From assembly GCF_042453785.1 (NCBI RefSeq), contig NC_091663.1, forward strand, positions 34,026,001 through 34,090,000: 64,000 bases of DNA, written 5' to 3'. Below the pieces are notes generated by a model. The model ran no database searches, had not been told where the DNA came from, and saw only the letters and a program-made list of their open reading frames with translations. Shown here piece after piece: positions 1 through 64,000 of the stretch (its first letter is position 1; every line of letters starts with the position of its first letter). The stretch comes from Malus domestica. Its lineage: Eukaryota; Streptophyta; Magnoliopsida; Rosales; Rosaceae. Both the position numbers and the translations under genes were made by a program.

Positions 1-54
1 AAGAGAGCAATACTTTTTATTAGTGAGCAAAGTTTCAATGTCAACTAGAAAATT

Positions 55-310
55 TCGTTGGGTCAAATTTGGTTTTGTTGCCTAAGACTGTAGACGACAA
101 AAGTTCGTTGGGAAAAGTTGGTCCTGCAAAAACCCATCACCGGAAGTCTTATCCGACGAGAAGTAGTCGTTTGTCGGGCAAAAATGAGTTTGCCCGATGA
201 AAGAAGTCGTCGAGGTAAAGTGCAATGACTGCCTTTCCCTAACAAAAATATTATACCCGATGACGTCGTTTTGCCCCACTAAATTAAATACTATTAAAAA
301 CTTGATCCGA
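55..310. mobile_element. CACTA-like remnant (subterminal repeats)
   Basis: The stretch is rich in short GTCGG/CCGAC-type motifs, like the ends of CACTA (En/Spm) transposons. The same sequence recurs at 9911-10205 and 19388-19695, where it begins with CACTACAAAA. Here that terminus is missing. There is no transposase reading frame. Confidence 0.5.
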
Positions 311-319
311 CGAAATTTT

Positions 320-540
320 CATCAGTCTCCTAGAATTTGGAGTCTCTCTGGGCATACCAACCTATATAACTTGTCATCCTCGAAATGGCTTACAAGGAAC
401 TTTTCTATATGCCTAAGGGCATTAGTGAAATCTCCATCTGTAGCATTAAACGCCTGAGGTTGGAAGTTATCAGATGTGTTTTTCTCCATGTATTGTAATC
501 TTCCTAGTTATAGCATGAATTAAGCGCCCAAAGTTGAAAG
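320..540 (-). pseudogene. Decayed NAC exon-2 fragment, block 1
   Basis: The sequence resembles the 3' end of the intact NAC genes (compare 4277-4690). It shares the stretch around ATTTGGAGTCTCT, the reverse complement of the C-terminal coding region and two decayed copies of the exon-2 repeat (CCTGAGGTTG, GATTAGCTG). Exon 1 and a usable frame are missing. Equivalent remnants lie at 10222-10440 and 19708-19925, so an ancient second NAC copy was carried along when the block was duplicated. Confidence 0.65.
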
Positions 541-707
541 TGATTAGCTGAGTAGTAGTTAAAATTACATTAAGTTACTAGCTAGTTAGCACTTATATAT
601 GACAAGTTAGCAACATTCATTTATCTAAAACCATATCTCAAAGGGAAAGGAATATAGAGTGACCGATCTTTTCTAGAAAATTTGAATTGAAATCATGTGC
701 AAGCGCT

Positions 708-3346
708 CACTACTAGAAAATATTATTTTGCCGACAAACTTAAAGCCGATAAAGTAAAATTTTGTCAGCACAAGAGTCTTTGCCCGACAAAAAATTTAAT
801 TCGTCGGCTCTAAACATTTAGACCTATGTCGATGAAAAGTTTGTTGGCAAAGAACATTCAAGCCGACAAATAAACTAATAGTCGGCAAAAACATGTCCGT
901 TCGTCATCAAGAGAGGAGCGCGAATTTATTCCTTCCTGCTCTTTTTTTTTTTTTTGTCTTTTCGATTCCCCGCTCAATTTTTCAGTTTAAAGAATTTCCC
1001 CCTTAAATCTAAATTCAATGTATTTTCTACAAACCCTGTTATATGCGGATAGCCCAGCCCCCTTCTCTCTCTCCCTCTCTCTCTCACGGCGCCACCGTTC
1101 GCTTTCCGTCAACATTGTTTTTTGGCTCGCCGTCGTCATCGGTTCATCTACTCTCTGTTGCCGTTGCCGTTGAAGTGCCCCTGCTACTCTAGCTTCGTAA
1201 TCGCTAATACTGGGTGCTTCGTTGCACTTCGTTTCTGTAAAACGTTTTGGGTATGTTCTCAAACCCTATCTATTGTAATCCTTCCCCTCAGCTCTCTGTT
1301 AGTCTCAATTTTATGGTTCCTTTCTTAGATTTGTTTTTCCAATGTAATTCTGAGGGGATTTTAGGTAATGATTTGATGGAGGATCCTTAGTTAGGGTTTG
1401 AGGATGCGTAATCCATGTTCTGGATTTAATTGCTTTTAACTTCAATTTCTGCGAGACTTTAATCAAGTTGCAGTAATGGTTTTATAGTTAAAATTGATTG
1501 TGAGTCTTTGCACCACAAAAATCAATCCCTCTGTGTAATCAATTGAAATTAGGCTTATGGTACTTGACATTGAAACTGAAGTAGCATGAAAAATGGTCTC
1601 AAAATGTTTTAGAGCAATGAAATGGGCTTGAAGGTTTGATGCCCTCAAAGATGGTGTGCTTAATTGCAACTATGTGCTTGATAACAGAAGTCGCTCCATG
1701 TAACTTCTTATGCTTACAAGTGCCTTGTGATGGTGGATTCTTATTTAAAGTATGTTGTAGTTTGTGTTCTGGTTTGTGCTAAATGTAATATAATCTTTTT
1801 AAATGTTAGAGTTTGCATATGTGGGGTTATTGAACTTTGGGTTGGTTTCAGTAAAGGCCGTTTGGTCTAAAACTGGGAATACTCATTTTCTAGTTTCTGA
1901 ATTCATAATCAGTTTAAGCAGCTTTCCCTTTTTGCTAGGTTGTGATGACATGCCTATTCACATGTGAACAAAGGTAAGGTTGCAATTGACTTTTGAAATT
2001 ATTTCTTTCAGCATATTGTGGCAAACCTCTACTTGCATTAGTACTTTGGATTTGTGTGTAGGGAATCATGTAGGTTCTGTAGATTCTAGGTTTATATGTT
2101 GCTTAGATTCTGGTTTAAGAAACACTATGACCCTAGCTTGTCATAATGATTCTGTCATATGTGATATAGGTATTAATCTTCTATGTTGGGTGGTTTGTTA
2201 CAGGTTCTTTGCTCTCAATTATGCTGCAGATGCTGCCTGCACTGTTCTACGGGTTGATCAGGTAATAGATATTAACTAATTATTTGTCAATACTTTTCCT
2301 AGTTTTGCAGTACCCAAATATGGCATGCACTTAACTTTTAAATGTTAACATTCAATGTAATGTCGATTTGGACTATCGTAAAGGAGGACTTTGTGAATTA
2401 ACATTCAATATAATGTCTCAAGTATATTGGGATTGGAGGAATATGAACTTAGAAAGGGATTAGGCTCTTTGTAATGGGAAAGTATTAGATATAACTACAT
2501 GCTTTCTTGTTGACAAATTGGTTAAGTTTTCATTGTTTATTGTAATACTATGGTGTTATTGCAGCCCTTCCCCATTTTCTACTATGGTGCTATATCATCC
2601 AAGGTTTGAGGTCGCAAACTGATGGTCTTCAGTAAGCCGCTAAATTCTTCTCATCTTGCCCCATGACACAAGCTCCTGCATATTTGGTGCTAATGGATTT
2701 TTGAAGGCCATTTGATATAAATCTGGGAATGCTCATTTTCTTGCGTGGAAATGAAGCTGGGAATGCCCCTTTCCTCATGACACAAGCTCTTGCATAATGC
2801 TACATGGCAGCCGACTTTAAGGAATGGCAGTAGGATAATTTTATTGTGTGACATGCTTTTGTATAAGCACTCTAGATGTACATTTGAAATTTATCAATCA
2901 ATAAAGTATTATTTCTTAACAATTTTTTTGTATTGTATTTGGATTTGCATATATAATAGTTGAGCATTAAAGCGTTATTTTTTTATATAAATTAAATGTC
3001 TTTCCCAATAACACTAATTTTGTCGGGAGAGAAGACTGTGCCGACAAAATTTCCATGACGATGAACATAATTTGTTGGCTAAAAAGTATTATTTGTCGGC
3101 ATAAAAGCTTTGTACTGATGAAATATTTGTCGGGAAAGATGTAAATGCCGACAAAAATTAGTTTGTTGGGAAAAATTGAACCTTAGCCAACGAAACACAA
3201 AAATTTGTCGGGAAAACTCTTACCCGACATGCTTTGCGTGACGAAATGGCCGACAAAATTTTTTGTCGGGGAAGACTCTTTGCCAACAAATTTTGACCTT
3301 TGCCGACAAAGTAATTTGGTCGGTAAAGTCAAAATTTCTACTAGTG
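708..3346. mobile_element. Non-autonomous CACTA transposon with host exon (Pack-CACTA)
   Basis: The element begins CACTACTAGAAAA and ends TTTCTACTAGTG, an imperfect terminal inverted repeat of the CACTA type. It is flanked by a 3-bp duplication GCT (705-707 and 3347-3349). Blocks 2 and 3 show the uninterrupted site (AAGCGCTTGTTCTC near 10612 and 20092), so the boundaries are firm. Both ends carry many GCCGACAAA/GTCGGCAAA subterminal repeats. The interior has no transposase, but has a CT-rich 5'-UTR-like stretch (about 1050-1230) and a CCT8-like exon (2204-2261). Confidence 0.88.
2204..2261 (+). pseudogene. Captured exon resembling chaperonin CCT8 (TCP-1 theta)
   Basis: A 58-bp exon lies between an acceptor (TTACAG) and a donor (GTAATAG). 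It reads FFALNYAADAACTVLRVDQ. This matches, from memory, the penultimate exon of plant T-complex protein 1 subunit theta, where it precedes IIMAKPAGGPR. The continuation is not found. Intron-like sequence remains on both sides, so capture was from genomic DNA. It is a fragment inside the CACTA element and not a gene. Confidence 0.65.
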
Positions 3347-3349
3347 GCT

Positions 3350-4324
3350 TGTTCTCTCCTACCGGAGAGCTTCCATTGCTTCCACCCGAGGGCAGGGTGG
3401 GCTCCGATCCAGGGATGTGTGTTGCCTTATCTGAAGCACTTGACATTTCACAAATTTTTTTAAAGAAGGCGGACTTGCGGCGGGTTAACATGTATATATA
3501 GGTTAGAAGGCGGAGTTTCATTGATTAAAGTTCTTTCCAAGCATGCAAATTGGGAAGAGGTTTAACATAGCTACTTGAACCTAGAAGATGAGAGTACAGT
3601 TGCATGCCAACTATTTCAGGAAATCCAATTCAACGCTGAAAGCGAAGGTTTTATTACAACCAATAAAATTTCCAAGAAATTAAAAAGTACGTACTGCTTG
3701 TTAAATATCTCCTGTTTGAAACAAATTCAACCAAGCTTATTGTTATAAGCTCCCTGACTGATTTAAGGCAAGGTCATAATGTGTGATCAACACATTAAAT
3801 TTTCCTCTCCTGATAATTCGCCCTGAAGTAACTTGTTAGTATGATAGTAGGCGATTGGCAAACAAGGTTCGATCCCCTTAAAACCACAAATGCAAAGAAA
3901 GCTTCCTTACAACACAAGTAAATAAAACGAGGCATTGTGCTCATTTGATTTACACGAGCGAGCATTCTTGAATTCGTCGGTTTCTTAAAAAAGACTTCCC
4001 TATGTACATTGATTTATGAAATAATCTTACACAAAGCAACCCAATTTCAAGGTGTCAAGGTGCGTGATACAATTCAAGGAAGAAGGTAAATATATAAGCC
4101 GAAAATATTAACAGTATGAAAGTTATAAAGGAGAAAACATGATCACTTTACAATTCGTGGTTAGCCATTGATTTACTCTGGTTGGCAATACCAGTGAACA
4201 CTAACAAGCATTTTACATTAGTCCTGTTTTTGTGGAAGCAACACCAACAGCTGCTGCAATTTCTTCTTCTTCTTCTATAATTTGGAGTCTCTCAGGACAT
4301 ACCGACTCATATAACTTGTCATCC
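3350..4324. other. Block spacer downstream of NAC gene A
   Basis: This non-coding spacer is conserved in the other blocks (10613-11598, 20093-20786, 30175-31648 with an insertion, 34916-35232). It holds a CTTCTTCTT microsatellite just 3' of the NAC gene. The reading frames in it are not shared between blocks and I see no gene. Confidence 0.6.
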
Positions 4325-5642
4325 TCAAAAACCGCTCATAAGGATCTCCTCCATACGCCTAAGGGCAGTAGTTAAATCTTCATTTGTAGCATTATGCGCC
4401 TCATCATGAGGTTCAAAGTGATCAGCTGCATTCTGTTCTGTATACCAATCTGCATTACTGTAATCTCCGGTGGTTGCAGCATAATGCTCCTGAGGTTGAA
4501 AGTGATTAGCTGCGTTCTCTTCTGTATACCTAGGGTCATTAATGTAATCTCCAGTTGTTGTAGCAGTAAGTGCCTGAGGTTGCAAGTGATCAAATGCGAT
4601 TTGCTCCATATAGCTAGGGGCATTATTGTAATCTCCAACATTTATATCATTAAGCGCCTGAGGTTGAAAGTGATTAGCTGCGTTTTCTTCATAGTTATCT
4701 CTTTCCTCCAGCTTCCTTTTCTTTGATATGTCATCCTTTCTTCTAAGAATACAAAGAACAATATTCTTCTCCTGCATTTGAGAATCGCGTTTGCTTTTGT
4801 TAATATAAATTCTGATCCTTACTAAAATAAATAAAAAGGTTCTACATGCATATACATACATACATACATATGTATATATATATATAATGTATTGCTTACT
4901 CTAACGACTGTAGAAAAGAGAGCAATACTTCTTATTATTGAGCAAAGTTTCAATATCAACTAGAAAATTAAGACAAAAGAAAAAGGAAATCGCAAATAAT
5001 TAAGTCCTTATCAGATTGTTCCCATGCCAATATACTTCCTTGCCTGCCAATATTAATATATGTATAAGCGTGAATATATTTTATAAGCTTTTGATTCGTT
5101 CTTCTTAACTTTTTTCTAGAGGCCAAGTTTAGACAGAAAACCTAAAAACAATTTAAAAGAAAGAAAAGTGTACTTACTTGATGATGTTTGTTTCGTAGTA
5201 AAGATGGATCAAGATGGAACTCAAGCATAATCCAATGGTCATTCTGCGGGGATCCTTTGTTCCTGTACGTAAATCTTTTTCTGAAGCCAATAGCTTGTTT
5301 AATCCCAGAAGCGTAGATTTCCTTGCCGGCATCTTCGCCTTTCCAAGTGCCGCCGGTGGTGCCAACTGTTCGGCAAACACGCGAGCCATTAGGAGCCTTC
5401 GAGTTGAGTGTGGTGAAGACGTAGATATCTTTATCATCTGTACATTCTTGACCATCATGTGATGCACGGTTAAGACGTCTCCATATGTCCGATGGTTCTT
5501 CAAGACCGTAGAGATCACAGTCATGAACAATGCCCTTGGGATAGTCCTGTCCGTCAAGTTTGGGACGAAGGTAGCCAAGAAGTAGTTCGTCGTCTCGAGG
5601 CATGAACCTGTACCCTACTGGAACTTGGTAGTAACCAGCCAT
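4325..5642 (-). CDS. NAC-domain transcription factor, copy A (2 exons, 303 aa)
   Basis: Exon 1 is 5178-5642 (155 codons) and exon 2 is 4771 down to 4325 (148 codons plus stop). The donor is CAA|GTAAGT and the acceptor TGCAG|GAG, both phase 0. The start gives MAGYYQVPVGYRF at the NAC N-terminus. All five NAC subdomains are visible: A (residues 7-30, GYRFMPRDDELL), B (about 43-54), C (about 73-126, with TWKGEDAGKEIY at 99-110), D (HWIMLEFHLDPS, 136-147) and E at the start of exon 2 (KNIVLCILRRK). NAC proteins bind DNA as dimers in the nucleus and regulate transcription. The tail carries four degenerate 28-residue repeats (NAANHFQPQ type). The subdomains are divergent (MPRDDEL in place of the usual HPTDEEL), so the target is unknown. 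Confidence 0.88.
4845..4890. repeat. Microsatellite in the NAC intron
   Basis: A (CATA)n tract followed by (TA)n lies inside the NAC-A intron. Its length differs in each copy (12210-12236, 25683-25753, 32163-32228, 35758-35810), which makes it a useful copy-specific marker. Confidence 0.9.
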
Positions 5643-5740
5643 AATAACTTTCTAATAGCAAGGATTTGAGAAGAATGAGAAAAGCGGAGGCGATGAGCAA
5701 GTAATGATACTGAATAGGGTGATCATTAGCTAGCGGCATG

Positions 5741-5750
5741 TATTTATATA
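5741..5750 (-). promoter_or_regulatory. TATA box of NAC copy A
   Basis: On the minus strand the sequence reads TATATAAATA about 100 bp upstream of the NAC start codon. It sits in a stretch conserved in all intact copies (13101-13110, 33088-33097, 36689-36698), which supports it as the core promoter. Confidence 0.65.
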
Positions 5751-6006
5751 GGTAACAATGGGCTAGGGTTTCTTGTGTGTCAAGCTAGTTAAAATTACTT
5801 GGTGTTTATTACGTGGCCTTTTTAACTGGAATTAAGAGAGTATTTTATCTTTATCATCAACCGCTAGCTAAATGGGAAATAATTCCAGTATAAAAAAGTA
5901 ACCGTCATTATACATGTATGGTTTAAATTGCCCAACCATACAAACATACATACATATTTTATAGATATCTAAACTACCTTAATAAAACCCTTTTGTCAAT
6001 CAAAAG

Positions 6007-7326
6007 CAAGGCATGAAATATCGATGATATTGGAAATATCGGTAGTCCAAAAACACGGAAATTTCGATGGAAATATCGGGATATTATCGATATCGATAAA
6101 AATTGAATAAAAACCATGGAAATTGTAAGAAAAACTTGGAAATTTTTTATTGAATCTTTGCAGGATGTTTATTTTGTCAATTATATATTAGTTTATCACA
6201 AAAAATTGGAAGGAAATGCATTGCATGATGGATTTAACTGATTTAAGTTGATTATATAGCGAGCTGGCAAACATTGTGAGTGTAGAAAATATGTAGTAAT
6301 TAATGAAACAAGTTTAAACACACCATAATCATTTATATATAATGAATTAGTACAATATAAGAAAGACATGAAAAATATGTTTCTTTTTTTTACAAAAATA
6401 TAGTATATGTGACGTTAGAGTTTCAAGTATATAGCATGATTTGATCTTCAAAGAGACTTTCAAGGTCTCAAAGATGGATTTCCCAAATAAAACAATTTAA
6501 TTTAAAAAAAAATAATAAATATAATATATTTTGAATGAAATTAGTGTTTAACATTTTCTTTAAACCACATGGTGACCCTTCCACCTCACCTCCCTCACAT
6601 AACCCAAGGTCCCAAATTGAGACTCACAATCCTATATCAGACATTTTCTTTTTCGTATCTCGTTCCTCCTCTCTCACTTCTTCTTCCTCTACTTTATTTT
6701 CTTCTTTTTCGTATCCCATAAGTCTCTCTCTTTCTCTCTCTCTCTTATTTCCTATCACCCCGTGAAACTAAAAATCCCAGAAATCTTTCTCCCTCTCTCT
6801 CTCTTTTCCAGAAACCTCTAGCAAAGCAACCATGGCTATCTCTCTGCAACTCTCCTTCCCGGAGCACAGACCACCACACCCACACCCGCCGAGCACCACA
6901 GTGGCGCACATTCCGGTGAGCGCCATCACCACCTGTGGACCGTTCCTCCTCCCTTTCTCACCTCCCGACGACCACCATCAGGCAAGGGGATCCATCAAAT
7001 GGTTTGATTCAAACCCGAGCGGGTTTTGGGATCCGGAGAAAATGAATTTTTCATTTTCGACGACGGAGGCGCATATCTTGGGTCTAAGCCTGGATTGCAA
7101 AGAGAGATCTAGGCAGCTGCGACGACGCAGCCTCGACTGCCCTTTCGATGACGGAGCCATGACGATTGTTTCAATAATATTGAATATATCGCAATATTAT
7201 CGATATTATCGATAATATCGCGATATTTTGATGACAATTAGGGGGATACGTGGGAATATATCGGTCTCTTTGAAAAACGATAATATCGGCGATATTTCGC
7301 CGATATTATCGATATTTTAGTCATTG
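6007..7326. mobile_element. Non-autonomous hAT-like transposon, 1320 bp
   Basis: The insertion is flanked by an 8-bp duplication ATCAAAAG (5999-6006 and 7327-7334) and is absent from block 2, which reads GTCAATCAAAAGAGAG near 13361. The ends CAAGGCATGAAATATCG and the complement CAATGACTAAAATATCG form an imperfect inverted repeat. Both ends are packed with ATATCG/CGATAT motifs able to fold back. The middle (6535-7215) has a CT-rich leader and a 127-codon frame from 6832 (MAISLQLSFPEHRPP...) that I do not recognise. No transposase is present. Confidence 0.75.
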
Positions 7327-7334
7327 ATCAAAAG

Positions 7335-8795
7335 AGAGTAAAACGATAATTTTGTCTCCTACCACAAAACAAAATCATGGGCAAATAGTAAATTCACACA
7401 AATTAAATTTTGCAGTTTTTTTAAACCCTCACCCACGGGTGATCCTAACATCCTCTAATTTTGAAAAATAAAATACAAAAAAGAAAACTTCTCTCTCTAA
7501 TCCACATTCCTTTTTTTCTCCTTTGTCCTTCCCATTTTACAATTAAAATTAAAATTATTTTCACACACAAAGTGTGGGGCATATGCTAGTATTTATTAGA
7601 AAACTTCATTTTAATCCTTGGAAAAGATAATTTTAGAGTATAACCTTGTGTAATCAATATCTAATTTTCGTCCCTTAATACATTTAGTCACCTCATTTAT
7701 TAATTATATTTTGATGTTTTATTTCTCTTTTTCTTTCTAATTTTAATGTTTTTTCTTAACAAATGATATTATCTACTCTATCGGGAACAGGGTGGGCTTA
7801 GCCTCACAATAGGCTAACAATAATGTGGTTCGACTTCACCTTTAGTGAAAATCGAACCAAAAACCTTTCACTTACAAGTGAAGAGGAATATCACTACACC
7901 ATAGTACTTAAAAATTTAAGTTACAATAAGGATTTATTTTAATTAATTGGGTAAACTAATAACAAAAAGCATAAAAAAAATAACAAAAAGTCAAAGAGAA
8001 CAACCATTTTACATTATCAAAATCTAAGGGGTAGGCAAATGAGTCATGGACCCGCAGGTCGGGTGGGTTCAAGCAGTTTGAGGCGGGTACAGGGTGGGTC
8101 TAAATATTTTGAAGAAGAAACATGACGGGGTGGGACAAGACTGGTACAGGAATTGACGGGGCAGGGCGGGTCCAAAAATAGGAGAAATGTACCTCTAGCA
8201 TTGGATAATTGGATTGGATTTAATGATTAATCTCACTTCCACTACACCGTTGGATTTAATTTTTTTCCCTCACTTAGACACTCCTGTTCCATTCACTCAT
8301 GACTCGATTCACTCGACAGTAGCCATCACCAATTCCGACATGGACACTTAAGGGCCCTGGTCTCCATAGACGATGGTGGTGTTCAATAATCTTGATGGCA
8401 GTGAAGAGGTGGTCGAGATTGGTAGGTTTGGGAGGAGTTGAAGGTGATGGCAATCCCAACTCGCAAGTTGCCAGAGAGACGAATTCAAAAACAACACCTT
8501 ATCTACTAAGATATTAGATCACATGTCAAAAATTTGAATTTAAAAATGATCATTTCGACCAATTTCACTTACTTTTGATGTTTGGGTTATAAACTGCCTT
8601 ACTCATGCTTGTTCAACTCTTAAACTTTTCCTTACATATTTTAATGTAGATTAGGAATATGCTAGTTTTCCTTTTTCATCTTCTTAATTTACAAATGTTC
8701 TAGTAATATTTTTTTAGTTACCATTAGATTCAAATTAGTTGGCCTTACCCAAGTCATCCTAAGGCCCAACCAAAGCAAAAACTTTAAAAATATAT
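7335..8795. other. AT-rich block spacer
   Basis: This spacer is shared with 13370-13722/17174-18290 and 41990-43500, and with parts of 33370-34560. It contains a GGCGGGT/GGGCGGG-rich patch (8050-8170) and a repeat-like segment (about 7790-7900) of the kind scattered in plant genomes. I see no gene in it. Confidence 0.5.
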
Positions 8796-8799
8796 ATAA

Positions 8800-9055
8800 A
8801 AACAAACAACTAAATTGTACAAAAAAATGAATCAAGTTCTCAAAAATGATCGAAGCCTGGAAGGTTCTCACTTCAAAGTTACAGAGGTGATAAAAACGTC
8901 GCCGCTTCCGACGCTCCTGTGGTTCTCATTTCCCTCCGTTCTCCATAGCTTTTTCCTCAGGTATTTTTCTTCAATAATCTTTCAATCAAAATTCTTGAAA
9001 ATATCGACAACGTCAAGTGCCTGTCTCTTTCAGCTTATAATTTGGAGGTAAGCAT
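8800..9055 (+). pseudogene. F-box gene 5' leader remnant, block 1
   Basis: The sequence is nearly identical to the promoter and 5' leader just upstream of the intact F-box gene (43500-43680), including CAAGTTCTCAAAAATGATCG and the splice donor CTCAG|GTATTTTTC. Further on, CTGTCTCTTTCAGCT resembles the 3' end of F-box exon 1 (45010-45025) and is followed by a GTAAG donor. This suggests an internally deleted F-box copy. The 78-codon frame from 8815 is probably not a protein. Confidence 0.55.
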
Positions 9056-9162
9056 TTCTTTGTGTTATGTATGTTGGGAAGAATTATAAGGAAGTAATAA
9101 TGATTAGGGTGAAGGTTAAAGGTAAGAAAAGACCGTGACTACCTGTTTGTTAGATCGTAGCC

Positions 9163-9615
9163 CGTGTTTTAAAAAAATATTTTTAAGACTCGCCTAGACA
9201 GTTTTTGGGGAGGAACTATGAAGAAAATGCCTCTGCCCGGCGGGAGTGGGCTATAGCCTATAGACTAGCCCGAACGCCTAGGTTGTTCGCCTCAAGGGCC
9301 TAGGCAACCTCAACGTATGATTTTTTTTTAATTTTTTTAAAGAACAACCTAAATTCAAAATTGCGTCGTTTTGGGCAGGGTTTTTATAAAATTCATGCTA
9401 GCTTTATGTTTCTAACTTGGTTTCTATTAGTTTGTTATGGCTTTATGATGTGAATTAGAGAAATAATAATAATAGTTAATTCAATTCATTTATATATATA
9501 CAATATTGTAAATTCAATTAATTTATATGTTATATAGTAAATTTACTTAAATCTGTCTAGGTGTTAGATATCAGCTCACCGCCCGATTAGTGCTTACTGT
9601 CTTTTAAAACCTTGC
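9163..9615. mobile_element. MITE-like repeat with TTTTAAAA ends
   Basis: The segment starts near CCCGTGTTTTAAAA and ends near TTTTAAAACCTTG. It holds GCCTAGGC-type palindromes and recurs at 18652-19095 in block 2. It resembles hAT-type MITEs, but I could not find a clean target-site duplication, so the borders are approximate. Confidence 0.4.
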
Positions 9616-9910
9616 TTTATTTTGCCAAGTGCAATACTATTGATTTAAAGGAATATGCTTTTTCTGATGCCATTTTTTCAATTGTATTGCACAGTTTATG
9701 AACGTACCTGGTGAATTGAACCCTGGCTTTTGTATGAAGTCCATTCTACCAATTTTTTGTTGTTTATTTATATTGTGATATATTTACACTAAAGCATCAT
9801 AAATCGAGAGGCAGGATGTTGGAAAATTAATATTTTACATTTCATGTCCGTCGGAATGCTCACAGGCCAAATTTCATGAGAAGGTAAAATACCTATTTTG
9901 GCAGAACATG

Positions 9911-10205
9911 CACTACAAAAAAAAATAAATCATCTGGGCGGACGAAAAATTTCGTTGGGTCAAATTTTGTTTTGTCGCCTAAGACGTTAGATGACAAAAG
10001 TTGGTTGGGAAAAGTTGGTCCTGCAAAAACCCATCACTCGAAGTCTTATTCGACGAGAAGTAGTCGTTTGTCGGACAAAAATGATTTTGCCCGATGAAAG
10101 AAGTCGCTAGGGTAAAGTGCATTGATTGCCTTTACCCGACGAAAATATTATATCCGATAACGTCCATTAAATTAAATACTATTAAAAACTTGATCCTACG
10201 AAATT
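9911..10205. mobile_element. CACTA-like remnant, block 2
   Basis: It begins CACTACAAAA and carries the GTCGG/CCGAC-rich subterminal pattern seen at 55-310. The other end merges into the NAC exon-2 remnant without a recognisable terminus. Confidence 0.5.
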
Positions 10206-10221
10206 TTCATCGATCTCCTAA

Positions 10222-10440
10222 AATTTGGAGTCTCTTAGGGCATACCAACCCATATAACTTGTCATCCTCGAAATTGCTCACAAGGAAGTTCTCTATATAT
10301 GCCTAAGGGCATTAGTGAAATCTCCATTTGTAGAATTAAAAGCCTGAGGTTGGAAGTTATCAGATGTGTTTTTCTCTATGTATTGTAATCTTCCTAGTTA
10401 TAGCATGAATTAAGCGCCCAAAGTTGAAAGCGATTAGCTA
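10222..10440 (-). pseudogene. Decayed NAC exon-2 fragment, block 2
   Basis: This is the block 2 counterpart of the remnant at 320-540. It has the same loss of exon 1 and the same degraded C-terminal repeats. Confidence 0.65.
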
Positions 10441-11598
10441 AGTAGTAGTTAAAGTTACATTAAGTTACTAACTAGTTAGCACTTATATATGGCAAGTTAG
10501 CAACATTCGTTTATCTAAAACCATAATGTATTACTACTAAAAAAATCTCAAAGGGAAAGGGATGTAGAGTGACCGATCTTTTCAAGAAAAATTGAATTGA
10601 AATCATGTGCAAGCGCTTGTTCTCTCCTACCAGAGAACTTCCATTGCTTCCACCCGAGGGTAGGGTGGGCTCCGATCCAGGGATGTGTGTTGCCTTATCT
10701 GAAGCACTTGACATTTCACAAATTTTTTTAAAGAAGGCGGACTTGCGGCGGGTTAACATGTATATATAGGTTAGAAGGCGGAGTTTCATTGATTAAAGTT
10801 CTTTCCAAGCATGCAAATTGGGAAGAGGTTTAACATAGCTACTTCAGCCTAGAAGATGAGAGTACAGTTGCATGCCAACTATTTCAGGAAATCTAATTCA
10901 ACGCTGAAAGCGAAGGTTTTATTACAACCAATAAAATTTCCAAGAAATTAAAAAGTACGTACTGCTTGTTAAATATCTTCTGTTTGAAACAAATTCAACC
11001 AAGCTTATTGTTATAAGCTCCCTGACTGATTTAAGGCAAGGTCATAATGTGTGATCAACACATTTAATTTTCCTCTCCTGATAATTCGCCCTGAAGTAAC
11101 TTGTTAGTATGATAGTAGGCGATTGGCAAACAGGGCTCGATCCCCTTAAAACCACAAATGCAAAGAAAGCTTCCTTACAACACAAGTAAATAAAACGAGG
11201 CATTGTGCTCATTTGATTTACACGAGCGAGCATTCTTGAATTCATCGGTTTCTTAAAAAAGACTTCCCTATGTATATTGATTTATGAAATAATCTTACAC
11301 AAAGCAACCCAATTTCAAGGTGTCAAGGTGCGTGATACAATTCAAGGAAGAAGGTAAATATATAAGCCGAAAATATTAACAGTATGAAAGTTATAAAGGA
11401 CAAAACATGATCACTTTGCAATTCGTGGTTAGCCATTGATTTACTCTGGTTGGCAATACCAGTGAACACTAACAAGCATTTTACATTAATCCTGTTTTTG
11501 TGGAAGCAATACCAACAGCTGCTTCAATTTCTTCTTCTTCTTCTTCTTCTATAATTTGGAGTCTCTCAGGACATACCAACTCATATAACTTGTCATCC

Positions 11599-13002
11599 TC
11601 AAAAACCGTTCATAAGGATCTCCTCCATACGCCTAAGGGCAGTAGTTAAATCTTCATTTGTAGCATTATGCGCCTCATCATGAGGTTCAAAGTGATCAGC
11701 TGCGTTCTGTTCTGTATACCAATGTGCATTACTGTAATCTCCGGTAGTTGCAGCATAATGCTCTTGAGGTTGAAAGTGATTAGATGCGTTCTCTTCTGTA
11801 TACCAATGGGCATTACTGTAATCTCCAGTAGTTGCAGCATAAAGCCCCTGAGGTTGAAAGTGATTAGCTGCGTTCTCTTCTGTATACCTAGGGTCAGTAC
11901 TGTAATCTTCAATCATTGTAGCAGTAAGTGCCTGAGGTTGAAAGTGATCAAATGCGTTTTGCTCCATATAGCTTGTTGCATTATTGTAATCTTCAACAGT
12001 TAAAGCATTAAGCGCCTGGGGCTCAAAGTGATTAGCTGCGTTTTCTTCATAGTTATCTCGTTCCTCCAGCTTCCTTTTCTTTGATATGTCATCCTTTCTT
12101 CTAAGAATACAAAGAACAGTATTCTTCTCCTGCATTCGAGAATCGCGTTTTCTTTTGTTAATATAAATTCCGATCCTTACTAAAATAAATAAAAATGTTC
12201 AACATGCATATACATACATATATATATATATATGTGTAATGTATTGCTTACTCTAACGACTGTAGAAAAGAGAGCAATACTGCAAAGTTTCAATGTCAAC
12301 TAGAAAATTAAGAAAACGAAAAAGGAAATCGCAAATAATTAAGTCCTTATAAGATTGTTCCCATGCCAATATACTTCCTTGCCAGCCAATATTAATATAT
12401 GCATAAGCGTGAATATATTTTATAAGCTTGTGATCTGTCTTTTAACATTTTTCTAGAGGCCAATTTTATATAGTGATTTTCCGAATAATTAGACAGAAAA
12501 CTTAAAAACAATTTAAAAGAAAGAAAAGTGTGCTTACTTGATGATGTTTGTTTCGTAGTAAAGATGGATCAAGATGGAACTCATGCATAATCCAATGGTC
12601 ATTCTGTGAGGATCCTTTGTTCCTGTACGTATATCTTTTCTTTAAGCCAATAGCATGTTTAATCCCAGAAGCGTAGATTTCCTTGCCGGCATCTTCGCCT
12701 TTCCAAGTTCCGCCGGTGGTGCCAACTGTTCGGCAAACACGCGAGCCATTAGGAGCCTTCGAGTTGAGTGTGGTGAAGACGTAGATATCTTTATCATCTG
12801 TACATTCTTGACCATCATGTGATGCACGGTTAAGACGTCTCCATATGTCCGATGGTTCTTCAAGACCGTAGAGATCACAGTCATGAACAATGCCCTTGGG
12901 ATAGTCCTGTCCGTCAAGTTTGGGACGAAGGTAGCCAAGAAGTAGTTCGTCGTCTCGAGGCATGAACCTGTACCCTACTGGAACTTGGTAGTAACCAGCC
13001 AT
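11599..13002 (-). CDS. NAC-domain transcription factor, copy B (2 exons, 331 aa)
   Basis: Exon 1 is 12538-13002 and exon 2 is 12129 down to 11599, with the same phase-0 splice sites as copy A (CAA|GTAAGC, TGCAG|GAG). All five NAC subdomains are readable. Relative to copy A, exon 1 has a few changes (for example KKRYTYR and WIMHEF, the latter closer to the usual NAC MHE motif). Exon 2 is exactly 84 bp longer because the 28-residue C-terminal repeat occurs five times instead of four, so the extra 28 residues come from one added repeat unit. The predicted role is a nuclear transcription regulator with unknown target. A TATA box lies at 13101-13110. Confidence 0.88.
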
Positions 13003-13722
13003 AATAACTTTCTAATAGCAAGGATTTGAGAAGAATGAGAAAAGCGGAGGCGATGAGCAAGTAATGATACTGAATAGGGTGATCATTAGCTAGCGGCATG
13101 TATTTATATAGGTAACAATGGGCTAGGGTTTCTTGTGTGTCAAGCTAGTTAAAATTACTTGGTGTTTATTACGTGGCCTTTTTAACAGGAATTAAGAGAG
13201 TATTTTATCTTTATCATCAACCGCTAGCTAAATGGGAAATAATTCCAGTATAAAAAAGTAACCGTCATTATACATGTATGGTTTAAATTGCCTAACCATA
13301 CAAACATACATACATACATATTTTATAGATGTCTAAACTACATTAATAAAACCCTCTTTGTCAATCAAAAGAGAGTAAAACGATAATTTTGTCTCCTACC
13401 ACAAAACAAAATCATGGGCAGTAAAGTAAATTCACACAAATTAAATTTTGCAGTTTTTTTAAACCCTACATCCTCTAATTTTGAAAAATAAAATACAAAA
13501 AAGAAAACTTCTATCTCGAATCCACATTCCTTTTTTTCTCCTTTCTCCTTCCCATTTTACAATTCAAATTATTTTCACACACAAAGTGTGGGGCATATGC
13601 TAGTATTTATTAGAAAACTTCATTTTAATCCTTGGAAAAGATAATTTTAGAGTATAACCTTGTGTAAGATCAATATCTAATTTTCGTCCCTTAATACATT
13701 TAGTCACCTCATTTATTAATTA

Positions 13723-14080
13723 TGTCGATGCACAAAACCGGAGGTCTTGGAACAACGTAAATCCGACCGTGAATCTGCAAGAAATGTAAATAATACAAGA
13801 TGTATCGTGGTTCGCCCCAATGTTTGGGCTACGTCCACACTGATATTATATTTATCTGAGAGGTGAGGGAGAGAGATGGAGAGAGCTTCTGAGGGTGAGA
13901 GAGCCCTTCTATGGCCTAGGAATTGGCCTCCCCTAATTGTGAGGGTGAGAAGTCCTTTTATAGAATAAGGGCTCCTCGCTTATTACATATTTGCCCATTC
14001 CTTTATTACATAATTACATTTAAGTCCCCCGAGTATTTATACGAGATCTAAATACGGAGACCCTAAGTATGGTACAAACA
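13723..14080 (-). repeat. LARD copy A, 3' LTR
   Basis: The LTR begins TGTCGATGCAC and ends GGTACAAACA on the plus strand. It pairs with 16816-17173. On the minus strand it contains TTCTATAAAAGG, a TATA-like core promoter. The adjacent inner sequence reads, on the minus strand, CTTGGGGGACTAG, in the position of a polypurine tract. Confidence 0.85.
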
Positions 14081-14299
14081 CTAGTCCCCCAAGTCTTTTA
14101 TCAAGAGAGTCTTTTGGCTGGAGACTTGAAATTCAGTCCATGTGTGGACCGAAGTAACTAGATGTCGTCTAGAGCTGAATACTCGATATGAGGCGACGCT
14201 CAATGTGAAATAAGGCTCAACTAGATGTAGTACATGTTGCGAGGCTGCTCGGCTTGTGGCTTATGTTGCCTTGGTTGGCTCGGCTTGTGGCGGTTGAAG

Positions 14300-14530
14300 G
14301 TGAGGGAGTCCCTTTTATAGAATAAGGGCTCGCTCCTCAATACATAAATGATGGGCTAGAGCAGGCGGCGATGCTTTTTAATGATGGTGAGGGAGTCCCT
14401 TTTATAAACTAAGGGCTCGTTCCTCAATACATAAGTGATGGGTTAGGATTGATGCTCGCGGCGAGGCGGTTACTCAGCAGGCGGCGATGCTCTCCTCGAT
14501 ACATAAATAATAGGCTAAGTCCCCCAAGTA
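14300..14530 (-). repeat. Tandem promoter-like modules in LARD copy A
   Basis: At least two partial repeats each carry CCCTTTTATA...AAGGGCTCG...CTCCTCAATACATAA. The minus-strand reading contains TATAAAAGGGACTCCC, closely resembling the TATA region of the LTR. Equivalent repeats occur in copies B (23990-24260) and C (26630-26930). Confidence 0.6.
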
Positions 14531-14679
14531 TTTTTCATGAGGCCCAATTAAGGCCTAATATATGGTACATCCCCAAGTCTTTGGTCAATAGAGTATGTTG
14601 GCTGGAGACTTCAAATTGAATCCATGTATGGGCCGAAGTGGCGGTTGTTCGGAGGCGGTATTTGTATACCCTGCACTGA

Positions 14680-15140
14680 AGCTTTGTAGGTGAAGCTTTG
14701 CAAGTGAAGCTTTGAAGCTAGAGCTCTGTAAATGAAGCTTTTAAAGCTAGAGCTCTGTAAATGAAACTTTTAAAGCTAGAGCTTTTGTAGATGAAGTTTT
14801 TGAAGCTAGAGCTCTGTAAATGAAGCTTTTAAAGCTAGAGCTTTTGTAAATGAAGCTTTTGAAGCTAGAGCTCTGTAAATGAAGCTTTTGAAGCTAGAGC
14901 TCTGTAAATGAAGCTTTTGAAGCTAGAGCTTTGTAAATGAAGCTTTTGAAGTTGATTGACATGAGTGATGCTCATGAATGTTTATGTTGATTGACATGAG
15001 TGATGCTCATGGATGTTGACATGAGTGATGCTCATAAAAGTTGACATGAGTGATGCTCATGAATGTTTATGTATGATTGATATGAGTAATGCTCATGAAT
15101 GTTTATGTATGATTGACATGAGTAATGCTCATGTATAATT
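14680..15140. repeat. Two minisatellites in LARD copy A
   Basis: The first array (about 14680-14950) repeats a roughly 30-bp unit around GAAGCTTTTGAAGCTAGAGC. The second (about 14955-15140) repeats TTGACATGAGTGATGCTCAT, whose core is nearly palindromic. Both arrays recur in LARD copies B and C with different copy numbers. Confidence 0.85.
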
Positions 15141-15719
15141 TGAAGTACTTGGCGTACTTTCGATCACCTGGTTAGTGATAATAGCGGCAGGCTGCTGGAT
15201 AGTTTGGAGTACTGGGCGTACTTTTGATTACCTGGTTGGCGATAATAGCGGCGGGGTGCCGAATAATTTTTTGTAGTACTGGGGGTACTTTTGGTCACCT
15301 GGTTGGTTCTATTTTGGGCTTATGGGCCATTGCCCTCCACACAACATTTCAGCCCATTTATTTTGGGCTTTGCCGTTTTTTTTTATTATTATTATTACCC
15401 TCTGATAGGGTTTATACAGATGTCTCCGAAAGATAAGAAAAATAAATCACATCATACAAAAACAAGGAAAGTAAATCATATCATTCTAGTGTGGTGTTTA
15501 TTCCTTGCTTTTGCTTTCTCTTTTGCTTTTTTTCTGCTTTTTTTTTCCACTGCACTCTCTCTGTCTCTTCACCTGGCAGACAAAAGGAATCATAATAATA
15601 GGAAAATCTTTTGCTTTTCTTCTTTTCTCTCCACTGTGTCTCTATCTCTCCACCTCCACCCTCTCTGGCAGACTTACTTTACTTTTTCTTTTCATTTCCG
15701 TGGATCAGTTTCCAAGGCG

Positions 15720-15925
15720 ATGTGGAGCGCGAGGTAGAAGACGAGCTTGAAGGAGAACTTGCGGAGCTCTTTGAAGAGGACGATGAACCCTGACCCAACA
15801 AACGATAGGCTCGCCGCTCCGATGTTTACTGCCAACAAGACGTGGCGATCGTACGCCGTCAGACCTCCGGCGACTTGCCCCGTCATCACCATTTTCTTCA
15901 CCCACTCTCTTTCGTCGAGGCTCAT
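15720..15925 (-). pseudogene. Captured fragment resembling GCR1 (seven-transmembrane receptor)
   Basis: The minus-strand frame from 15925 contains GGLTAYDRHVLLAVNIGAA, then SFVGSGFIVL, FKELRKFSFK and LVFYLAL. These match, from memory, the N-terminus and first membrane segment of the plant G-protein-coupled receptor-like protein GCR1. About four residues are missing between FIVL and FKEL. The match stops after LVFYLAL and runs into unrelated LARD sequence. It is a partial fragment inside the retroelement and not a functional receptor. Confidence 0.7.
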
Positions 15926-16072
15926 CTCCGGGAATCCCGAGCCTCTGACCTTGTTGACAAACTTCCCTCTGTTGCGAGCCTCTGACCTTGTCAGCCGCCG
16001 GCGTCCGCTCCGAGAACCCGCGAGAGAAGCAAATGGAACTCAAATATGCATTAACAACGAGCATATCATGTT

Positions 16073-16365
16073 TAACTGTTGCAGTGAAATTTTGGATCTG
16101 TCTGATTTTGACAGATTCCTTTCCACTTGGATGGAATCGGTCCATACCCCTCATCACTAAAGCTTTTGGATTCTGGCCTTGCGCCAGTATCAAGGTTTCC
16201 TATGATCGAATCTTCACCATATATTGCCTTCTTCCAGATTGAATTAGGTGGAACAACACCCTCTTGCTCAAGTCCCAAGAAATCCCACGATCGAGTTGTG
16301 TGTAATTTTCTTCGCTGGTTCAAGAATATTGAGACTACCCTTGGACGCCTTGCAATCTGAGTTGC
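16073..16365 (-). pseudogene. Captured subtilisin-like protease (SBT) fragment
   Basis: The minus-strand frame shows RKLHTTRSWDFLGLE, SIWKKAIYGEDSIIGNLDTG and ESKSFSDEGYGPIPSKWKG, a clear match to the start of the mature catalytic domain of plant subtilases. It includes the LDTG motif with the catalytic aspartate. The His and Ser of the triad are absent because the fragment ends at FHCN. The usual GVWPES is GARPES here. It is joined in frame to the TBCCD1-like segment on its 5' side. Confidence 0.88.
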
Positions 16366-16564
16366 CTCGGAGATCGCGAACGAGTCGACTCGGTGACTCG
16401 GCGACTTTACGATCAGCTTCTGCTTGAGCAAAGGTCAGGTCGGTGAAGATGGGCTTGGGGATGGGCAGTAGCCCGAGCTTGAACAACTCGTGGCGCGGGT
16501 GAACCAAGAGGGTCGGATCCTTGGCCGAAGACGATGTTGTTGCGGGCTCAATTGAGTCGCTCAT
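16366..16564 (-). pseudogene. Captured N-terminal fragment resembling TBCCD1
   Basis: The frame from the ATG at 16564 reads MSDSIEPATTSSSAKDPTLL, then HPRHELFKLGLLPIPKPIFTD. After a +1 shift it continues LKQKL...SHRVDSFAISEA. From memory this resembles the N-terminus of plant TBCC domain-containing protein 1, a cofactor-C-like protein. The frame then enters subtilase sequence near 16365 at EATQIA, a residue string compatible with both families. The single-base shift inside means the full fusion is not open. Confidence 0.6.
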
Positions 16565-16815
16565 AGCTTCTTTTCCCAGGAAGCAGCAAAACGCAGAGTT
16601 TTTATGTAGACAGATTTGTGAGTTGCAGATCTTCCAGAAATGAATAGAGAGAGAGAGAGAAAAAAAAAAGGGTTTTGGACCTTTTTTTTTTTAGACTGCA
16701 CAGATTCTGCGAAGGTTTCTTGGAAAAGCCCAAAGAGTGAGGTTTTCTGGTGAGATGAAAAAATGAAAGAGAACCGACATAGTTTTTCGTGTCGTTTCCC
16801 ACAGACGGCGCCAAA

Positions 16816-17173
16816 TATTGATGCACAAAACCAGAGGTCTTGGAACAACGTAAATCCGACTGTGAATCTGCAAGAAATGTAAATAACACAAGATGTATCA
16901 TGGTTCATCCCAATGTTTGAGCTACGTCCACACTGATATTGTATTTATCTGAGAGGTGAGGAAGAGAGATGGAGAGAGCTTCTGAGGGTGAGAGAGCCCT
17001 TCCATGGCCTAGGAATTGGCTTCCCCTAATTGTGAGGGTGATGAGTCCTTTTATAGAATAAGGGCTCCTCACTTATTACATATTTGCCCATTCCTTTATT
17101 ACATAATTACATTTAAGTCCCCCGAGTATTTATACAAGATCTAAATACAGAGGCCCTAAGTATGGTACAAACA
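16816..17173 (-). repeat. LARD copy A, 5' LTR
   Basis: This is the partner of 13723-14080, also 358 bp. Immediately inside it (16815 downwards) on the minus strand is the GGCGCC-containing primer site, which fixes the orientation of the element. Confidence 0.85.
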
Positions 17174-17178
17174 AATTA

Positions 17179-18289
17179 TATTTTGATGTCTTATTTCTCT
17201 TTTTCTTTCTAATTTTAATGTTTTTTCTTAACAAATGATATTATCTGCTCTATCGGGAACATGGTGGGCTTAGTCTCACAATAGGCTAACAATAATGTGA
17301 TTCAGCTTCACCTTTAGTGAAAATCGAACATAAAACATTTCACTTACAAGTGAAGAGGAATATCACTACACCGTAGTACTTAAAAATTTAAGTTACAATA
17401 ACGATTTATTTTAACTAATTGGGTAAACTAATAACAAAAAGCATCCCAAAAATAACAAAATGTCAAAGAGAACAACCATTTTACATCATCAAAATATAAG
17501 GGGTAGGCAAATGAATCATGGACCCGCAGGTCGGGTGGGTTCAACTTCAAGCAGTTTGAGGCGGGTACAGGGCGGGTTTAAATATTTTGAAGAAGAAACA
17601 TGACGGGGTGGGACAGGACTGGTATAGGAATTGATGGGGTAGGGCGGTCCAAAAATAGGAGAAATGTACCTCTAGCATTGGATAATTGGATTGGATTTAA
17701 TGATTAATCTCACTTCCACTACACCGTTGGATTTAATTTTTTTCCATCACTTAGACACTCCTGTCCCATTCACTCATGACTCGAGTCACTCGACAGCAAC
17801 CATCACCAATTCCGACTTGGACACTTGATGGCCCTGGTCTCCATAGACGATGGTGGTGTTCAATAATCTTGATGGCGGTGAAGAGGTGGTCGAGATTGGA
17901 AGGTTTGGCAGGAGTTGAAGGTGATGCAGTCCCAACTCGCAAGTTGCTAGAGAGACGAATTCAAAAACAACACCTTATCTACTAAGATATTATATCACAT
18001 GTCAAAAATTTGAATTTAAAAATGATAATTTCGACCAATTTCACTTACTTTTGACGTTTGGGTTAAAAACTGCCTTACTCATGCTTGTTCAACTCTTAAA
18101 CTTTTCCTTACATTTTTTAATGTAGATTAGGAATATGCTAGTTTTCCTTCTTCATCTTCTTAATTTATCAATGTTCTAGTAATATTTTTTTAGTTACCAT
18201 TAGATTCAAATTAGTTGGCCTTACCCAAGTCATCCTAAGGCCCAACCAAAGCAAAAACTTTAAAAAAATATATATAAACAAAAAAACTA
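17179..18289. other. Block 2 spacer after the LARD insertion
   Basis: It continues the block spacer interrupted by LARD copy A and matches 7700-8800. It includes the G-rich patch near 17525-17660. I see no gene. Confidence 0.5.
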
Positions 18290-18540
18290 AATTGTACAAA
18301 AATATGAATCAAGTTCTCAAAAATGATCGAAGCCTGGAAGGTTCCCACTTCACAGTTACAGAGGTGATAAAAACGTCGCCGCTTCCGATGCTCCTGTGGT
18401 TCTCATTTCCCTCCGTTCTCCGTAGCTTTTTCCTTAGGTATTTTTCTTCAATAATCTTTCAATCAAAATTCTTGAAAATATCAACAACGTCAAGTGCCTG
18501 TCTCTCTCAGCTTATAATTTGGAGGTAAGCATGTCCTCAC
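18290..18540 (+). pseudogene. F-box gene 5' leader remnant, block 2
   Basis: This is the block 2 copy of the sequence at 8800-9055. It again has the splice-donor-like CTTAGGTATTTTTC and the truncated CTGTCTCTCTCAGCT join. No F-box domain follows. Confidence 0.5.
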
Positions 18541-18651
18541 TTGTTTCTTTGTGTTATGTATGTTGGGAAGAATTATAAGGAAGTTATAATGATTAGGGTG
18601 GAGGTTAAAGGTAAGAAAAGACAGTGACTACCTGTTTGTTAGATCGTAGCC

Positions 18652-19095
18652 CGTATTTTAAAAAAATATTTTTAAGACTCGCCAAGACAGTTTTTGGGGA
18701 GGAAGGAAATGCCTTTGCCCGGCGGGAGTGGGCATAGCCTATAGACTAGCCTGAACACCTAGGTTGTTCGCCTCAGGCGCCTAGGCAACCTCAACGTTTG
18801 ATTTTTTTTTCTTTTTTAAGAACAACCTAAATCCAAAATGACGTCGTTTTGGGCAGGGTTTTTATAAAATTCATGCTAGCTTTATGTTTCTAACTTGGTT
18901 CTATTAGTTTGTTATGACTTTATGATGTGAATTAGAGAAATAATAATAATAGTTAATTCAATTCATTTATATATATACAATATTGTAAATTCAATTAATT
19001 TATATATTATATAGTAAATTTACTTAAATCCGTCTAGGCGCTAGATATCAGCTCACCGCCCGATTAGTGCTTAGTGTCTTTTAAAACTTTGCTTT
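18652..19095. mobile_element. MITE-like repeat, block 2 copy
   Basis: This is the duplicate of 9163-9615 with the same TTTTAAAA-type ends and GCCTAGGC palindromes. It moved with the block and is not an independent insertion. Confidence 0.4.
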
Positions 19096-19387
19096 ATTTT
19101 GCCAAGTGCAATACTAGGGATTCGAAGGAATCTGCTTTTTCTGATGCCATTTTTTCAATTGTATTGCACAGTTTATGAACGTACCTGGTGAATTGAACCC
19201 TGGCTTTTGTATGAAGTCCATTCTACCAATTTTTTGTTGTTTATTTATATTGTGATATATTTACACTAAAGCATCATAAATCGAGAGGCAGGATGTTGGA
19301 AAATTAATATTTTACATTTCATGTCCGTCGGAATGCTCACAGGCCAAATTTCATGAGAAGGTAAAATACCTATTTTGGCAGAACATG

Positions 19388-19695
19388 CACTACAAAAAAA
19401 AATAAATCATCTGGGCGGACGAAAAATTTCGTTGGGTCAAATTTTGTTTTGTCGCCTAAGACTTTAGATGACAAAAGTTGGTTGGGAAAAGTTGGTCCTG
19501 CAAAAACCCATCACTCGAAGTCTTATTCGACGAGAAGTAGTCGTTTGTCGGGCAAAAATGATTTTGCCCGATGAAAGAAGTCGCTAGGATAAAGTGCATT
19601 GATTGCCTTTACCTAACGAAAATATTATACCCGATAACATCGTTTTGCCCCACTAAATTAAATACTATTAAAAACTTGATCCTACGAAATTTTCA
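19388..19695. mobile_element. CACTA-like remnant, block 3
   Basis: This is the same CACTACAAAA-led remnant as 9911-10205. Confidence 0.5.
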
Positions 19696-19707
19696 TGGGT
19701 CTCCTAG

Positions 19708-19925
19708 AATTTGGAGTCTCTTAGGGCATACCAACCCATATAACTTGTCATCCTCGAAATGGCTCACAAGGAACTTCTCTATATGCCTAAGGGCATTAGT
19801 GAAATCTCCATTTGTAGAATTAAAAGCCTGAGGTTGGAAGTTATCAAATGTGTTTTTCTCTATGTATTGTAATCTTCCTAGTTATAGCATGAATTAAGCG
19901 CCTGAAGTTGAAAGCGATTAGCTGA
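19708..19925 (-). pseudogene. Decayed NAC exon-2 fragment, block 3
   Basis: This is the third copy of the degraded NAC C-terminal exon described at 320-540. It has no open NAC frame. Confidence 0.65.
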
Positions 19926-20786
19926 GTAGTTAAAGTTAGATTAAGTTACTAACTAGTTAGCACTTATATATGGCAAGTTAGCAACATTCGTTTATCTAAA
20001 ACCATAACCTATCACTACTAAAAAAATCTCAAAGGGAAAGGAATGTAGAGTGACCGATCTTTTCTAGAAAAATTGAATTGAAATCATGTGCAAGCGCTTG
20101 TTCTCTCCTACCAGAGAACTTCCATTGCTTCCACCCGAGGGTAGGGTGGGCTCCGATCCAGGGATGTGTGTTGCCTTATCTGAAGCACTTGACCTTTTAA
20201 CCATTTGTTTTAAAGAAGGCGGACTTGCGGCGGGTTAACATGTATATAGGTTAGAAAGCGGAGTTTCATTGGTTAAAGTTCTTTCCAAGCACGCAAATTG
20301 GGAAGAGGTTTAACGTAGCTACTTGAGCCTAGAAGATGAGAGTACAGTTGCATGCCAATGTTTTCATGGAATCAGCTCCTTTGAGGATTTAAGCAAACTA
20401 TTTCAAGAAATCCAATTCAACGCTACAAGCAAAGGTTTTTTGTATACAACCAATAAAATTTCCGCGAATAAAATCTTCTGCTTGTTAATTATCTTCTATT
20501 TGAAACAAATACAACCAAGCTTATTGTTATAAGCTCCCCAACTGATTTAAGGCAAAGCCATAACGTGTGATCAACACATTAAATTTTCCTTCTCCTGATA
20601 ATTCGTCCGAAGTAACTTGTTTGTATGATAGCCAATCAGGCGATTGGCAAAGAAGGCTCAGTCCCCTTAAGACCACAAATGCAAAAAAAGCTTCCTGACA
20701 TCACGAGTAATTAAAACGAGGCATTGTACTCATTTGATTTACACGAGCGAGCACTCTTGAATTCGTCGGTTTCTTAAAAATGACTT

Positions 20787-21342
20787 TGTTGATGCACAAA
20801 ACCAGAGGTCTTGGAACAACGAAAATCCGACCGTGAATATGCATGAAATATAAATAACACAAGATGTATCGTGGTTCACCCCAAGGTTTGGGCTACTTCC
20901 ACACTGATTGTATTTATTTGAGGGAGAAAGAGCTCTGAGAGTGAGAGCGTTGAGAGGGGGTGAGAGGGCCTAGGAATTGGCCTAAAAATGGCCTGAGAAT
21001 TGGCCTAGGAATTGGCCTCAGAATATATGGTACATAATGTTGTTCCAAGACCTCGAATTTACGTTGTGTACCATATATTGGGCATCAACTGGGCTTCATG
21101 AAAAATACTTTGGGGACTGAGCCCATCACTAATGTATTGAGGAGCGAGCCCTCTCCTAGGTCCTCTCACCCCCTCTCAACGCTCTCACTCTCAGAGCTCT
21201 CTCTCCCTCAAATAAATACAATCAGTGTGGACGTAGCACAAACATTGGGGTGAACCACGATACATCTTGGGTTATGTATATTTCATGCAGATTCACGGTC
21301 GGATTTACGTTGTTCCAAGACCTCTGGTTTTGTGCATCAACA
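20787..21342. repeat. Palindromic LTR of LARD copy B
   Basis: Arms of roughly 180-190 bp (20787-20965 and 21150-21342) are inverted copies of each other, starting TGTTGATGCAC and ending GTGCATCAACA. The spacer contains repeated AATTGGCCTA-type motifs and a copy of an internal LARD sequence (ATATATTGGGC...TGAAAAATACTT, compare 23930-23970). Confidence 0.85.
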
Positions 21343-21820
21343 TTTGGCGCCGTCTTTGGGAATCGACACAAAAAACTATGTCGGTTCTCTCTCAATTTTT
21401 CACCTCCACCGTGAATCTACACAACCCAAAAAACCACTACCAGATGCAAATTTCAAAGCTTCTGAATACAAAAACCACTACCAAACGCAACCAGCAACAC
21501 AAACAAATCAATCGCACCACTACCCAGATCACAAAGATGGAAACTTTCTCAGATTTTCAATAGCAAGAAGTTGAGGAAGATGCCTTTTCCCTCTGCGATC
21601 TCCCGCTGCACGACGACAATGACAAATCTTTCTCTCATGGCTAAATCTCAAAACGCCCAGAGATGATGCACAACTTCCATCCATATGCCACTGCCTCGGC
21701 TTGCTTACACAACAATCTCTCAATATCTCTTCAATCTCTCTCAACGCGTTCAAAGAAATGGCCTCTTCTTCGACACAAAGGTGGTATTGTTTTGTTAGGT
21801 TCTGGAAATAAGTAGCAAAG

Positions 21821-22064
21821 ATGATTTTAGAGAAGCCCAGTTGGATTAGACATGAGGGAATGCAAATTTTCTCCATTGACGTTCAACCTGGTGGACTTAG
21901 GCTTGCCACGGGTAGGGGTGATCACAAGGTGCAGGTGGGCTAAACATGGTCGGTTTCTTGCATCAGGATCTGATGAACAAATGATTTTAATTCATGAGAG
22001 AAAGCCTGGTTCAGGAACCACTGAGTTTGGCCGTGAAGAGCCACCTGACCTTGAAAATTGGAAA
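21821..22064 (+). pseudogene. Captured HIRA fragment (WD40 histone chaperone)
   Basis: The ATG at 21821 opens [20 protein letters not shown] then [15 protein letters not shown], the N-terminus of plant HIRA, a WD40 chaperone that deposits histone H3.3. At about 21928 the sequence jumps, with a frame shift, to [17 protein letters not shown] and [13 protein letters not shown]...PPDLENWK. In HIRA this belongs about 35 residues further on. No intron-like sequence separates the two parts, so the join looks like two exons with the intervening exon skipped. The match ends at 22064. It is not a functional gene. Confidence 0.85.
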
Positions 22065-22640
22065 TCTGCTAACCACAGGAGCTTGATGATACTAAGATTT
22101 CAGCTTCCGCCTTCTTTAGACCTTCAAAATTTCCAGATTTTAGCTTCCGCCTGCAAATCATTAGGGTTCCCATTGATTTCGCTGCATAAGAGGGTTTCTG
22201 GTTCCCTGATCGTCCAATTCCTCTCTTCCTTCATGCCCGCGAGACTTTCGATTTTTCAGATCTGGCAGTGGCACCACCAGTCACCAGCGACCCCGAGTGC
22301 ACCGCCACCAGCCACTTCGTCGTCACCCATACCACCATCGACGACTCCATCTCCGGCCACGTCGAAAAACTCGACGATCTCAACTCTCACTGCGACCTCT
22401 CCTCGCTTCCGACACCGTCCTCTACAAATGTTTCCGACCTCGCCACCTGTGTCGACCCCTCTCCTCACCGAGTTCAACCACCAGCCCCTCATCTCTATCA
22501 ACTGAACCTCGAAACATGGTGGTCCATCGAATCCCGAAATATGGTCCATCAACATTTGTGCATCAGCTATTGCATTTCTCCAGACAACTTTCTCCAGATC
22601 TCACAGATTTTACAGCTAGAGTACACCAGCTAATGTTCAG
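22065..22640 (+). other. Unidentified captured sequence in LARD copy B
   Basis: This GC-richer, coding-like stretch has a frame from 22268 ([20 protein letters not shown]...), and a Pro/Ser-rich overlapping frame runs on from HIRA. It is absent from LARD copies A and C. I do not recognise the donor gene. Confidence 0.4.
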
Positions 22641-23524
22641 ACGCAGTGGAAAGAAAAAGCAAAAAGAAAAAGCAAAATGTGACAGCATAACATGCAACTT
22701 CTCGACACTTTGTCACTCTTGGAGTTTGGAGCAGTTGGAGACGGGACCCTAGATGGTGAAGGGGGACCCTGCCAACAGAAAAATCAAAGAAGATAGCACA
22801 TGGGTTATGCACTTTCTTACCCACCATGTGGAGGCAAAATCTAGTCTGGTTGGCAGTGAGCCTTGAAAAGAGGGAAAGTCTTGCTGACAGAAAAATCAAA
22901 GAATGAATGAGGAGAGTACATGGGAAACAAAAACAAAAGCAATAAAAGTGCAGAGGAAAGGCAAAAGCAATCAAGTGATATGCGGGAAACAAAAGCAAAA
23001 GCAAGGAATAAACACTCATACTGCAAAAGCAAGGAATAAACATCCCACCAGAATGATGTGATTTGCTTTTATTGTTTTTGCAATGATGTAATTTATTTTT
23101 CTTATCTTTCGGAGACATCTGTATAAACCCCATCAGAGGGTAATAAAAAAATAAAAAAATTAAAAAAAAAAGGGCAAAGCCCAAAATAAATGAGCTGGAA
23201 TGTTGTGTAGAGGGCGAAGGCCCATAAGCCCAAAATAGCCCCAACCAGGCGATCAAAAGTACGCCCAGTACTCCACAATTATTCGACAACCTACCGTTAT
23301 TACCAACAACCAGGTGATCAAAAGTACTCCCAGTACTCCAAAATTATTCGACAACCCGCCGCTATTACCACCAACCAGGTGATGAAATGTATAACCCGTA
23401 CTCTAATATCATTTGGCAACTAGCCATTCATGACACCAACCAGGTGATGAAATGTACAACCCGTACTCTCCTTCATGCCACCAACCAAGTGATCAAAAGT
23501 ACGCCCAATACTTCATATTATACA

Positions 23525-23815
23525 TGAGCATTACTCATGTCAATCATACATAAACATTCATGAGTATCACTCATATCAATCATACATAAACATTCATGAG
23601 CATCACTCATGTCAATCAAACATTCATGAGCATCACTCATGTCAATCAAACATTCATAAGCATCACTCATGTCAATCAGCTTCAAAAGCTTCATTTACAG
23701 AGCTCTAGCTTCAAAAGCTTCATTTACAAAAGCTCCAGCTTCGAAAGCTTCATTTATAGAGCTCTAGCTTCAAAGCTTCACTTGCAAAGCTTCACCTACA
23801 AAGCTTCAATGTAGG
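23525..23815. repeat. Minisatellites of LARD copy B
   Basis: Tandem CATGAGCATCACTCATGTCAA units (23525-23680) and AGCTTCATTTACAGAGCTCT units (23680-23815) are the reverse complements of the arrays in copies A and C, as expected from the opposite orientation. Confidence 0.85.
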
Positions 23816-23989
23816 GTATACAAATACCGCCTCCGAACAACCGCTACTTCGGCCCATACATGGATTCAATTTGAAGTCTCCAGCCAACAAACTCTATTGA
23901 CCGAAGACTTGGGGGACTACATTATGTACCATATATTGGGCCTCATGAAAAATACTTGGGGGACTGAGCCCATCACTTATTTATTGAGG

Positions 23990-24265
23990 AGCAAGCCTTT
24001 ATTCTATAAAAGGGACTCCCCCACCTTCATTAGAGAGCAATGCCGCCAGTTGAGCAACCGCCTCACTGCGAGCATTAACTCTAGCCCATCACTTATGTAT
24101 TGAGGAGCGAGCCTTTATTTTATAAAAGGGACTCCCTCACCTTCATTAGAGAGCAACGCCGCCAAATGAGCAACCGCCTCACCGCGAGCATCACTCCTAG
24201 CCCATCACTTATGTATTGAGGAGCGAGCCCTTATTCTATAAAAGGGCATCCCTCACCTTCAAAAG
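23990..24265 (+). repeat. Tandem promoter-like modules in LARD copy B
   Basis: Three repeats of about 110 bp each contain GAGGAGC..GCC...TTATTCTATAAAAGG or a close variant, followed by ACTCCCTCACCTTCA. They resemble the LTR core promoter (24590-24610). They lie just inside the 3' LTR. Confidence 0.65.
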
Positions 24266-24474
24266 CCATAAGCCGAGCCAACCAAGGCAACATAAGCCAC
24301 AAGCCGAGCAGCCTCACGGCATGTGCTACTTCTAGTTGAGCATCATTTCAGATTGAGCACCGCCTCATATCGAGCATTAGTTCAAGACAACATCTAGTTA
24401 CTTCGGCCCACACATTAACCGAATTTCAAGTCTCCAGCCAAAAGACTCTCTTGACTGAAGACTTGCGGGACTAC

Positions 24475-24834
24475 TGTTTATACCATATTTAGGGCCTCCA
24501 TATTTAGATCTCGTACAAATACTCAGGGGACTCAAATGTAATTATATAATAAAGGAATGGGCAAATATGTAATAAGTGAGGAGTCTTTATTCTATAAAAG
24601 GACTTCTCACCCTCACAACTAGGGGAGGCCATTCCTGAGGCCAATTAATAGGCCTTCTCACCCCCTCTCAACGCTCTCACTCTCAGAGCTCTCTCTCCCT
24701 CAAATAAATACAATCAGTGTGGACGTAGCCCAAACCATGGGGTGAACCACGATACATCTTATGTTATTTATATTTCATGCAGATTCACGGTTGGATTTAC
24801 ATTGTTCCAAGACCTCCGGTTTTGTGCATCAACA
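24475..24834 (+). repeat. LARD copy B, 3' LTR (360 bp)
   Basis: The LTR starts TGTTTATACCATATTTAGG after ACTTGCGGGACTAC (polypurine-tract position) and ends GTGCATCAACA. It contains TTCTATAAAAGG near 24592, a probable TATA box. Confidence 0.85.
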
Positions 24835-25174
24835 GACTTCCCCACGGATATTGATTTATGAAATAATCTTACACAAAGCAACCCAATTTCAGGTGTCATG
24901 GTGCATGATACAATTCAAGGAAGTAGGTAAATATATAAACCGAAAATATCAACAGTATGAAAGTTATAAAGCAGAAAACATGATCACTTTACAATTCGTG
25001 GTTAGCCATTGATTTGCTCTGGTTGGCAAAACCAGTGACGACTAACAAGCATTTTACATTAATCCTCTTTTTGTGTAAGCAATACCAACAGCTGCGGCAA
25101 TTTGTTCTTCTTCTTCTATAATTTGGAGTCCCTCAGGACATACCGACTCATATAACTTGTCATCCTCGAAAACG

Positions 25175-25703
25175 GCCCATAAGGATCTCCTCCATACGCC
25201 TAAGGATAACAGTTAAATCTTCATTGTAGCATTATGCGCCTTATCACGAGGTTGAAAGTGATCAGCTGCGTTCTGTTCTGTATACCAATGGGCATTACTG
25301 TAATCTCCGGTGGTTGCAGCATAAAGCCCCTGAGGTTGAAAGTGATTAGCTGCGTTCTCTTCTGTATACCTAGGGTCAGTACTGTAATCTCCAATCGTTG
25401 TAGCAGTAAGTGCCTGAGGTTGAAAGTGATCAAATGCGTTTTGCTCCATATAGCTAGGGGCATTATTGTAATCTTCAACAGTTAAAGAATTAAGCGCCTG
25501 AGGTTGAAAGTGATTAGCTGCGTTTTCTTCATAGTTATCTCGTTCCTCAAGCTTCCTTTTCTTTGATATGTCATCCTTTCTTCTAAGAATACAAAGAACA
25601 ATATTCTTCTCCTGCATTTGAGAATCGCGTTTGCTTTTGTTAATATAAATTCCGATCCTAACTAAAATAAATAAAAAGGTTCTACATGCATATACATACA
25701 TGC

Positions 25704-25754
<51 letters not shown>

Positions 25755-26050
25755 TTTCAATGTCAACTAGAAAATTAAGAAAACGAAAAAGGAAATCGCA
25801 AATAATTAAGTCCTTATAAGATTGTTCCCATGCCAATATACTTCCTTGCCTGCCAATATTAATATATGTATAAGCGTGAATATATTTTATAAGCTTGTGA
25901 TCTGTTTTTTTTAACTTTTTTCTAGAGGCCAATTTTATATAGTGATTTTCCGAATAATTAGACAGAAAACTTAAAAACAATTTAAAAGAAAGAAAAGTGT
26001 ACTTACTTGATGAAGTTTGTTTCGTAGTAAAGATGGATCAAGATGGAACT
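25175..26050 (-). pseudogene. NAC copy C, disrupted (3' portion)
   Basis: Exon 2 (25611 downwards) matches the intact copies with four C-terminal repeats, but a one-base deletion near 25223 shifts the frame before the normal end, and the usual TGA is CGA (near 25168). Exon 1 is cut at 26050 by LARD copy C and resumes at 30025-30173. There it breaks off at GGTGCCAAC, so the first half of the NAC domain and the start codon are gone. This copy cannot encode a NAC protein. Confidence 0.85.
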
Positions 26051-26410
26051 TGTTGATGCACAAAACCAGAGGAGTCTTCGAACAACGTAAATCCGACCGT
26101 GAATCTGCAAGAAAGTAAATAACACAAGATGTATCGTGGTTCACCCCAATGTTTGGGCTACGTCCACACTGATATTGTATTTCTCTGAGAGGATTGTGAG
26201 GGTGAGGGTGAGAGCTTCTGAGGGTGAGAGAGCTCTTCCCATGGCCTAAGAATTGGCCTCCCTTAATGAGGAGAGTGAGGAGTCCTTTTATAGAATAAGG
26301 GATCCTCACTTATTACATATTTGCCCCTCCATTTATTACATAATGACATTTGAGTCCCCCGAGTATTTATACGAGGTCTAAATATGAAAGCCCTAAGTAT
26401 GGTATAAACA
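26051..26410 (-). repeat. LARD copy C, 3' LTR
   Basis: The plus strand runs from TGTTGATGCAC to GGTATAAACA, 360 bp. It pairs with 29666-30024. Confidence 0.9.
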
Positions 26411-26629
26411 GTAGTCCCCCATGTCTTGAGTCAAGAGAGTCTTTTGGCTGGAGACTTGAAATTCAGTCCATGTGTGGGCCGAAGTAACTAGATGTCGTTC
26501 AAAATTGATACTCAATATGAGGCGGTGCCCAAGCTAAAATGATGCTCAACCAGAAGTAGCATATGTTGCGAGGCTGCTCTGCTTGTGGCTTATGTTGCCT
26601 TGGTTGGCTCGGCTTGTGGCATTGAAGGT

Positions 26630-26930
26630 GAGGGAGTCCCTTTTATAGAATAAGGGATTGCTCCTCAATACAAAAATGATGGGCTAGGAGTGATGCTCAC
26701 GGTGAGGCGATTGCTCAGCTGGCGGCGATACTCTCTAATGAAGGTGAGGGAGTCCCTTTTATAAAATAAGGGTTCGCTCCTCAATACATGAATAATGAGT
26801 GCTCTCTAATGAACCCTTTTATAAAATAAGGGCTCGCTCCTCAATACATGAATATTGGGTGCTCTCTAATGAAAGTGAGGGAGTCCATTTTATAAAATAA
26901 TGGTTCGCTCCTCAATATATAAATAATGGG
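26630..26930 (-). repeat. Tandem promoter-like modules in LARD copy C
   Basis: Four partial repeats of CCCTTTTATA(G/A)AATAAGGG...CTCGCTCCTCAATACA (near 26638, 26753, 26815 and 26888) recall the TATA region of the LTR. Confidence 0.6.
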
Positions 26931-27089
26931 CTAAGTCCCCCAAGTATTTTTTATGAGGCCCAATATATGATACATAGTATAGTCCCCCAAGTCTTCAGTC
27001 AATAGGGTCTGTTGGCTGGAGAATTCAAATTGAATCCATGTATGGGCCGAAGTGGCGGTCGTTCGGAGGCGGTATTTGTATACCTTGCA

Positions 27090-27530
27090 CTGAAGCTTTG
27101 TAGGTAAAGTTTTGTAAGTAAAGCTTTGAAGCTGGAGCTTTGTAAATGAAGCTTTTGAAGCTGGAGCTCTCGAAACTAGAGCTCTGTAACTAAAGTTTTT
27201 GAAGCTGGAGCTCTCGAAGTTGGAGCTCTGTAAATGAAGCTTTTGAAGCTGGAGCTCTCGAAGTTTGAGCTCTGTAAATGAAGCTTTCGAAGTTGATTGA
27301 CATGAGTGATACTCATGAATGTTTTATGTTGATTGACATGAGTGATGCTCATGGATGTTGACATGAGTGATGCTCATGGATGTTGACATGAGTGATGCTC
27401 ATGAATGTTGACATGAGTGATACTCATGAATGTTGACATGAATGATGGTCATGAATGTTTATGTATGATTAACATGAGTGATGCTCATGAATGTTTATGT
27501 ATGATTGACATGAGTAATGCTCATGTATAA
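27090..27530. repeat. Minisatellites of LARD copy C
   Basis: Arrays of GAAGCTGGAGCTCT-type units (27090-27290) and of TTGACATGAGTGATGCTCATG units (27295-27530) are homologous to those in copies A and B, with different copy numbers. Confidence 0.85.
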
Positions 27531-28337
27531 TTTTGGGGTACTGGACATACTTTTGATCACTTGGTTGGTGATAATAGCGGCAGGGTGCCGAATAATTTTG
27601 AAGTACTGGGCGTACTTTGGATCACCTGGTTGGTGATAATAGCGGCAAGTTGCCGAATAATTTTTTGTAGTACTGGACGTACTTTTGATCACCTGGTTGG
27701 TGATAATAAAGGGCCTGGCTCTTTTGGGCATATGGGCATTCGCCATCCACATAACATTCCAGCCCATTATTTTGGGCTTGTCGTTTTTTTTATTTTTTAT
27801 TACTCTCTGATGGGGTTACACAGATGTCTCCAGAAGATTAGAAAAATAAATTACATCATTCAAAAAAGTTGTTGCAAAAGGTGGTTATGGCATATGGTTG
27901 GATAATGGGATAGTATGTCCAGCTAGCAGTTGCGAGGGGTAGGGCGCTTGAAGATTTAAGCCAAAGTGACAAAACCTTTCTATCATCACCCATTTGCTTT
28001 ACTTGATCTCCCCGCTCCAATAGGGCTCACTTCCTTTCACTCCTCCCCAGTACATAAAATATTCCACAATGATAAAAGTATTCCGAAAGCACTTTGGCAT
28101 CAGCATATATCTTATTCATTTTCTCCACCTACAGACTTTCTTTTCCTTTTTTTTTTTTTTGCTGCCTTGCTGGTTGTAACTCCATTTGCATACCTGAAAC
28201 CATGTGTGGCTGGTTCCCATGGTCGACAGTTGCAAGTTTACAACATGGGTGAGCAGGCAAGCGTGTTAGCAACAAGCATGGGTGAGCACAGGTTTTACTA
28301 TTGTCTGGAAGGCAAAAGCTTAGCAGTCCAGCCTTCA

Positions 28338-28481
28338 ATCTCTTGTTTCAGCTTGGACATTCTGTGAAAAATGATTAATGGCCATTCGATCGAACCAGTT
28401 ATTTTTGTAGACTATCTTGTCTTCTACTGCAGCACCTGACAGTCTTGTATCTGCTACTATGTTCATGTTCTCCGTCGGTGA
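28338..28481 (-). pseudogene. Captured fragment resembling D27 / D27-like isomerase
   Basis: The minus-strand frame reads SPTENMNIVADTRLSGAAVE, DKIVYKNNWFDRMAINHFSQ. The core VY.(D/N)NWFDR.AINH resembles the start of the DUF4033 domain of DWARF27-type carotenoid isomerases (strigolactone pathway), from memory. Only about 48 residues are present and the match then stops. LARD copies A and B lack it. Confidence 0.6.
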
Positions 28482-28524
28482 TGTAAGCACCGCGACTATC
28501 GAACAACACCATAGCTTGTTGCGT

Positions 28525-29480
28525 TCATGTACATGCCATGGCCGAGCCATAGTTGTCGTTACAAAGCTCCGGCGGCCACCAAATTATTCTTGCTTTTGCA
28601 ACTGAGGCTGTGATGACGACGGGAGTTGTTGTAGAACTACTACTTGATAATGAACTACCACATGAACCGCTACAGGTAGAGCTTTTCTGTAGGCAAATTT
28701 GATCAACGGTCTCCATGAACCCACGTTTCATCGAGCTGCTGCTGCTGCTACTACTTATCTTGAAGTCGAAGAATGAGATGTAGAGGTCCACGTTGGAGAT
28801 ATACGATACGCCCGTGTCCTTCTATCTACGGTAGAACCGCGTTTTCACCTCCGTCTGCTGCTCGTGGAAGGCCCTGACTGCTGGTTTTTCTATTGGCTTG
28901 ATCTTTTCTGCCATGCTCAATAACTTGAATTGAAACGGGGAAGCCATCAGAGAAAGCTTCAGCTTGAATTAGGGAACCAAAATAAACAACTCACAACTTG
29001 GTTTCAATCAATTTAGTTTTATTTTTTTTTTGCAAAAACTGAAAACTGATCCATCTCAATTTCTTTGAAACTCAACGGAGTTCTGCAGTGGACTTATCCG
29101 CCTTCAATTTCGTTGGGGAAACGACGGGGCTTGTCGGGAAAGTCGAACCCGACTGAGATCGTGGTGGTCTAGCTTTGGGTCCAAGTTTGGGACACGTACA
29201 AAAGACACGGGCGAGTTGAGTTTGAGGACTAGAGCACGATGGTGGTTTGGAGGTTGGTCCACTAGAGGTAATTTTGCTCTCTGTGTTGCATAGAGAAAAT
29301 GAGTGAGAAAGAGGGTAGCAGCCTCAACTCTAGGACTTTAGGGCAGAAATTCCTTTGCGAAAATTGCAATTTGGGGCAGAGAAAAGCATGGGAAATCGCC
29401 AGAGCCATTTACCCTGTGGAAAATGAGTTTTGGTTTTTAGAGATGCAAGAAGAAGAAACTAGAGACAGATTACAAGACAG
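28525..29480 (-). other. Unidentified coding-like cargo of LARD copy C
   Basis: On the minus strand this includes MALAISHAFLCPKLQFSQRN (start near 29412, transit-peptide-like), a frame starting MASPFQFKLL and MAEKIKPIEKPAVRAFHEQQ with an early stop (about 28830-28950), and a Ser-rich frame (28525-28791). I recognise none of them. They probably derive from one or more host genes, because copies A and B have different sequence in this position. Confidence 0.4.
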
Positions 29481-29665
29481 AGAGAGGAGAGAGAAGAAAC
29501 CGTGGTTGAGTTTAGGAGTTTTCATTTTTGCATTTTTGAGAAATGGGTTTTGCAGTGACTCTACAGGTGTTTCGTTCTTGGGTTTCTGCAGATTCACGAC
29601 GGAGGTGAAAAATTGAGAGAAAACCGACATAACTTTTCGTGTCGATTCCCACAAACGGCGCCAAA

Positions 29666-30024
29666 TGTTGATGCACAAACCGGAGGGGTCTTGGAACAAT
29701 GTAAATCCAACCGTGAATCTACAAGAAAGTAAATAACACAATATGTATCGTGGTTCACCCCAATGTTGGGGCTACGTCCACACTGATATTGTATTTCTCT
29801 GAAAGGATTGTGAAGGAGAGGGTGAGAGCTTCTGAGGGTGAGAGAGCTCTTCCCATGGCCTAAGAATTGGCATCCCTTAATGAGGAGAGTAAGGAGTCCT
29901 TTTATAGAATAAGGGCTCCTCACTTATTACATATTTGCCCCTCCATTTATTACATAATGACATTTGAGTCCCCCGAGTATTTATACGAGGTCTAAATACG
30001 GAGGCCCTAAGTCTGTTATAAACA
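29666..30024 (-). repeat. LARD copy C, 5' LTR
   Basis: This is the 359-bp partner of 26051-26410. It abuts the primer site at 29645-29665. Confidence 0.9.
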
Positions 30025-30173
30025 GAACTCAAGCATAGTCCAATGGTCATTCTGTGGGGATCCTTTGTTCCTGTACGTAAATCTTTTTTTGAAGCCAATA
30101 GCATGTTTAATCCCAGAAGCGTAGATTTTCTTCCCGGCGTCTTCTCCTTTCCAAGTGCCGCCGGTGGTGCCAA
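30025..30173 (-). pseudogene. NAC copy C, truncated 5' portion of exon 1
   Basis: This continues NAC exon 1 beyond LARD copy C, covering roughly residues 95 to 142 of the NAC domain. It ends abruptly at GGTGCCAAC, followed by AGTTGCATGCC from the block spacer. A short overlap (CAAC/AGTTG, against CAACTGTT in intact exons) suggests joining by microhomology. Confidence 0.85.
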
Positions 30174-30565
30174 CAGTTGCATGCCAACTATTTCAGGAAA
30201 TCCAATTCAACGCTAAAAGCGAAGGATTTATTATACAACCAATACAATTTCCAAGAAATTAAAAAGTACGTACTGCTTGTTAAATATCTTCTGTTTGAAA
30301 CAAATTCAACCAAGCTTATTGTTATAAGCTCCCTGACTGATTTAAGGCAAGGTCATAATGTGTGATCAACACATTAAATTTTCCTCTCCTGATAATTCGC
30401 CCTGAAGTAACTTGTTAGTATGATAGCCAAGCAGGCGATTGGCAAACAAGGCTCGATCCCCTTAAAACCACAAATGCAAAGAAAGCTTCCTTACAACACA
30501 AGAAAATAAAACGAGGCATTGTGCTCATTTGATTTACACGAGCGAGCATTCTTGAATTCATCGGC

Positions 30566-31300
30566 TGTTAGAGCAACCATATAAGCACTATAATAAACTA
30601 GCCAAGAACGTAAGATTTAACCAACTAAATCACAATCATAACTCCAAATATATTATGTATATGCAAATACTGAAGTAATATCTGCAACACATACCTGCAA
30701 ACTATTTGCCGAAGTCTTTCCCGTGTGTTCTATCACAATAGTCCTTCATAGTTTGTTGTATGATCTCCCTATCCCACACATGGTGAAGATTGGATTTGTG
30801 TCTATACCAACCCAAGGCTATTGAGTTTCCTGCCTCATCTTATAGAACCCGACATGCTTGGCTGATGAATATCTCCCACAGCAACACACATGTTCTTCAC
30901 GACATTGATCACAGGAAAGAAAGTGCTAGACACCATATCATAACTATGTTCAACAAATTAGGATTAAGAGCCATTAGAGAAATCTACACACAACCTTCTC
31001 CTCTCTGCAAAACTCAATGCTCTCCAAGTTATAGGTAATTGGAACAATAAGAGCGTATTTTGTGAGAGCAGGGGCTTGTGGTTTTATACTACAAGACCTA
31101 CAAGACCTGGATTGCCCTATAACAATCCCACAAGAAATACAAGACTGCATTCCTTATATCAATATGAGTCCTATAAACGAGCAAACACAAGAGTCCTCAA
31201 TATACCAATATGATTGGATTAACTCTTGTCAACATGATTTAGACTTCTTTATAATATCAATTATCCCAAGACTTGCAAGAATCATACTCATACTCTTACA
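30566..31300 (-). mobile_element. Solo LTR, 735 bp
   Basis: The insertion is flanked by TCGGC (30561-30565 and 31301-31305) and interrupts spacer that is continuous in block 2 near 11245. It begins TGTTAGAGC and ends CTCTTACA, so has TG...CA termini on either strand. On the minus strand TATAAAACC (near 31095) is a plausible TATA box, which suggests minus orientation. No internal region is present. Confidence 0.7.
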
Positions 31301-31648
31301 TCGGCTTCTTAAAAAAGACTTCCCTATGTATATTGATTTATGAAATAATCTTACACAAAGCAACCCAATTTCAAGGTGTCAAGGTGCGTGATACAATTCA
31401 AGGAAGAAGGTAAATAAATAAGCCGAAAATATTAACAGTATGAAAGTTATAAAGGACAAAACATGATCACTTTACAATTCGTGGTTAGCCATTGATTTAC
31501 TCTGGTTGGCAATACCAGTGAACACTAACAAGCATTTTACATTAATCCTGTTTTTGTGGAAGCAATACCAACAGCTGCTGCAATTTCTTCTTCTTCTTCT
31601 ATAATTTGGAGTCTCTCAGGACATACCGACTCATATAACTTGTCATCC

Positions 31649-32989
31649 TCAAAAACCGCTCATAAGGATCTCTTCGATACGCCTAAGGGCAGTAGTTAAA
31701 TCTTCATTTGTAGCTTTATGCGCCTCATCATGAGGTTCAAAGTGATCAGCTGCGTTCTGTTCTGTATACCAATGTGCATTACTGTAATCTCCGGTAGTTG
31801 CAGCATAATGCTCCTGAGGTTGAAAGTGATTAGCTGCGTTCTCTTCTGTATACCTAGGGTCATTAATGTAATCTCCAGTTGTTGTAGCAGTAAGTGCCTG
31901 AGGTTGCAAGTGATCAAATGCGATTTGCTCCATATAGCTAGGGGCATTATTGTAGTCTCCAACATTTATAGCATTAAGCGCCTGAGGTTGAAAGTGATTA
32001 GCTACGTTTTCTTCATAGTTATCTCTTTCCTCCAGCTTCCTTTTCTTTGATATGTCATCCTTTCTTCTAAGAATACAAAGAACAATATTCTTCTCCTGCA
32101 TTTGAGAATCGCGTTTGCTTTTGTTAATATAAATTCCAATCCTTACTAAAATAAATAAAAAGGTTCTACATGCATATACATACATACATACATACATATG
32201 TGTGTGTGTGTATATATATATATATAATGTATTGCTTACTCTAACGACTGTAGAAAAGAGAGCAATACTTTTTATTAGTGAGCAAAGTTTCAATGTCAAC
32301 TAGGAAATTAAGAAAAAAGAAAAAGGAAATCGCAAATCGCAAATAATTAAGTCCTTATAAGATTGTTCCCATGCCAATATACTTCCTTGCCTGCCAATAT
32401 TAATATATGTATAAGCGTGAATATATTTTATAAGCTTTTGATTCGTTCTTCTTAACTTTTTTCTAGAGGCCAAGTTTAGACAGAAAACCTAAAAACAATT
32501 TAAAAGAAAGAAAAGTGTACTTACTTGATGATGTTTGTTTCGTAGTAAAGATGGATCAAGATGGAACTCAAGCATAATCCAATGGTCATTCTGCGGGGAT
32601 CCTTTGTTCCTGTACGTAAATCTTTTTCTGAAGCCAATAGCTTGTTTAATCCCAGAAGCGTAGATTTCCTTGCCGGCATCTTCGCCTTTCCAAGTGCCGC
32701 CGGTGGTGCCAACTGTTCGGCAAACACGCGAGCCATTAGGAGCCTTCGAGTTGAGTGTGGTGAAGACGTAGATATCTTTATCATCTGTACATTCTTGACC
32801 ATCATGTGATGCACGGTTAAGACGTCTCCATATGTCCGATGGTTCTTCAAGACCGTAGAGATCACAGTCATGAACAATGCCTTTGGGATAGTCCTGTCCG
32901 TCAAGTTTGGGACGAAGGTAGCCAAGAAGTAGTTCTTCGTCTCGAGGCATGAACCTGTACCCTACTGGAACTTGGTAGTAACCAGCCAT
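31649..32989 (-). CDS. NAC-domain transcription factor, copy D (2 exons, 303 aa)
   Basis: Exon 1 is 32525-32989 and exon 2 is 32095 down to 31649, with the same phase-0 splice sites as copy A. Exon 1 differs from copies A and E at one residue (Glu for Asp at 18, inside subdomain A). Exon 2 has four 28-residue repeats and small changes (ALNAINVG, EAHKATN, RRIEEIL). The full set of NAC subdomains is open. The TATA box is at 33088-33097. The near identity with copies A and E points to recent duplication or gene conversion. Confidence 0.87.
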
Positions 32990-33517
32990 AATAACTTTCT
33001 AATAGCAAGGATTTGAGAAGAATGAGAAAAGCGGAGGCGATGAGCAAGTAATGATACTGAATAGGGTGATCATTAGCTAGCGGCATGTATTTATATAGGT
33101 AACAATGGGCTAGGGTTTCTTGTGTGTCAATCTAGTTAAAATTACTTGGTATTTATTACGTGGCCTTTTTAACAGGAATTAAGACAGTATTTTATCTTTA
33201 TCATCAACCGCTAGCTAAATGGGAAATAATTCCAGTATAAAAAAGTAACCGTCATTATACATGTATGGTTTAAATTGCCCAACCATACAAACATACATAC
33301 ATACATACATACATACATATTTTATAGATATCTAAACTACATTAATAAAACCCTCTTTGTCAATCAAAAAAGAGTAAAACGATAATTTTGTTTCCTACCA
33401 CAAAACAAAATCATGGGCAGTAAAGTGAATTCACACAAATTAAATTTTGCAGTTTTTTTAAACCCTCACCCACGGGTGATCCTAACGTCCTCTAATTTTG
33501 AAAAATAAAATACAAAA

Positions 33518-33823
33518 AAGAAAACTTCTCTCTCTAATCCACATTCCTTTTTTTCTCCTTTCTCCTTCCCATTTTACAATTAAAATTAAAATTATTTTCA
33601 CACACAAAGTGTGGGGCATATTATAGTATTTATTAGAAAACTTCATTTTAATCATTGGAAAAGATAACTTAAGAAAACTTCTCTCTCTAATCCACATTCC
33701 TTTTTTTCTCCTTTCTCCTTCCCATTTTACAATTAAAATTAAAATTATTTTCACACACAAAGTGTGGGGCATATTATAGTATTTATTAGAAAACTTCATT
33801 TTAATCATTGGAAAAGATAACTT
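33518..33823. repeat. 153-bp tandem duplication in the block 4 spacer
   Basis: The segment starting AAGAAAACTTCTCTCTCTAA occurs twice head to tail (33518-33670 and 33671-33823). Blocks 1, 2 and 5 have it once. The repeated 133-codon frame across it is a by-product. Confidence 0.85.
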
Positions 33824-34564
33824 TAGAGTATAACCTTGTGTAAGATCAATATCTAATTTTCGTCCCTTAATACATTTAGTCACCTCATTTATTAATTATA
33901 TTTTGATGTTTTATATCTCTTTTTCTTTCTATTTAATGTTTTTTCTTAACAAATGATATTATCTACTCTATCGGGAACAGGGTGGGCTTAGCCTCACAAT
34001 AGGCTAACAATAATGTGGTTCGATTTGTGGTTCGACAAATCAAACCTAAAACCTTTCACTTACAAGTGAAGAGGAATATCACTACATCGTAGTATTTAAA
34101 ACTTTAAGTTACAATAAGGATTTATTTTAATTAATTGGGTAAACTTGATGGTGGTGAAGAGGTGGTCGATATTGGAAGGCTTCGGAGGAGTTGAAGGTGA
34201 TGGCAGTCCCAACTCACAAGTTGCCAGAGAGACGAATTAAAAAACAACACCTTTTCTACTAAGATATTAGATCACATGTCAAAATTTTGAATTTAAAAAT
34301 GATCATTTCGACCAATTTCACTTACTTTTGATGTTTGGGTTAACAACTGCCTTACTCATGCTTGTTCAACTCTTAAACTTTTCCTTTTATTTCTTAATGT
34401 AGATTAGGAATATGCTAGTTTTCCTTCTTCATCGTCTTAATTTATCAATGTTCTAGTAATATTTTTTTAGTTACCATTAGATTCAAATTAGTCGGCCTTA
34501 CCCAAGTCATCCTAAGGCCCAACCAAAGCAAAAACTTTAAAAATATATATATAAAAACAAAAAA

Positions 34565-34812
34565 CTAAATTGTACAAAAATATAAATCAAGTTCTCAAAA
34601 ATGATCGAAGCCTGGAAGGTTCCCACTTCACAGTTACAGAGGTGATAAAAACGTCACCGCTTCCGGCGCTCCTGTGGTTCTCATTTCCCTCCGTTCTCCG
34701 TAGCTTTTTCCTCAGGTATTTTTCTTCGATAATCTTTCAATCAAAATTCTTGAAAATATCGACAACGTCAAGTGCCTGTCTCTTTCAGCTTATAATTTGG
34801 AGGTAAGCATTT
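34565..34812 (+). pseudogene. F-box gene 5' leader remnant, block 4
   Basis: This is a further copy of the leader at 8800-9055, with CTCAG|GTATTTTTC and the truncated CTGTCTCTTTCAGCT join. No F-box domain follows. The block ends about 100 bp later. Confidence 0.5.
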
Positions 34813-35232
34813 CTTTGTGTTATGTATGTTGGGAAGAATTATAAGGAAGTAATAATGATTAGGGTGGAGGTTAAAGGTAAGAAAAGACCGTGACTACCTG
34901 TTTGTTAGATCGTATATTGATTTATGAAATAATCTTACACAAAGCAACCCAATTTCAAGGTGTCAAGGTGCGTGATACAATTCAAGGAAGAAGGTAAATA
35001 TATAAGCCGAAAATATTAACAGTATGAAAGTTATAAAGGACAAAACATGATCACTTTACAATTCGTGGTTAGCCATTGATTTACTCTGGTTGGCAATACC
35101 AGTGAACACTAACAAGCATTTTACATTAATCCTGTTTTTGTTGAAGCAACACCAACAGCTGCTGCAATTTCTTCTTCTTCTTCTATAATTTGGAGTCACT
35201 CAGGACATACTGACTCATATAACTTGTCATCC

Positions 35233-35760
35233 TCAAAAACCGCTCATAAGGATCTCTTCCATACGCCTAAGGGCAGTAGTTAAATCTTCATTTGTAGCAT
35301 TATGCGCCTCATCATGAGGTTCAAAGTGATCAGCTGCATTCTGTTCTGTATACCAATGTGCATTACTGTAATCTCCGGTGGTTGCAGCATAATGCTCCTG
35401 AGGTTGAAAGTGATTAGCTGCGTTCTCTTCTGTATACCTAGGGTCATTAATATAATCTCCAGTTGTTGTAGCAGTAAGTGCCTGAGGTTGCAAGTGATCA
35501 AATGCGATTTGCTCCATATAGCTAGGGGCATTATTGTAATCTCCAACATTTATATCATTAAGCGCCTGAGGTTGAAAGTGATTAGCTGCGTTTTCTTCAT
35601 AGTTATCTCTTCCCTCCAGCTTCCTTTTCTTTGATATGTCATCCTTTCTTCTAAGAATACAAAGAACAATATTCTTCTCCTGCATTTGAGAATCGTGTTT
35701 GCTTTTGTTAATATAAATTCCGATCCTTACTAAAATAAATAAAAAGGTTCTACATGCATA

Positions 35761-35791
<31 letters not shown>

Positions 35792-36590
35792 GTATATATA
35801 TATATATAATGTATTGCTTACTCTAACGACTGTAGAAAAGAGAGCAATACTTTTTATTAGTGAGCAAAGTTTCAATGTCAACTAGAAAATTAAGACAAAA
35901 GAAAAAGGAAATCGCAAATAATTAAGTCCTTATAAGATTGTGCACTGGGTACGACCTTTAAGATTGTTTCCATGCCAATATACTTCCTTGCCTGCCAATA
36001 TTAATATACGTATAAGCGTGAATATATTTTATAAGCTTTTGATTCGTTCTTCTTAACTTTTTTCTAGAGGCCAAGTTTAGACAGAAAACCTAAAAACAAT
36101 TTAAAAGAAAGAAAAGTGTACTTACTTGATGATGTTTGTTTCGTAGTAAAGATGGATCAAGATGGAACTCAAGCATAATCCAATGGTCATTCTGCGGGGA
36201 TCCTTTGTTCCTGTACGTAAATCTTTTTCTGAAGCCAATAGCTTGTTTAATCCCAGAAGCGTAGATTTCCTTGCCGGCATCTTCGCCTTTCCAAGTGCCG
36301 CCGGTGGTGCCAACTGTTCGGCAAACACGCGAGCCATTAGGAGCCTTCGAGTTGAGTGTGGTGAAGACGTAGATATCTTTATCATCTGTACATTCTTGAC
36401 CATCATGTGATGCACGGTTAAGACGTCTCCATATGTCCGATGGTTCTTCAAGACCGTAGAGATCACAGTCATGAACAATGCCTTTGGGATAGTCCTGTCC
36501 GTCAAGTTTGGGACGAAGGTAGCCAAGAAGTAGTTCGTCGTCTCGAGGCATGAACCTGTACCCTACTGGAACTTGGTAGTAACCAGCCAT
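35233..36590 (-). CDS. NAC-domain transcription factor, copy E (2 exons, 303 aa)
   Basis: Exon 1 is 36126-36590 and exon 2 is 35679 down to 35233. The exon-1 protein is identical to that of copy A, with all five NAC subdomains readable. Exon 2 has four 28-residue repeats and minor changes (KSKHDSQ upstream of the acceptor is intronic; LEGRDNY). The intron carries a longer CATA repeat (35758-35790) and a short unique insert near 35940. The TATA box is at 36689-36698. The predicted function is a nuclear DNA-binding regulator; its targets cannot be inferred. Confidence 0.87.
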
Positions 36591-36922
36591 AATAACTTTC
36601 TAATAGCAAGGATTTGAGAAGAATGAGAAAAGCGGAGGCGATGAGCAAGTAATGATACTGAATAGGGTGATCATTAGCTAGCGGCATGTATTTATATAGG
36701 TAACAATGGGCTAGGGTTTCTTGTGTGTCAAGCTAGTTAAAATTACTTGGTATTTATTACGTGGCCTTTTTAACAGGAATTAAGACAGTATTTTATCTTT
36801 ATCATCAACCGCTAGCTAAATGGGAAATAATTCCAGTATAAAAAAGTAACCGTCATTATACATGTATGGTTTAAATTGCCCAACCATACAAACATACATA
36901 CATATTTTATAGATATCTAAAC

Positions 36923-37293
36923 TGTTGAATTATATGTCTATAGCTTATTAGTATTAGTGAAATAAGATGAGTTTATTTGTGTATTCACTTGAGCATATCT
37001 GCCAAGTGTGAAGTCAAAAGATGTAAGGCCATGAGTGCCATGTGTGATGATCCTAGTTATTAGATAATGAATGGCTGAGATCAATTTTCTGATGTGTTGA
37101 TCCAGCTCAGCTCTTGTTAACTATAATATTTCTCTTTTGCACGTTGTGTAAAAGTGGAGAGAGGCATTAATGAAATAGAATATCCCTTTGTGAATTTTAG
37201 CAGAAAGGAAGAGCAACATCATTCTCTCATCTTCTCTGTGCATTCATCTGTTCCTTTTCTTTTTCTTCTAATCAGTATTATCAAAATGAACAT
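36923..37293 (+). repeat. Copia copy 1, 5' LTR (371 bp)
   Basis: It runs from TGTTGAATTATATG to AAATGAACA. The same family LTR occurs at 61726-62096 in reverse orientation. Confidence 0.95.
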
Positions 37294-37429
37294 GGGCGTA
37301 AATTGTGAAGCTAACGTTATTGACGTTGAAGCAATCGAGCTATACTTGAGCTCGTTTCAGTTCAGGTGAAGTTGCCGGAATTTCATAGAACCTGATTTCG
37401 ATTTGTGTTCATTACATCTAAGCCAAAAG

Positions 37430-40400
37430 ATGGCTGGATCTGGAAGTTCTGAGGTGAGAACTTCGATCTTCTCCGGTGAGAACTACGAGTTCTGGAGAAT
37501 CAAGATGGTGACGATCTTCAAATCTCATAGGTTATGGAAATTAGTTGAAAAGGGATTACAATCTTAGATTCACAGAAGAAGAAGAAAGCTGAAGGAAGCT
37601 CAGAGGAAGAAAATGATGAGAAAACTGTCGCAGCATATATGCAAGACGCAAAGGCTCTGGGAATCATTCAAAATGCAGTCTCGGATCAAATCTTCCCTCG
37701 AATCGCCAATGCCGAATCAACGAAGATGGCATGGGATTTGTTATATGGATAGTATCATGGTGGTGATCAGGTACGATCTGTGAAATTACAAAATCTGAGA
37801 CGTGAATTTGAGTATGCTAGAATGCGTGATGATGAAACTCTGTCTGGGTATCTTACTAGGCTAAATGATTTGATAAACCAGATGAAAACGTTTGGAGAAA
37901 TTCTTTCTAATGCGAGATTAGTTCAGAAAGTTTTAATTAGCCTTAGTAAACCATATGATCCCATATGTCTAGTCATTCAGAATACAAAGTCCTTGGAGAC
38001 TGTAGAATTGCAGGAGGTTATAGCAATCTTGAAAAGTCAAGAACAACGGTTTGACTTACATACTGTTGATACAACAGAGAGAGCTTTCTCTTCACTCTCT
38101 GTGAGTCAAAAGGGGCAAAATAGAGGTAGCACTTACTCAGGAAAATCTCCTAGAAATTGGAACTCTAAGGGAAAGAAATGGGAGTCAAAATCCAAGTTTC
38201 AGCAGAGATCTTTTACAAACACATCTCAAAATGTGAATCCCTCTCAATCAATGAACCAAGAAGTCATAAAACATCAGTGCAAGGTGTGCTCTAAGTTTCA
38301 TTTTGGTGAATGTAGACACAAGGGTAAACCAAAATGTTATAGTTGTTATAAATTTGGGCACTAGGCTAGAGAGTGTACTGCAGGAAAAATAGTGCAGAAG
38401 GCTAATAGTGCGAATCAAGCAGAAGTGTCAGGAAATCTGTTTTATGCAAACAATGCAATTACTGAAGCTAAAGTGAATGGAGAATGGTATATTGATAGTG
38501 GATGCAGCAATCATATGACAGGAAATGTGAATCTTCTTGTTGATGTGAGAAATAACATTGTAGGCAAAGTTCAAATGCCTACTGGAGACCTTGTAAATGT
38601 TGAAGGAATGGGTTCTTTGGCTATTGACACTAATAAGGGCAGAAAGTATGTCAAAGAAGCCATGTATCTTCCTGGTTTAAAGGAGAACTTGCTCAGTGTT
38701 GGTCAAATGGATGAACATGGATATTTCTTGTTATTTGGAGGAGGAATGTGCAATGTATTTGATGGCCCTTCCCTGGATTGTTTAGTCATTAAAGTGAAGA
38801 AGAAAGGAAACAGATGTTATCCTTTGTCTTTTCTACCTGAAAATCAAATTGCACTGAGAGCTAGTGTGAATCATTTTGCTTGGGTTTGGCACAGACGATT
38901 TGGACACCTACATTTTGGTGGTCTTAAGCAATTGAGAGATAAGAATATGGTACATGGTTTGCCACAGCTTGAAAGTCACAGTGGTGTATGTGAAGGTTGT
39001 CAGTATGGAAAGCAACACAGAGATGAATTCTCAAAGAATCGAGCACTGAGAGCAAATGTCCCACTTGAAGTTGTTCATGTTGATCTATGTGGTCCAATGA
39101 AGATTGAGTCAATGGCTGGAAATAAATACTTCATGCTGCTGATAGATGATTGTACCAGAATGGTGTGGGTATATTTTCTAAAGCAAAAGTTTGAATCATT
39201 CTGTTGTTTTAGAAAATTCAAGGCTATGACTGAACTACAATGTGGTTTTAAAGCAAAGTGTTTGCGAAGTGATCGAGGGGGAGAGTTCATGTCAACTGAA
39301 TTTGTGCAATTCTGTGAAAATGAAGGAATACAAAGGCAGCTTACTCTATCTTACACTCCACAACATAATGGAGTTGTAGAAAGAAAAAACAGGACAGTGG
39401 TTGAAATGGCAAGGTCGATGCTACATGAGAAAGGAATGCCATACTATTTCTGGGCTGAAACAGTGCATACAGCTATGTATCTATTAAATAGATGTCCCAC
39501 AAAAGTATTGGACAACAATATCACTCCCTTTGAAGCCTATTCTGGAAGAAAACCTGGTATTGCTCATCTGAGAATATTTGGTGCTTTATGCTATGCTCAT
39601 GTTCCAAAAGAAGTTAGACACAAGCTTGAACCCAAAAGTTTCAAAGGCATATTTGTTGGTTATGCAACCTGTGAAAAGAGCTATAGAGTGTTTGATCTAG
39701 TTACCAAGAAACTTATTTTGTCCAGGGACATTGTGTTTGATGAGGAAACAACCTGGGATTGGAAAAGAAGTTCTGGCCAAGCTGTGATGCCTCTCACTGA
39801 AGGAAAACTTGTATATGACAGCTTCAGTCCTGAAGATAATGAAAGTTTTTTTCTACCACAAACTACTCCTGCATCACAGAATCATGGAAGGAATGTTAAT
39901 GCTGAAAATTCAAACATTCAACTCACTTTGCAAGAAAGTCTCCTAGCAACACAAGTCAAGATGAAAGAAACACTCAAGCATATGATCACACTCCATTGAA
40001 ATGGAGAAAACTAGATGAAGTATTGGCTCAATGCAATCTCTGCATCATAGATCCAGAGAAGTATGAAGAAGCAATGCAAGATGAATCCTAGTTAAAAGCA
40101 ATGGAAGATGAATTAGCCATGATTGAGAAGAATAGCACCTAGAAGCTTGTGGATAGACCAACAGAAAAGCCGGTTATTGGAGTTAAATGGGCCTACAAAA
40201 CCAAGTTAAATCTTGATGGTTCAGTTTTAAAAAACAAAGCTAGGCTAGTTGCAAAGGGTTATGCTCAAAAGTTAGGGCTAGACTACAATGAAACTTATGC
40301 TCCAGTGGCTAGATTGGATACTATCAGGACACTTGTAGCTTTAACAGCACATAAGAGTTGGAAATTGTATCAGCTTAATGTAAAATCAACATTTCTGAAT

Positions 40401-41590
40401 GGTGTATTGGAAGAAGAAGTTTATGTAGATCAACCTGAAGGTTTTGTGGTCAAAGGAAATGAAGATAAAGTTTACAGGTTGTACAAAGCTTTTTATGGGT
40501 TAAAACAGGCACCAAGGGCCTGGTATGGAGAAATTGACACATATTTCTCTCAGTGTGGTTTTGAGAAAAGTTTGAGTGAACCAACTCTGTACACCAAAAC
40601 AAGAGGAGAGAACATCTTGATTGTTTCTATCTATTTGGATGACATAGTTTATACTGTTAGTGATAGACTAATGCTTGAAGAATTCAAGGAAGATATGAAA
40701 TGACAGATTTGGGTCTTCTCCATCATTTCCTTGGAATGGGAATAATTCAGACCAACTCTAGCATTTTTATTCACCATAAGAAATATGCAAGTTCTTTGCT
40801 AAACAAGTTCAACTTAAATGAGTGCAAGTCTGTGATCACACCACTTGTGGCAACTGAGAAGTTAACCAAAGAAGATGGAAGTTGAGCAGTAAGTGAAGAA
40901 TTATACAGAAGCATTGTTGGGAGTCTTCTATATCTTACAACTATTAGGCCGGACATTATGTATGCATCTAGTCTACTTGCTAGATTTATGCATTGTCCTA
41001 CTAGCAAGCATTTTGGAACTGTCAAACGTGTGCTCAGATACATTAAAGGGACTCTAAACTATGGTTTGGAGTATACGAAAGGCAAGAAGGCAATGTTGAT
41101 TGGCTATTGTGACAGTGATTGGGGTGGATCACTAGATGATAGCAAAAGTACATCTGGATATGCATTTTCTTTTGGAAGTGGAGTTTTTTCTTGGGCTTTA
41201 GTCAAGCAAAACTGTGTGGCATTATCTACTGCAGAAGCAGAGTACATAAGTGCATCCGATGCCACTGCACAAGCAATCTGGCTCAGATTTGTATTGGAAG
41301 ATTTTGGAGAACTTCAAACTAAAGCAACTCCATTGTAGTGTGACAACACCTCTGCAATTGCAATCACCAAGAATTCTGTGTTTCATCAGAAGACTAAGCA
41401 CATAGATAGAAGCTATCATTTCATTAAGGATGCACTGCAGGAAGGAATTATAAATTTGGTGTACTGTCCAACTAAAGAGCAGTTAGCAGATATTTTCACA
41501 AAACCTTTGGCTAAGGATCGGTTCAACTATCTTAGAAATATGCTCAGAGTGAAATCAGCTCAAGACTTAAAGGGGAGTGTTGAATTATAA
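37430..41590 (+). pseudogene. Copia gag-pol, broken by stops and frameshifts
   Basis: Gag starts at ATG 37430 and ends in a CX2CX4HX4C zinc knuckle (38334-38376). The protease motif is DSG (38494-38502). The integrase has the HHCC zinc finger (about 38890-39005) and D-D-E region motifs (HVDLCGPM, LRSDRGGEF, VERKNRT). The reverse transcriptase is at 40149-40700, with YLDD where copia elements usually have YVDD. RNase H ends inside the 3' LTR (stop 41588-41590). Stops lie at 37750, 38362, 40089, 40140, 40883 and 41336. Frame changes lie near 37553, 39950 and 40700. Several of the stops are TAG at probable Trp positions. The element cannot move by itself. Confidence 0.93.
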
Positions 41591-41948
41591 GTCTATAGCT
41601 GATTAGTATTAGTGAAATAAGATGAGTTTATTTGTGTATTCACTTGAGCATATCTGCCAAGTGTGAAGTCAAAAGATGTAAGGCCATGAGTGTCATGTGT
41701 GATGATCCTAGTTATTAGGTAATGAATGGCTGAGATCAATTTTATGATGTGTTGATCCATCTTAGCTCTTGTTAACTATAATATTCCTCTTTTGCACGTT
41801 GTGTAAAAGTGGAGAGAGGCATTAATGAAATAGAATATCCCTCTGTGAATTTTAGCAAAGAGGAAGAGCAACCATCCTTCTCTCATCTTCTCTATGCATT
41901 CATCTGTTCCTTTTCTTTTTCTTCTAATCAGTATTATCAAAATGAACA
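41578..41948 (+). repeat. Copia copy 1, 3' LTR (371 bp)
   Basis: This is the partner of 36923-37293, same length, with scattered substitutions between the two. Confidence 0.95.
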
Positions 41949-41953
41949 TAAAC

Positions 41954-43500
41954 TACATTAATAAAACCCTCTTTGTCAATCAAAAGAGAGTAAAACGATA
42001 ATTTTGTCTCCTACTACAAAACAAAATCATGGGCAGTAAAATAAATTCACACAAATTAAATTTTGCAGTTTTTTTAAACCCTCACCCACAGGTGATCCTA
42101 ACGTCCTCTAATTTTGAAAAATAAAATACAAAAAAGAAAACTTCTCTCTCTAATCCACATTCTTTTTTTTTCCTTTCTCCTTCCCATTTTACAATAAAAA
42201 TTAAAATTATTTTCACACACAAAGTGTGGGGCATATGCTAGTATTTATTAAAAAACTTTATTTTAATCTTTGGAAAAGATAATTTTAGAGTATAACCTTG
42301 TGTAAGATCAATATCTAATTTTCGTCCCTTAATACATTTAGTCACCTCATTTATTAATTATATTTTGATGTTTTATTTCTCTTTTTCTTTCTAAGTTTAA
42401 TGTTTTTTCTTAACAAATGATATTATTTACTCTATCAGGAACAGGGTGGGCTTAGCTTCACAATAGGCTAACAATTATGTGGTTTGACTTCGTCTTTAGC
42501 GAAAATCGAACCTAAAACCTTTCACTTACCAGTGAAGAGGAAATATCACTACACGGTAGTACTTAAAAATTTAAGTTACAATAAGGGTTTATTTTAATTA
42601 ATTGGGTAAACTAATAACAAAAAGCATCCCAAAAAATAACAAAAAGTCAAAGAGAACAACCATTTTACATCATCAAAATCTAAGGGGTAGGCAAATGAGT
42701 CATGGACCCGCAGGTCGGGTGGGTTCAAGCAGTTTGAGGCGGGTACAGGGCCGGTCTAAATATTTTGAAGAAGAAACATGAAGGTGGGTTCAAGCAGTTT
42801 GAGGTGGGTACAGGGCGGGTCTAAATATTTTGAAGAAGAAACATGACGGGGTGGGACAGGACGGGTGCAGGAATTGATGGGGCAGGGCGGGTCCAAAAAT
42901 AGGAGAAATGTGCCTCTAGCATTGGATAATTAGATTGGATTTAATGATTAATCTCACATCCACTACACCGTTGGATTTATTTATTTTTTTTTCCCTCACT
43001 TAGACACTCCTATCCCATTCACTCATGACTCAAGTCACTTGACAGCAGCCATCACCAATTCCGACTTGGACACTTGATGGCCCTCATCTCCATAGACGAT
43101 GGTGGTGTTCAATAATGCGGTGAAGAGGTGGTCGCAATTGGAAGGTTTGGGAGGAGTAGAAAGTGATGGTGGTCCCAACTCGCAAGTCGTCAGAGAAAAA
43201 CAAATTAAAAAACAATACCTAACTACTAAGATATTTGATCACATGTCAGAAATTTGAATTTAAAAATGATCATTTCAACCAATTTCACTTACTTTTGATG
43301 TTTGGGTTAAAAACTGCCTTACTCACGCTTGTTCAACTCTTAAACTTTTCCTTACATTTTTTAATGTAGATTAGGAATATGCTAGTTTTCCTTCATCGTC
43401 TTCTTAATTTATCAATGTTCTAGTAATATTTTTAGTTACCAATAGATTCTAATTAGTTGGCCTTACCCAAGTCATCCTAAGGCCCAACCAAAGCAAAAAC
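41954..43500. other. Block 5 AT-rich spacer
   Basis: It matches the spacers at 7340-8800 and 17179-18290. A roughly 64-bp unit (GGGTTCAAGCAGTTTGAGG...) is tandemly duplicated at 42721-42850 only in this block. No gene seen. Confidence 0.6.
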
Positions 43501-43985
43501 TTTAAAATAAAAAAAAAACTATAAAAATATGAGTCAAGTTCTCAAAAATGATCGAAGCCTGCAAGGTTCCCACTTTACAGTTGCAGAGGTGATAAAAACG
43601 TCGCCGCATCCGACGCTCCTGTGGTTCTCATTTCCCTCCGTTCTCCGTAGCTTTTTCCTCAGGTATTTTTCTTCAGTATTTATTGTCAGCTCCTTTCCTT
43701 ACCATCTGTTTGGTTACCGAGTAAATTGAGAAAAATCAAAACAGAGGAAACGATTAGACAATTAAAGCCTTACCCTTTTGTATTGTGTGCCCCTGGAAAA
43801 TAAATATATAATCTTTATGATTTATTTCTGTTTCACTAGAAATTAGAATTTTTAGTTGTTTATGGATAGATTGAAAGTTTGTTGCTTTTGCATCCAATTG
43901 GAAATTCTTGAATTGAAATATCTTAATGCTGTTAAATTTCACGCATTTTTCTTACCTTAGTTTCTAAGCGATCAAACAGAGCGTA

Positions 43986-44017
<32 letters not shown>

Positions 44018-44129
44018 ATATATATTGCTCTTTTCCTCTGGTTACGCTTGTAAGTAAAAACAAAAATGATTAATTTTGTGTGTTATTGTTGCAATTTAAC
44101 CATGTTTTGTTGAAATATTTAAGGTAAAA
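43500..44129 (+). promoter_or_regulatory. F-box gene 5' leader exon and leader intron
   Basis: A probable untranslated first exon ends at 43662 with CTCAG|GTATTTTTC. A leader intron of about 460 bp containing a (GT)n tract (43988-44015) would end at AAG near 44123, just before the ATG. The first exon is the part repeated without a gene in blocks 1, 2 and 4. The transcription start was not identified. Confidence 0.5.
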
Positions 44130-45950
44130 ATGAGCTTGGTGTTGAAGCGTCGAGCAAAAGTTAAAGATAGGATCAATGCGCTACCAGATGCACTTCTATG
44201 TCACATACTTTCGTTCCTTCCTACAAAATATGCTGTGAGGACCACCATTTTGTCTAGAAGGTGGAAGAACTTATGGACTTCTGTTCCCAATCTCTACTTC
44301 AACGACAGAAAAGATTTTCCTTCTTTTCAGGCAGGTCCATATGGCTCTAACCTTTTTACCAGATTTGTTGATCGTGTACTTTACTTCCGCGACTCATCAG
44401 ACATAAAAAAATTCCGTCTTTCAGTTACCTATACTGATGATTTGTCTCATGTTGATGGTTGGCTTTGCACTGCCATAAGGCGTAATGTCGTTGAACTTGA
44501 TTTTGAGCTTTGTCAATCTCATTATAATCAATACCGGGAATTTGAGTTGCCTCAGAGCCTTTTCACGTGCAGAACACTAACGGTTTTGAAGTTGAGCTCA
44601 AACTGCATTACCTATGCTCCTCCTACATCGGGGTGTTTCCCAAGCCTCAAGTTCCTCTATGTCACAGCTCATTATCCTGATACCGACTCAATTGAAAAGC
44701 TTATTTCTTGCTGCCCTATCCTGGAAAACTTGAATATAGATGGAATTCTAAGATGTGACGTAGTTTCAAATATCCATATTTCTGTGCCTACAGTGAAGAC
44801 ATTGAGTATAAATCTGTCCGTTGATCCTCAGTATCATGATTACAATCTTCTTATCAATGGCCCAAAGCTTGAAAACATTGATTTCAAGCAAGATCTTTCG
44901 TCAAATTATTCTCTGGAGCATTCAAAATCCCTAGTAAAAGCTAATATTGTTCTCAAAGAAGTTCCCTGCCGTGTAGTTGCACTACTGGAAGCAATATCAA
45001 ATGTGAAATATCTGTCTCTTTCAGCTGAACGTTTGAAGGTAAGTTTACCCTAACTCTTGTTCCTTTACATTTCTTGTTTGGTAGATAATTTTATTGGATG
45101 AAGAAAGCGGTAGAGGAGGAAGGTACGAGGGGCAAGTCCAGCATATAGTGCACCATTCCTCATCAATTCAAACTTGGATTTATTGATAATGTTGGGGTCC
45201 AGGAGTAACGAACGCTAGGTCATCCTTTGTTTGTATAAAATGTTAACTGTACAAGAACATCCTCCACATACCCTCATTCTCCCGCTTACACGTGTTTCCT
45301 TTTTATCCTTTGTTGTGAGCTTAAAGAAAGTGATGGAACAGTTCCTTCCTTTCGTCAATACGATTGATTTCAAATTGCTTGTTATGGATAAGAGAATCCT
45401 TAATTTCTGATTGAGTGCTTTAATACTTGTATCTTTCATGTAGGAATGGTATCTCCCTGTTTTTCCTAATTTGAGCCAACTGAAGGTGGTTCTTTATGAT
45501 AGCTGTTATTGGGAAATGCTAGTAATGTTACTCCGTAAGACGCCCAATCTGGAGGATCTTATCTTAGAAGATGTAAGTAAGATTTGGCGGATGCATATTG
45601 TGCCGCATGGTATCAACATGCCCTCTTAAAGATTCTTAATCTCATTCATTTTTGTAAATCATTGTCAGAGAACCATATGTCAAAGAGATTATTCAAAGCT
45701 TCGGTGGAATCCACCAAAGTTTTTGCTTCTTTATCTGCGGTCGCACCTCAAGACTATCACCATAAGAGGATTCAAGGGACGAGAGATTGAGAGGGAAGTG
45801 TCAAAGTATTTGTTAGAGAACGCTAAGATTTTGAAGAAAATGAGGATATATACAAGTCTTGTGCATATTACAGAGAAAGAGCTATACAAGGAATTCTTAA
45901 TGTTTCAAAGGGGTTCGGTGACTTGTCAAGTTGAATTCATCAAGATGTAG
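44130..45950 (+). CDS. F-box/FBD/LRR-type protein (3 exons, 439 aa)
   Basis: Exons are 44130-45038, 45444-45572 and 45669-45950, all phase 0, with donors AAG|GTAAGT and GAT|GTAAGT and acceptors TGTAG|GAA and TCAG|AGA. The N-terminus holds an F-box (about residues 12-50: INALPDALLCHILSFLPTK, LSRRWKNLW). The middle has degenerate leucine-rich repeats (LTVLKLSS, FPSLKFLYV, CCPILENLNI). The C-terminus has an FBD domain (RWNPPKFLLLYLRSHLKTI, GFKGREIEREVSKYLLENA, LKKMRI). Such proteins are substrate receptors of SCF ubiquitin ligases, joining SKP1 through the F-box and targets through the repeats. The third exon acceptor is the least certain. The substrate is unknown. Confidence 0.85.
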
Positions 45951-46389
45951 TTGTACAATAGTTTGAGCTTTGAAGTTCAATTTTTTGGATTACAAGGATT
46001 TTTTTCGAACTTGTAGAAGTATCACATCATGTTTGTTTTTTGATGGTGGATTGAACCTATTTTGCAGTCTGTGTTCCATGTAATGATAGAATCTCTTTAA
46101 GCTTATTTAGCTTTGTTTAGTTGCAAGTTTTTCTCGTTGTTTTAGTTGACGCGTGCATGTATTTAGTTTTTAGTTTTTATTCGTGTTCTTTCACATCTCT
46201 CTCCACCCCTTTTTATCTCTCTATTGTCTCATATATATTTAATCTCTTTCTCTAAAAATAAAAGGCTTATTTTTAGTTACGCTCCTGTAACTTCATTTTG
46301 ATCTTACTTTACCTACGAAGAATTTTTTGTGCTCCAACAGAGTTGTCAAATGAATCTTCAAACATAGAAAATGCAATGCCATACACACT

Positions 46390-46545
46390 ACATTTAGAGA
46401 ACGAGTTGTACAAGGAGGATTCTGATGTTCCAAAGGGCTTCGATGATTTGTCAAGTTGAATTTTTAAAGATGCAACCTTTGGTTTTCCAGAGATTTGAAT
46501 TTTGAAGTTCAGTTGCCTGAGTTCAGAAGAATTATATGATTTCAA
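46390..46545 (+). pseudogene. Duplicated F-box 3' end fragment
   Basis: The sequence around GAGTTGTACAAGGAGGATTC and GACTTGTCAAGTTGAATT-like text repeats the last exon and 3' UTR of the preceding F-box gene (45885-46050) in degenerate form. No open frame remains. It shows that F-box copies also duplicated downstream. Confidence 0.7.
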
Positions 46546-46804
46546 ACATGTAAAACCATCCTGTTTGTTGTTAGAAGATATATCATAAATCTACCTGCAT
46601 TCAGGCTTTGTTATTAATGATCCGTTTGGGACTGCTTTAGAAGCACTTTTGTTCATAAGCGTTTTTTGCTATAATAAATCTCTTTGCTTCTTAGATCTCG
46701 AGGAAATTCAATTATGGCTGCAGATGCATACATTATATATCTGAATCGAAAAATCTCCAAGGCTTTCAAATTAAAATTTACAGATGGGCAAAAATCTCTT
46801 TGGC

Positions 46805-47374
46805 CTAGTCGTACATGATTGAATCATAGGCTGTTTCCTGCCATATAGAGCTGTACACATGCTCCTCTTCTATGCCATCACCATTACAATAAACATGAGA
46901 ATAATCACCAACCCATTCACAATGATCAATCGGAAAATTATCCATTTGATCATACTCACAAGAATCCACATACCAATTCATGTCATTACTTGGTGAGCAA
47001 GCCGCCTGATCCATTTCAAACCATCCCAAATGATCACAATCATCTGATGACGGTGATCGTGAGCAATCCTGACCGTCCAAGCCTCCTACGATGTTCCACA
47101 AGTTACTATCTTCCAAATCTTTGATAGTGATGCATTCAGAGTCTGTATTACTCAAACCATCGCTGCCCAATATTGTTGGTTTGATTATTTCTGCCTCTAG
47201 GGATTGGATCACACTGTTTAATCTCTCCTCGTCTCGATCTTCCTCCTGCAATTCTTCTAGCAACGACATGAGAATGGCACCATTTGTTTCCATGCCTTCG
47301 TGAACTTCGAAAGCATAAGCGTCGTTGTCATTCATGCTTGCATAGTTTCTGATCAGTGTGGTGGAAGAATCCAT
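46805..47374 (-). CDS. Small acidic protein of unknown function, paralogue 1 (189 aa)
   Basis: The single-exon frame is open further upstream (to 47455). I chose the ATG at 47374 (MDSSTTLIRNYASMND) because it gives 189 aa, almost the same as the paralogue at 52530-53102 (190 aa). Shared features are an LMSLLEE.Q....DEERL.S.I..LE.E helix-like segment near residues 35-65, a DGQD/DGRD motif, WYVDSC/WYMDDSC and a C-terminal WQET. It is rich in Asp and Glu, with no signal peptide or membrane segment. Conservation of these motifs suggests a real gene family that I cannot name. A TATA box is at 47524-47533. Confidence 0.75.
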   Translation of the reverse strand: MDSSTTLIRNYASMNDNDAYAFEVHEGMETNGAILMSLLEELQEEDRDEERLNSVIQSLEAEIIKPTILGSDGLSNTDSECITIKDLEDSNLWNIVGGLDGQDCSRSPSSDDCDHLGWFEMDQAACSPSNDMNWYVDSCEYDQMDNFPIDHCEWVGDYSHVYCNGDGIEEEHVYSSIWQETAYDSIMYD

Positions 47375-47523
47375 TTTGCAGAAGAAGTTTTTATTTTCTT
47401 GAAGGAGAGAAAACAATTGAAGAAAATAAAGAGTTTCAAGGAAAGCCAAGCTCAAGAAGTGAGATATTGGCCCTTAAATATTTGTGTATTTGGTTATATG
47501 ATTCCCTTCAAGAGAGGTAGGAC

Positions 47524-47533
47524 TTTATATAGG
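47524..47533 (-). promoter_or_regulatory. TATA box of unknown-protein gene 1
   Basis: The minus strand reads CCTATATAAA about 150 bp upstream of the chosen start codon. Confidence 0.55.
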
Positions 47534-47599
47534 CATATGACCACCGGGGTGACCTTTTATTATGGACTGGCCAATCATGTGTGCATGAACAAATAGAAA

Positions 47600-49680
47600 A
47601 ATGTCATCTTATCAAACCATATGTTAATGTCGATATCAACATTGACATATATATATATACACACACATCAATGTTTGTCAGACTAGCGATATAAATTATT
47701 AATTATGTAAGTTTGTATTTGAATATGTGGTTCAAATTAACGACAATTTGGTAATACTACTTGGTATGTATATAGTATATTAAAACCGACATGTTATGTA
47801 ACCACTAATCAAATGAACTCAATTTTGTTTGAAATATCAGTTATATTGACAATCTATCAGCATATAACGTAACATGTATACAAGTGGACTACTTACTTTT
47901 AATTATAAAGAGAGAGAGAAAGGATTATGTAATGATGAAACATACATGTTAACTAGAAATTTTTTTGTTATGACAGATACACAGGTGGTACACCACATGT
48001 TTTTATGTAAATTGTGAGAAATTTTATTTTGTAAGTTATTAACTTTTTAACTCATACATCTCATAATTTGTATAATAACACATGATTTATCACTTCATGT
48101 GCTAATCACACTGAAAAATCTCTCTATGTTAACAATGGACCACTTCACAGTTTCACCATTAAACAAATATCTCATTGTCAGAGTCTTAAGCGCATATCCC
48201 CAGCTTTGCTTGCAAACCAAGCGAAAATGCGATATCGTGCATGCATTGAATACGAGGCAAACAAGTACGGCAGAACATATCTATGGCTGATGGATCACCA
48301 AAAGAATAACAATATAATGTAAATAATTAAGGGTGATCAGCTGGGCCTGTCCCAGATGCTTACTTGAAAAGATACATTCTATGACAATATTATTAAAACA
48401 ATGTTGATTTCTTTGGATTCTTTTGCTTTGGTGATGTGAAGTTTGAGGCTCTCGTTTCAATTTTAAAAGCAAATAATTGATACCAACTAGGCAACTATGT
48501 GCATATGTAATTGATCGATGTTATTAAGTTTAATCAAGGATCGGTTAAGTGGTGTGTCCAATTGTATCTGATATTGACCACATAACATCTCTTATCTCTA
48601 TCACATGTCGTGTAGGATTTTCTTTCGACAAACGTTTGAATAAAAGTGATTAACAAGTGGCTCCCACACGCATAATAATGGGTTGATATCCATTTTTAAG
48701 AATTTTTGGGTATTAACAGAACATGATCATGTGATGTTACTATTTTACTTAAGTTATAACAAGCATATTTATTGTTTTATTAATATAAGTAGGACATATC
48801 AATTATGTCGCATATCATATTATAAAATATAAAATAATACACCATATGATAAGTGTTCCCGTATACATCAAACTTTCTTTTTTTTTCTTCCAAGTCTTGC
48901 TTACCGAAACATGTTTGGTGGTGTTTAAAGATTTAGATCCCGTATATGTAGTACTTGTTAATGATTAAATGGATGGTGAATGAATAAGGATCCCACACAC
49001 CATGTGATTATGTCCGTTAGTTATTGTGCAGAAAATTCTGGACCAACTTTTCTGATCCCCTATCGACTCTATACATCATCATCTTTGCTATGGTAATGTG
49101 TGATTAGTTGGAATTGGCGAGTGCAATTTTGCTAACCACTTAAATGATTTTAAAATTTAAAATTTGTGCAATAAATAGATTAAATCAAACATATTCAACT
49201 AATTAATATAGTGGTGAACATCACTCTTTAGAGTGGTGAGTAAAAATATTTTTGAAATCAGTTGTAAGCAACATATGCCCCTGCCTTTCGTATAATTAAG
49301 AATACAAAATCAATGTGCCTATGCATGAATGAAACTACAAGATATTAAGCTAGATTCAAAGTTCGAAAACCTTCAATATCACCAAAAAAACGCTACAAAT
49401 TATGAGGTTTTCTTTTTTCAATTAAAACTGTTCTAATCACATTGTATAAATTAAAGAAAATCTTTTGAGATGAGTTTCACATGATGATGAGTATATAGTT
49501 CTCTTCTCTTCTTTTTTTTTTTTTTTTCTTTCGCAAAGAGGAAGGTTAGTAATCATTCGAGTTCTGTTCAAAAAGTTTATATAAAAATTAGAAAAATGTA
49601 GTCTCTTTATAATGAATTATTTGTTGTTAACAACAATTCACCTTTTTTTTTTTTTTCAAACATAGCATTAGTGGGCTAAC
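47600..49680. other. AT-rich intergenic region
   Basis: It contains a (TA)n/(CA)n microsatellite near 47647-47670 and a T-run near 49512-49527. Open frames are short and not supported by any motif. I see no gene. Confidence 0.6.
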
Positions 49681-51775
49681 TTGTTAGGCCATCTCCAACC
49701 GAAGGGTCCAGAGGGTCAGAGGGCCGAAAATAGCCCTAAAACCATCTCTAACCGAGGGCTAGGCCAGAGGTCTCGGGAATCTGGGAGGGCCCCAAGGAAT
49801 TTCAAAGGGCTGGCTGCTTTCGGCCAGCCAGCCAGCCCCAGGCTGGCTATTTTTTTTTTAGGCCATCTCTAACCGAGGGCTGGCCAGAGGGCTCGTTTTA
49901 GCCCTCTGGCCCTCCAAGATTCACCAAGATATTAATATTTTAATGAACAGTACAGGGCCATATTGGCCTCCGTCTCAACCTGAGGGCCAAAGGGCCAGAG
50001 GGCTCGTTTTAGCCCTGTCACAAAAAACCGTCTCCAACCGAGGGTCAAAGGGCCATAGGGCCAAACATAATTTATTATTTAAAAACTACAATTTAAATTC
50101 AAATCTAACGGCTAAGTGACCTAGGAAGTTTTATGTTGTTAAATGTTTTTAAAAATGTTGTTTAAGTTTCATGTTGTTAAATGTTTTTTTATGTTGTATA
50201 ATTTGTATGTTGGTTAATGTTATTTAATGTTGTTTCATATTGTTTAATGTTGTTTCATGTTACTTAATTTAATTTAATGTTGTATAAATGGCCTAGGAAG
50301 TTATAGGAAAAAAATAGAATTGAAAAAAAACATGAAACAAATTTTGTGAAATAGAAGTTATAGGAAAAAAAATGGAATTTAAAAAAATATGAAACAAATT
50401 TTGTAAAATAGAAGTTATATGAAAAAAAATATGAATCAAATTTTGTAAAATAGAAGTTATAGGAAAAAAATAGAATTTAAAAAAAATTTGAAACAAATTT
50501 TGTGAAATAAAAGTTATAGGAAAAAAATGGAATTTAAAAAAAATATGAAACAAATTTTGTAAAATAGAAGTTATAGGAAAAAAAATAAAATTTAAAAAAA
50601 AATTGAAACAAATTTTGTAAAATAGAATTGAAAAAAAATATGAAACAAAATTTGATTCATATGAAAAGGAAAAAAAAAGGGAAAAAAAGAAGTTTAAATT
50701 CATAAAAAAAAAAAAAAGTTAATACAACGGCTACTAGCCGTTATATTAAAAAAAATTCAAACTATTAGTGTCGGTTATAACCGACACTAATAGTAATTAA
50801 AATAAAAATTTTGCTTTTGAATAACTATTACTGTCGGTTATAACCGACAGTATTAAAAAATTCTTCTTTAATGCTGTCGGTTATAACTGACAGCAATAGG
50901 AAAACATTAAAAAAAAATAGCCAGCCCTCTCTGATCCCGTGGGGCCCTCCTAGATTCCAGAGCCCTCTGGCCTAGCCCTCAGTTGGAGACTGTTTTATGG
51001 CTATTTTCGGCCCTCTGGACCCTTTGGTTAGAGATGGCCTTATAGTTTTGTTATTCCTGTCGGTTATAACCGACAGGATTTATTAAGAAAAAAATCAAAT
51101 GAAATGGCTACTAGCCGTTGCATTTGATTTGATTTTTTTTTACATTATTATTATTTTTTTTTCATTTAAAATTTGTTTGATTTGATTTGTTTGATATTTT
51201 TTTAAATTCCATTTTTTTTATTTGATTTGTTTCATATTTTTTTTTAATTCCATTTTTTTCCTATAACTTCTATTTCACAAAATTTGTTTCATATTTTTTT
51301 TAAATTCCATTTTTTTTCTATAACTTCTATTTCACAAAATTTGTTTCATATTTTTTTTAAATTCTATTTTTTTTCCTATAACTTCCTAAGCCATTATACA
51401 ACATTAAATTAAATTAAGTAACATGCAACAACATTAAACAATATGAAACAACATTAAATAACATTAAATAACATTAAATAACATTAACCAACATAAAAAT
51501 TAAATTAAATTAAGTCACTTAGCCGTTGGATTTGAATTTCAGTTGTAGTTTTTAAATAATAAATTATGTTTGGCCCTATGGCCCTTTGGCCCTCGGTTGG
51601 AGACGGTTTTTTGTGAAAGGGCTAAAACGAGCCCTCTGGCCCTCTAGCCCTCGGTTGGAGACGGAGGCAAATATGGTCATGTACTGTTCATTAAAATATT
51701 AATATCTTGAAAAATCTTGGAGGGCCAGAGGACTAAAACAAGCCATCTGGCCAGCCATCGATTGGAGATGACCTT
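49681..51775. mobile_element. Foldback-like element with long nested inverted repeats
   Basis: The left arm begins GGCCATCTCCAACCG and the right arm ends CGATTGGAGATGACC. A second copy of this end pair lies inside (about 49861 and 51041). Each arm holds GAGGGCC/GGCCCTC motifs, then A-rich repeats of GAAGTTATAGGAAAAAAAT (50290-50700) mirrored by their complements (51230-51390). Four copies of the palindrome GTCGGTTATAACCGAC (one variant) lie at 50770-51080. The flanks ACTTGTT and AGTTGTT may be an imperfect target duplication. There is no transposase. The 136-codon Phe-rich frame here is low complexity and not a gene. Confidence 0.65.
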
Positions 51776-51779
51776 AGTT

Positions 51780-52525
51780 GTTAGAAAGAAAGGAATCAGT
51801 GAGAATCAAACCCGCACCCAGGTTTATAAGGATAATTATTTTTTGCTAGTGCGGCATAACGCTATCTGCAACAATAATTTGACTTTGAATCTGTTTTATT
51901 TGTATAAATTTATAGTCGTAAAATAGTTGAATTTTCTACTTGCTCAACCCTCGTAGAGAAATTTTTACTTTGTACATCTAATTCTCTCTAGGCTTTTATA
52001 ATGTCTCTTCTTCAATTAGGTTTTCCCAATCCAAGGGTCTACAAATCTTTCGTCCAAATTATCTATTTCGCACGAATATATTGTAACACCAGTTATTACA
52101 TACAATTGCTCATTAAACAAAAAATTTATGGGTAACCAAACTACCACGCGGTATAACTCGGCCAATTTTCTCAAACTACACCAAAATAATTAATTAAAGA
52201 TAAGGCTTGCAGTTTTCTTCCTAGATGTCAATAATAAAGTGCGAACAACAGCTCTCTAAATTTAAAAAAAAAAAAAAGAGGTTATGGGTTCGATACTTTA
52301 TAAGCTGTGAATCTGCTTAATCGTGGTCACATGTAGAGTGAAATTCTCAAGTAACCTTCTTCGGGCCTCGAAGAGGTGAATAAAACGTGGTTCATCACTA
52401 ATTGTCCCCTTTTTAAAAGAGAAAAAATAATAGGCAGGGATAGTTATTCATCAGCTTGTAACAACTTAAATTGCGACGCGAAACATATTCATAAATTAGA
52501 TTTTACATGTAATTAATTAATAATA
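51780..52525. other. AT-rich intergenic region
   Basis: This is the 3' flank of the next gene. It contains short A-runs and no coding or structural signal I can support. Confidence 0.5.
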
Positions 52526-52529
52526 ATCT

Positions 52530-53102
52530 TCAATTATACATATGCATCCTTGTATTAACATACGTTTCCTGCCACAGCTTTTGGTATCCATCTTCCTCAG
52601 AAGGAGTAATAGTTGTAGTAATGCTGCCATTGTACTGAGAGCCTCCAGAACTAGACATGCGATCGATGTCACCAAAACAAGAATCATCCATGTACCAATC
52701 AACTGATTCATCAGTACCCTGTGAAGAAGAAAACCCTATTTCCATATCCATCCAACCGAACCCAGGTGCGTTTGTTTCCTGGAAATCCCTACCGTCCACA
52801 GATCCAACATCGAACGGCTGAAAATGATCCTCTTGGTTAATGCTACCAAATTCATGAAGATTATCCATGAAAATTCCATCACCTTCACTCGTTGTAGGCT
52901 CGAGCTCTACCTCTAGAGCTCGGATCAGGCTGCTTAACCGTTCCTCGTCGTGATCTTGATCGCCACCTTGTGTTTCTTCCAACAAGGACATGAGTAGGGC
53001 ATTGCTCACGTTTGATGATGCAACTCCAACTGATGATTCCGAGAAATTATGGTTAACACCCATATTGGCGTATGCCCAGTTTTCAGGTGCCAAAGAAGCC
53101 AT
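52530..53102 (-). CDS. Small acidic protein of unknown function, paralogue 2 (190 aa)
   Basis: This single-exon gene is paralogous to 46805-47374. The ATG at 53102 (MASLAPENWAYANMG) was chosen over the in-frame 53153 because the resulting 190 aa matches the paralogue. It carries the LLMSLLEETQ...DHDEERLSSLIRALEVELE segment in two adjoining parts, VDGRDFQE, GWMDMEIGF, DWYMDDSCFGDID and a final KLWQETYV. It is strongly acidic, probably soluble, with no recognised domain. The two genes face the same way about 5.2 kb apart and are separated by the foldback element. Function is unknown. Confidence 0.75.
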   Translation of the reverse strand: MASLAPENWAYANMGVNHNFSESSVGVASSNVSNALLMSLLEETQGGDQDHDEERLSSLIRALEVELEPTTSEGDGIFMDNLHEFGSINQEDHFQPFDVGSVDGRDFQETNAPGFGWMDMEIGFSSSQGTDESVDWYMDDSCFGDIDRMSSSGGSQYNGSITTTITPSEEDGYQKLWQETYVNTRMHMYN

Positions 53103-53232
53103 TTGGGAAAGAGACCAAATTGGCAAGAAACTACAAAATGAGGAATATTGCAAGGTGGAAGTCTGGAACTTGTGTCTAAGTTATTAGACCTAAATGATTT
53201 GCAAGTGGTATGAAACTATAAACAAATTAGGC

Positions 53233-53237
53233 CTTAT

Positions 53238-53283
<46 letters not shown>

Positions 53284-53284
53284 G
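53233..53284. repeat. (CA)n(TA)n microsatellite
   Basis: An uninterrupted CA tract is followed by a TA tract, about 130 bp upstream of unknown-protein gene 2. Confidence 0.95.
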
Positions 53285-53289
53285 TAGGC

Positions 53290-53595
53290 ATGCAAGTCAT
53301 GATAACATGGGCATATTCGCACGAAGACATCTTATCATATAAATTTCACCCACTAGCTACCACCTGTGCTCTTTTATTGGTTAGATATATATCCCTTTAA
53401 TTTTATTCAAAGACCTAGGTGTGTATTTGGAATATTTCAAAATAAATAAATTCTAGATAAACCGAATACGTTTTTGTTATATTATATATTTTTTCCGAGT
53501 TAATATAATAATTAAGTTATAAAACTCTTTTTTACGATGCTTCTTCAAGAAACACTTACACGAAAGTTTAAAAAGCAAAAGTTTGCAATAAAATC

Positions 53596-53626
<31 letters not shown>

Positions 53627-53990
53627 ACAGGTCATGGATACAAGTGTTTCACATAAAAACTTCTCAAATTTATACTAATATATAATGCCATCAATCCATT
53701 TGGAGTCACAGGCTTCACAAAAATTAATAGGACACAAATGCTCTCCAAACCAAAAAGTTCAAAACTAGCCGAAAATAATCCATAAAATAATGAAGGGGTA
53801 ATTTTGTCATAAAAAAGAATTTTTTATTCCTTTTTTTTTTATAATTAGTATTTCACTATTACGTGGAATATCCACGGGTTTCTTTTAGCATGGTCTAATA
53901 CTATTCATTTAGTCCAAATATTTGACTTTCTTTTTTCTTCGTTTGCGTGGATGACCGATTGATGCTATGTGGATGTAGATCACCTGGAGG
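53290..53990. other. AT-rich intergenic region
   Basis: A 30-bp poly-T tract lies near 53596-53620. A 27-bp segment at 53862-53888 recurs at 55311-55337 (see findings). No gene seen. Confidence 0.5.
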
Positions 53991-54472
53991 CCCTTTGGAG
54001 ATAGGCCTACGAACGCCCCCGATCAGTGCAATGGGATGTGTCTATTTATCTATCTCTTGACTCGAAATGGGAGCGGGTGGGAAATGCAGAAGAATTTAAT
54101 TCTAAAGAAGGAGATAAGAGGGAAGACTCTTCGTTGTTGAATGCGAGTCGGTCTCTTGTTGAAGTGGTGACTCACTTGCAACATAAGTTTTGCAAACCTG
54201 GGTTAATTCCACTTTCCACTGGACGAAGGCAAAAATAAAAAGATAGAATACGACGGGTTTTCTGGCGTATAAAGAAAGAATGACACGATCAAGATTACGC
54301 ATTGAATTTCTGGTAGTAGATCCATAATCAAAAAAGTGTTAGTGCGTTGTAGATTCTTATCCAAGACTTGTATCATTTGATGATGCCATGTGAATCGCTA
54401 GAAACATGTAAAGTGTACGGCCGGTTCATATGTGAAGATCATACTTGCGCTATGCTATGATCTTTTTTTCAA

Positions 54473-54667
54473 TGAACCATATAAACCAATACCCAAAACT
54501 CCCATTAATAAAAAAACGGAACTTCCTGCAGTGTACAAAATAAATTTTGTAGCCGAATACAAACGTTTCTTCCCCCCCCCCCCCACATGGATAGAAGTAG
54601 ATAAACTTGAATTAATTCTAACTCCCACATGATGAAAAAAAGTAAAAGGTCTCGAGAAGAAAATGGA
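54473..54667 (-). pseudogene. ndhD: ndhD fragment (plastid NAD(P)H dehydrogenase subunit 4)
   Basis: The minus-strand translation contains [20 protein letters not shown] and [13 protein letters not shown]. Upstream, in another frame, it contains [16 protein letters not shown]. Together these correspond to an internal membrane region of plastid ndhD. A run of 11 C (54572-54582 region) replaces a shorter G run in the gene and breaks the frame. The fragment lacks both ends and cannot be expressed as NDH-D. Confidence 0.85.
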
Positions 54668-55139
54668 ACCGAGGAAAAATAACGTCAAATAGAAACGAAT
54701 AGGGTCTTACGGCACGATCACTATATCTTTTCTTTTTCTTTATCTCTCCTCTATAGAAAGAGAGGATGATACGTGGCGTGGTATACCTGATCATTTGGTC
54801 AACAAGACGTACGCAAGTTGACATAGCTCCATATATATGTTCTTTTGAGCTTGAATTCATAAATAGAATGAAATAATGGTGAGCCTAGTAGGGCGACGAA
54901 CACGGCTCAAGGGTTTCTATACAAAGCCGTTCTCTTCTTCACTCAAGGGGGCAATGCACTCTTTGAATGGTACTTTATTCATAAAGAATGAATCTTTTTT
55001 TTAGAAGTTATACGGACTTTATAAAAGTAAATGCCACGCTCCGCGTGTCACGAGATATGGGGCGTTCTAATCGAAGGGTCATACTTCTCGTCTCGGTCTC
55101 ATTGCATTGGATTCGATGACTTGCCCTGCAGTCCCCTAG

Positions 55140-55304
<165 letters not shown>

Positions 55305-55399
55305 TGATTACATGGAACATCCACGGGTTTCTTCTAGTATCTTGTAATTCAAGTAAAGAAAATATTAGGAAGACTATCTTTTTATAGTATAGTTTGTAA

Positions 55400-56520
55400 A
55401 TCACTGATCACATAATGTAGCAATTGATGATTGAATTTTATATTTGATGATCTAAAATGGAATCCAATGTCAACCGTCACATGATGTGGTCTAAAACCAT
55501 GGTCTCTCTAGCATCACCCTCCAAGTAATTAACAGAGTTTGCATGCGGTTCAATATCTTAGTAGATAAGGAGTTGAGTTTCCACACATGCGTCCCAGATT
55601 CGAAACTTCTCATTTTTAAATTATTATTATAATAGTTTCAAAATTTCTCTCTTCTTAATAATAAAAAAAAAAGTAAGTAACAGAGAGTTAGTCTTACATC
55701 CGAAGTCTCTTATTCAATTTTCTCTTACTTCAATATTATCCACTTGTATAATTTATTGTTATTAATTTCATTGGCTCCTCTAAGATATAAGATGCATTAT
55801 AAGAGATGCAATTATCATTGACCAAAAAACAAAAGAGATGCAATTATCTGATCAAACTCTCGAGGGGGCTGTCGGTCAAAGATATGGTTGGAGGAAGATG
55901 CTGAAAAAATGCATGGATACCAATTAGTGAAATATGTTTGATCGACCATCCAATACTCTACGGTGCATGTGGTGCCACCACCTCAATTTTGGTGGAATTC
56001 AGATCCCAAAATCTTCCTCAACCTCTATTAGTGGCCTGTGAATATGAATCCCCACCCAAGCGATATGCTTACCGACAAGACATCAACACGATACAGCAGG
56101 CAGGCACCACGCCAATTAATTAAAGTATAATCATTTTGATTAATCGTAATCTTGATTTGTCATCCACTTGCTCGAGTTAAAGAAAGTTCTAGTTTGCAGT
56201 TGAAGGGTTAATGCGTTCTAAAGTGGTTCTGAAATTTGAGTTTGATTCTAGCTTTAAACGAATTAGTCTGTTAGAAATTTTGAGTTGCATGAGAGTAATC
56301 TTAATTATTCATTTAAACTGAATGATCAACAATAATAAAAAACGGAAAGAAAAAAAAAGAAAAAAAAAAGCATTTATCGTATTCTTGATGAACGTAAAAA
56401 TGTTCTACCTTTGGATTTAAAAAGTTTCCACAGCTGTCAACCGACCTTGATCTATCATGCTTTATTTCTGCCGACAACTTAAAAAGCAAAGAACAAATTA
56501 GGAGAAAAAGGGGAATGGAT
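55400..56520. other. AT-rich intergenic region
   Basis: There are only short unsupported frames, plus A-runs near 55660 and 56350. No gene or clear repeat was recognised. Confidence 0.5.
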
Positions 56521-56524
56521 GGTA

Positions 56525-56690
56525 GTAAATATGAGAACTTTAACGAAAAGCTTTCGATACTGTTTATTTTAACGAAAAATCATATTTTTACATTAAAAAG
56601 TCAATCTTGATACTATTCACTTTATCATTTATTTTGTCCTTATCGTTAAAACTCAAAGTTTTCAAGCCCTCTTCATTAGTTTTCCTTAAA
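56525..56690. mobile_element. MITE-like dispersed repeat
   Basis: The segment GAACTTTAACGAAAAGC...CATTAGTTTTCCTT, with inner TTTAACGAAAA and TATCGTTAAAACT inverted motifs, resembles a short repeat common in Rosaceae genomes, from memory. Target duplications were not resolved. Confidence 0.45.
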
Positions 56691-56699
56691 TATTATGCT

Positions 56700-57370
56700 A
56701 AATTAGTGCAATGGGAGTACTTTAAACCATTTGATTAATTGGCTACCTAAAAAACATCACTTGGTTAGATATTACTAAACCCTATACACATGTTGTTTTG
56801 TTTATGTGCATGCATGCATTCCAAAATTATATTGAGAGAATGAAAGAGTGAAAATTGGGTTAGATGCATGATAGGATAAGGATAGCCTGGTGGGATGCAT
56901 TTGGATTTCGATATTAGAATGAACAAAAGAAATTTTATATCGTGAAATTTTCGATATATAAAATTTTGGGTTTCTAGTGCATAAGGTTTGCGTTTTTATA
57001 AGGGCTGTAAATCAGTTAGTTGGAGCTTGACAATGAAAGAAACAAGAAAAGTTTATATTCAGCTGGATAAGAATTAAGTTGGTATGTTTGATTCGTCAAA
57101 CTTGTGAGCAACCGTATTCTTTCATGAGACATATGGAACTATATTATAAAATTCTTGAACAAAAGGTCATACTTGTGATTTTTCTTTTGAAGAATCATGT
57201 TTACATTTGTTCTAAGGTTAGATTGACCATCTTTAGTTTGACATTAATTTTAGAAGGAGATTGATATTAAGTCTTCTTTTTTTTTTCGCTTCTACCGAAA
57301 TTTTATAAACTTTAAGAGCCGAACATGCTAATGCTAAAGATTTTGTTTGTTTCCATTATGAGCAAGGCTC
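56700..57370. other. Intergenic region
   Basis: AT-rich sequence without supported genes or repeats. Confidence 0.5.
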
Positions 57371-57375
57371 AATAT

Positions 57376-57960
57376 TGTTAAATACCCTATATCGACCGTA
57401 TTTCTGAGAAAAGAAGAGTTTAAATATCTTAACCCTACTCCAACTAACATCGAAACCTTTTGTGATAAAACCTCACACTTGTAGGACTCTGCAAGTGGTA
57501 GTTAACAAGTTGGAGACAATATCGATGTTGTTGAAAGTGGGTCTTTGTTCCTTCACTCTAATATTTTGACATGGTATCAGAGTCAGGGAGCGGGCTCGTA
57601 CTGCACGCGATGGGTGGGTTCCCTTGGCCCCACACGATGATGGTGGGTCCCTTGGCCTAGGGTGAGTCCCCTTGGCTCCACGTGATTGTCGATGTGTGGA
57701 TCACTCACGTGTGACCCACTAATTGTCTCCCACGTGACGGAGTATATTGAGATATCTCACATCAACCGTATCTCTGAGAAAAAAAAGAGTTTAAATATCT
57801 TAACCCCACTACAACTAATAGCGAGGCTTTTTGTGATAAAAACCTCACACCAGTCGGACTATGCAAGTGATAACTACCAAGTTAGGGACAATATCGGTAT
57901 TGTTGAAAATAGATTTTTGATCCATTTCTCTGATAATTAGAAATGATATCAGAGTCAGGC
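57376..57960 (+). mobile_element. TRIM-like mini LTR retroelement (degenerate)
   Basis: Two related segments of about 196-199 bp (57376-57571 and about 57745-57943) flank an interior of only about 170 bp. Each shares TTTAAATATCTTAACCC, TTTTGTGATAAAA and CCTCACAC, and each is followed by a primer-site-like sequence (TGGTATCAGAGTCAGG at 57572; TGATATCAGAGTCAGG at 57944). This size and layout fit a TRIM. The second primer-like site suggests a further LTR-interior unit once existed. Confidence 0.6.
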
Positions 57961-58183
57961 CAAACAAATTCACAATCCTAACCGAACTTTCATCTCAATC
58001 GGGCCAGGATTTTTAAGCCTATTCCGATCGTTGGGTCTAGGACAATGCCAACATGCCCATCAAAACAGGAGTTGGGCTATTGAGGCCAGGCAACTAGTTC
58101 AAGTTGATTCACATGGATTTTTGCCCGTTAGATTTAAAAGACAAGTTTGCTAATTGAGATCATGTGGTGTGTCAACTCAAAAC

Positions 58184-60349
58184 ATGCCAACAATACTCAA
58201 AACCAGCTTTTTCCTTAAGCACTTTTCCAACTGTAGCGTTTCGCGTTGTAAGATCCACTGCTCATATCTGTCCACTCAAGCTTGTTCAAAACCCCAAAGC
58301 GTGTCCAAAAGCAGAAAAGCCAGCAGCTTTCTTGTTTACTGTAATTCCCAGATCACCCAAAACGGAAGAAATGGTGATATCAAACAAGCCGAATCAATAT
58401 TCAATCGCATGCCCGAGAAAAACACTATTTCCTGGACTGCTATGCTCACTGCATATGCCGAAAATGGCCAAACTTCCAAAGCACGTAAACTGTTCGATGA
58501 AATTCCCCAACGAAACATAGCATCGTATAATGCGATGATCACGGCTTATATTAGAAATAAGTATATGGTAGGTGAAGCTTTTGAGTTGTTTTCTGGGATG
58601 CCGGAGCGCAATGAGGTGTCTTATAGTGCCATGATCACGGGTTTTGTAAAGGCGGGGATGTTTGACAAGGCTGAGAAGCTTTACTGTGAAATGCCAGTTA
58701 GGTGGCGGGAACCAGTTTGTTCAAATGTTTTGATAAATGGGTATTTGAAGGTTGGAAGAACTGAAGACGCAGTTCGAGTTTTTGAGGGTATGATAAATAG
58801 CAATGTGGTTTCTCAGAGCTGTATGGTTGATGGGTATTGCAAAATGGGAAGGATTATTGATGCTAGAAATTTGTTTGATCAGATGCTGGAGAGGAATGTG
58901 GTTACTTGGACAGCACTGATTGATGGCTATATGAAGATGGGAATTTTTGAAGCCGGGTTTGAATTGTTCTTGGATATGAGTAGGGAAGGGCTAGTGAAGG
59001 TCAATAGCACTACAATGGCTGTACTGTTTGAAGCTTGTGGCAGCTTTGATAGATATCGAGAAGGGATTCAGATGCACGGGTTAGTTTCTCGTAAGGGGTT
59101 TGACTATGATGTCTTTTTAGGAAATTCTGTTATCATTATGTATTGTAGATTTGGATGTATGGATGAAGCTTCTAAGGTATTTAATATGATGAACAAGAAA
59201 GATGTAGTTTCCTGGAATTCCTTAATTGCGGGTTATGTTCAATGTGCTGAAACTGAAGAAGCTTTTAGATTGTTTGAGGTGATGCCTGCAAAGGATATAT
59301 TCTCGTGGACGACCATGTTATCGGGATTCTCCTGCAAAGGGATGACTGAGAAAGCCATGGAGTTGTTCAAAATGATGCCTGAGAAGGATGATGTTGCTTG
59401 GACTGCCGTAATTTCGGGTTTTGTAAATAATGGGCAATATGAAGAGGCTCTCATTTGGTTTATTCAGATGCGTCGAGAGGAAATCAGGATCAATCCCCTT
59501 ACTTTGAGCAGTGCACTCAGTGCTTCTGCCAGTTTGGCCAGTATAAACGAGGGGATGCAGATCCATGCTCTTTCATTTAAGATGGATATGGAGTTTGAAT
59601 TATCCGTTCAAAATTCTCTGGTCTCTATGTATTCAAAGTGCGGGAACACTGTTGATGCCAATCATATCTTCAGAAGTATCACTTCGCCCAATACTGTTTC
59701 ATTCAACTCATTGATTACAGGGTTTGCGCAAAATGGGTTTGGGAAAGAAGCTCTTAACTTATTTCGGAGCATGCAGAATGAAGATTGCGAGCCAAACCAA
59801 ATCACCTTTCTGGGTGTTCTTTCAGCCTGCGTCCACGTGGGACTAGTAGAAGAAGGATGGCAGTATTTTAATTCGATGAAATTGGAACACAATATAGAAC
59901 CAGGACCGGATCACTACGCTTGCATGGTTGATCTCCTTGGTCGAGCTGGTTTGCTACATGAAGCTGTCGATTTGATTCATTCAATGCCGTTTGAGCCCCA
60001 TACCGGGGTTTGGGGAGCTCTTCTTAGTGCTAGCAGGACTCATTTATGTCTTGATCTTGCACAGCTTGCAACTCGAAAGCTAATCAGATTGGAGCCTGAT
60101 GACGCGACCCCTTATGTGATCTTGTCTAATTTATATTCTACTTTAGGGAAAATGAAGGATGGAAACCAAGTGATGATGACCAAAAAATCAAGGGGGATAA
60201 GGAAGAGTCCAGGCTGCAGCTGGATTACAGTGAAGGACAAGGTTCATTTGTTTCTTGCAGGAGATCAATCCCATTTGGACTCGCAAGCAATTAAAGGATT
60301 ACTCTCGATCATATCAATGGAAATGGGACAGCTACATTTTTATAGATGA
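58184..60349 (+). CDS. Pentatricopeptide repeat protein, PLS/E type (721 aa, intronless)
   Basis: The first ATG of the long frame is at 58184 (MPTILKTSFFLKHFSN), followed by a Ser/Arg-rich, acid-poor leader typical of mitochondrial or plastid targeting. About residues 45-620 are tandem PPR motifs of 31-36 residues, many with the P/L/S pattern (NTISWTAMLTAYAENGQTSK, NVVTWTALIDGYMKMG, DVVSWNSLIAGYVQC). The C-terminus has an E-type extension (EPGPDHYACMVDLLGRAGLL, GVWGALLSA, LEPDDATPYVILSNLYS, PGCSWI). No DYW deaminase domain follows. Proteins of this class bind specific organelle RNAs and commonly act in C-to-U editing. From memory it resembles Arabidopsis At1g53600. The target RNA is unknown. 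Confidence 0.93.
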   Translation: MPTILKTSFFLKHFSNCSVSRCKIHCSYLSTQACSKPQSVSKSRKASSFLVYCNSQITQNGRNGDIKQAESIFNRMPEKNTISWTAMLTAYAENGQTSKARKLFDEIPQRNIASYNAMITAYIRNKYMVGEAFELFSGMPERNEVSYSAMITGFVKAGMFDKAEKLYCEMPVRWREPVCSNVLINGYLKVGRTEDAVRVFEGMINSNVVSQSCMVDGYCKMGRIIDARNLFDQMLERNVVTWTALIDGYMKMGIFEAGFELFLDMSREGLVKVNSTTMAVLFEACGSFDRYREGIQMHGLVSRKGFDYDVFLGNSVIIMYCRFGCMDEASKVFNMMNKKDVVSWNSLIAGYVQCAETEEAFRLFEVMPAKDIFSWTTMLSGFSCKGMTEKAMELFKMMPEKDDVAWTAVISGFVNNGQYEEALIWFIQMRREEIRINPLTLSSALSASASLASINEGMQIHALSFKMDMEFELSVQNSLVSMYSKCGNTVDANHIFRSITSPNTVSFNSLITGFAQNGFGKEALNLFRSMQNEDCEPNQITFLGVLSACVHVGLVEEGWQYFNSMKLEHNIEPGPDHYACMVDLLGRAGLLHEAVDLIHSMPFEPHTGVWGALLSASRTHLCLDLAQLATRKLIRLEPDDATPYVILSNLYSTLGKMKDGNQVMMTKKSRGIRKSPGCSWITVKDKVHLFLAGDQSHLDSQAIKGLLSIISMEMGQLHFYR

Positions 60350-60790
60350 TAATTCTTTGAAATTTTTTATGTATTCGTCTTCTCAATCATCAAGGTTTTG
60401 GGATCCTTCCGCTGTTATGTACTTAAGTATTTATACTACACCATTGTTCGTCGGAGATTTGAGTAGAAGCTGTTGTTTATTTGCCTAAACTTGGTTTGGT
60501 GAGGGATACTCTGGTATGGTTTTTCGCCAATATATCTCTGAAAGAAGTGAACTGTTGGGTTCTCACGCAAACAGATTAATACTTCATGCAGTCCTGCTGG
60601 AAGAGTTAATTGGTAAAAATGCTTGGACTGTCATGCACTCCTGCTAGAAGAGTTCATTGGTAAAAAAAGGCCATCAGTTTCATTCAATATTTTACCCTAA
60701 TGGAAAAGCAATGTTAGCAATAGATCCTCACCCAAAAAAACAAAAACAAAAAAACAAAAAAAAAAGGTTTTATTTTTATGAAGGAAAGAA
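60350..60790. other. 3' flank of the PPR gene
   Basis: It includes a short repeated phrase (CTGCTGGAAGAGTTAATTGGTAAAAA / CTGCTAGAAGAGTTCATTGGTAAAAA, split by about 20 bp, near 60594 and 60642) and an A-rich run near 60735-60765. No gene. Confidence 0.5.
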
Positions 60791-60951
60791 GCTATTTCAC
60801 TTAATTAACCCCTTTTATTATTTTTCTCAATGAGGAGTAGACCTGATTTTCTGTCAGATCGGATAAGAAAAGTTGTTTCACTTAATTATTTCCTTTTATT
60901 CTTTTTCTCAATGAGGAGTAAGTTTGATTTTCTGTCGGATCAGATCAGAAA
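60791..60951. repeat. About 80-bp tandem duplication
   Basis: The unit TTTCACTTAATTA...CTCAATGAGGAGTA...TTTTCTGTC.GATC occurs twice (60791-60870 and 60871-60951) with a few mismatches. Confidence 0.8.
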
Positions 60952-61725
60952 TACATGTTTTCAATTCCAATCCAAAAAGTTTCGGAAATCCAATTTCGGA
61001 ATAGGGATTTTGGAATTTCATAGACTCATGCCAAATTCGATATTTCAGAAATCGGATTATTTCATAATTTCAACATTATGGGAGTTGTATGACTTACCAA
61101 GATAAAAAAAATATATATATATATATATGTCATCTCCATAGCTCTCTACATAATATAAAATTTTATAGTTATCAAATTCTCATTTTTTTGTAATATATTC
61201 AAGGGAGTTGTAATTGAAGAAATAGTTACATATTAGAGTACCTTGTATTACAAATCCAAAGTCAATAAGTACATAATTAACTGTGTAATTTCAGATCGGA
61301 ATATTAAATACATTCCAATTCTTATCCATTTTTTTCAATTTTTTTTGGATTTCGGATTTGAATCAGACGGAATATTTGGGAAAATTTCAGCTTGGAGTCG
61401 GTTGGAATCGCATATATATTCCTATCCAAGTTGCAGGCCTAATGAGGAAGGATACTAAAAATGAGCCCAAGCGTGAGAGATTTTCTTATGCAACAAAGAT
61501 TTAGATCTAATGGCCTCACCACGCAAAACTGTTTGTTGTGTTCAGTAGGTGCATTGCTCGTCTAATTAGATTGATGCACAGAGGGGGCTTTTCAATTTTT
61601 ATGCGGTGCTTTTGGTGGTTTAATCTGTCGTCTGTCACTTGTTCTTTTAGCCTTGTGCATATTAAGGAATGCTTCACCAGTTATGTACTGGTGTGGAGTT
61701 TCATCGTCCACAACTGCAGCTAACC
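60952..61725. other. Intergenic region before copia copy 2
   Basis: It contains a (TA)n tract at 61110-61130. No supported gene. TAACC immediately before 61726 is a candidate target duplication whose partner lies outside the window. Confidence 0.5.
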
Positions 61726-62096
61726 TGTTTGTGTTTGATATTTCTGATTAGCAAAAGAGAAGGAGAGAAGATGAATGCACATAGACGATGAGAAAAGAAT
61801 GGTTGCTCTTCCTCTCTGCAAAATTCACAGAGGGATATTCTATTTCATTAATGCTTTTCTCACTCTCTCACATAACGTGTAGGGAGAGATATTACAGCTA
61901 ATAAGAGCTGAGCTGGATCAATACATCAGAAAAATTGATCTCAGCCATTCCTTACCTAACAACTAGGATCATCACACATGGCACTCATGGCCTTACATCT
62001 TTTGACTTTACACTTGGTAGATATGCTCAAGTGAATACACAAATAAACTCATCTTATTTCACTAATACTAATCAGCTATAGACTTATAATTCAACA
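61726..62096 (-). repeat. Copia copy 2, 3' LTR (371 bp)
   Basis: It has the same length and termini (TGTTGAATTATA... on the minus strand) as the copy 1 LTRs, with more divergence near 61740-61800. Confidence 0.93.
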
Positions 62097-63933
62097 CTCC
62101 CCTTTAAGTCTTGAGCTGATTTTACTCCGAGCATATTTCTAAGATAGTTGAACCGATCCTTAGCCAAAGGTTTTGTGAAAATATCTGCTAACTGCTCTTC
62201 AGTGGGACAGTACACCAAATCAATGATTCCTTCCTGTAGTGCATCTTTAATGAAGTGATACCTTCTATCTATGTGTTTAGTCTTCTGGTGAAACACAGAA
62301 TTCTTGGTGATTGCAATTGCAGAGGTGTTGTCACACTGCAATGGAGTTGCTTCAGTTTGAAGTTCTCCAAAATCTTCCAATACAAATCTGAGCCAGATTG
62401 CTTGTGCAGTGGCATTTGATGCACTTATGTAATCTGCTTATGCAGTGGATAATGCCACGCAACTTTTTTTAACTGAAGCCCAAGAAAAAACTCCACTTCC
62501 AAAAGAAAATGCATAACCGGATGTACTTTTGCTATCATCTGGTGATCCACCCCAGTCACTGTCGCAATAGCCAATCAACATTGCCTTCTTGCCTTTTGTA
62601 TACTCCAAACCATAGTCTAGAGTCCCCTTGATGTATTTGAGCACACGTTTGGCAGTTCCAAAATGCTTGCTAGTAGGACAATGCATAAATCTAGCAAGTA
62701 GACTAGATGCATACATAATGTCCGGCCTAGTAGCTGTAACATATAGAAGACTCCCCACAATGCTTCTGTATAATTCTTCACTTACTGCTCCACTTCCATC
62801 ATCTTTGGTTTATTTCTCAGTCGCCACAAGTGGTGTGATCACATATTTGCACTCATTTAGACCGAACTTGTTTGGTAAAGAACTTGCATATTTTTTTTGG
62901 TGAATGAAAATGCTAAAGTTGGTCTGAATTATCCCCATTCCAAGAAAATGATGGAGAAGACCCAAATCTGTCATTTCATATTTTCTTTTCATGTCTTCTT
63001 TGAATTCTTAAAGCATCTGTCTATTACTACCAGTATAGACTATGTCATCCACGTAGATAGAAACAATCAGAATGTCTTGCCCCCCTTGCTTTGGTGTACA
63101 ATGTTGGTTCACTCAAACTTTTCTCAAAACCACACTGAAAGAAGTATGTATCAATTTCTCCATACCAGGCCCTTGGAGCCTGTTTTAACCCGTACAGAGC
63201 TTTATGCAGTTTGTAGACTTTATCTTCCTTTCCCTTGACTACATATCCTTCGGGCTGATCTACATAAACTTCTTCTTCCAATACACCATTCAGAAATGTT
63301 GATTTTACATCAAGCTGATACAATTTTCAGCTCTTATGTGCTGTCAAAGCTACAAGTGTCCTGATAGTATCCAATCTAGCCACTGGAGCATAAGTTTCAT
63401 TGTAGTCTAGCCCTGGTTTTTTAGCATAACCCTTTGCAACTAGCCTAGCTTTGTTTTTTTAAAACTAAACCATCAAGATTTAACTTGGTTTTGTAGACCC
63501 ATTTAACTCCAATAACCGGCTTTTCTGTTGGTCTATCCACAAGCTTCCAGGTGCCATTCTTCTCAATCATGGCTAATTCATCTTTCATTGCCTTTAACCA
63601 TGATTCATCTTGAGCTGCATCTGCATATCTTTCTGGTTCCAGAATGCATGAGTTGCATTGGGCAAGAACATCATTCAAATTTCTCCATTTCAGAGGTGAG
63701 TGATCATAAGTCTCTAAAATCTTTGCAGATTCAGGGGTACAGATTTCTTGTTCTTCTGTATAAGAGGGAAAACTAGAACTGAGGGAGCTTTCTTCAGTTT
63801 CACTCAACTCATATGAATTCACACCAACTACATTTTCAGGTTGATCCTGAATGTAAGTTGCAGCAACTGAATTTTGTGAATTTTCTTTCCAATTCCAAGT
63901 CATAGATTTATCAAAAACTACATCTCTTGACAA
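62084..63933 (-). pseudogene. Copia copy 2 pol, broken
   Basis: Segments with RNase H motifs (GYCDSDWGG, STAEAEY-like region interrupted near 62438), reverse transcriptase ([25 protein letters not shown]) and the region before reverse transcriptase ([20 protein letters not shown]) occur in different frames, so the coding sequence has several frameshifts. The upstream part is outside the window. Confidence 0.9.
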
Positions 63934-64000
63934 GATTAGGTTCTTAGTGCGTGAATCAAATATTCTGTATCATTTCTCACATGTAGCATATCCCACAAAC

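Follow-up and report, generated by a model that had tools for sequence, protein, structure and literature searches.

Three related non-autonomous LTR retrotransposons lie in the window analysed here (the whole 64-kb stretch of Malus domestica DNA), and gene capture by these elements is real: a single non-coding LTR family carries three unrelated cargoes, which between them hold pieces of five host genes. As to how such pieces came to lie in a family of this kind, the best explanation, and one that is probably correct, is that reverse transcriptase switched from element RNA onto host mRNAs. The comparison is of three copies, all from this one 64-kb window.

The three elements and their shared parts

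Self-comparison of the window places element A on the minus strand (13723..17173, 3451 bp), element B on the plus strand (20787..24834, 4048 bp) and element C on the minus strand (26051..30024, 3974 bp), and bears out an earlier sequence-only reading in which three related elements had LTRs, a leader and minisatellites in common (the left LTR of B being aberrant). Each element is flanked by its own 5-bp target-site duplication (AATTA at 13718-13722 and 17174-17178 for A, GACTT at 20782-20786 and 24835-24839 for B, GAACT at 26046-26050 and 30025-30029 for C), and a paralogous part of the window preserves the empty, uninterrupted counterpart of each site (close to 33896 in the case of A, 11263 in that of B and 12580 in that of C), which makes them three separate insertions. 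NAC-like genes form a tandem array at this locus, with a NAM domain in all four of the copies tested, and C sits in one NAC-like gene copy. The array serves as a source of internal controls.

Direct LTRs beginning with TG and ending in CA, together with 5-bp duplications, are found throughout with two exceptions, namely that an inverted repeat takes the place of the left LTR in B and that the inner end of the A 5' LTR reads TA rather than CA. The non-canonical TGTT/AACA LTR families of Rosaceae, as they are described in PMC5659011, were considered and ruled out, since the LTRs here end in TG...CA. A six-frame Pfam search of the three 3' modules and the three cargo intervals gave no retroelement domain at E ≤ 0.1, which places the elements in the gag/pol-free, non-autonomous class of LTR elements (LARD or TRIM). 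In a non-exhaustive scan no Gypsy partner was seen among the elements recognised in the window, where the recognised pol-bearing element is Ty1-copia, and the exact 37-base LTR pattern gave zero matches in viral contigs.

The two LTRs of A (5', 16816..17173, 358 bp; 3', 13723..14080; both minus strand) are 95.2% identical, with a K2P distance of 0.056, while those of C (5', 29666..30024; 3', 26051..26410; both minus strand) are 94.5% identical, with a K2P of 0.058. Between LTRs of different elements, including the 3' LTR of B (24475..24834, plus strand), K2P is 0.094-0.132 in the four pairs compared, all of these K2P values having been computed with LTR boundaries set up to four bases too far out. 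Since the distances between elements exceed those within them, the sublineages split before the insertions occurred. The insertions of A and C date to about 2.2 My ago at an assumed rate of 1.3e-8 substitutions per site per year, or about 5.7 My ago at an assumed 5e-9.

The left end of B (20787..21342, plus strand) is built as an inverted repeat from the last half of the LTR: an inverted half at 20787-20983, internal fragments, and a forward half at about 21154-21342; the arms are 189 bp long and 95.2% alike. B therefore has copies of one and the same LTR end on both sides, and because the duplication GACTT flanks the left end, that end arrived with the insertion. The two LTR-end copies on the left differ by 5-6% from each other and from the B 3' LTR, a divergence near that of the A and C LTR pairs and so compatible with one aberrant reverse-transcription event; to judge from its sequence, the left end looks like the product of such an event. 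It carries no TATAAAAGG motif, so that B could probably not drive its own transcription from this end.

In all three elements TGGCGCCGT begins 2 nt past the LTR end, which is the position of a primer-binding site. The sites lie next to the 5' LTR in A (16796..16813, minus strand) and C (29646..29663, minus strand) and next to the left end in B (21345..21362, plus strand). Over about nine bases the site may be tRNA-Asp-like; the window itself contains no tRNA gene. Past the LTR the leader matches over about 64 bp between A and C and about 92 bp between B and C. The other shared part is a 3' module of about 1.45 kb that adjoins the 3' LTR (A, 14081..15514, minus strand, with three minisatellite arrays and two TATA modules; B, 23023..24474, plus strand, and C, 26411..27866, minus strand, each with three TATA modules). 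Its main stretches are 75.6-77.2% identical, with 81.8% across 391 bp between A and C, and its minisatellites are of three corresponding types with units of about 29, 25-36 and 64-65 bp. All 13 copies of TATAAAAGG in the 64-kb window fall inside A, B and C, every one in the sense orientation, where 100 single-base shuffles gave a mean of 1.26; there is one in each LTR that has a U3 (n = 5), and the 3' modules hold two (A), three (B) and three (C). Taken together, the shared part of the interior comes to no more than about 1.5 kb.

The cargo intervals and their gene pieces

Between leader and 3' module each element has a cargo interval of 1.2-1.7 kb (A, 15521-16750; B, 21436-23022; C, 27867-29573). 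It had been claimed that this segment differs among the copies, and so it does: at the DNA level no similarity among the three cargoes was found at E ≤ 1e-4 save for purine-rich A-B matches of 24-48 nt, which sit at or near the module border of A, and at the protein level no cross match was better than E = 0.2. A looser alignment indicates that A and B may share a degenerate stretch slightly past the module border used here.

Five gene pieces are recognised, and the identities proposed for them from sequence alone all survive protein searches. Three lie in A, all on the minus strand. The first (16351..16564) represents, in two frames, codons 1-75 of a TBCC-domain (TBCCD1-like) protein and is 65% identical to a PF07986 (TBCC) protein of Pyrus (E = 4e-10); the second (16078..16350) is from a subtilase, running from the end of the I9 prodomain into the start of the protease domain (16078-16299), and matches cucumisin at E = 6e-12 in a PDB sequence search, which finds subtilases; and the third (15725..15892) covers codons 1-60 of GCR1, with four internal codons absent, at 87% identity (E = 2.5e-18). 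The piece in B (21821..22064, plus strand) fuses codons 1-39 of HIRA to codons 67-116, and matches Malus HIRA at E = 4e-18 with 92% and 82% identity in the two stretches, a PDB sequence search having given no HIRA match for it; the loss of codons 40-66 may be due to splicing of an exon-internal intron or to deletion at a short repeat. That in C (28341..28571, minus strand) covers codons 8-84 of a D27-like protein and is 82% identical to a Malus protein of that kind (PF13225; E = 9e-31). The names TBCCD1 and D27-like are those that we take to go with the Pfam accessions PF07986 and PF13225. The matches to GCR1, TBCC, HIRA and D27-like proteins come from a search of 5.8 billion proteins, in which the GCR1, TBCC and D27-like pieces are closest to proteins of Malus and Pyrus, and the near matches of the HIRA piece include Malus. 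Pfam is weak on such fragments (I9, E = 0.024; CAF1B_HIR1, E = 0.0009), most of which score below its cut-offs.

The recognised pieces account for 1130 of the 4524 cargo bases (25%). The other 3394 (575 in A, 1343 in B and 1476 in C) may belong to the element itself, to untranslated regions or to additional captured pieces. As had been noted, every recognised piece is in the sense orientation of its element (5/5), an outcome that independent, random orientations would give with a chance of 1 in 32. Three of the five start at codon 1 (TBCC, GCR1 and HIRA), the D27-like piece starts at about codon 8 and the subtilase piece comes from inside its gene; the 3' part of the gene is missing from all five. 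Runs of 10-14 A bases in the sense of the cargo occur once in A and twice in C. The idea of a cargo slot stands in so far as three cargoes occupy the same interval, but not as a fixed site: the end points of leader and 3' module vary among A, B and C, so that the interval is better regarded as a permissive region than as a specific site.

Evidence on introns comes chiefly from HIRA. In a set of 119 HIRA proteins, an insertion in P0181 and a change of frame in P0125, both located after codon 36, point to an exon border at that position, it being understood that the insertion is seen in one of the 119 models and that these are protein models rather than gene structures. The piece in B passes from codon 36 into codons 37-39 with no intron at this putative border. 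For GCR1, five of 118 other proteins have a gap or insertion directly after codon 61, suggesting a first exon of 61 codons; the captured piece lies within it and is thus uninformative on introns. One chimeric Malus model, P0247, departs from the D27 sequence near codon 64, which hints that the cargo of C also crosses an exon border.

The origin of the cargo

Under the preferred explanation, a related autonomous element, possibly Tat/Retand-like, would have supplied the particles in which RNA of the present element was packaged along with host mRNAs. During minus-strand synthesis reverse transcriptase would quit the element RNA close to the 3' module, copy a host mRNA toward its 5' end and then jump back to the leader, and a series of such jumps could account for the three genes in A. 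The process would leave the element its ends, its 3' module and its primer site and short leader, with host gene pieces coming to occupy the gag-pol interval, and the cargo would afterwards have been carried passively and have decayed. Copying within an mRNA runs 5'-ward, which fits pieces that hold the 5' parts of genes and in no case the 3' part; further support comes from the target-site duplications and empty sites of all three elements, the sense orientation of all five pieces, the HIRA piece with no intron at its putative border, the lack of any retroelement Pfam domain, and the left end of B with its resemblance to an aberrant reverse-transcription product. Template switching has been published as a source of chimeric LTR elements (PMC13317346). 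In C, a sense run of 14 A bases about 180 nt past the D27-like piece makes a retrocopy tail conceivable.

A second route to sense-oriented pieces is read-through, in which transcription from an LTR promoter would pass through neighbouring host genes to a second copy of the element, the spliced RNA then being reverse-transcribed. The orientation of the pieces and the one missing putative intron agree with this, as does the fact that the GCR1 piece stops within one codon of the putative end of the first exon. It seems unlikely all the same, because the three genes in A, none with its 3' part, would demand several successive events, and because a bias toward gene 5' ends is not something that read-through predicts.

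Capture at the DNA level, whether by repair (gap filling or ectopic conversion), by nested DNA transposons or by nested LINE-type retrocopies, is known in the sense that Pack-MULEs hold exons and introns derived from DNA (PMC4717578), and runs of 10-14 A bases do occur in the cargoes, one of them past the D27-like piece. Against it stand the sense orientation of all five pieces and the putative HIRA border that has no intron, and we rate it as quite improbable. LINE-type retrocopies in particular retain 3' ends, whereas these pieces have kept 5' parts and lost 3' parts, and are held to be unlikely in spite of the A runs. Finally, although 75% of the cargo length lies outside recognised pieces and most fragments fall under Pfam cut-offs, it is scarcely credible that the gene matches are due to chance, given E-values of 4e-10 to 9e-31 at 65-92% identity to apple and pear proteins (6e-12 for the subtilase), or that the variable segments descend from a single internal sequence that has diverged, given the near-complete lack of cross-similarity already described.

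Switching onto host mRNAs could be taken further, and we do so tentatively, as an idea that is possible rather than likely: the family may be a 'Pack-LTR' vector in which leader and 3' module suffice for packaging and transposition, the interval having been refilled many times across the genome with the 5' ends of host mRNAs as reverse transcriptase jumped at their cap ends, so that the 5' ends of cargoes would mark transcription starts.

Relation to known elements and significance

The elements had been labelled LARDs, of a kind thought less usual and perhaps undescribed; the label fits them poorly, and the view that the kind is unusual is not supported. LARDs have a large conserved non-coding interior and are usually longer than 4 kb (PMC4668562), whereas whole elements here measure 3.45-4.05 kb, at or below the usual size, with an interior too variable to suit the label well; at that length they are not very small either, as TRIMs are. 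In pear, three LARD families with 78 elements have a mean age of 3.17 My (PMC4668562); compared by description only, they resemble the present elements in belonging to a related host group and lacking coding parts, but the main text of that paper makes no mention of captured host gene fragments.

Multi-gene capture by non-autonomous LTR elements is already documented, in maize Bs1 and soybean GmaRetroS15, and the present family adds an example rather than a phenomenon. Maize Bs1 likewise carries fragments of three host genes between LTRs (PMC13317346), but it is a transcribed and translated chimeric gene, whereas each of the three related copies here has a cargo set of its own, in which no intact chimeric frame is recognised, and intron loss is indicated at one HIRA border only. 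The 30 gene-carrying TRIMs described in seven subfamilies (PMC4717578), with soybean GmaRetroS15, are also non-coding, have 5-bp target-site duplications and hold up to three genes (three in one element); their fragments are exon-only and include a piece of 5'UTR, but they are 1.2-1.4 kb long as against 3.5-4.0 kb with a minisatellite module here. A maize survey found 425 LTR elements with gene fragments in 81 families, most of these elements belonging to families of unknown superfamily, and at least 189 captures (PMC2774510); gene fragments were captured repeatedly there too, but under the conditions of that survey no element had more than one gene, whereas A has three. Captured genes number 672 in rice and 1,343 in sorghum (PMC3726574). 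About half of the Retand Gypsy elements described have tandem arrays before the 3' LTR, and non-autonomous forms exist, but Retand interiors are 7.4-12.9 kb long with pol and antisense ORFs, mostly TRP28 (PMC11963269), whereas the present elements lack pol and the antisense frames of their three 3' modules gave no Pfam match. Membership of the Tat/Retand lineage turns on the phylogeny of reverse transcriptase, and none was found in the elements. A literature search, made mostly without subscription papers, found no description of this family, which is set apart by its size, its minisatellite module and the differing cargoes in all three copies seen.

Elements that carry genes can generate false gene annotations, and small RNAs against the donor genes are possible, by extension from maize work cited in PMC13317346. 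In having unrelated cargoes in a single interval, the three related copies amount to a clean natural experiment on mRNA capture by LTR elements, in that comparing the copies separates what must stay (the ends, the leader and the 3' module) from the part that can be swapped; and if many copies exist, the ends of their cargoes would reveal whether capture uses mRNA 5' ends.

The NAC-like gene array around element C

Element C, one of three related non-autonomous LTR retrotransposons (A, B and C), splits a truncated copy of a NAC-like gene (26045-30178), and this gene is tandemly repeated, with further NAM-domain copies at 5145-5651, 12505-13011, 32492-32998 and 36093-36599. Downstream of the NAC-like ORFs there are coding-like tandem repeats with a unit of 84 bp, i.e. 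28 residues, at 11681-12048 with duplicates at 4407, 25248, 31731 and 35315; a Pfam search of one of these repeats gave no match. Pieces of pol of Ty1-copia type (RVT_2 and integrase) occur in the same region of the window, at 37753-41338.

D27-related sequences

About 180 nt past the D27 piece of C (a host-gene cargo fragment), 14 consecutive A residues occur on the sense strand of the element (28147-28160). P0247, a predicted Malus domestica protein of 221 aa found among the matches to cargo pieces, has a D27-like N-terminal part joined to other sequence; it could represent either a chimeric gene or a further copy of the cargo.

TATA-type motifs and the left end of element B

All 13 occurrences of the TATA-type motif TATAAAAGG in the window fall within the three elements (13723-30024), every one of them in element sense (13/13), and two or three TATA modules lie ahead of each 3' LTR. 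At the left end of element B (20787-21342), the final half of the LTR is present as an inverted repeat of 189 bp. Since the target-site duplication GACTT lies outside this inverted repeat, B integrated carrying one LTR end in two copies.
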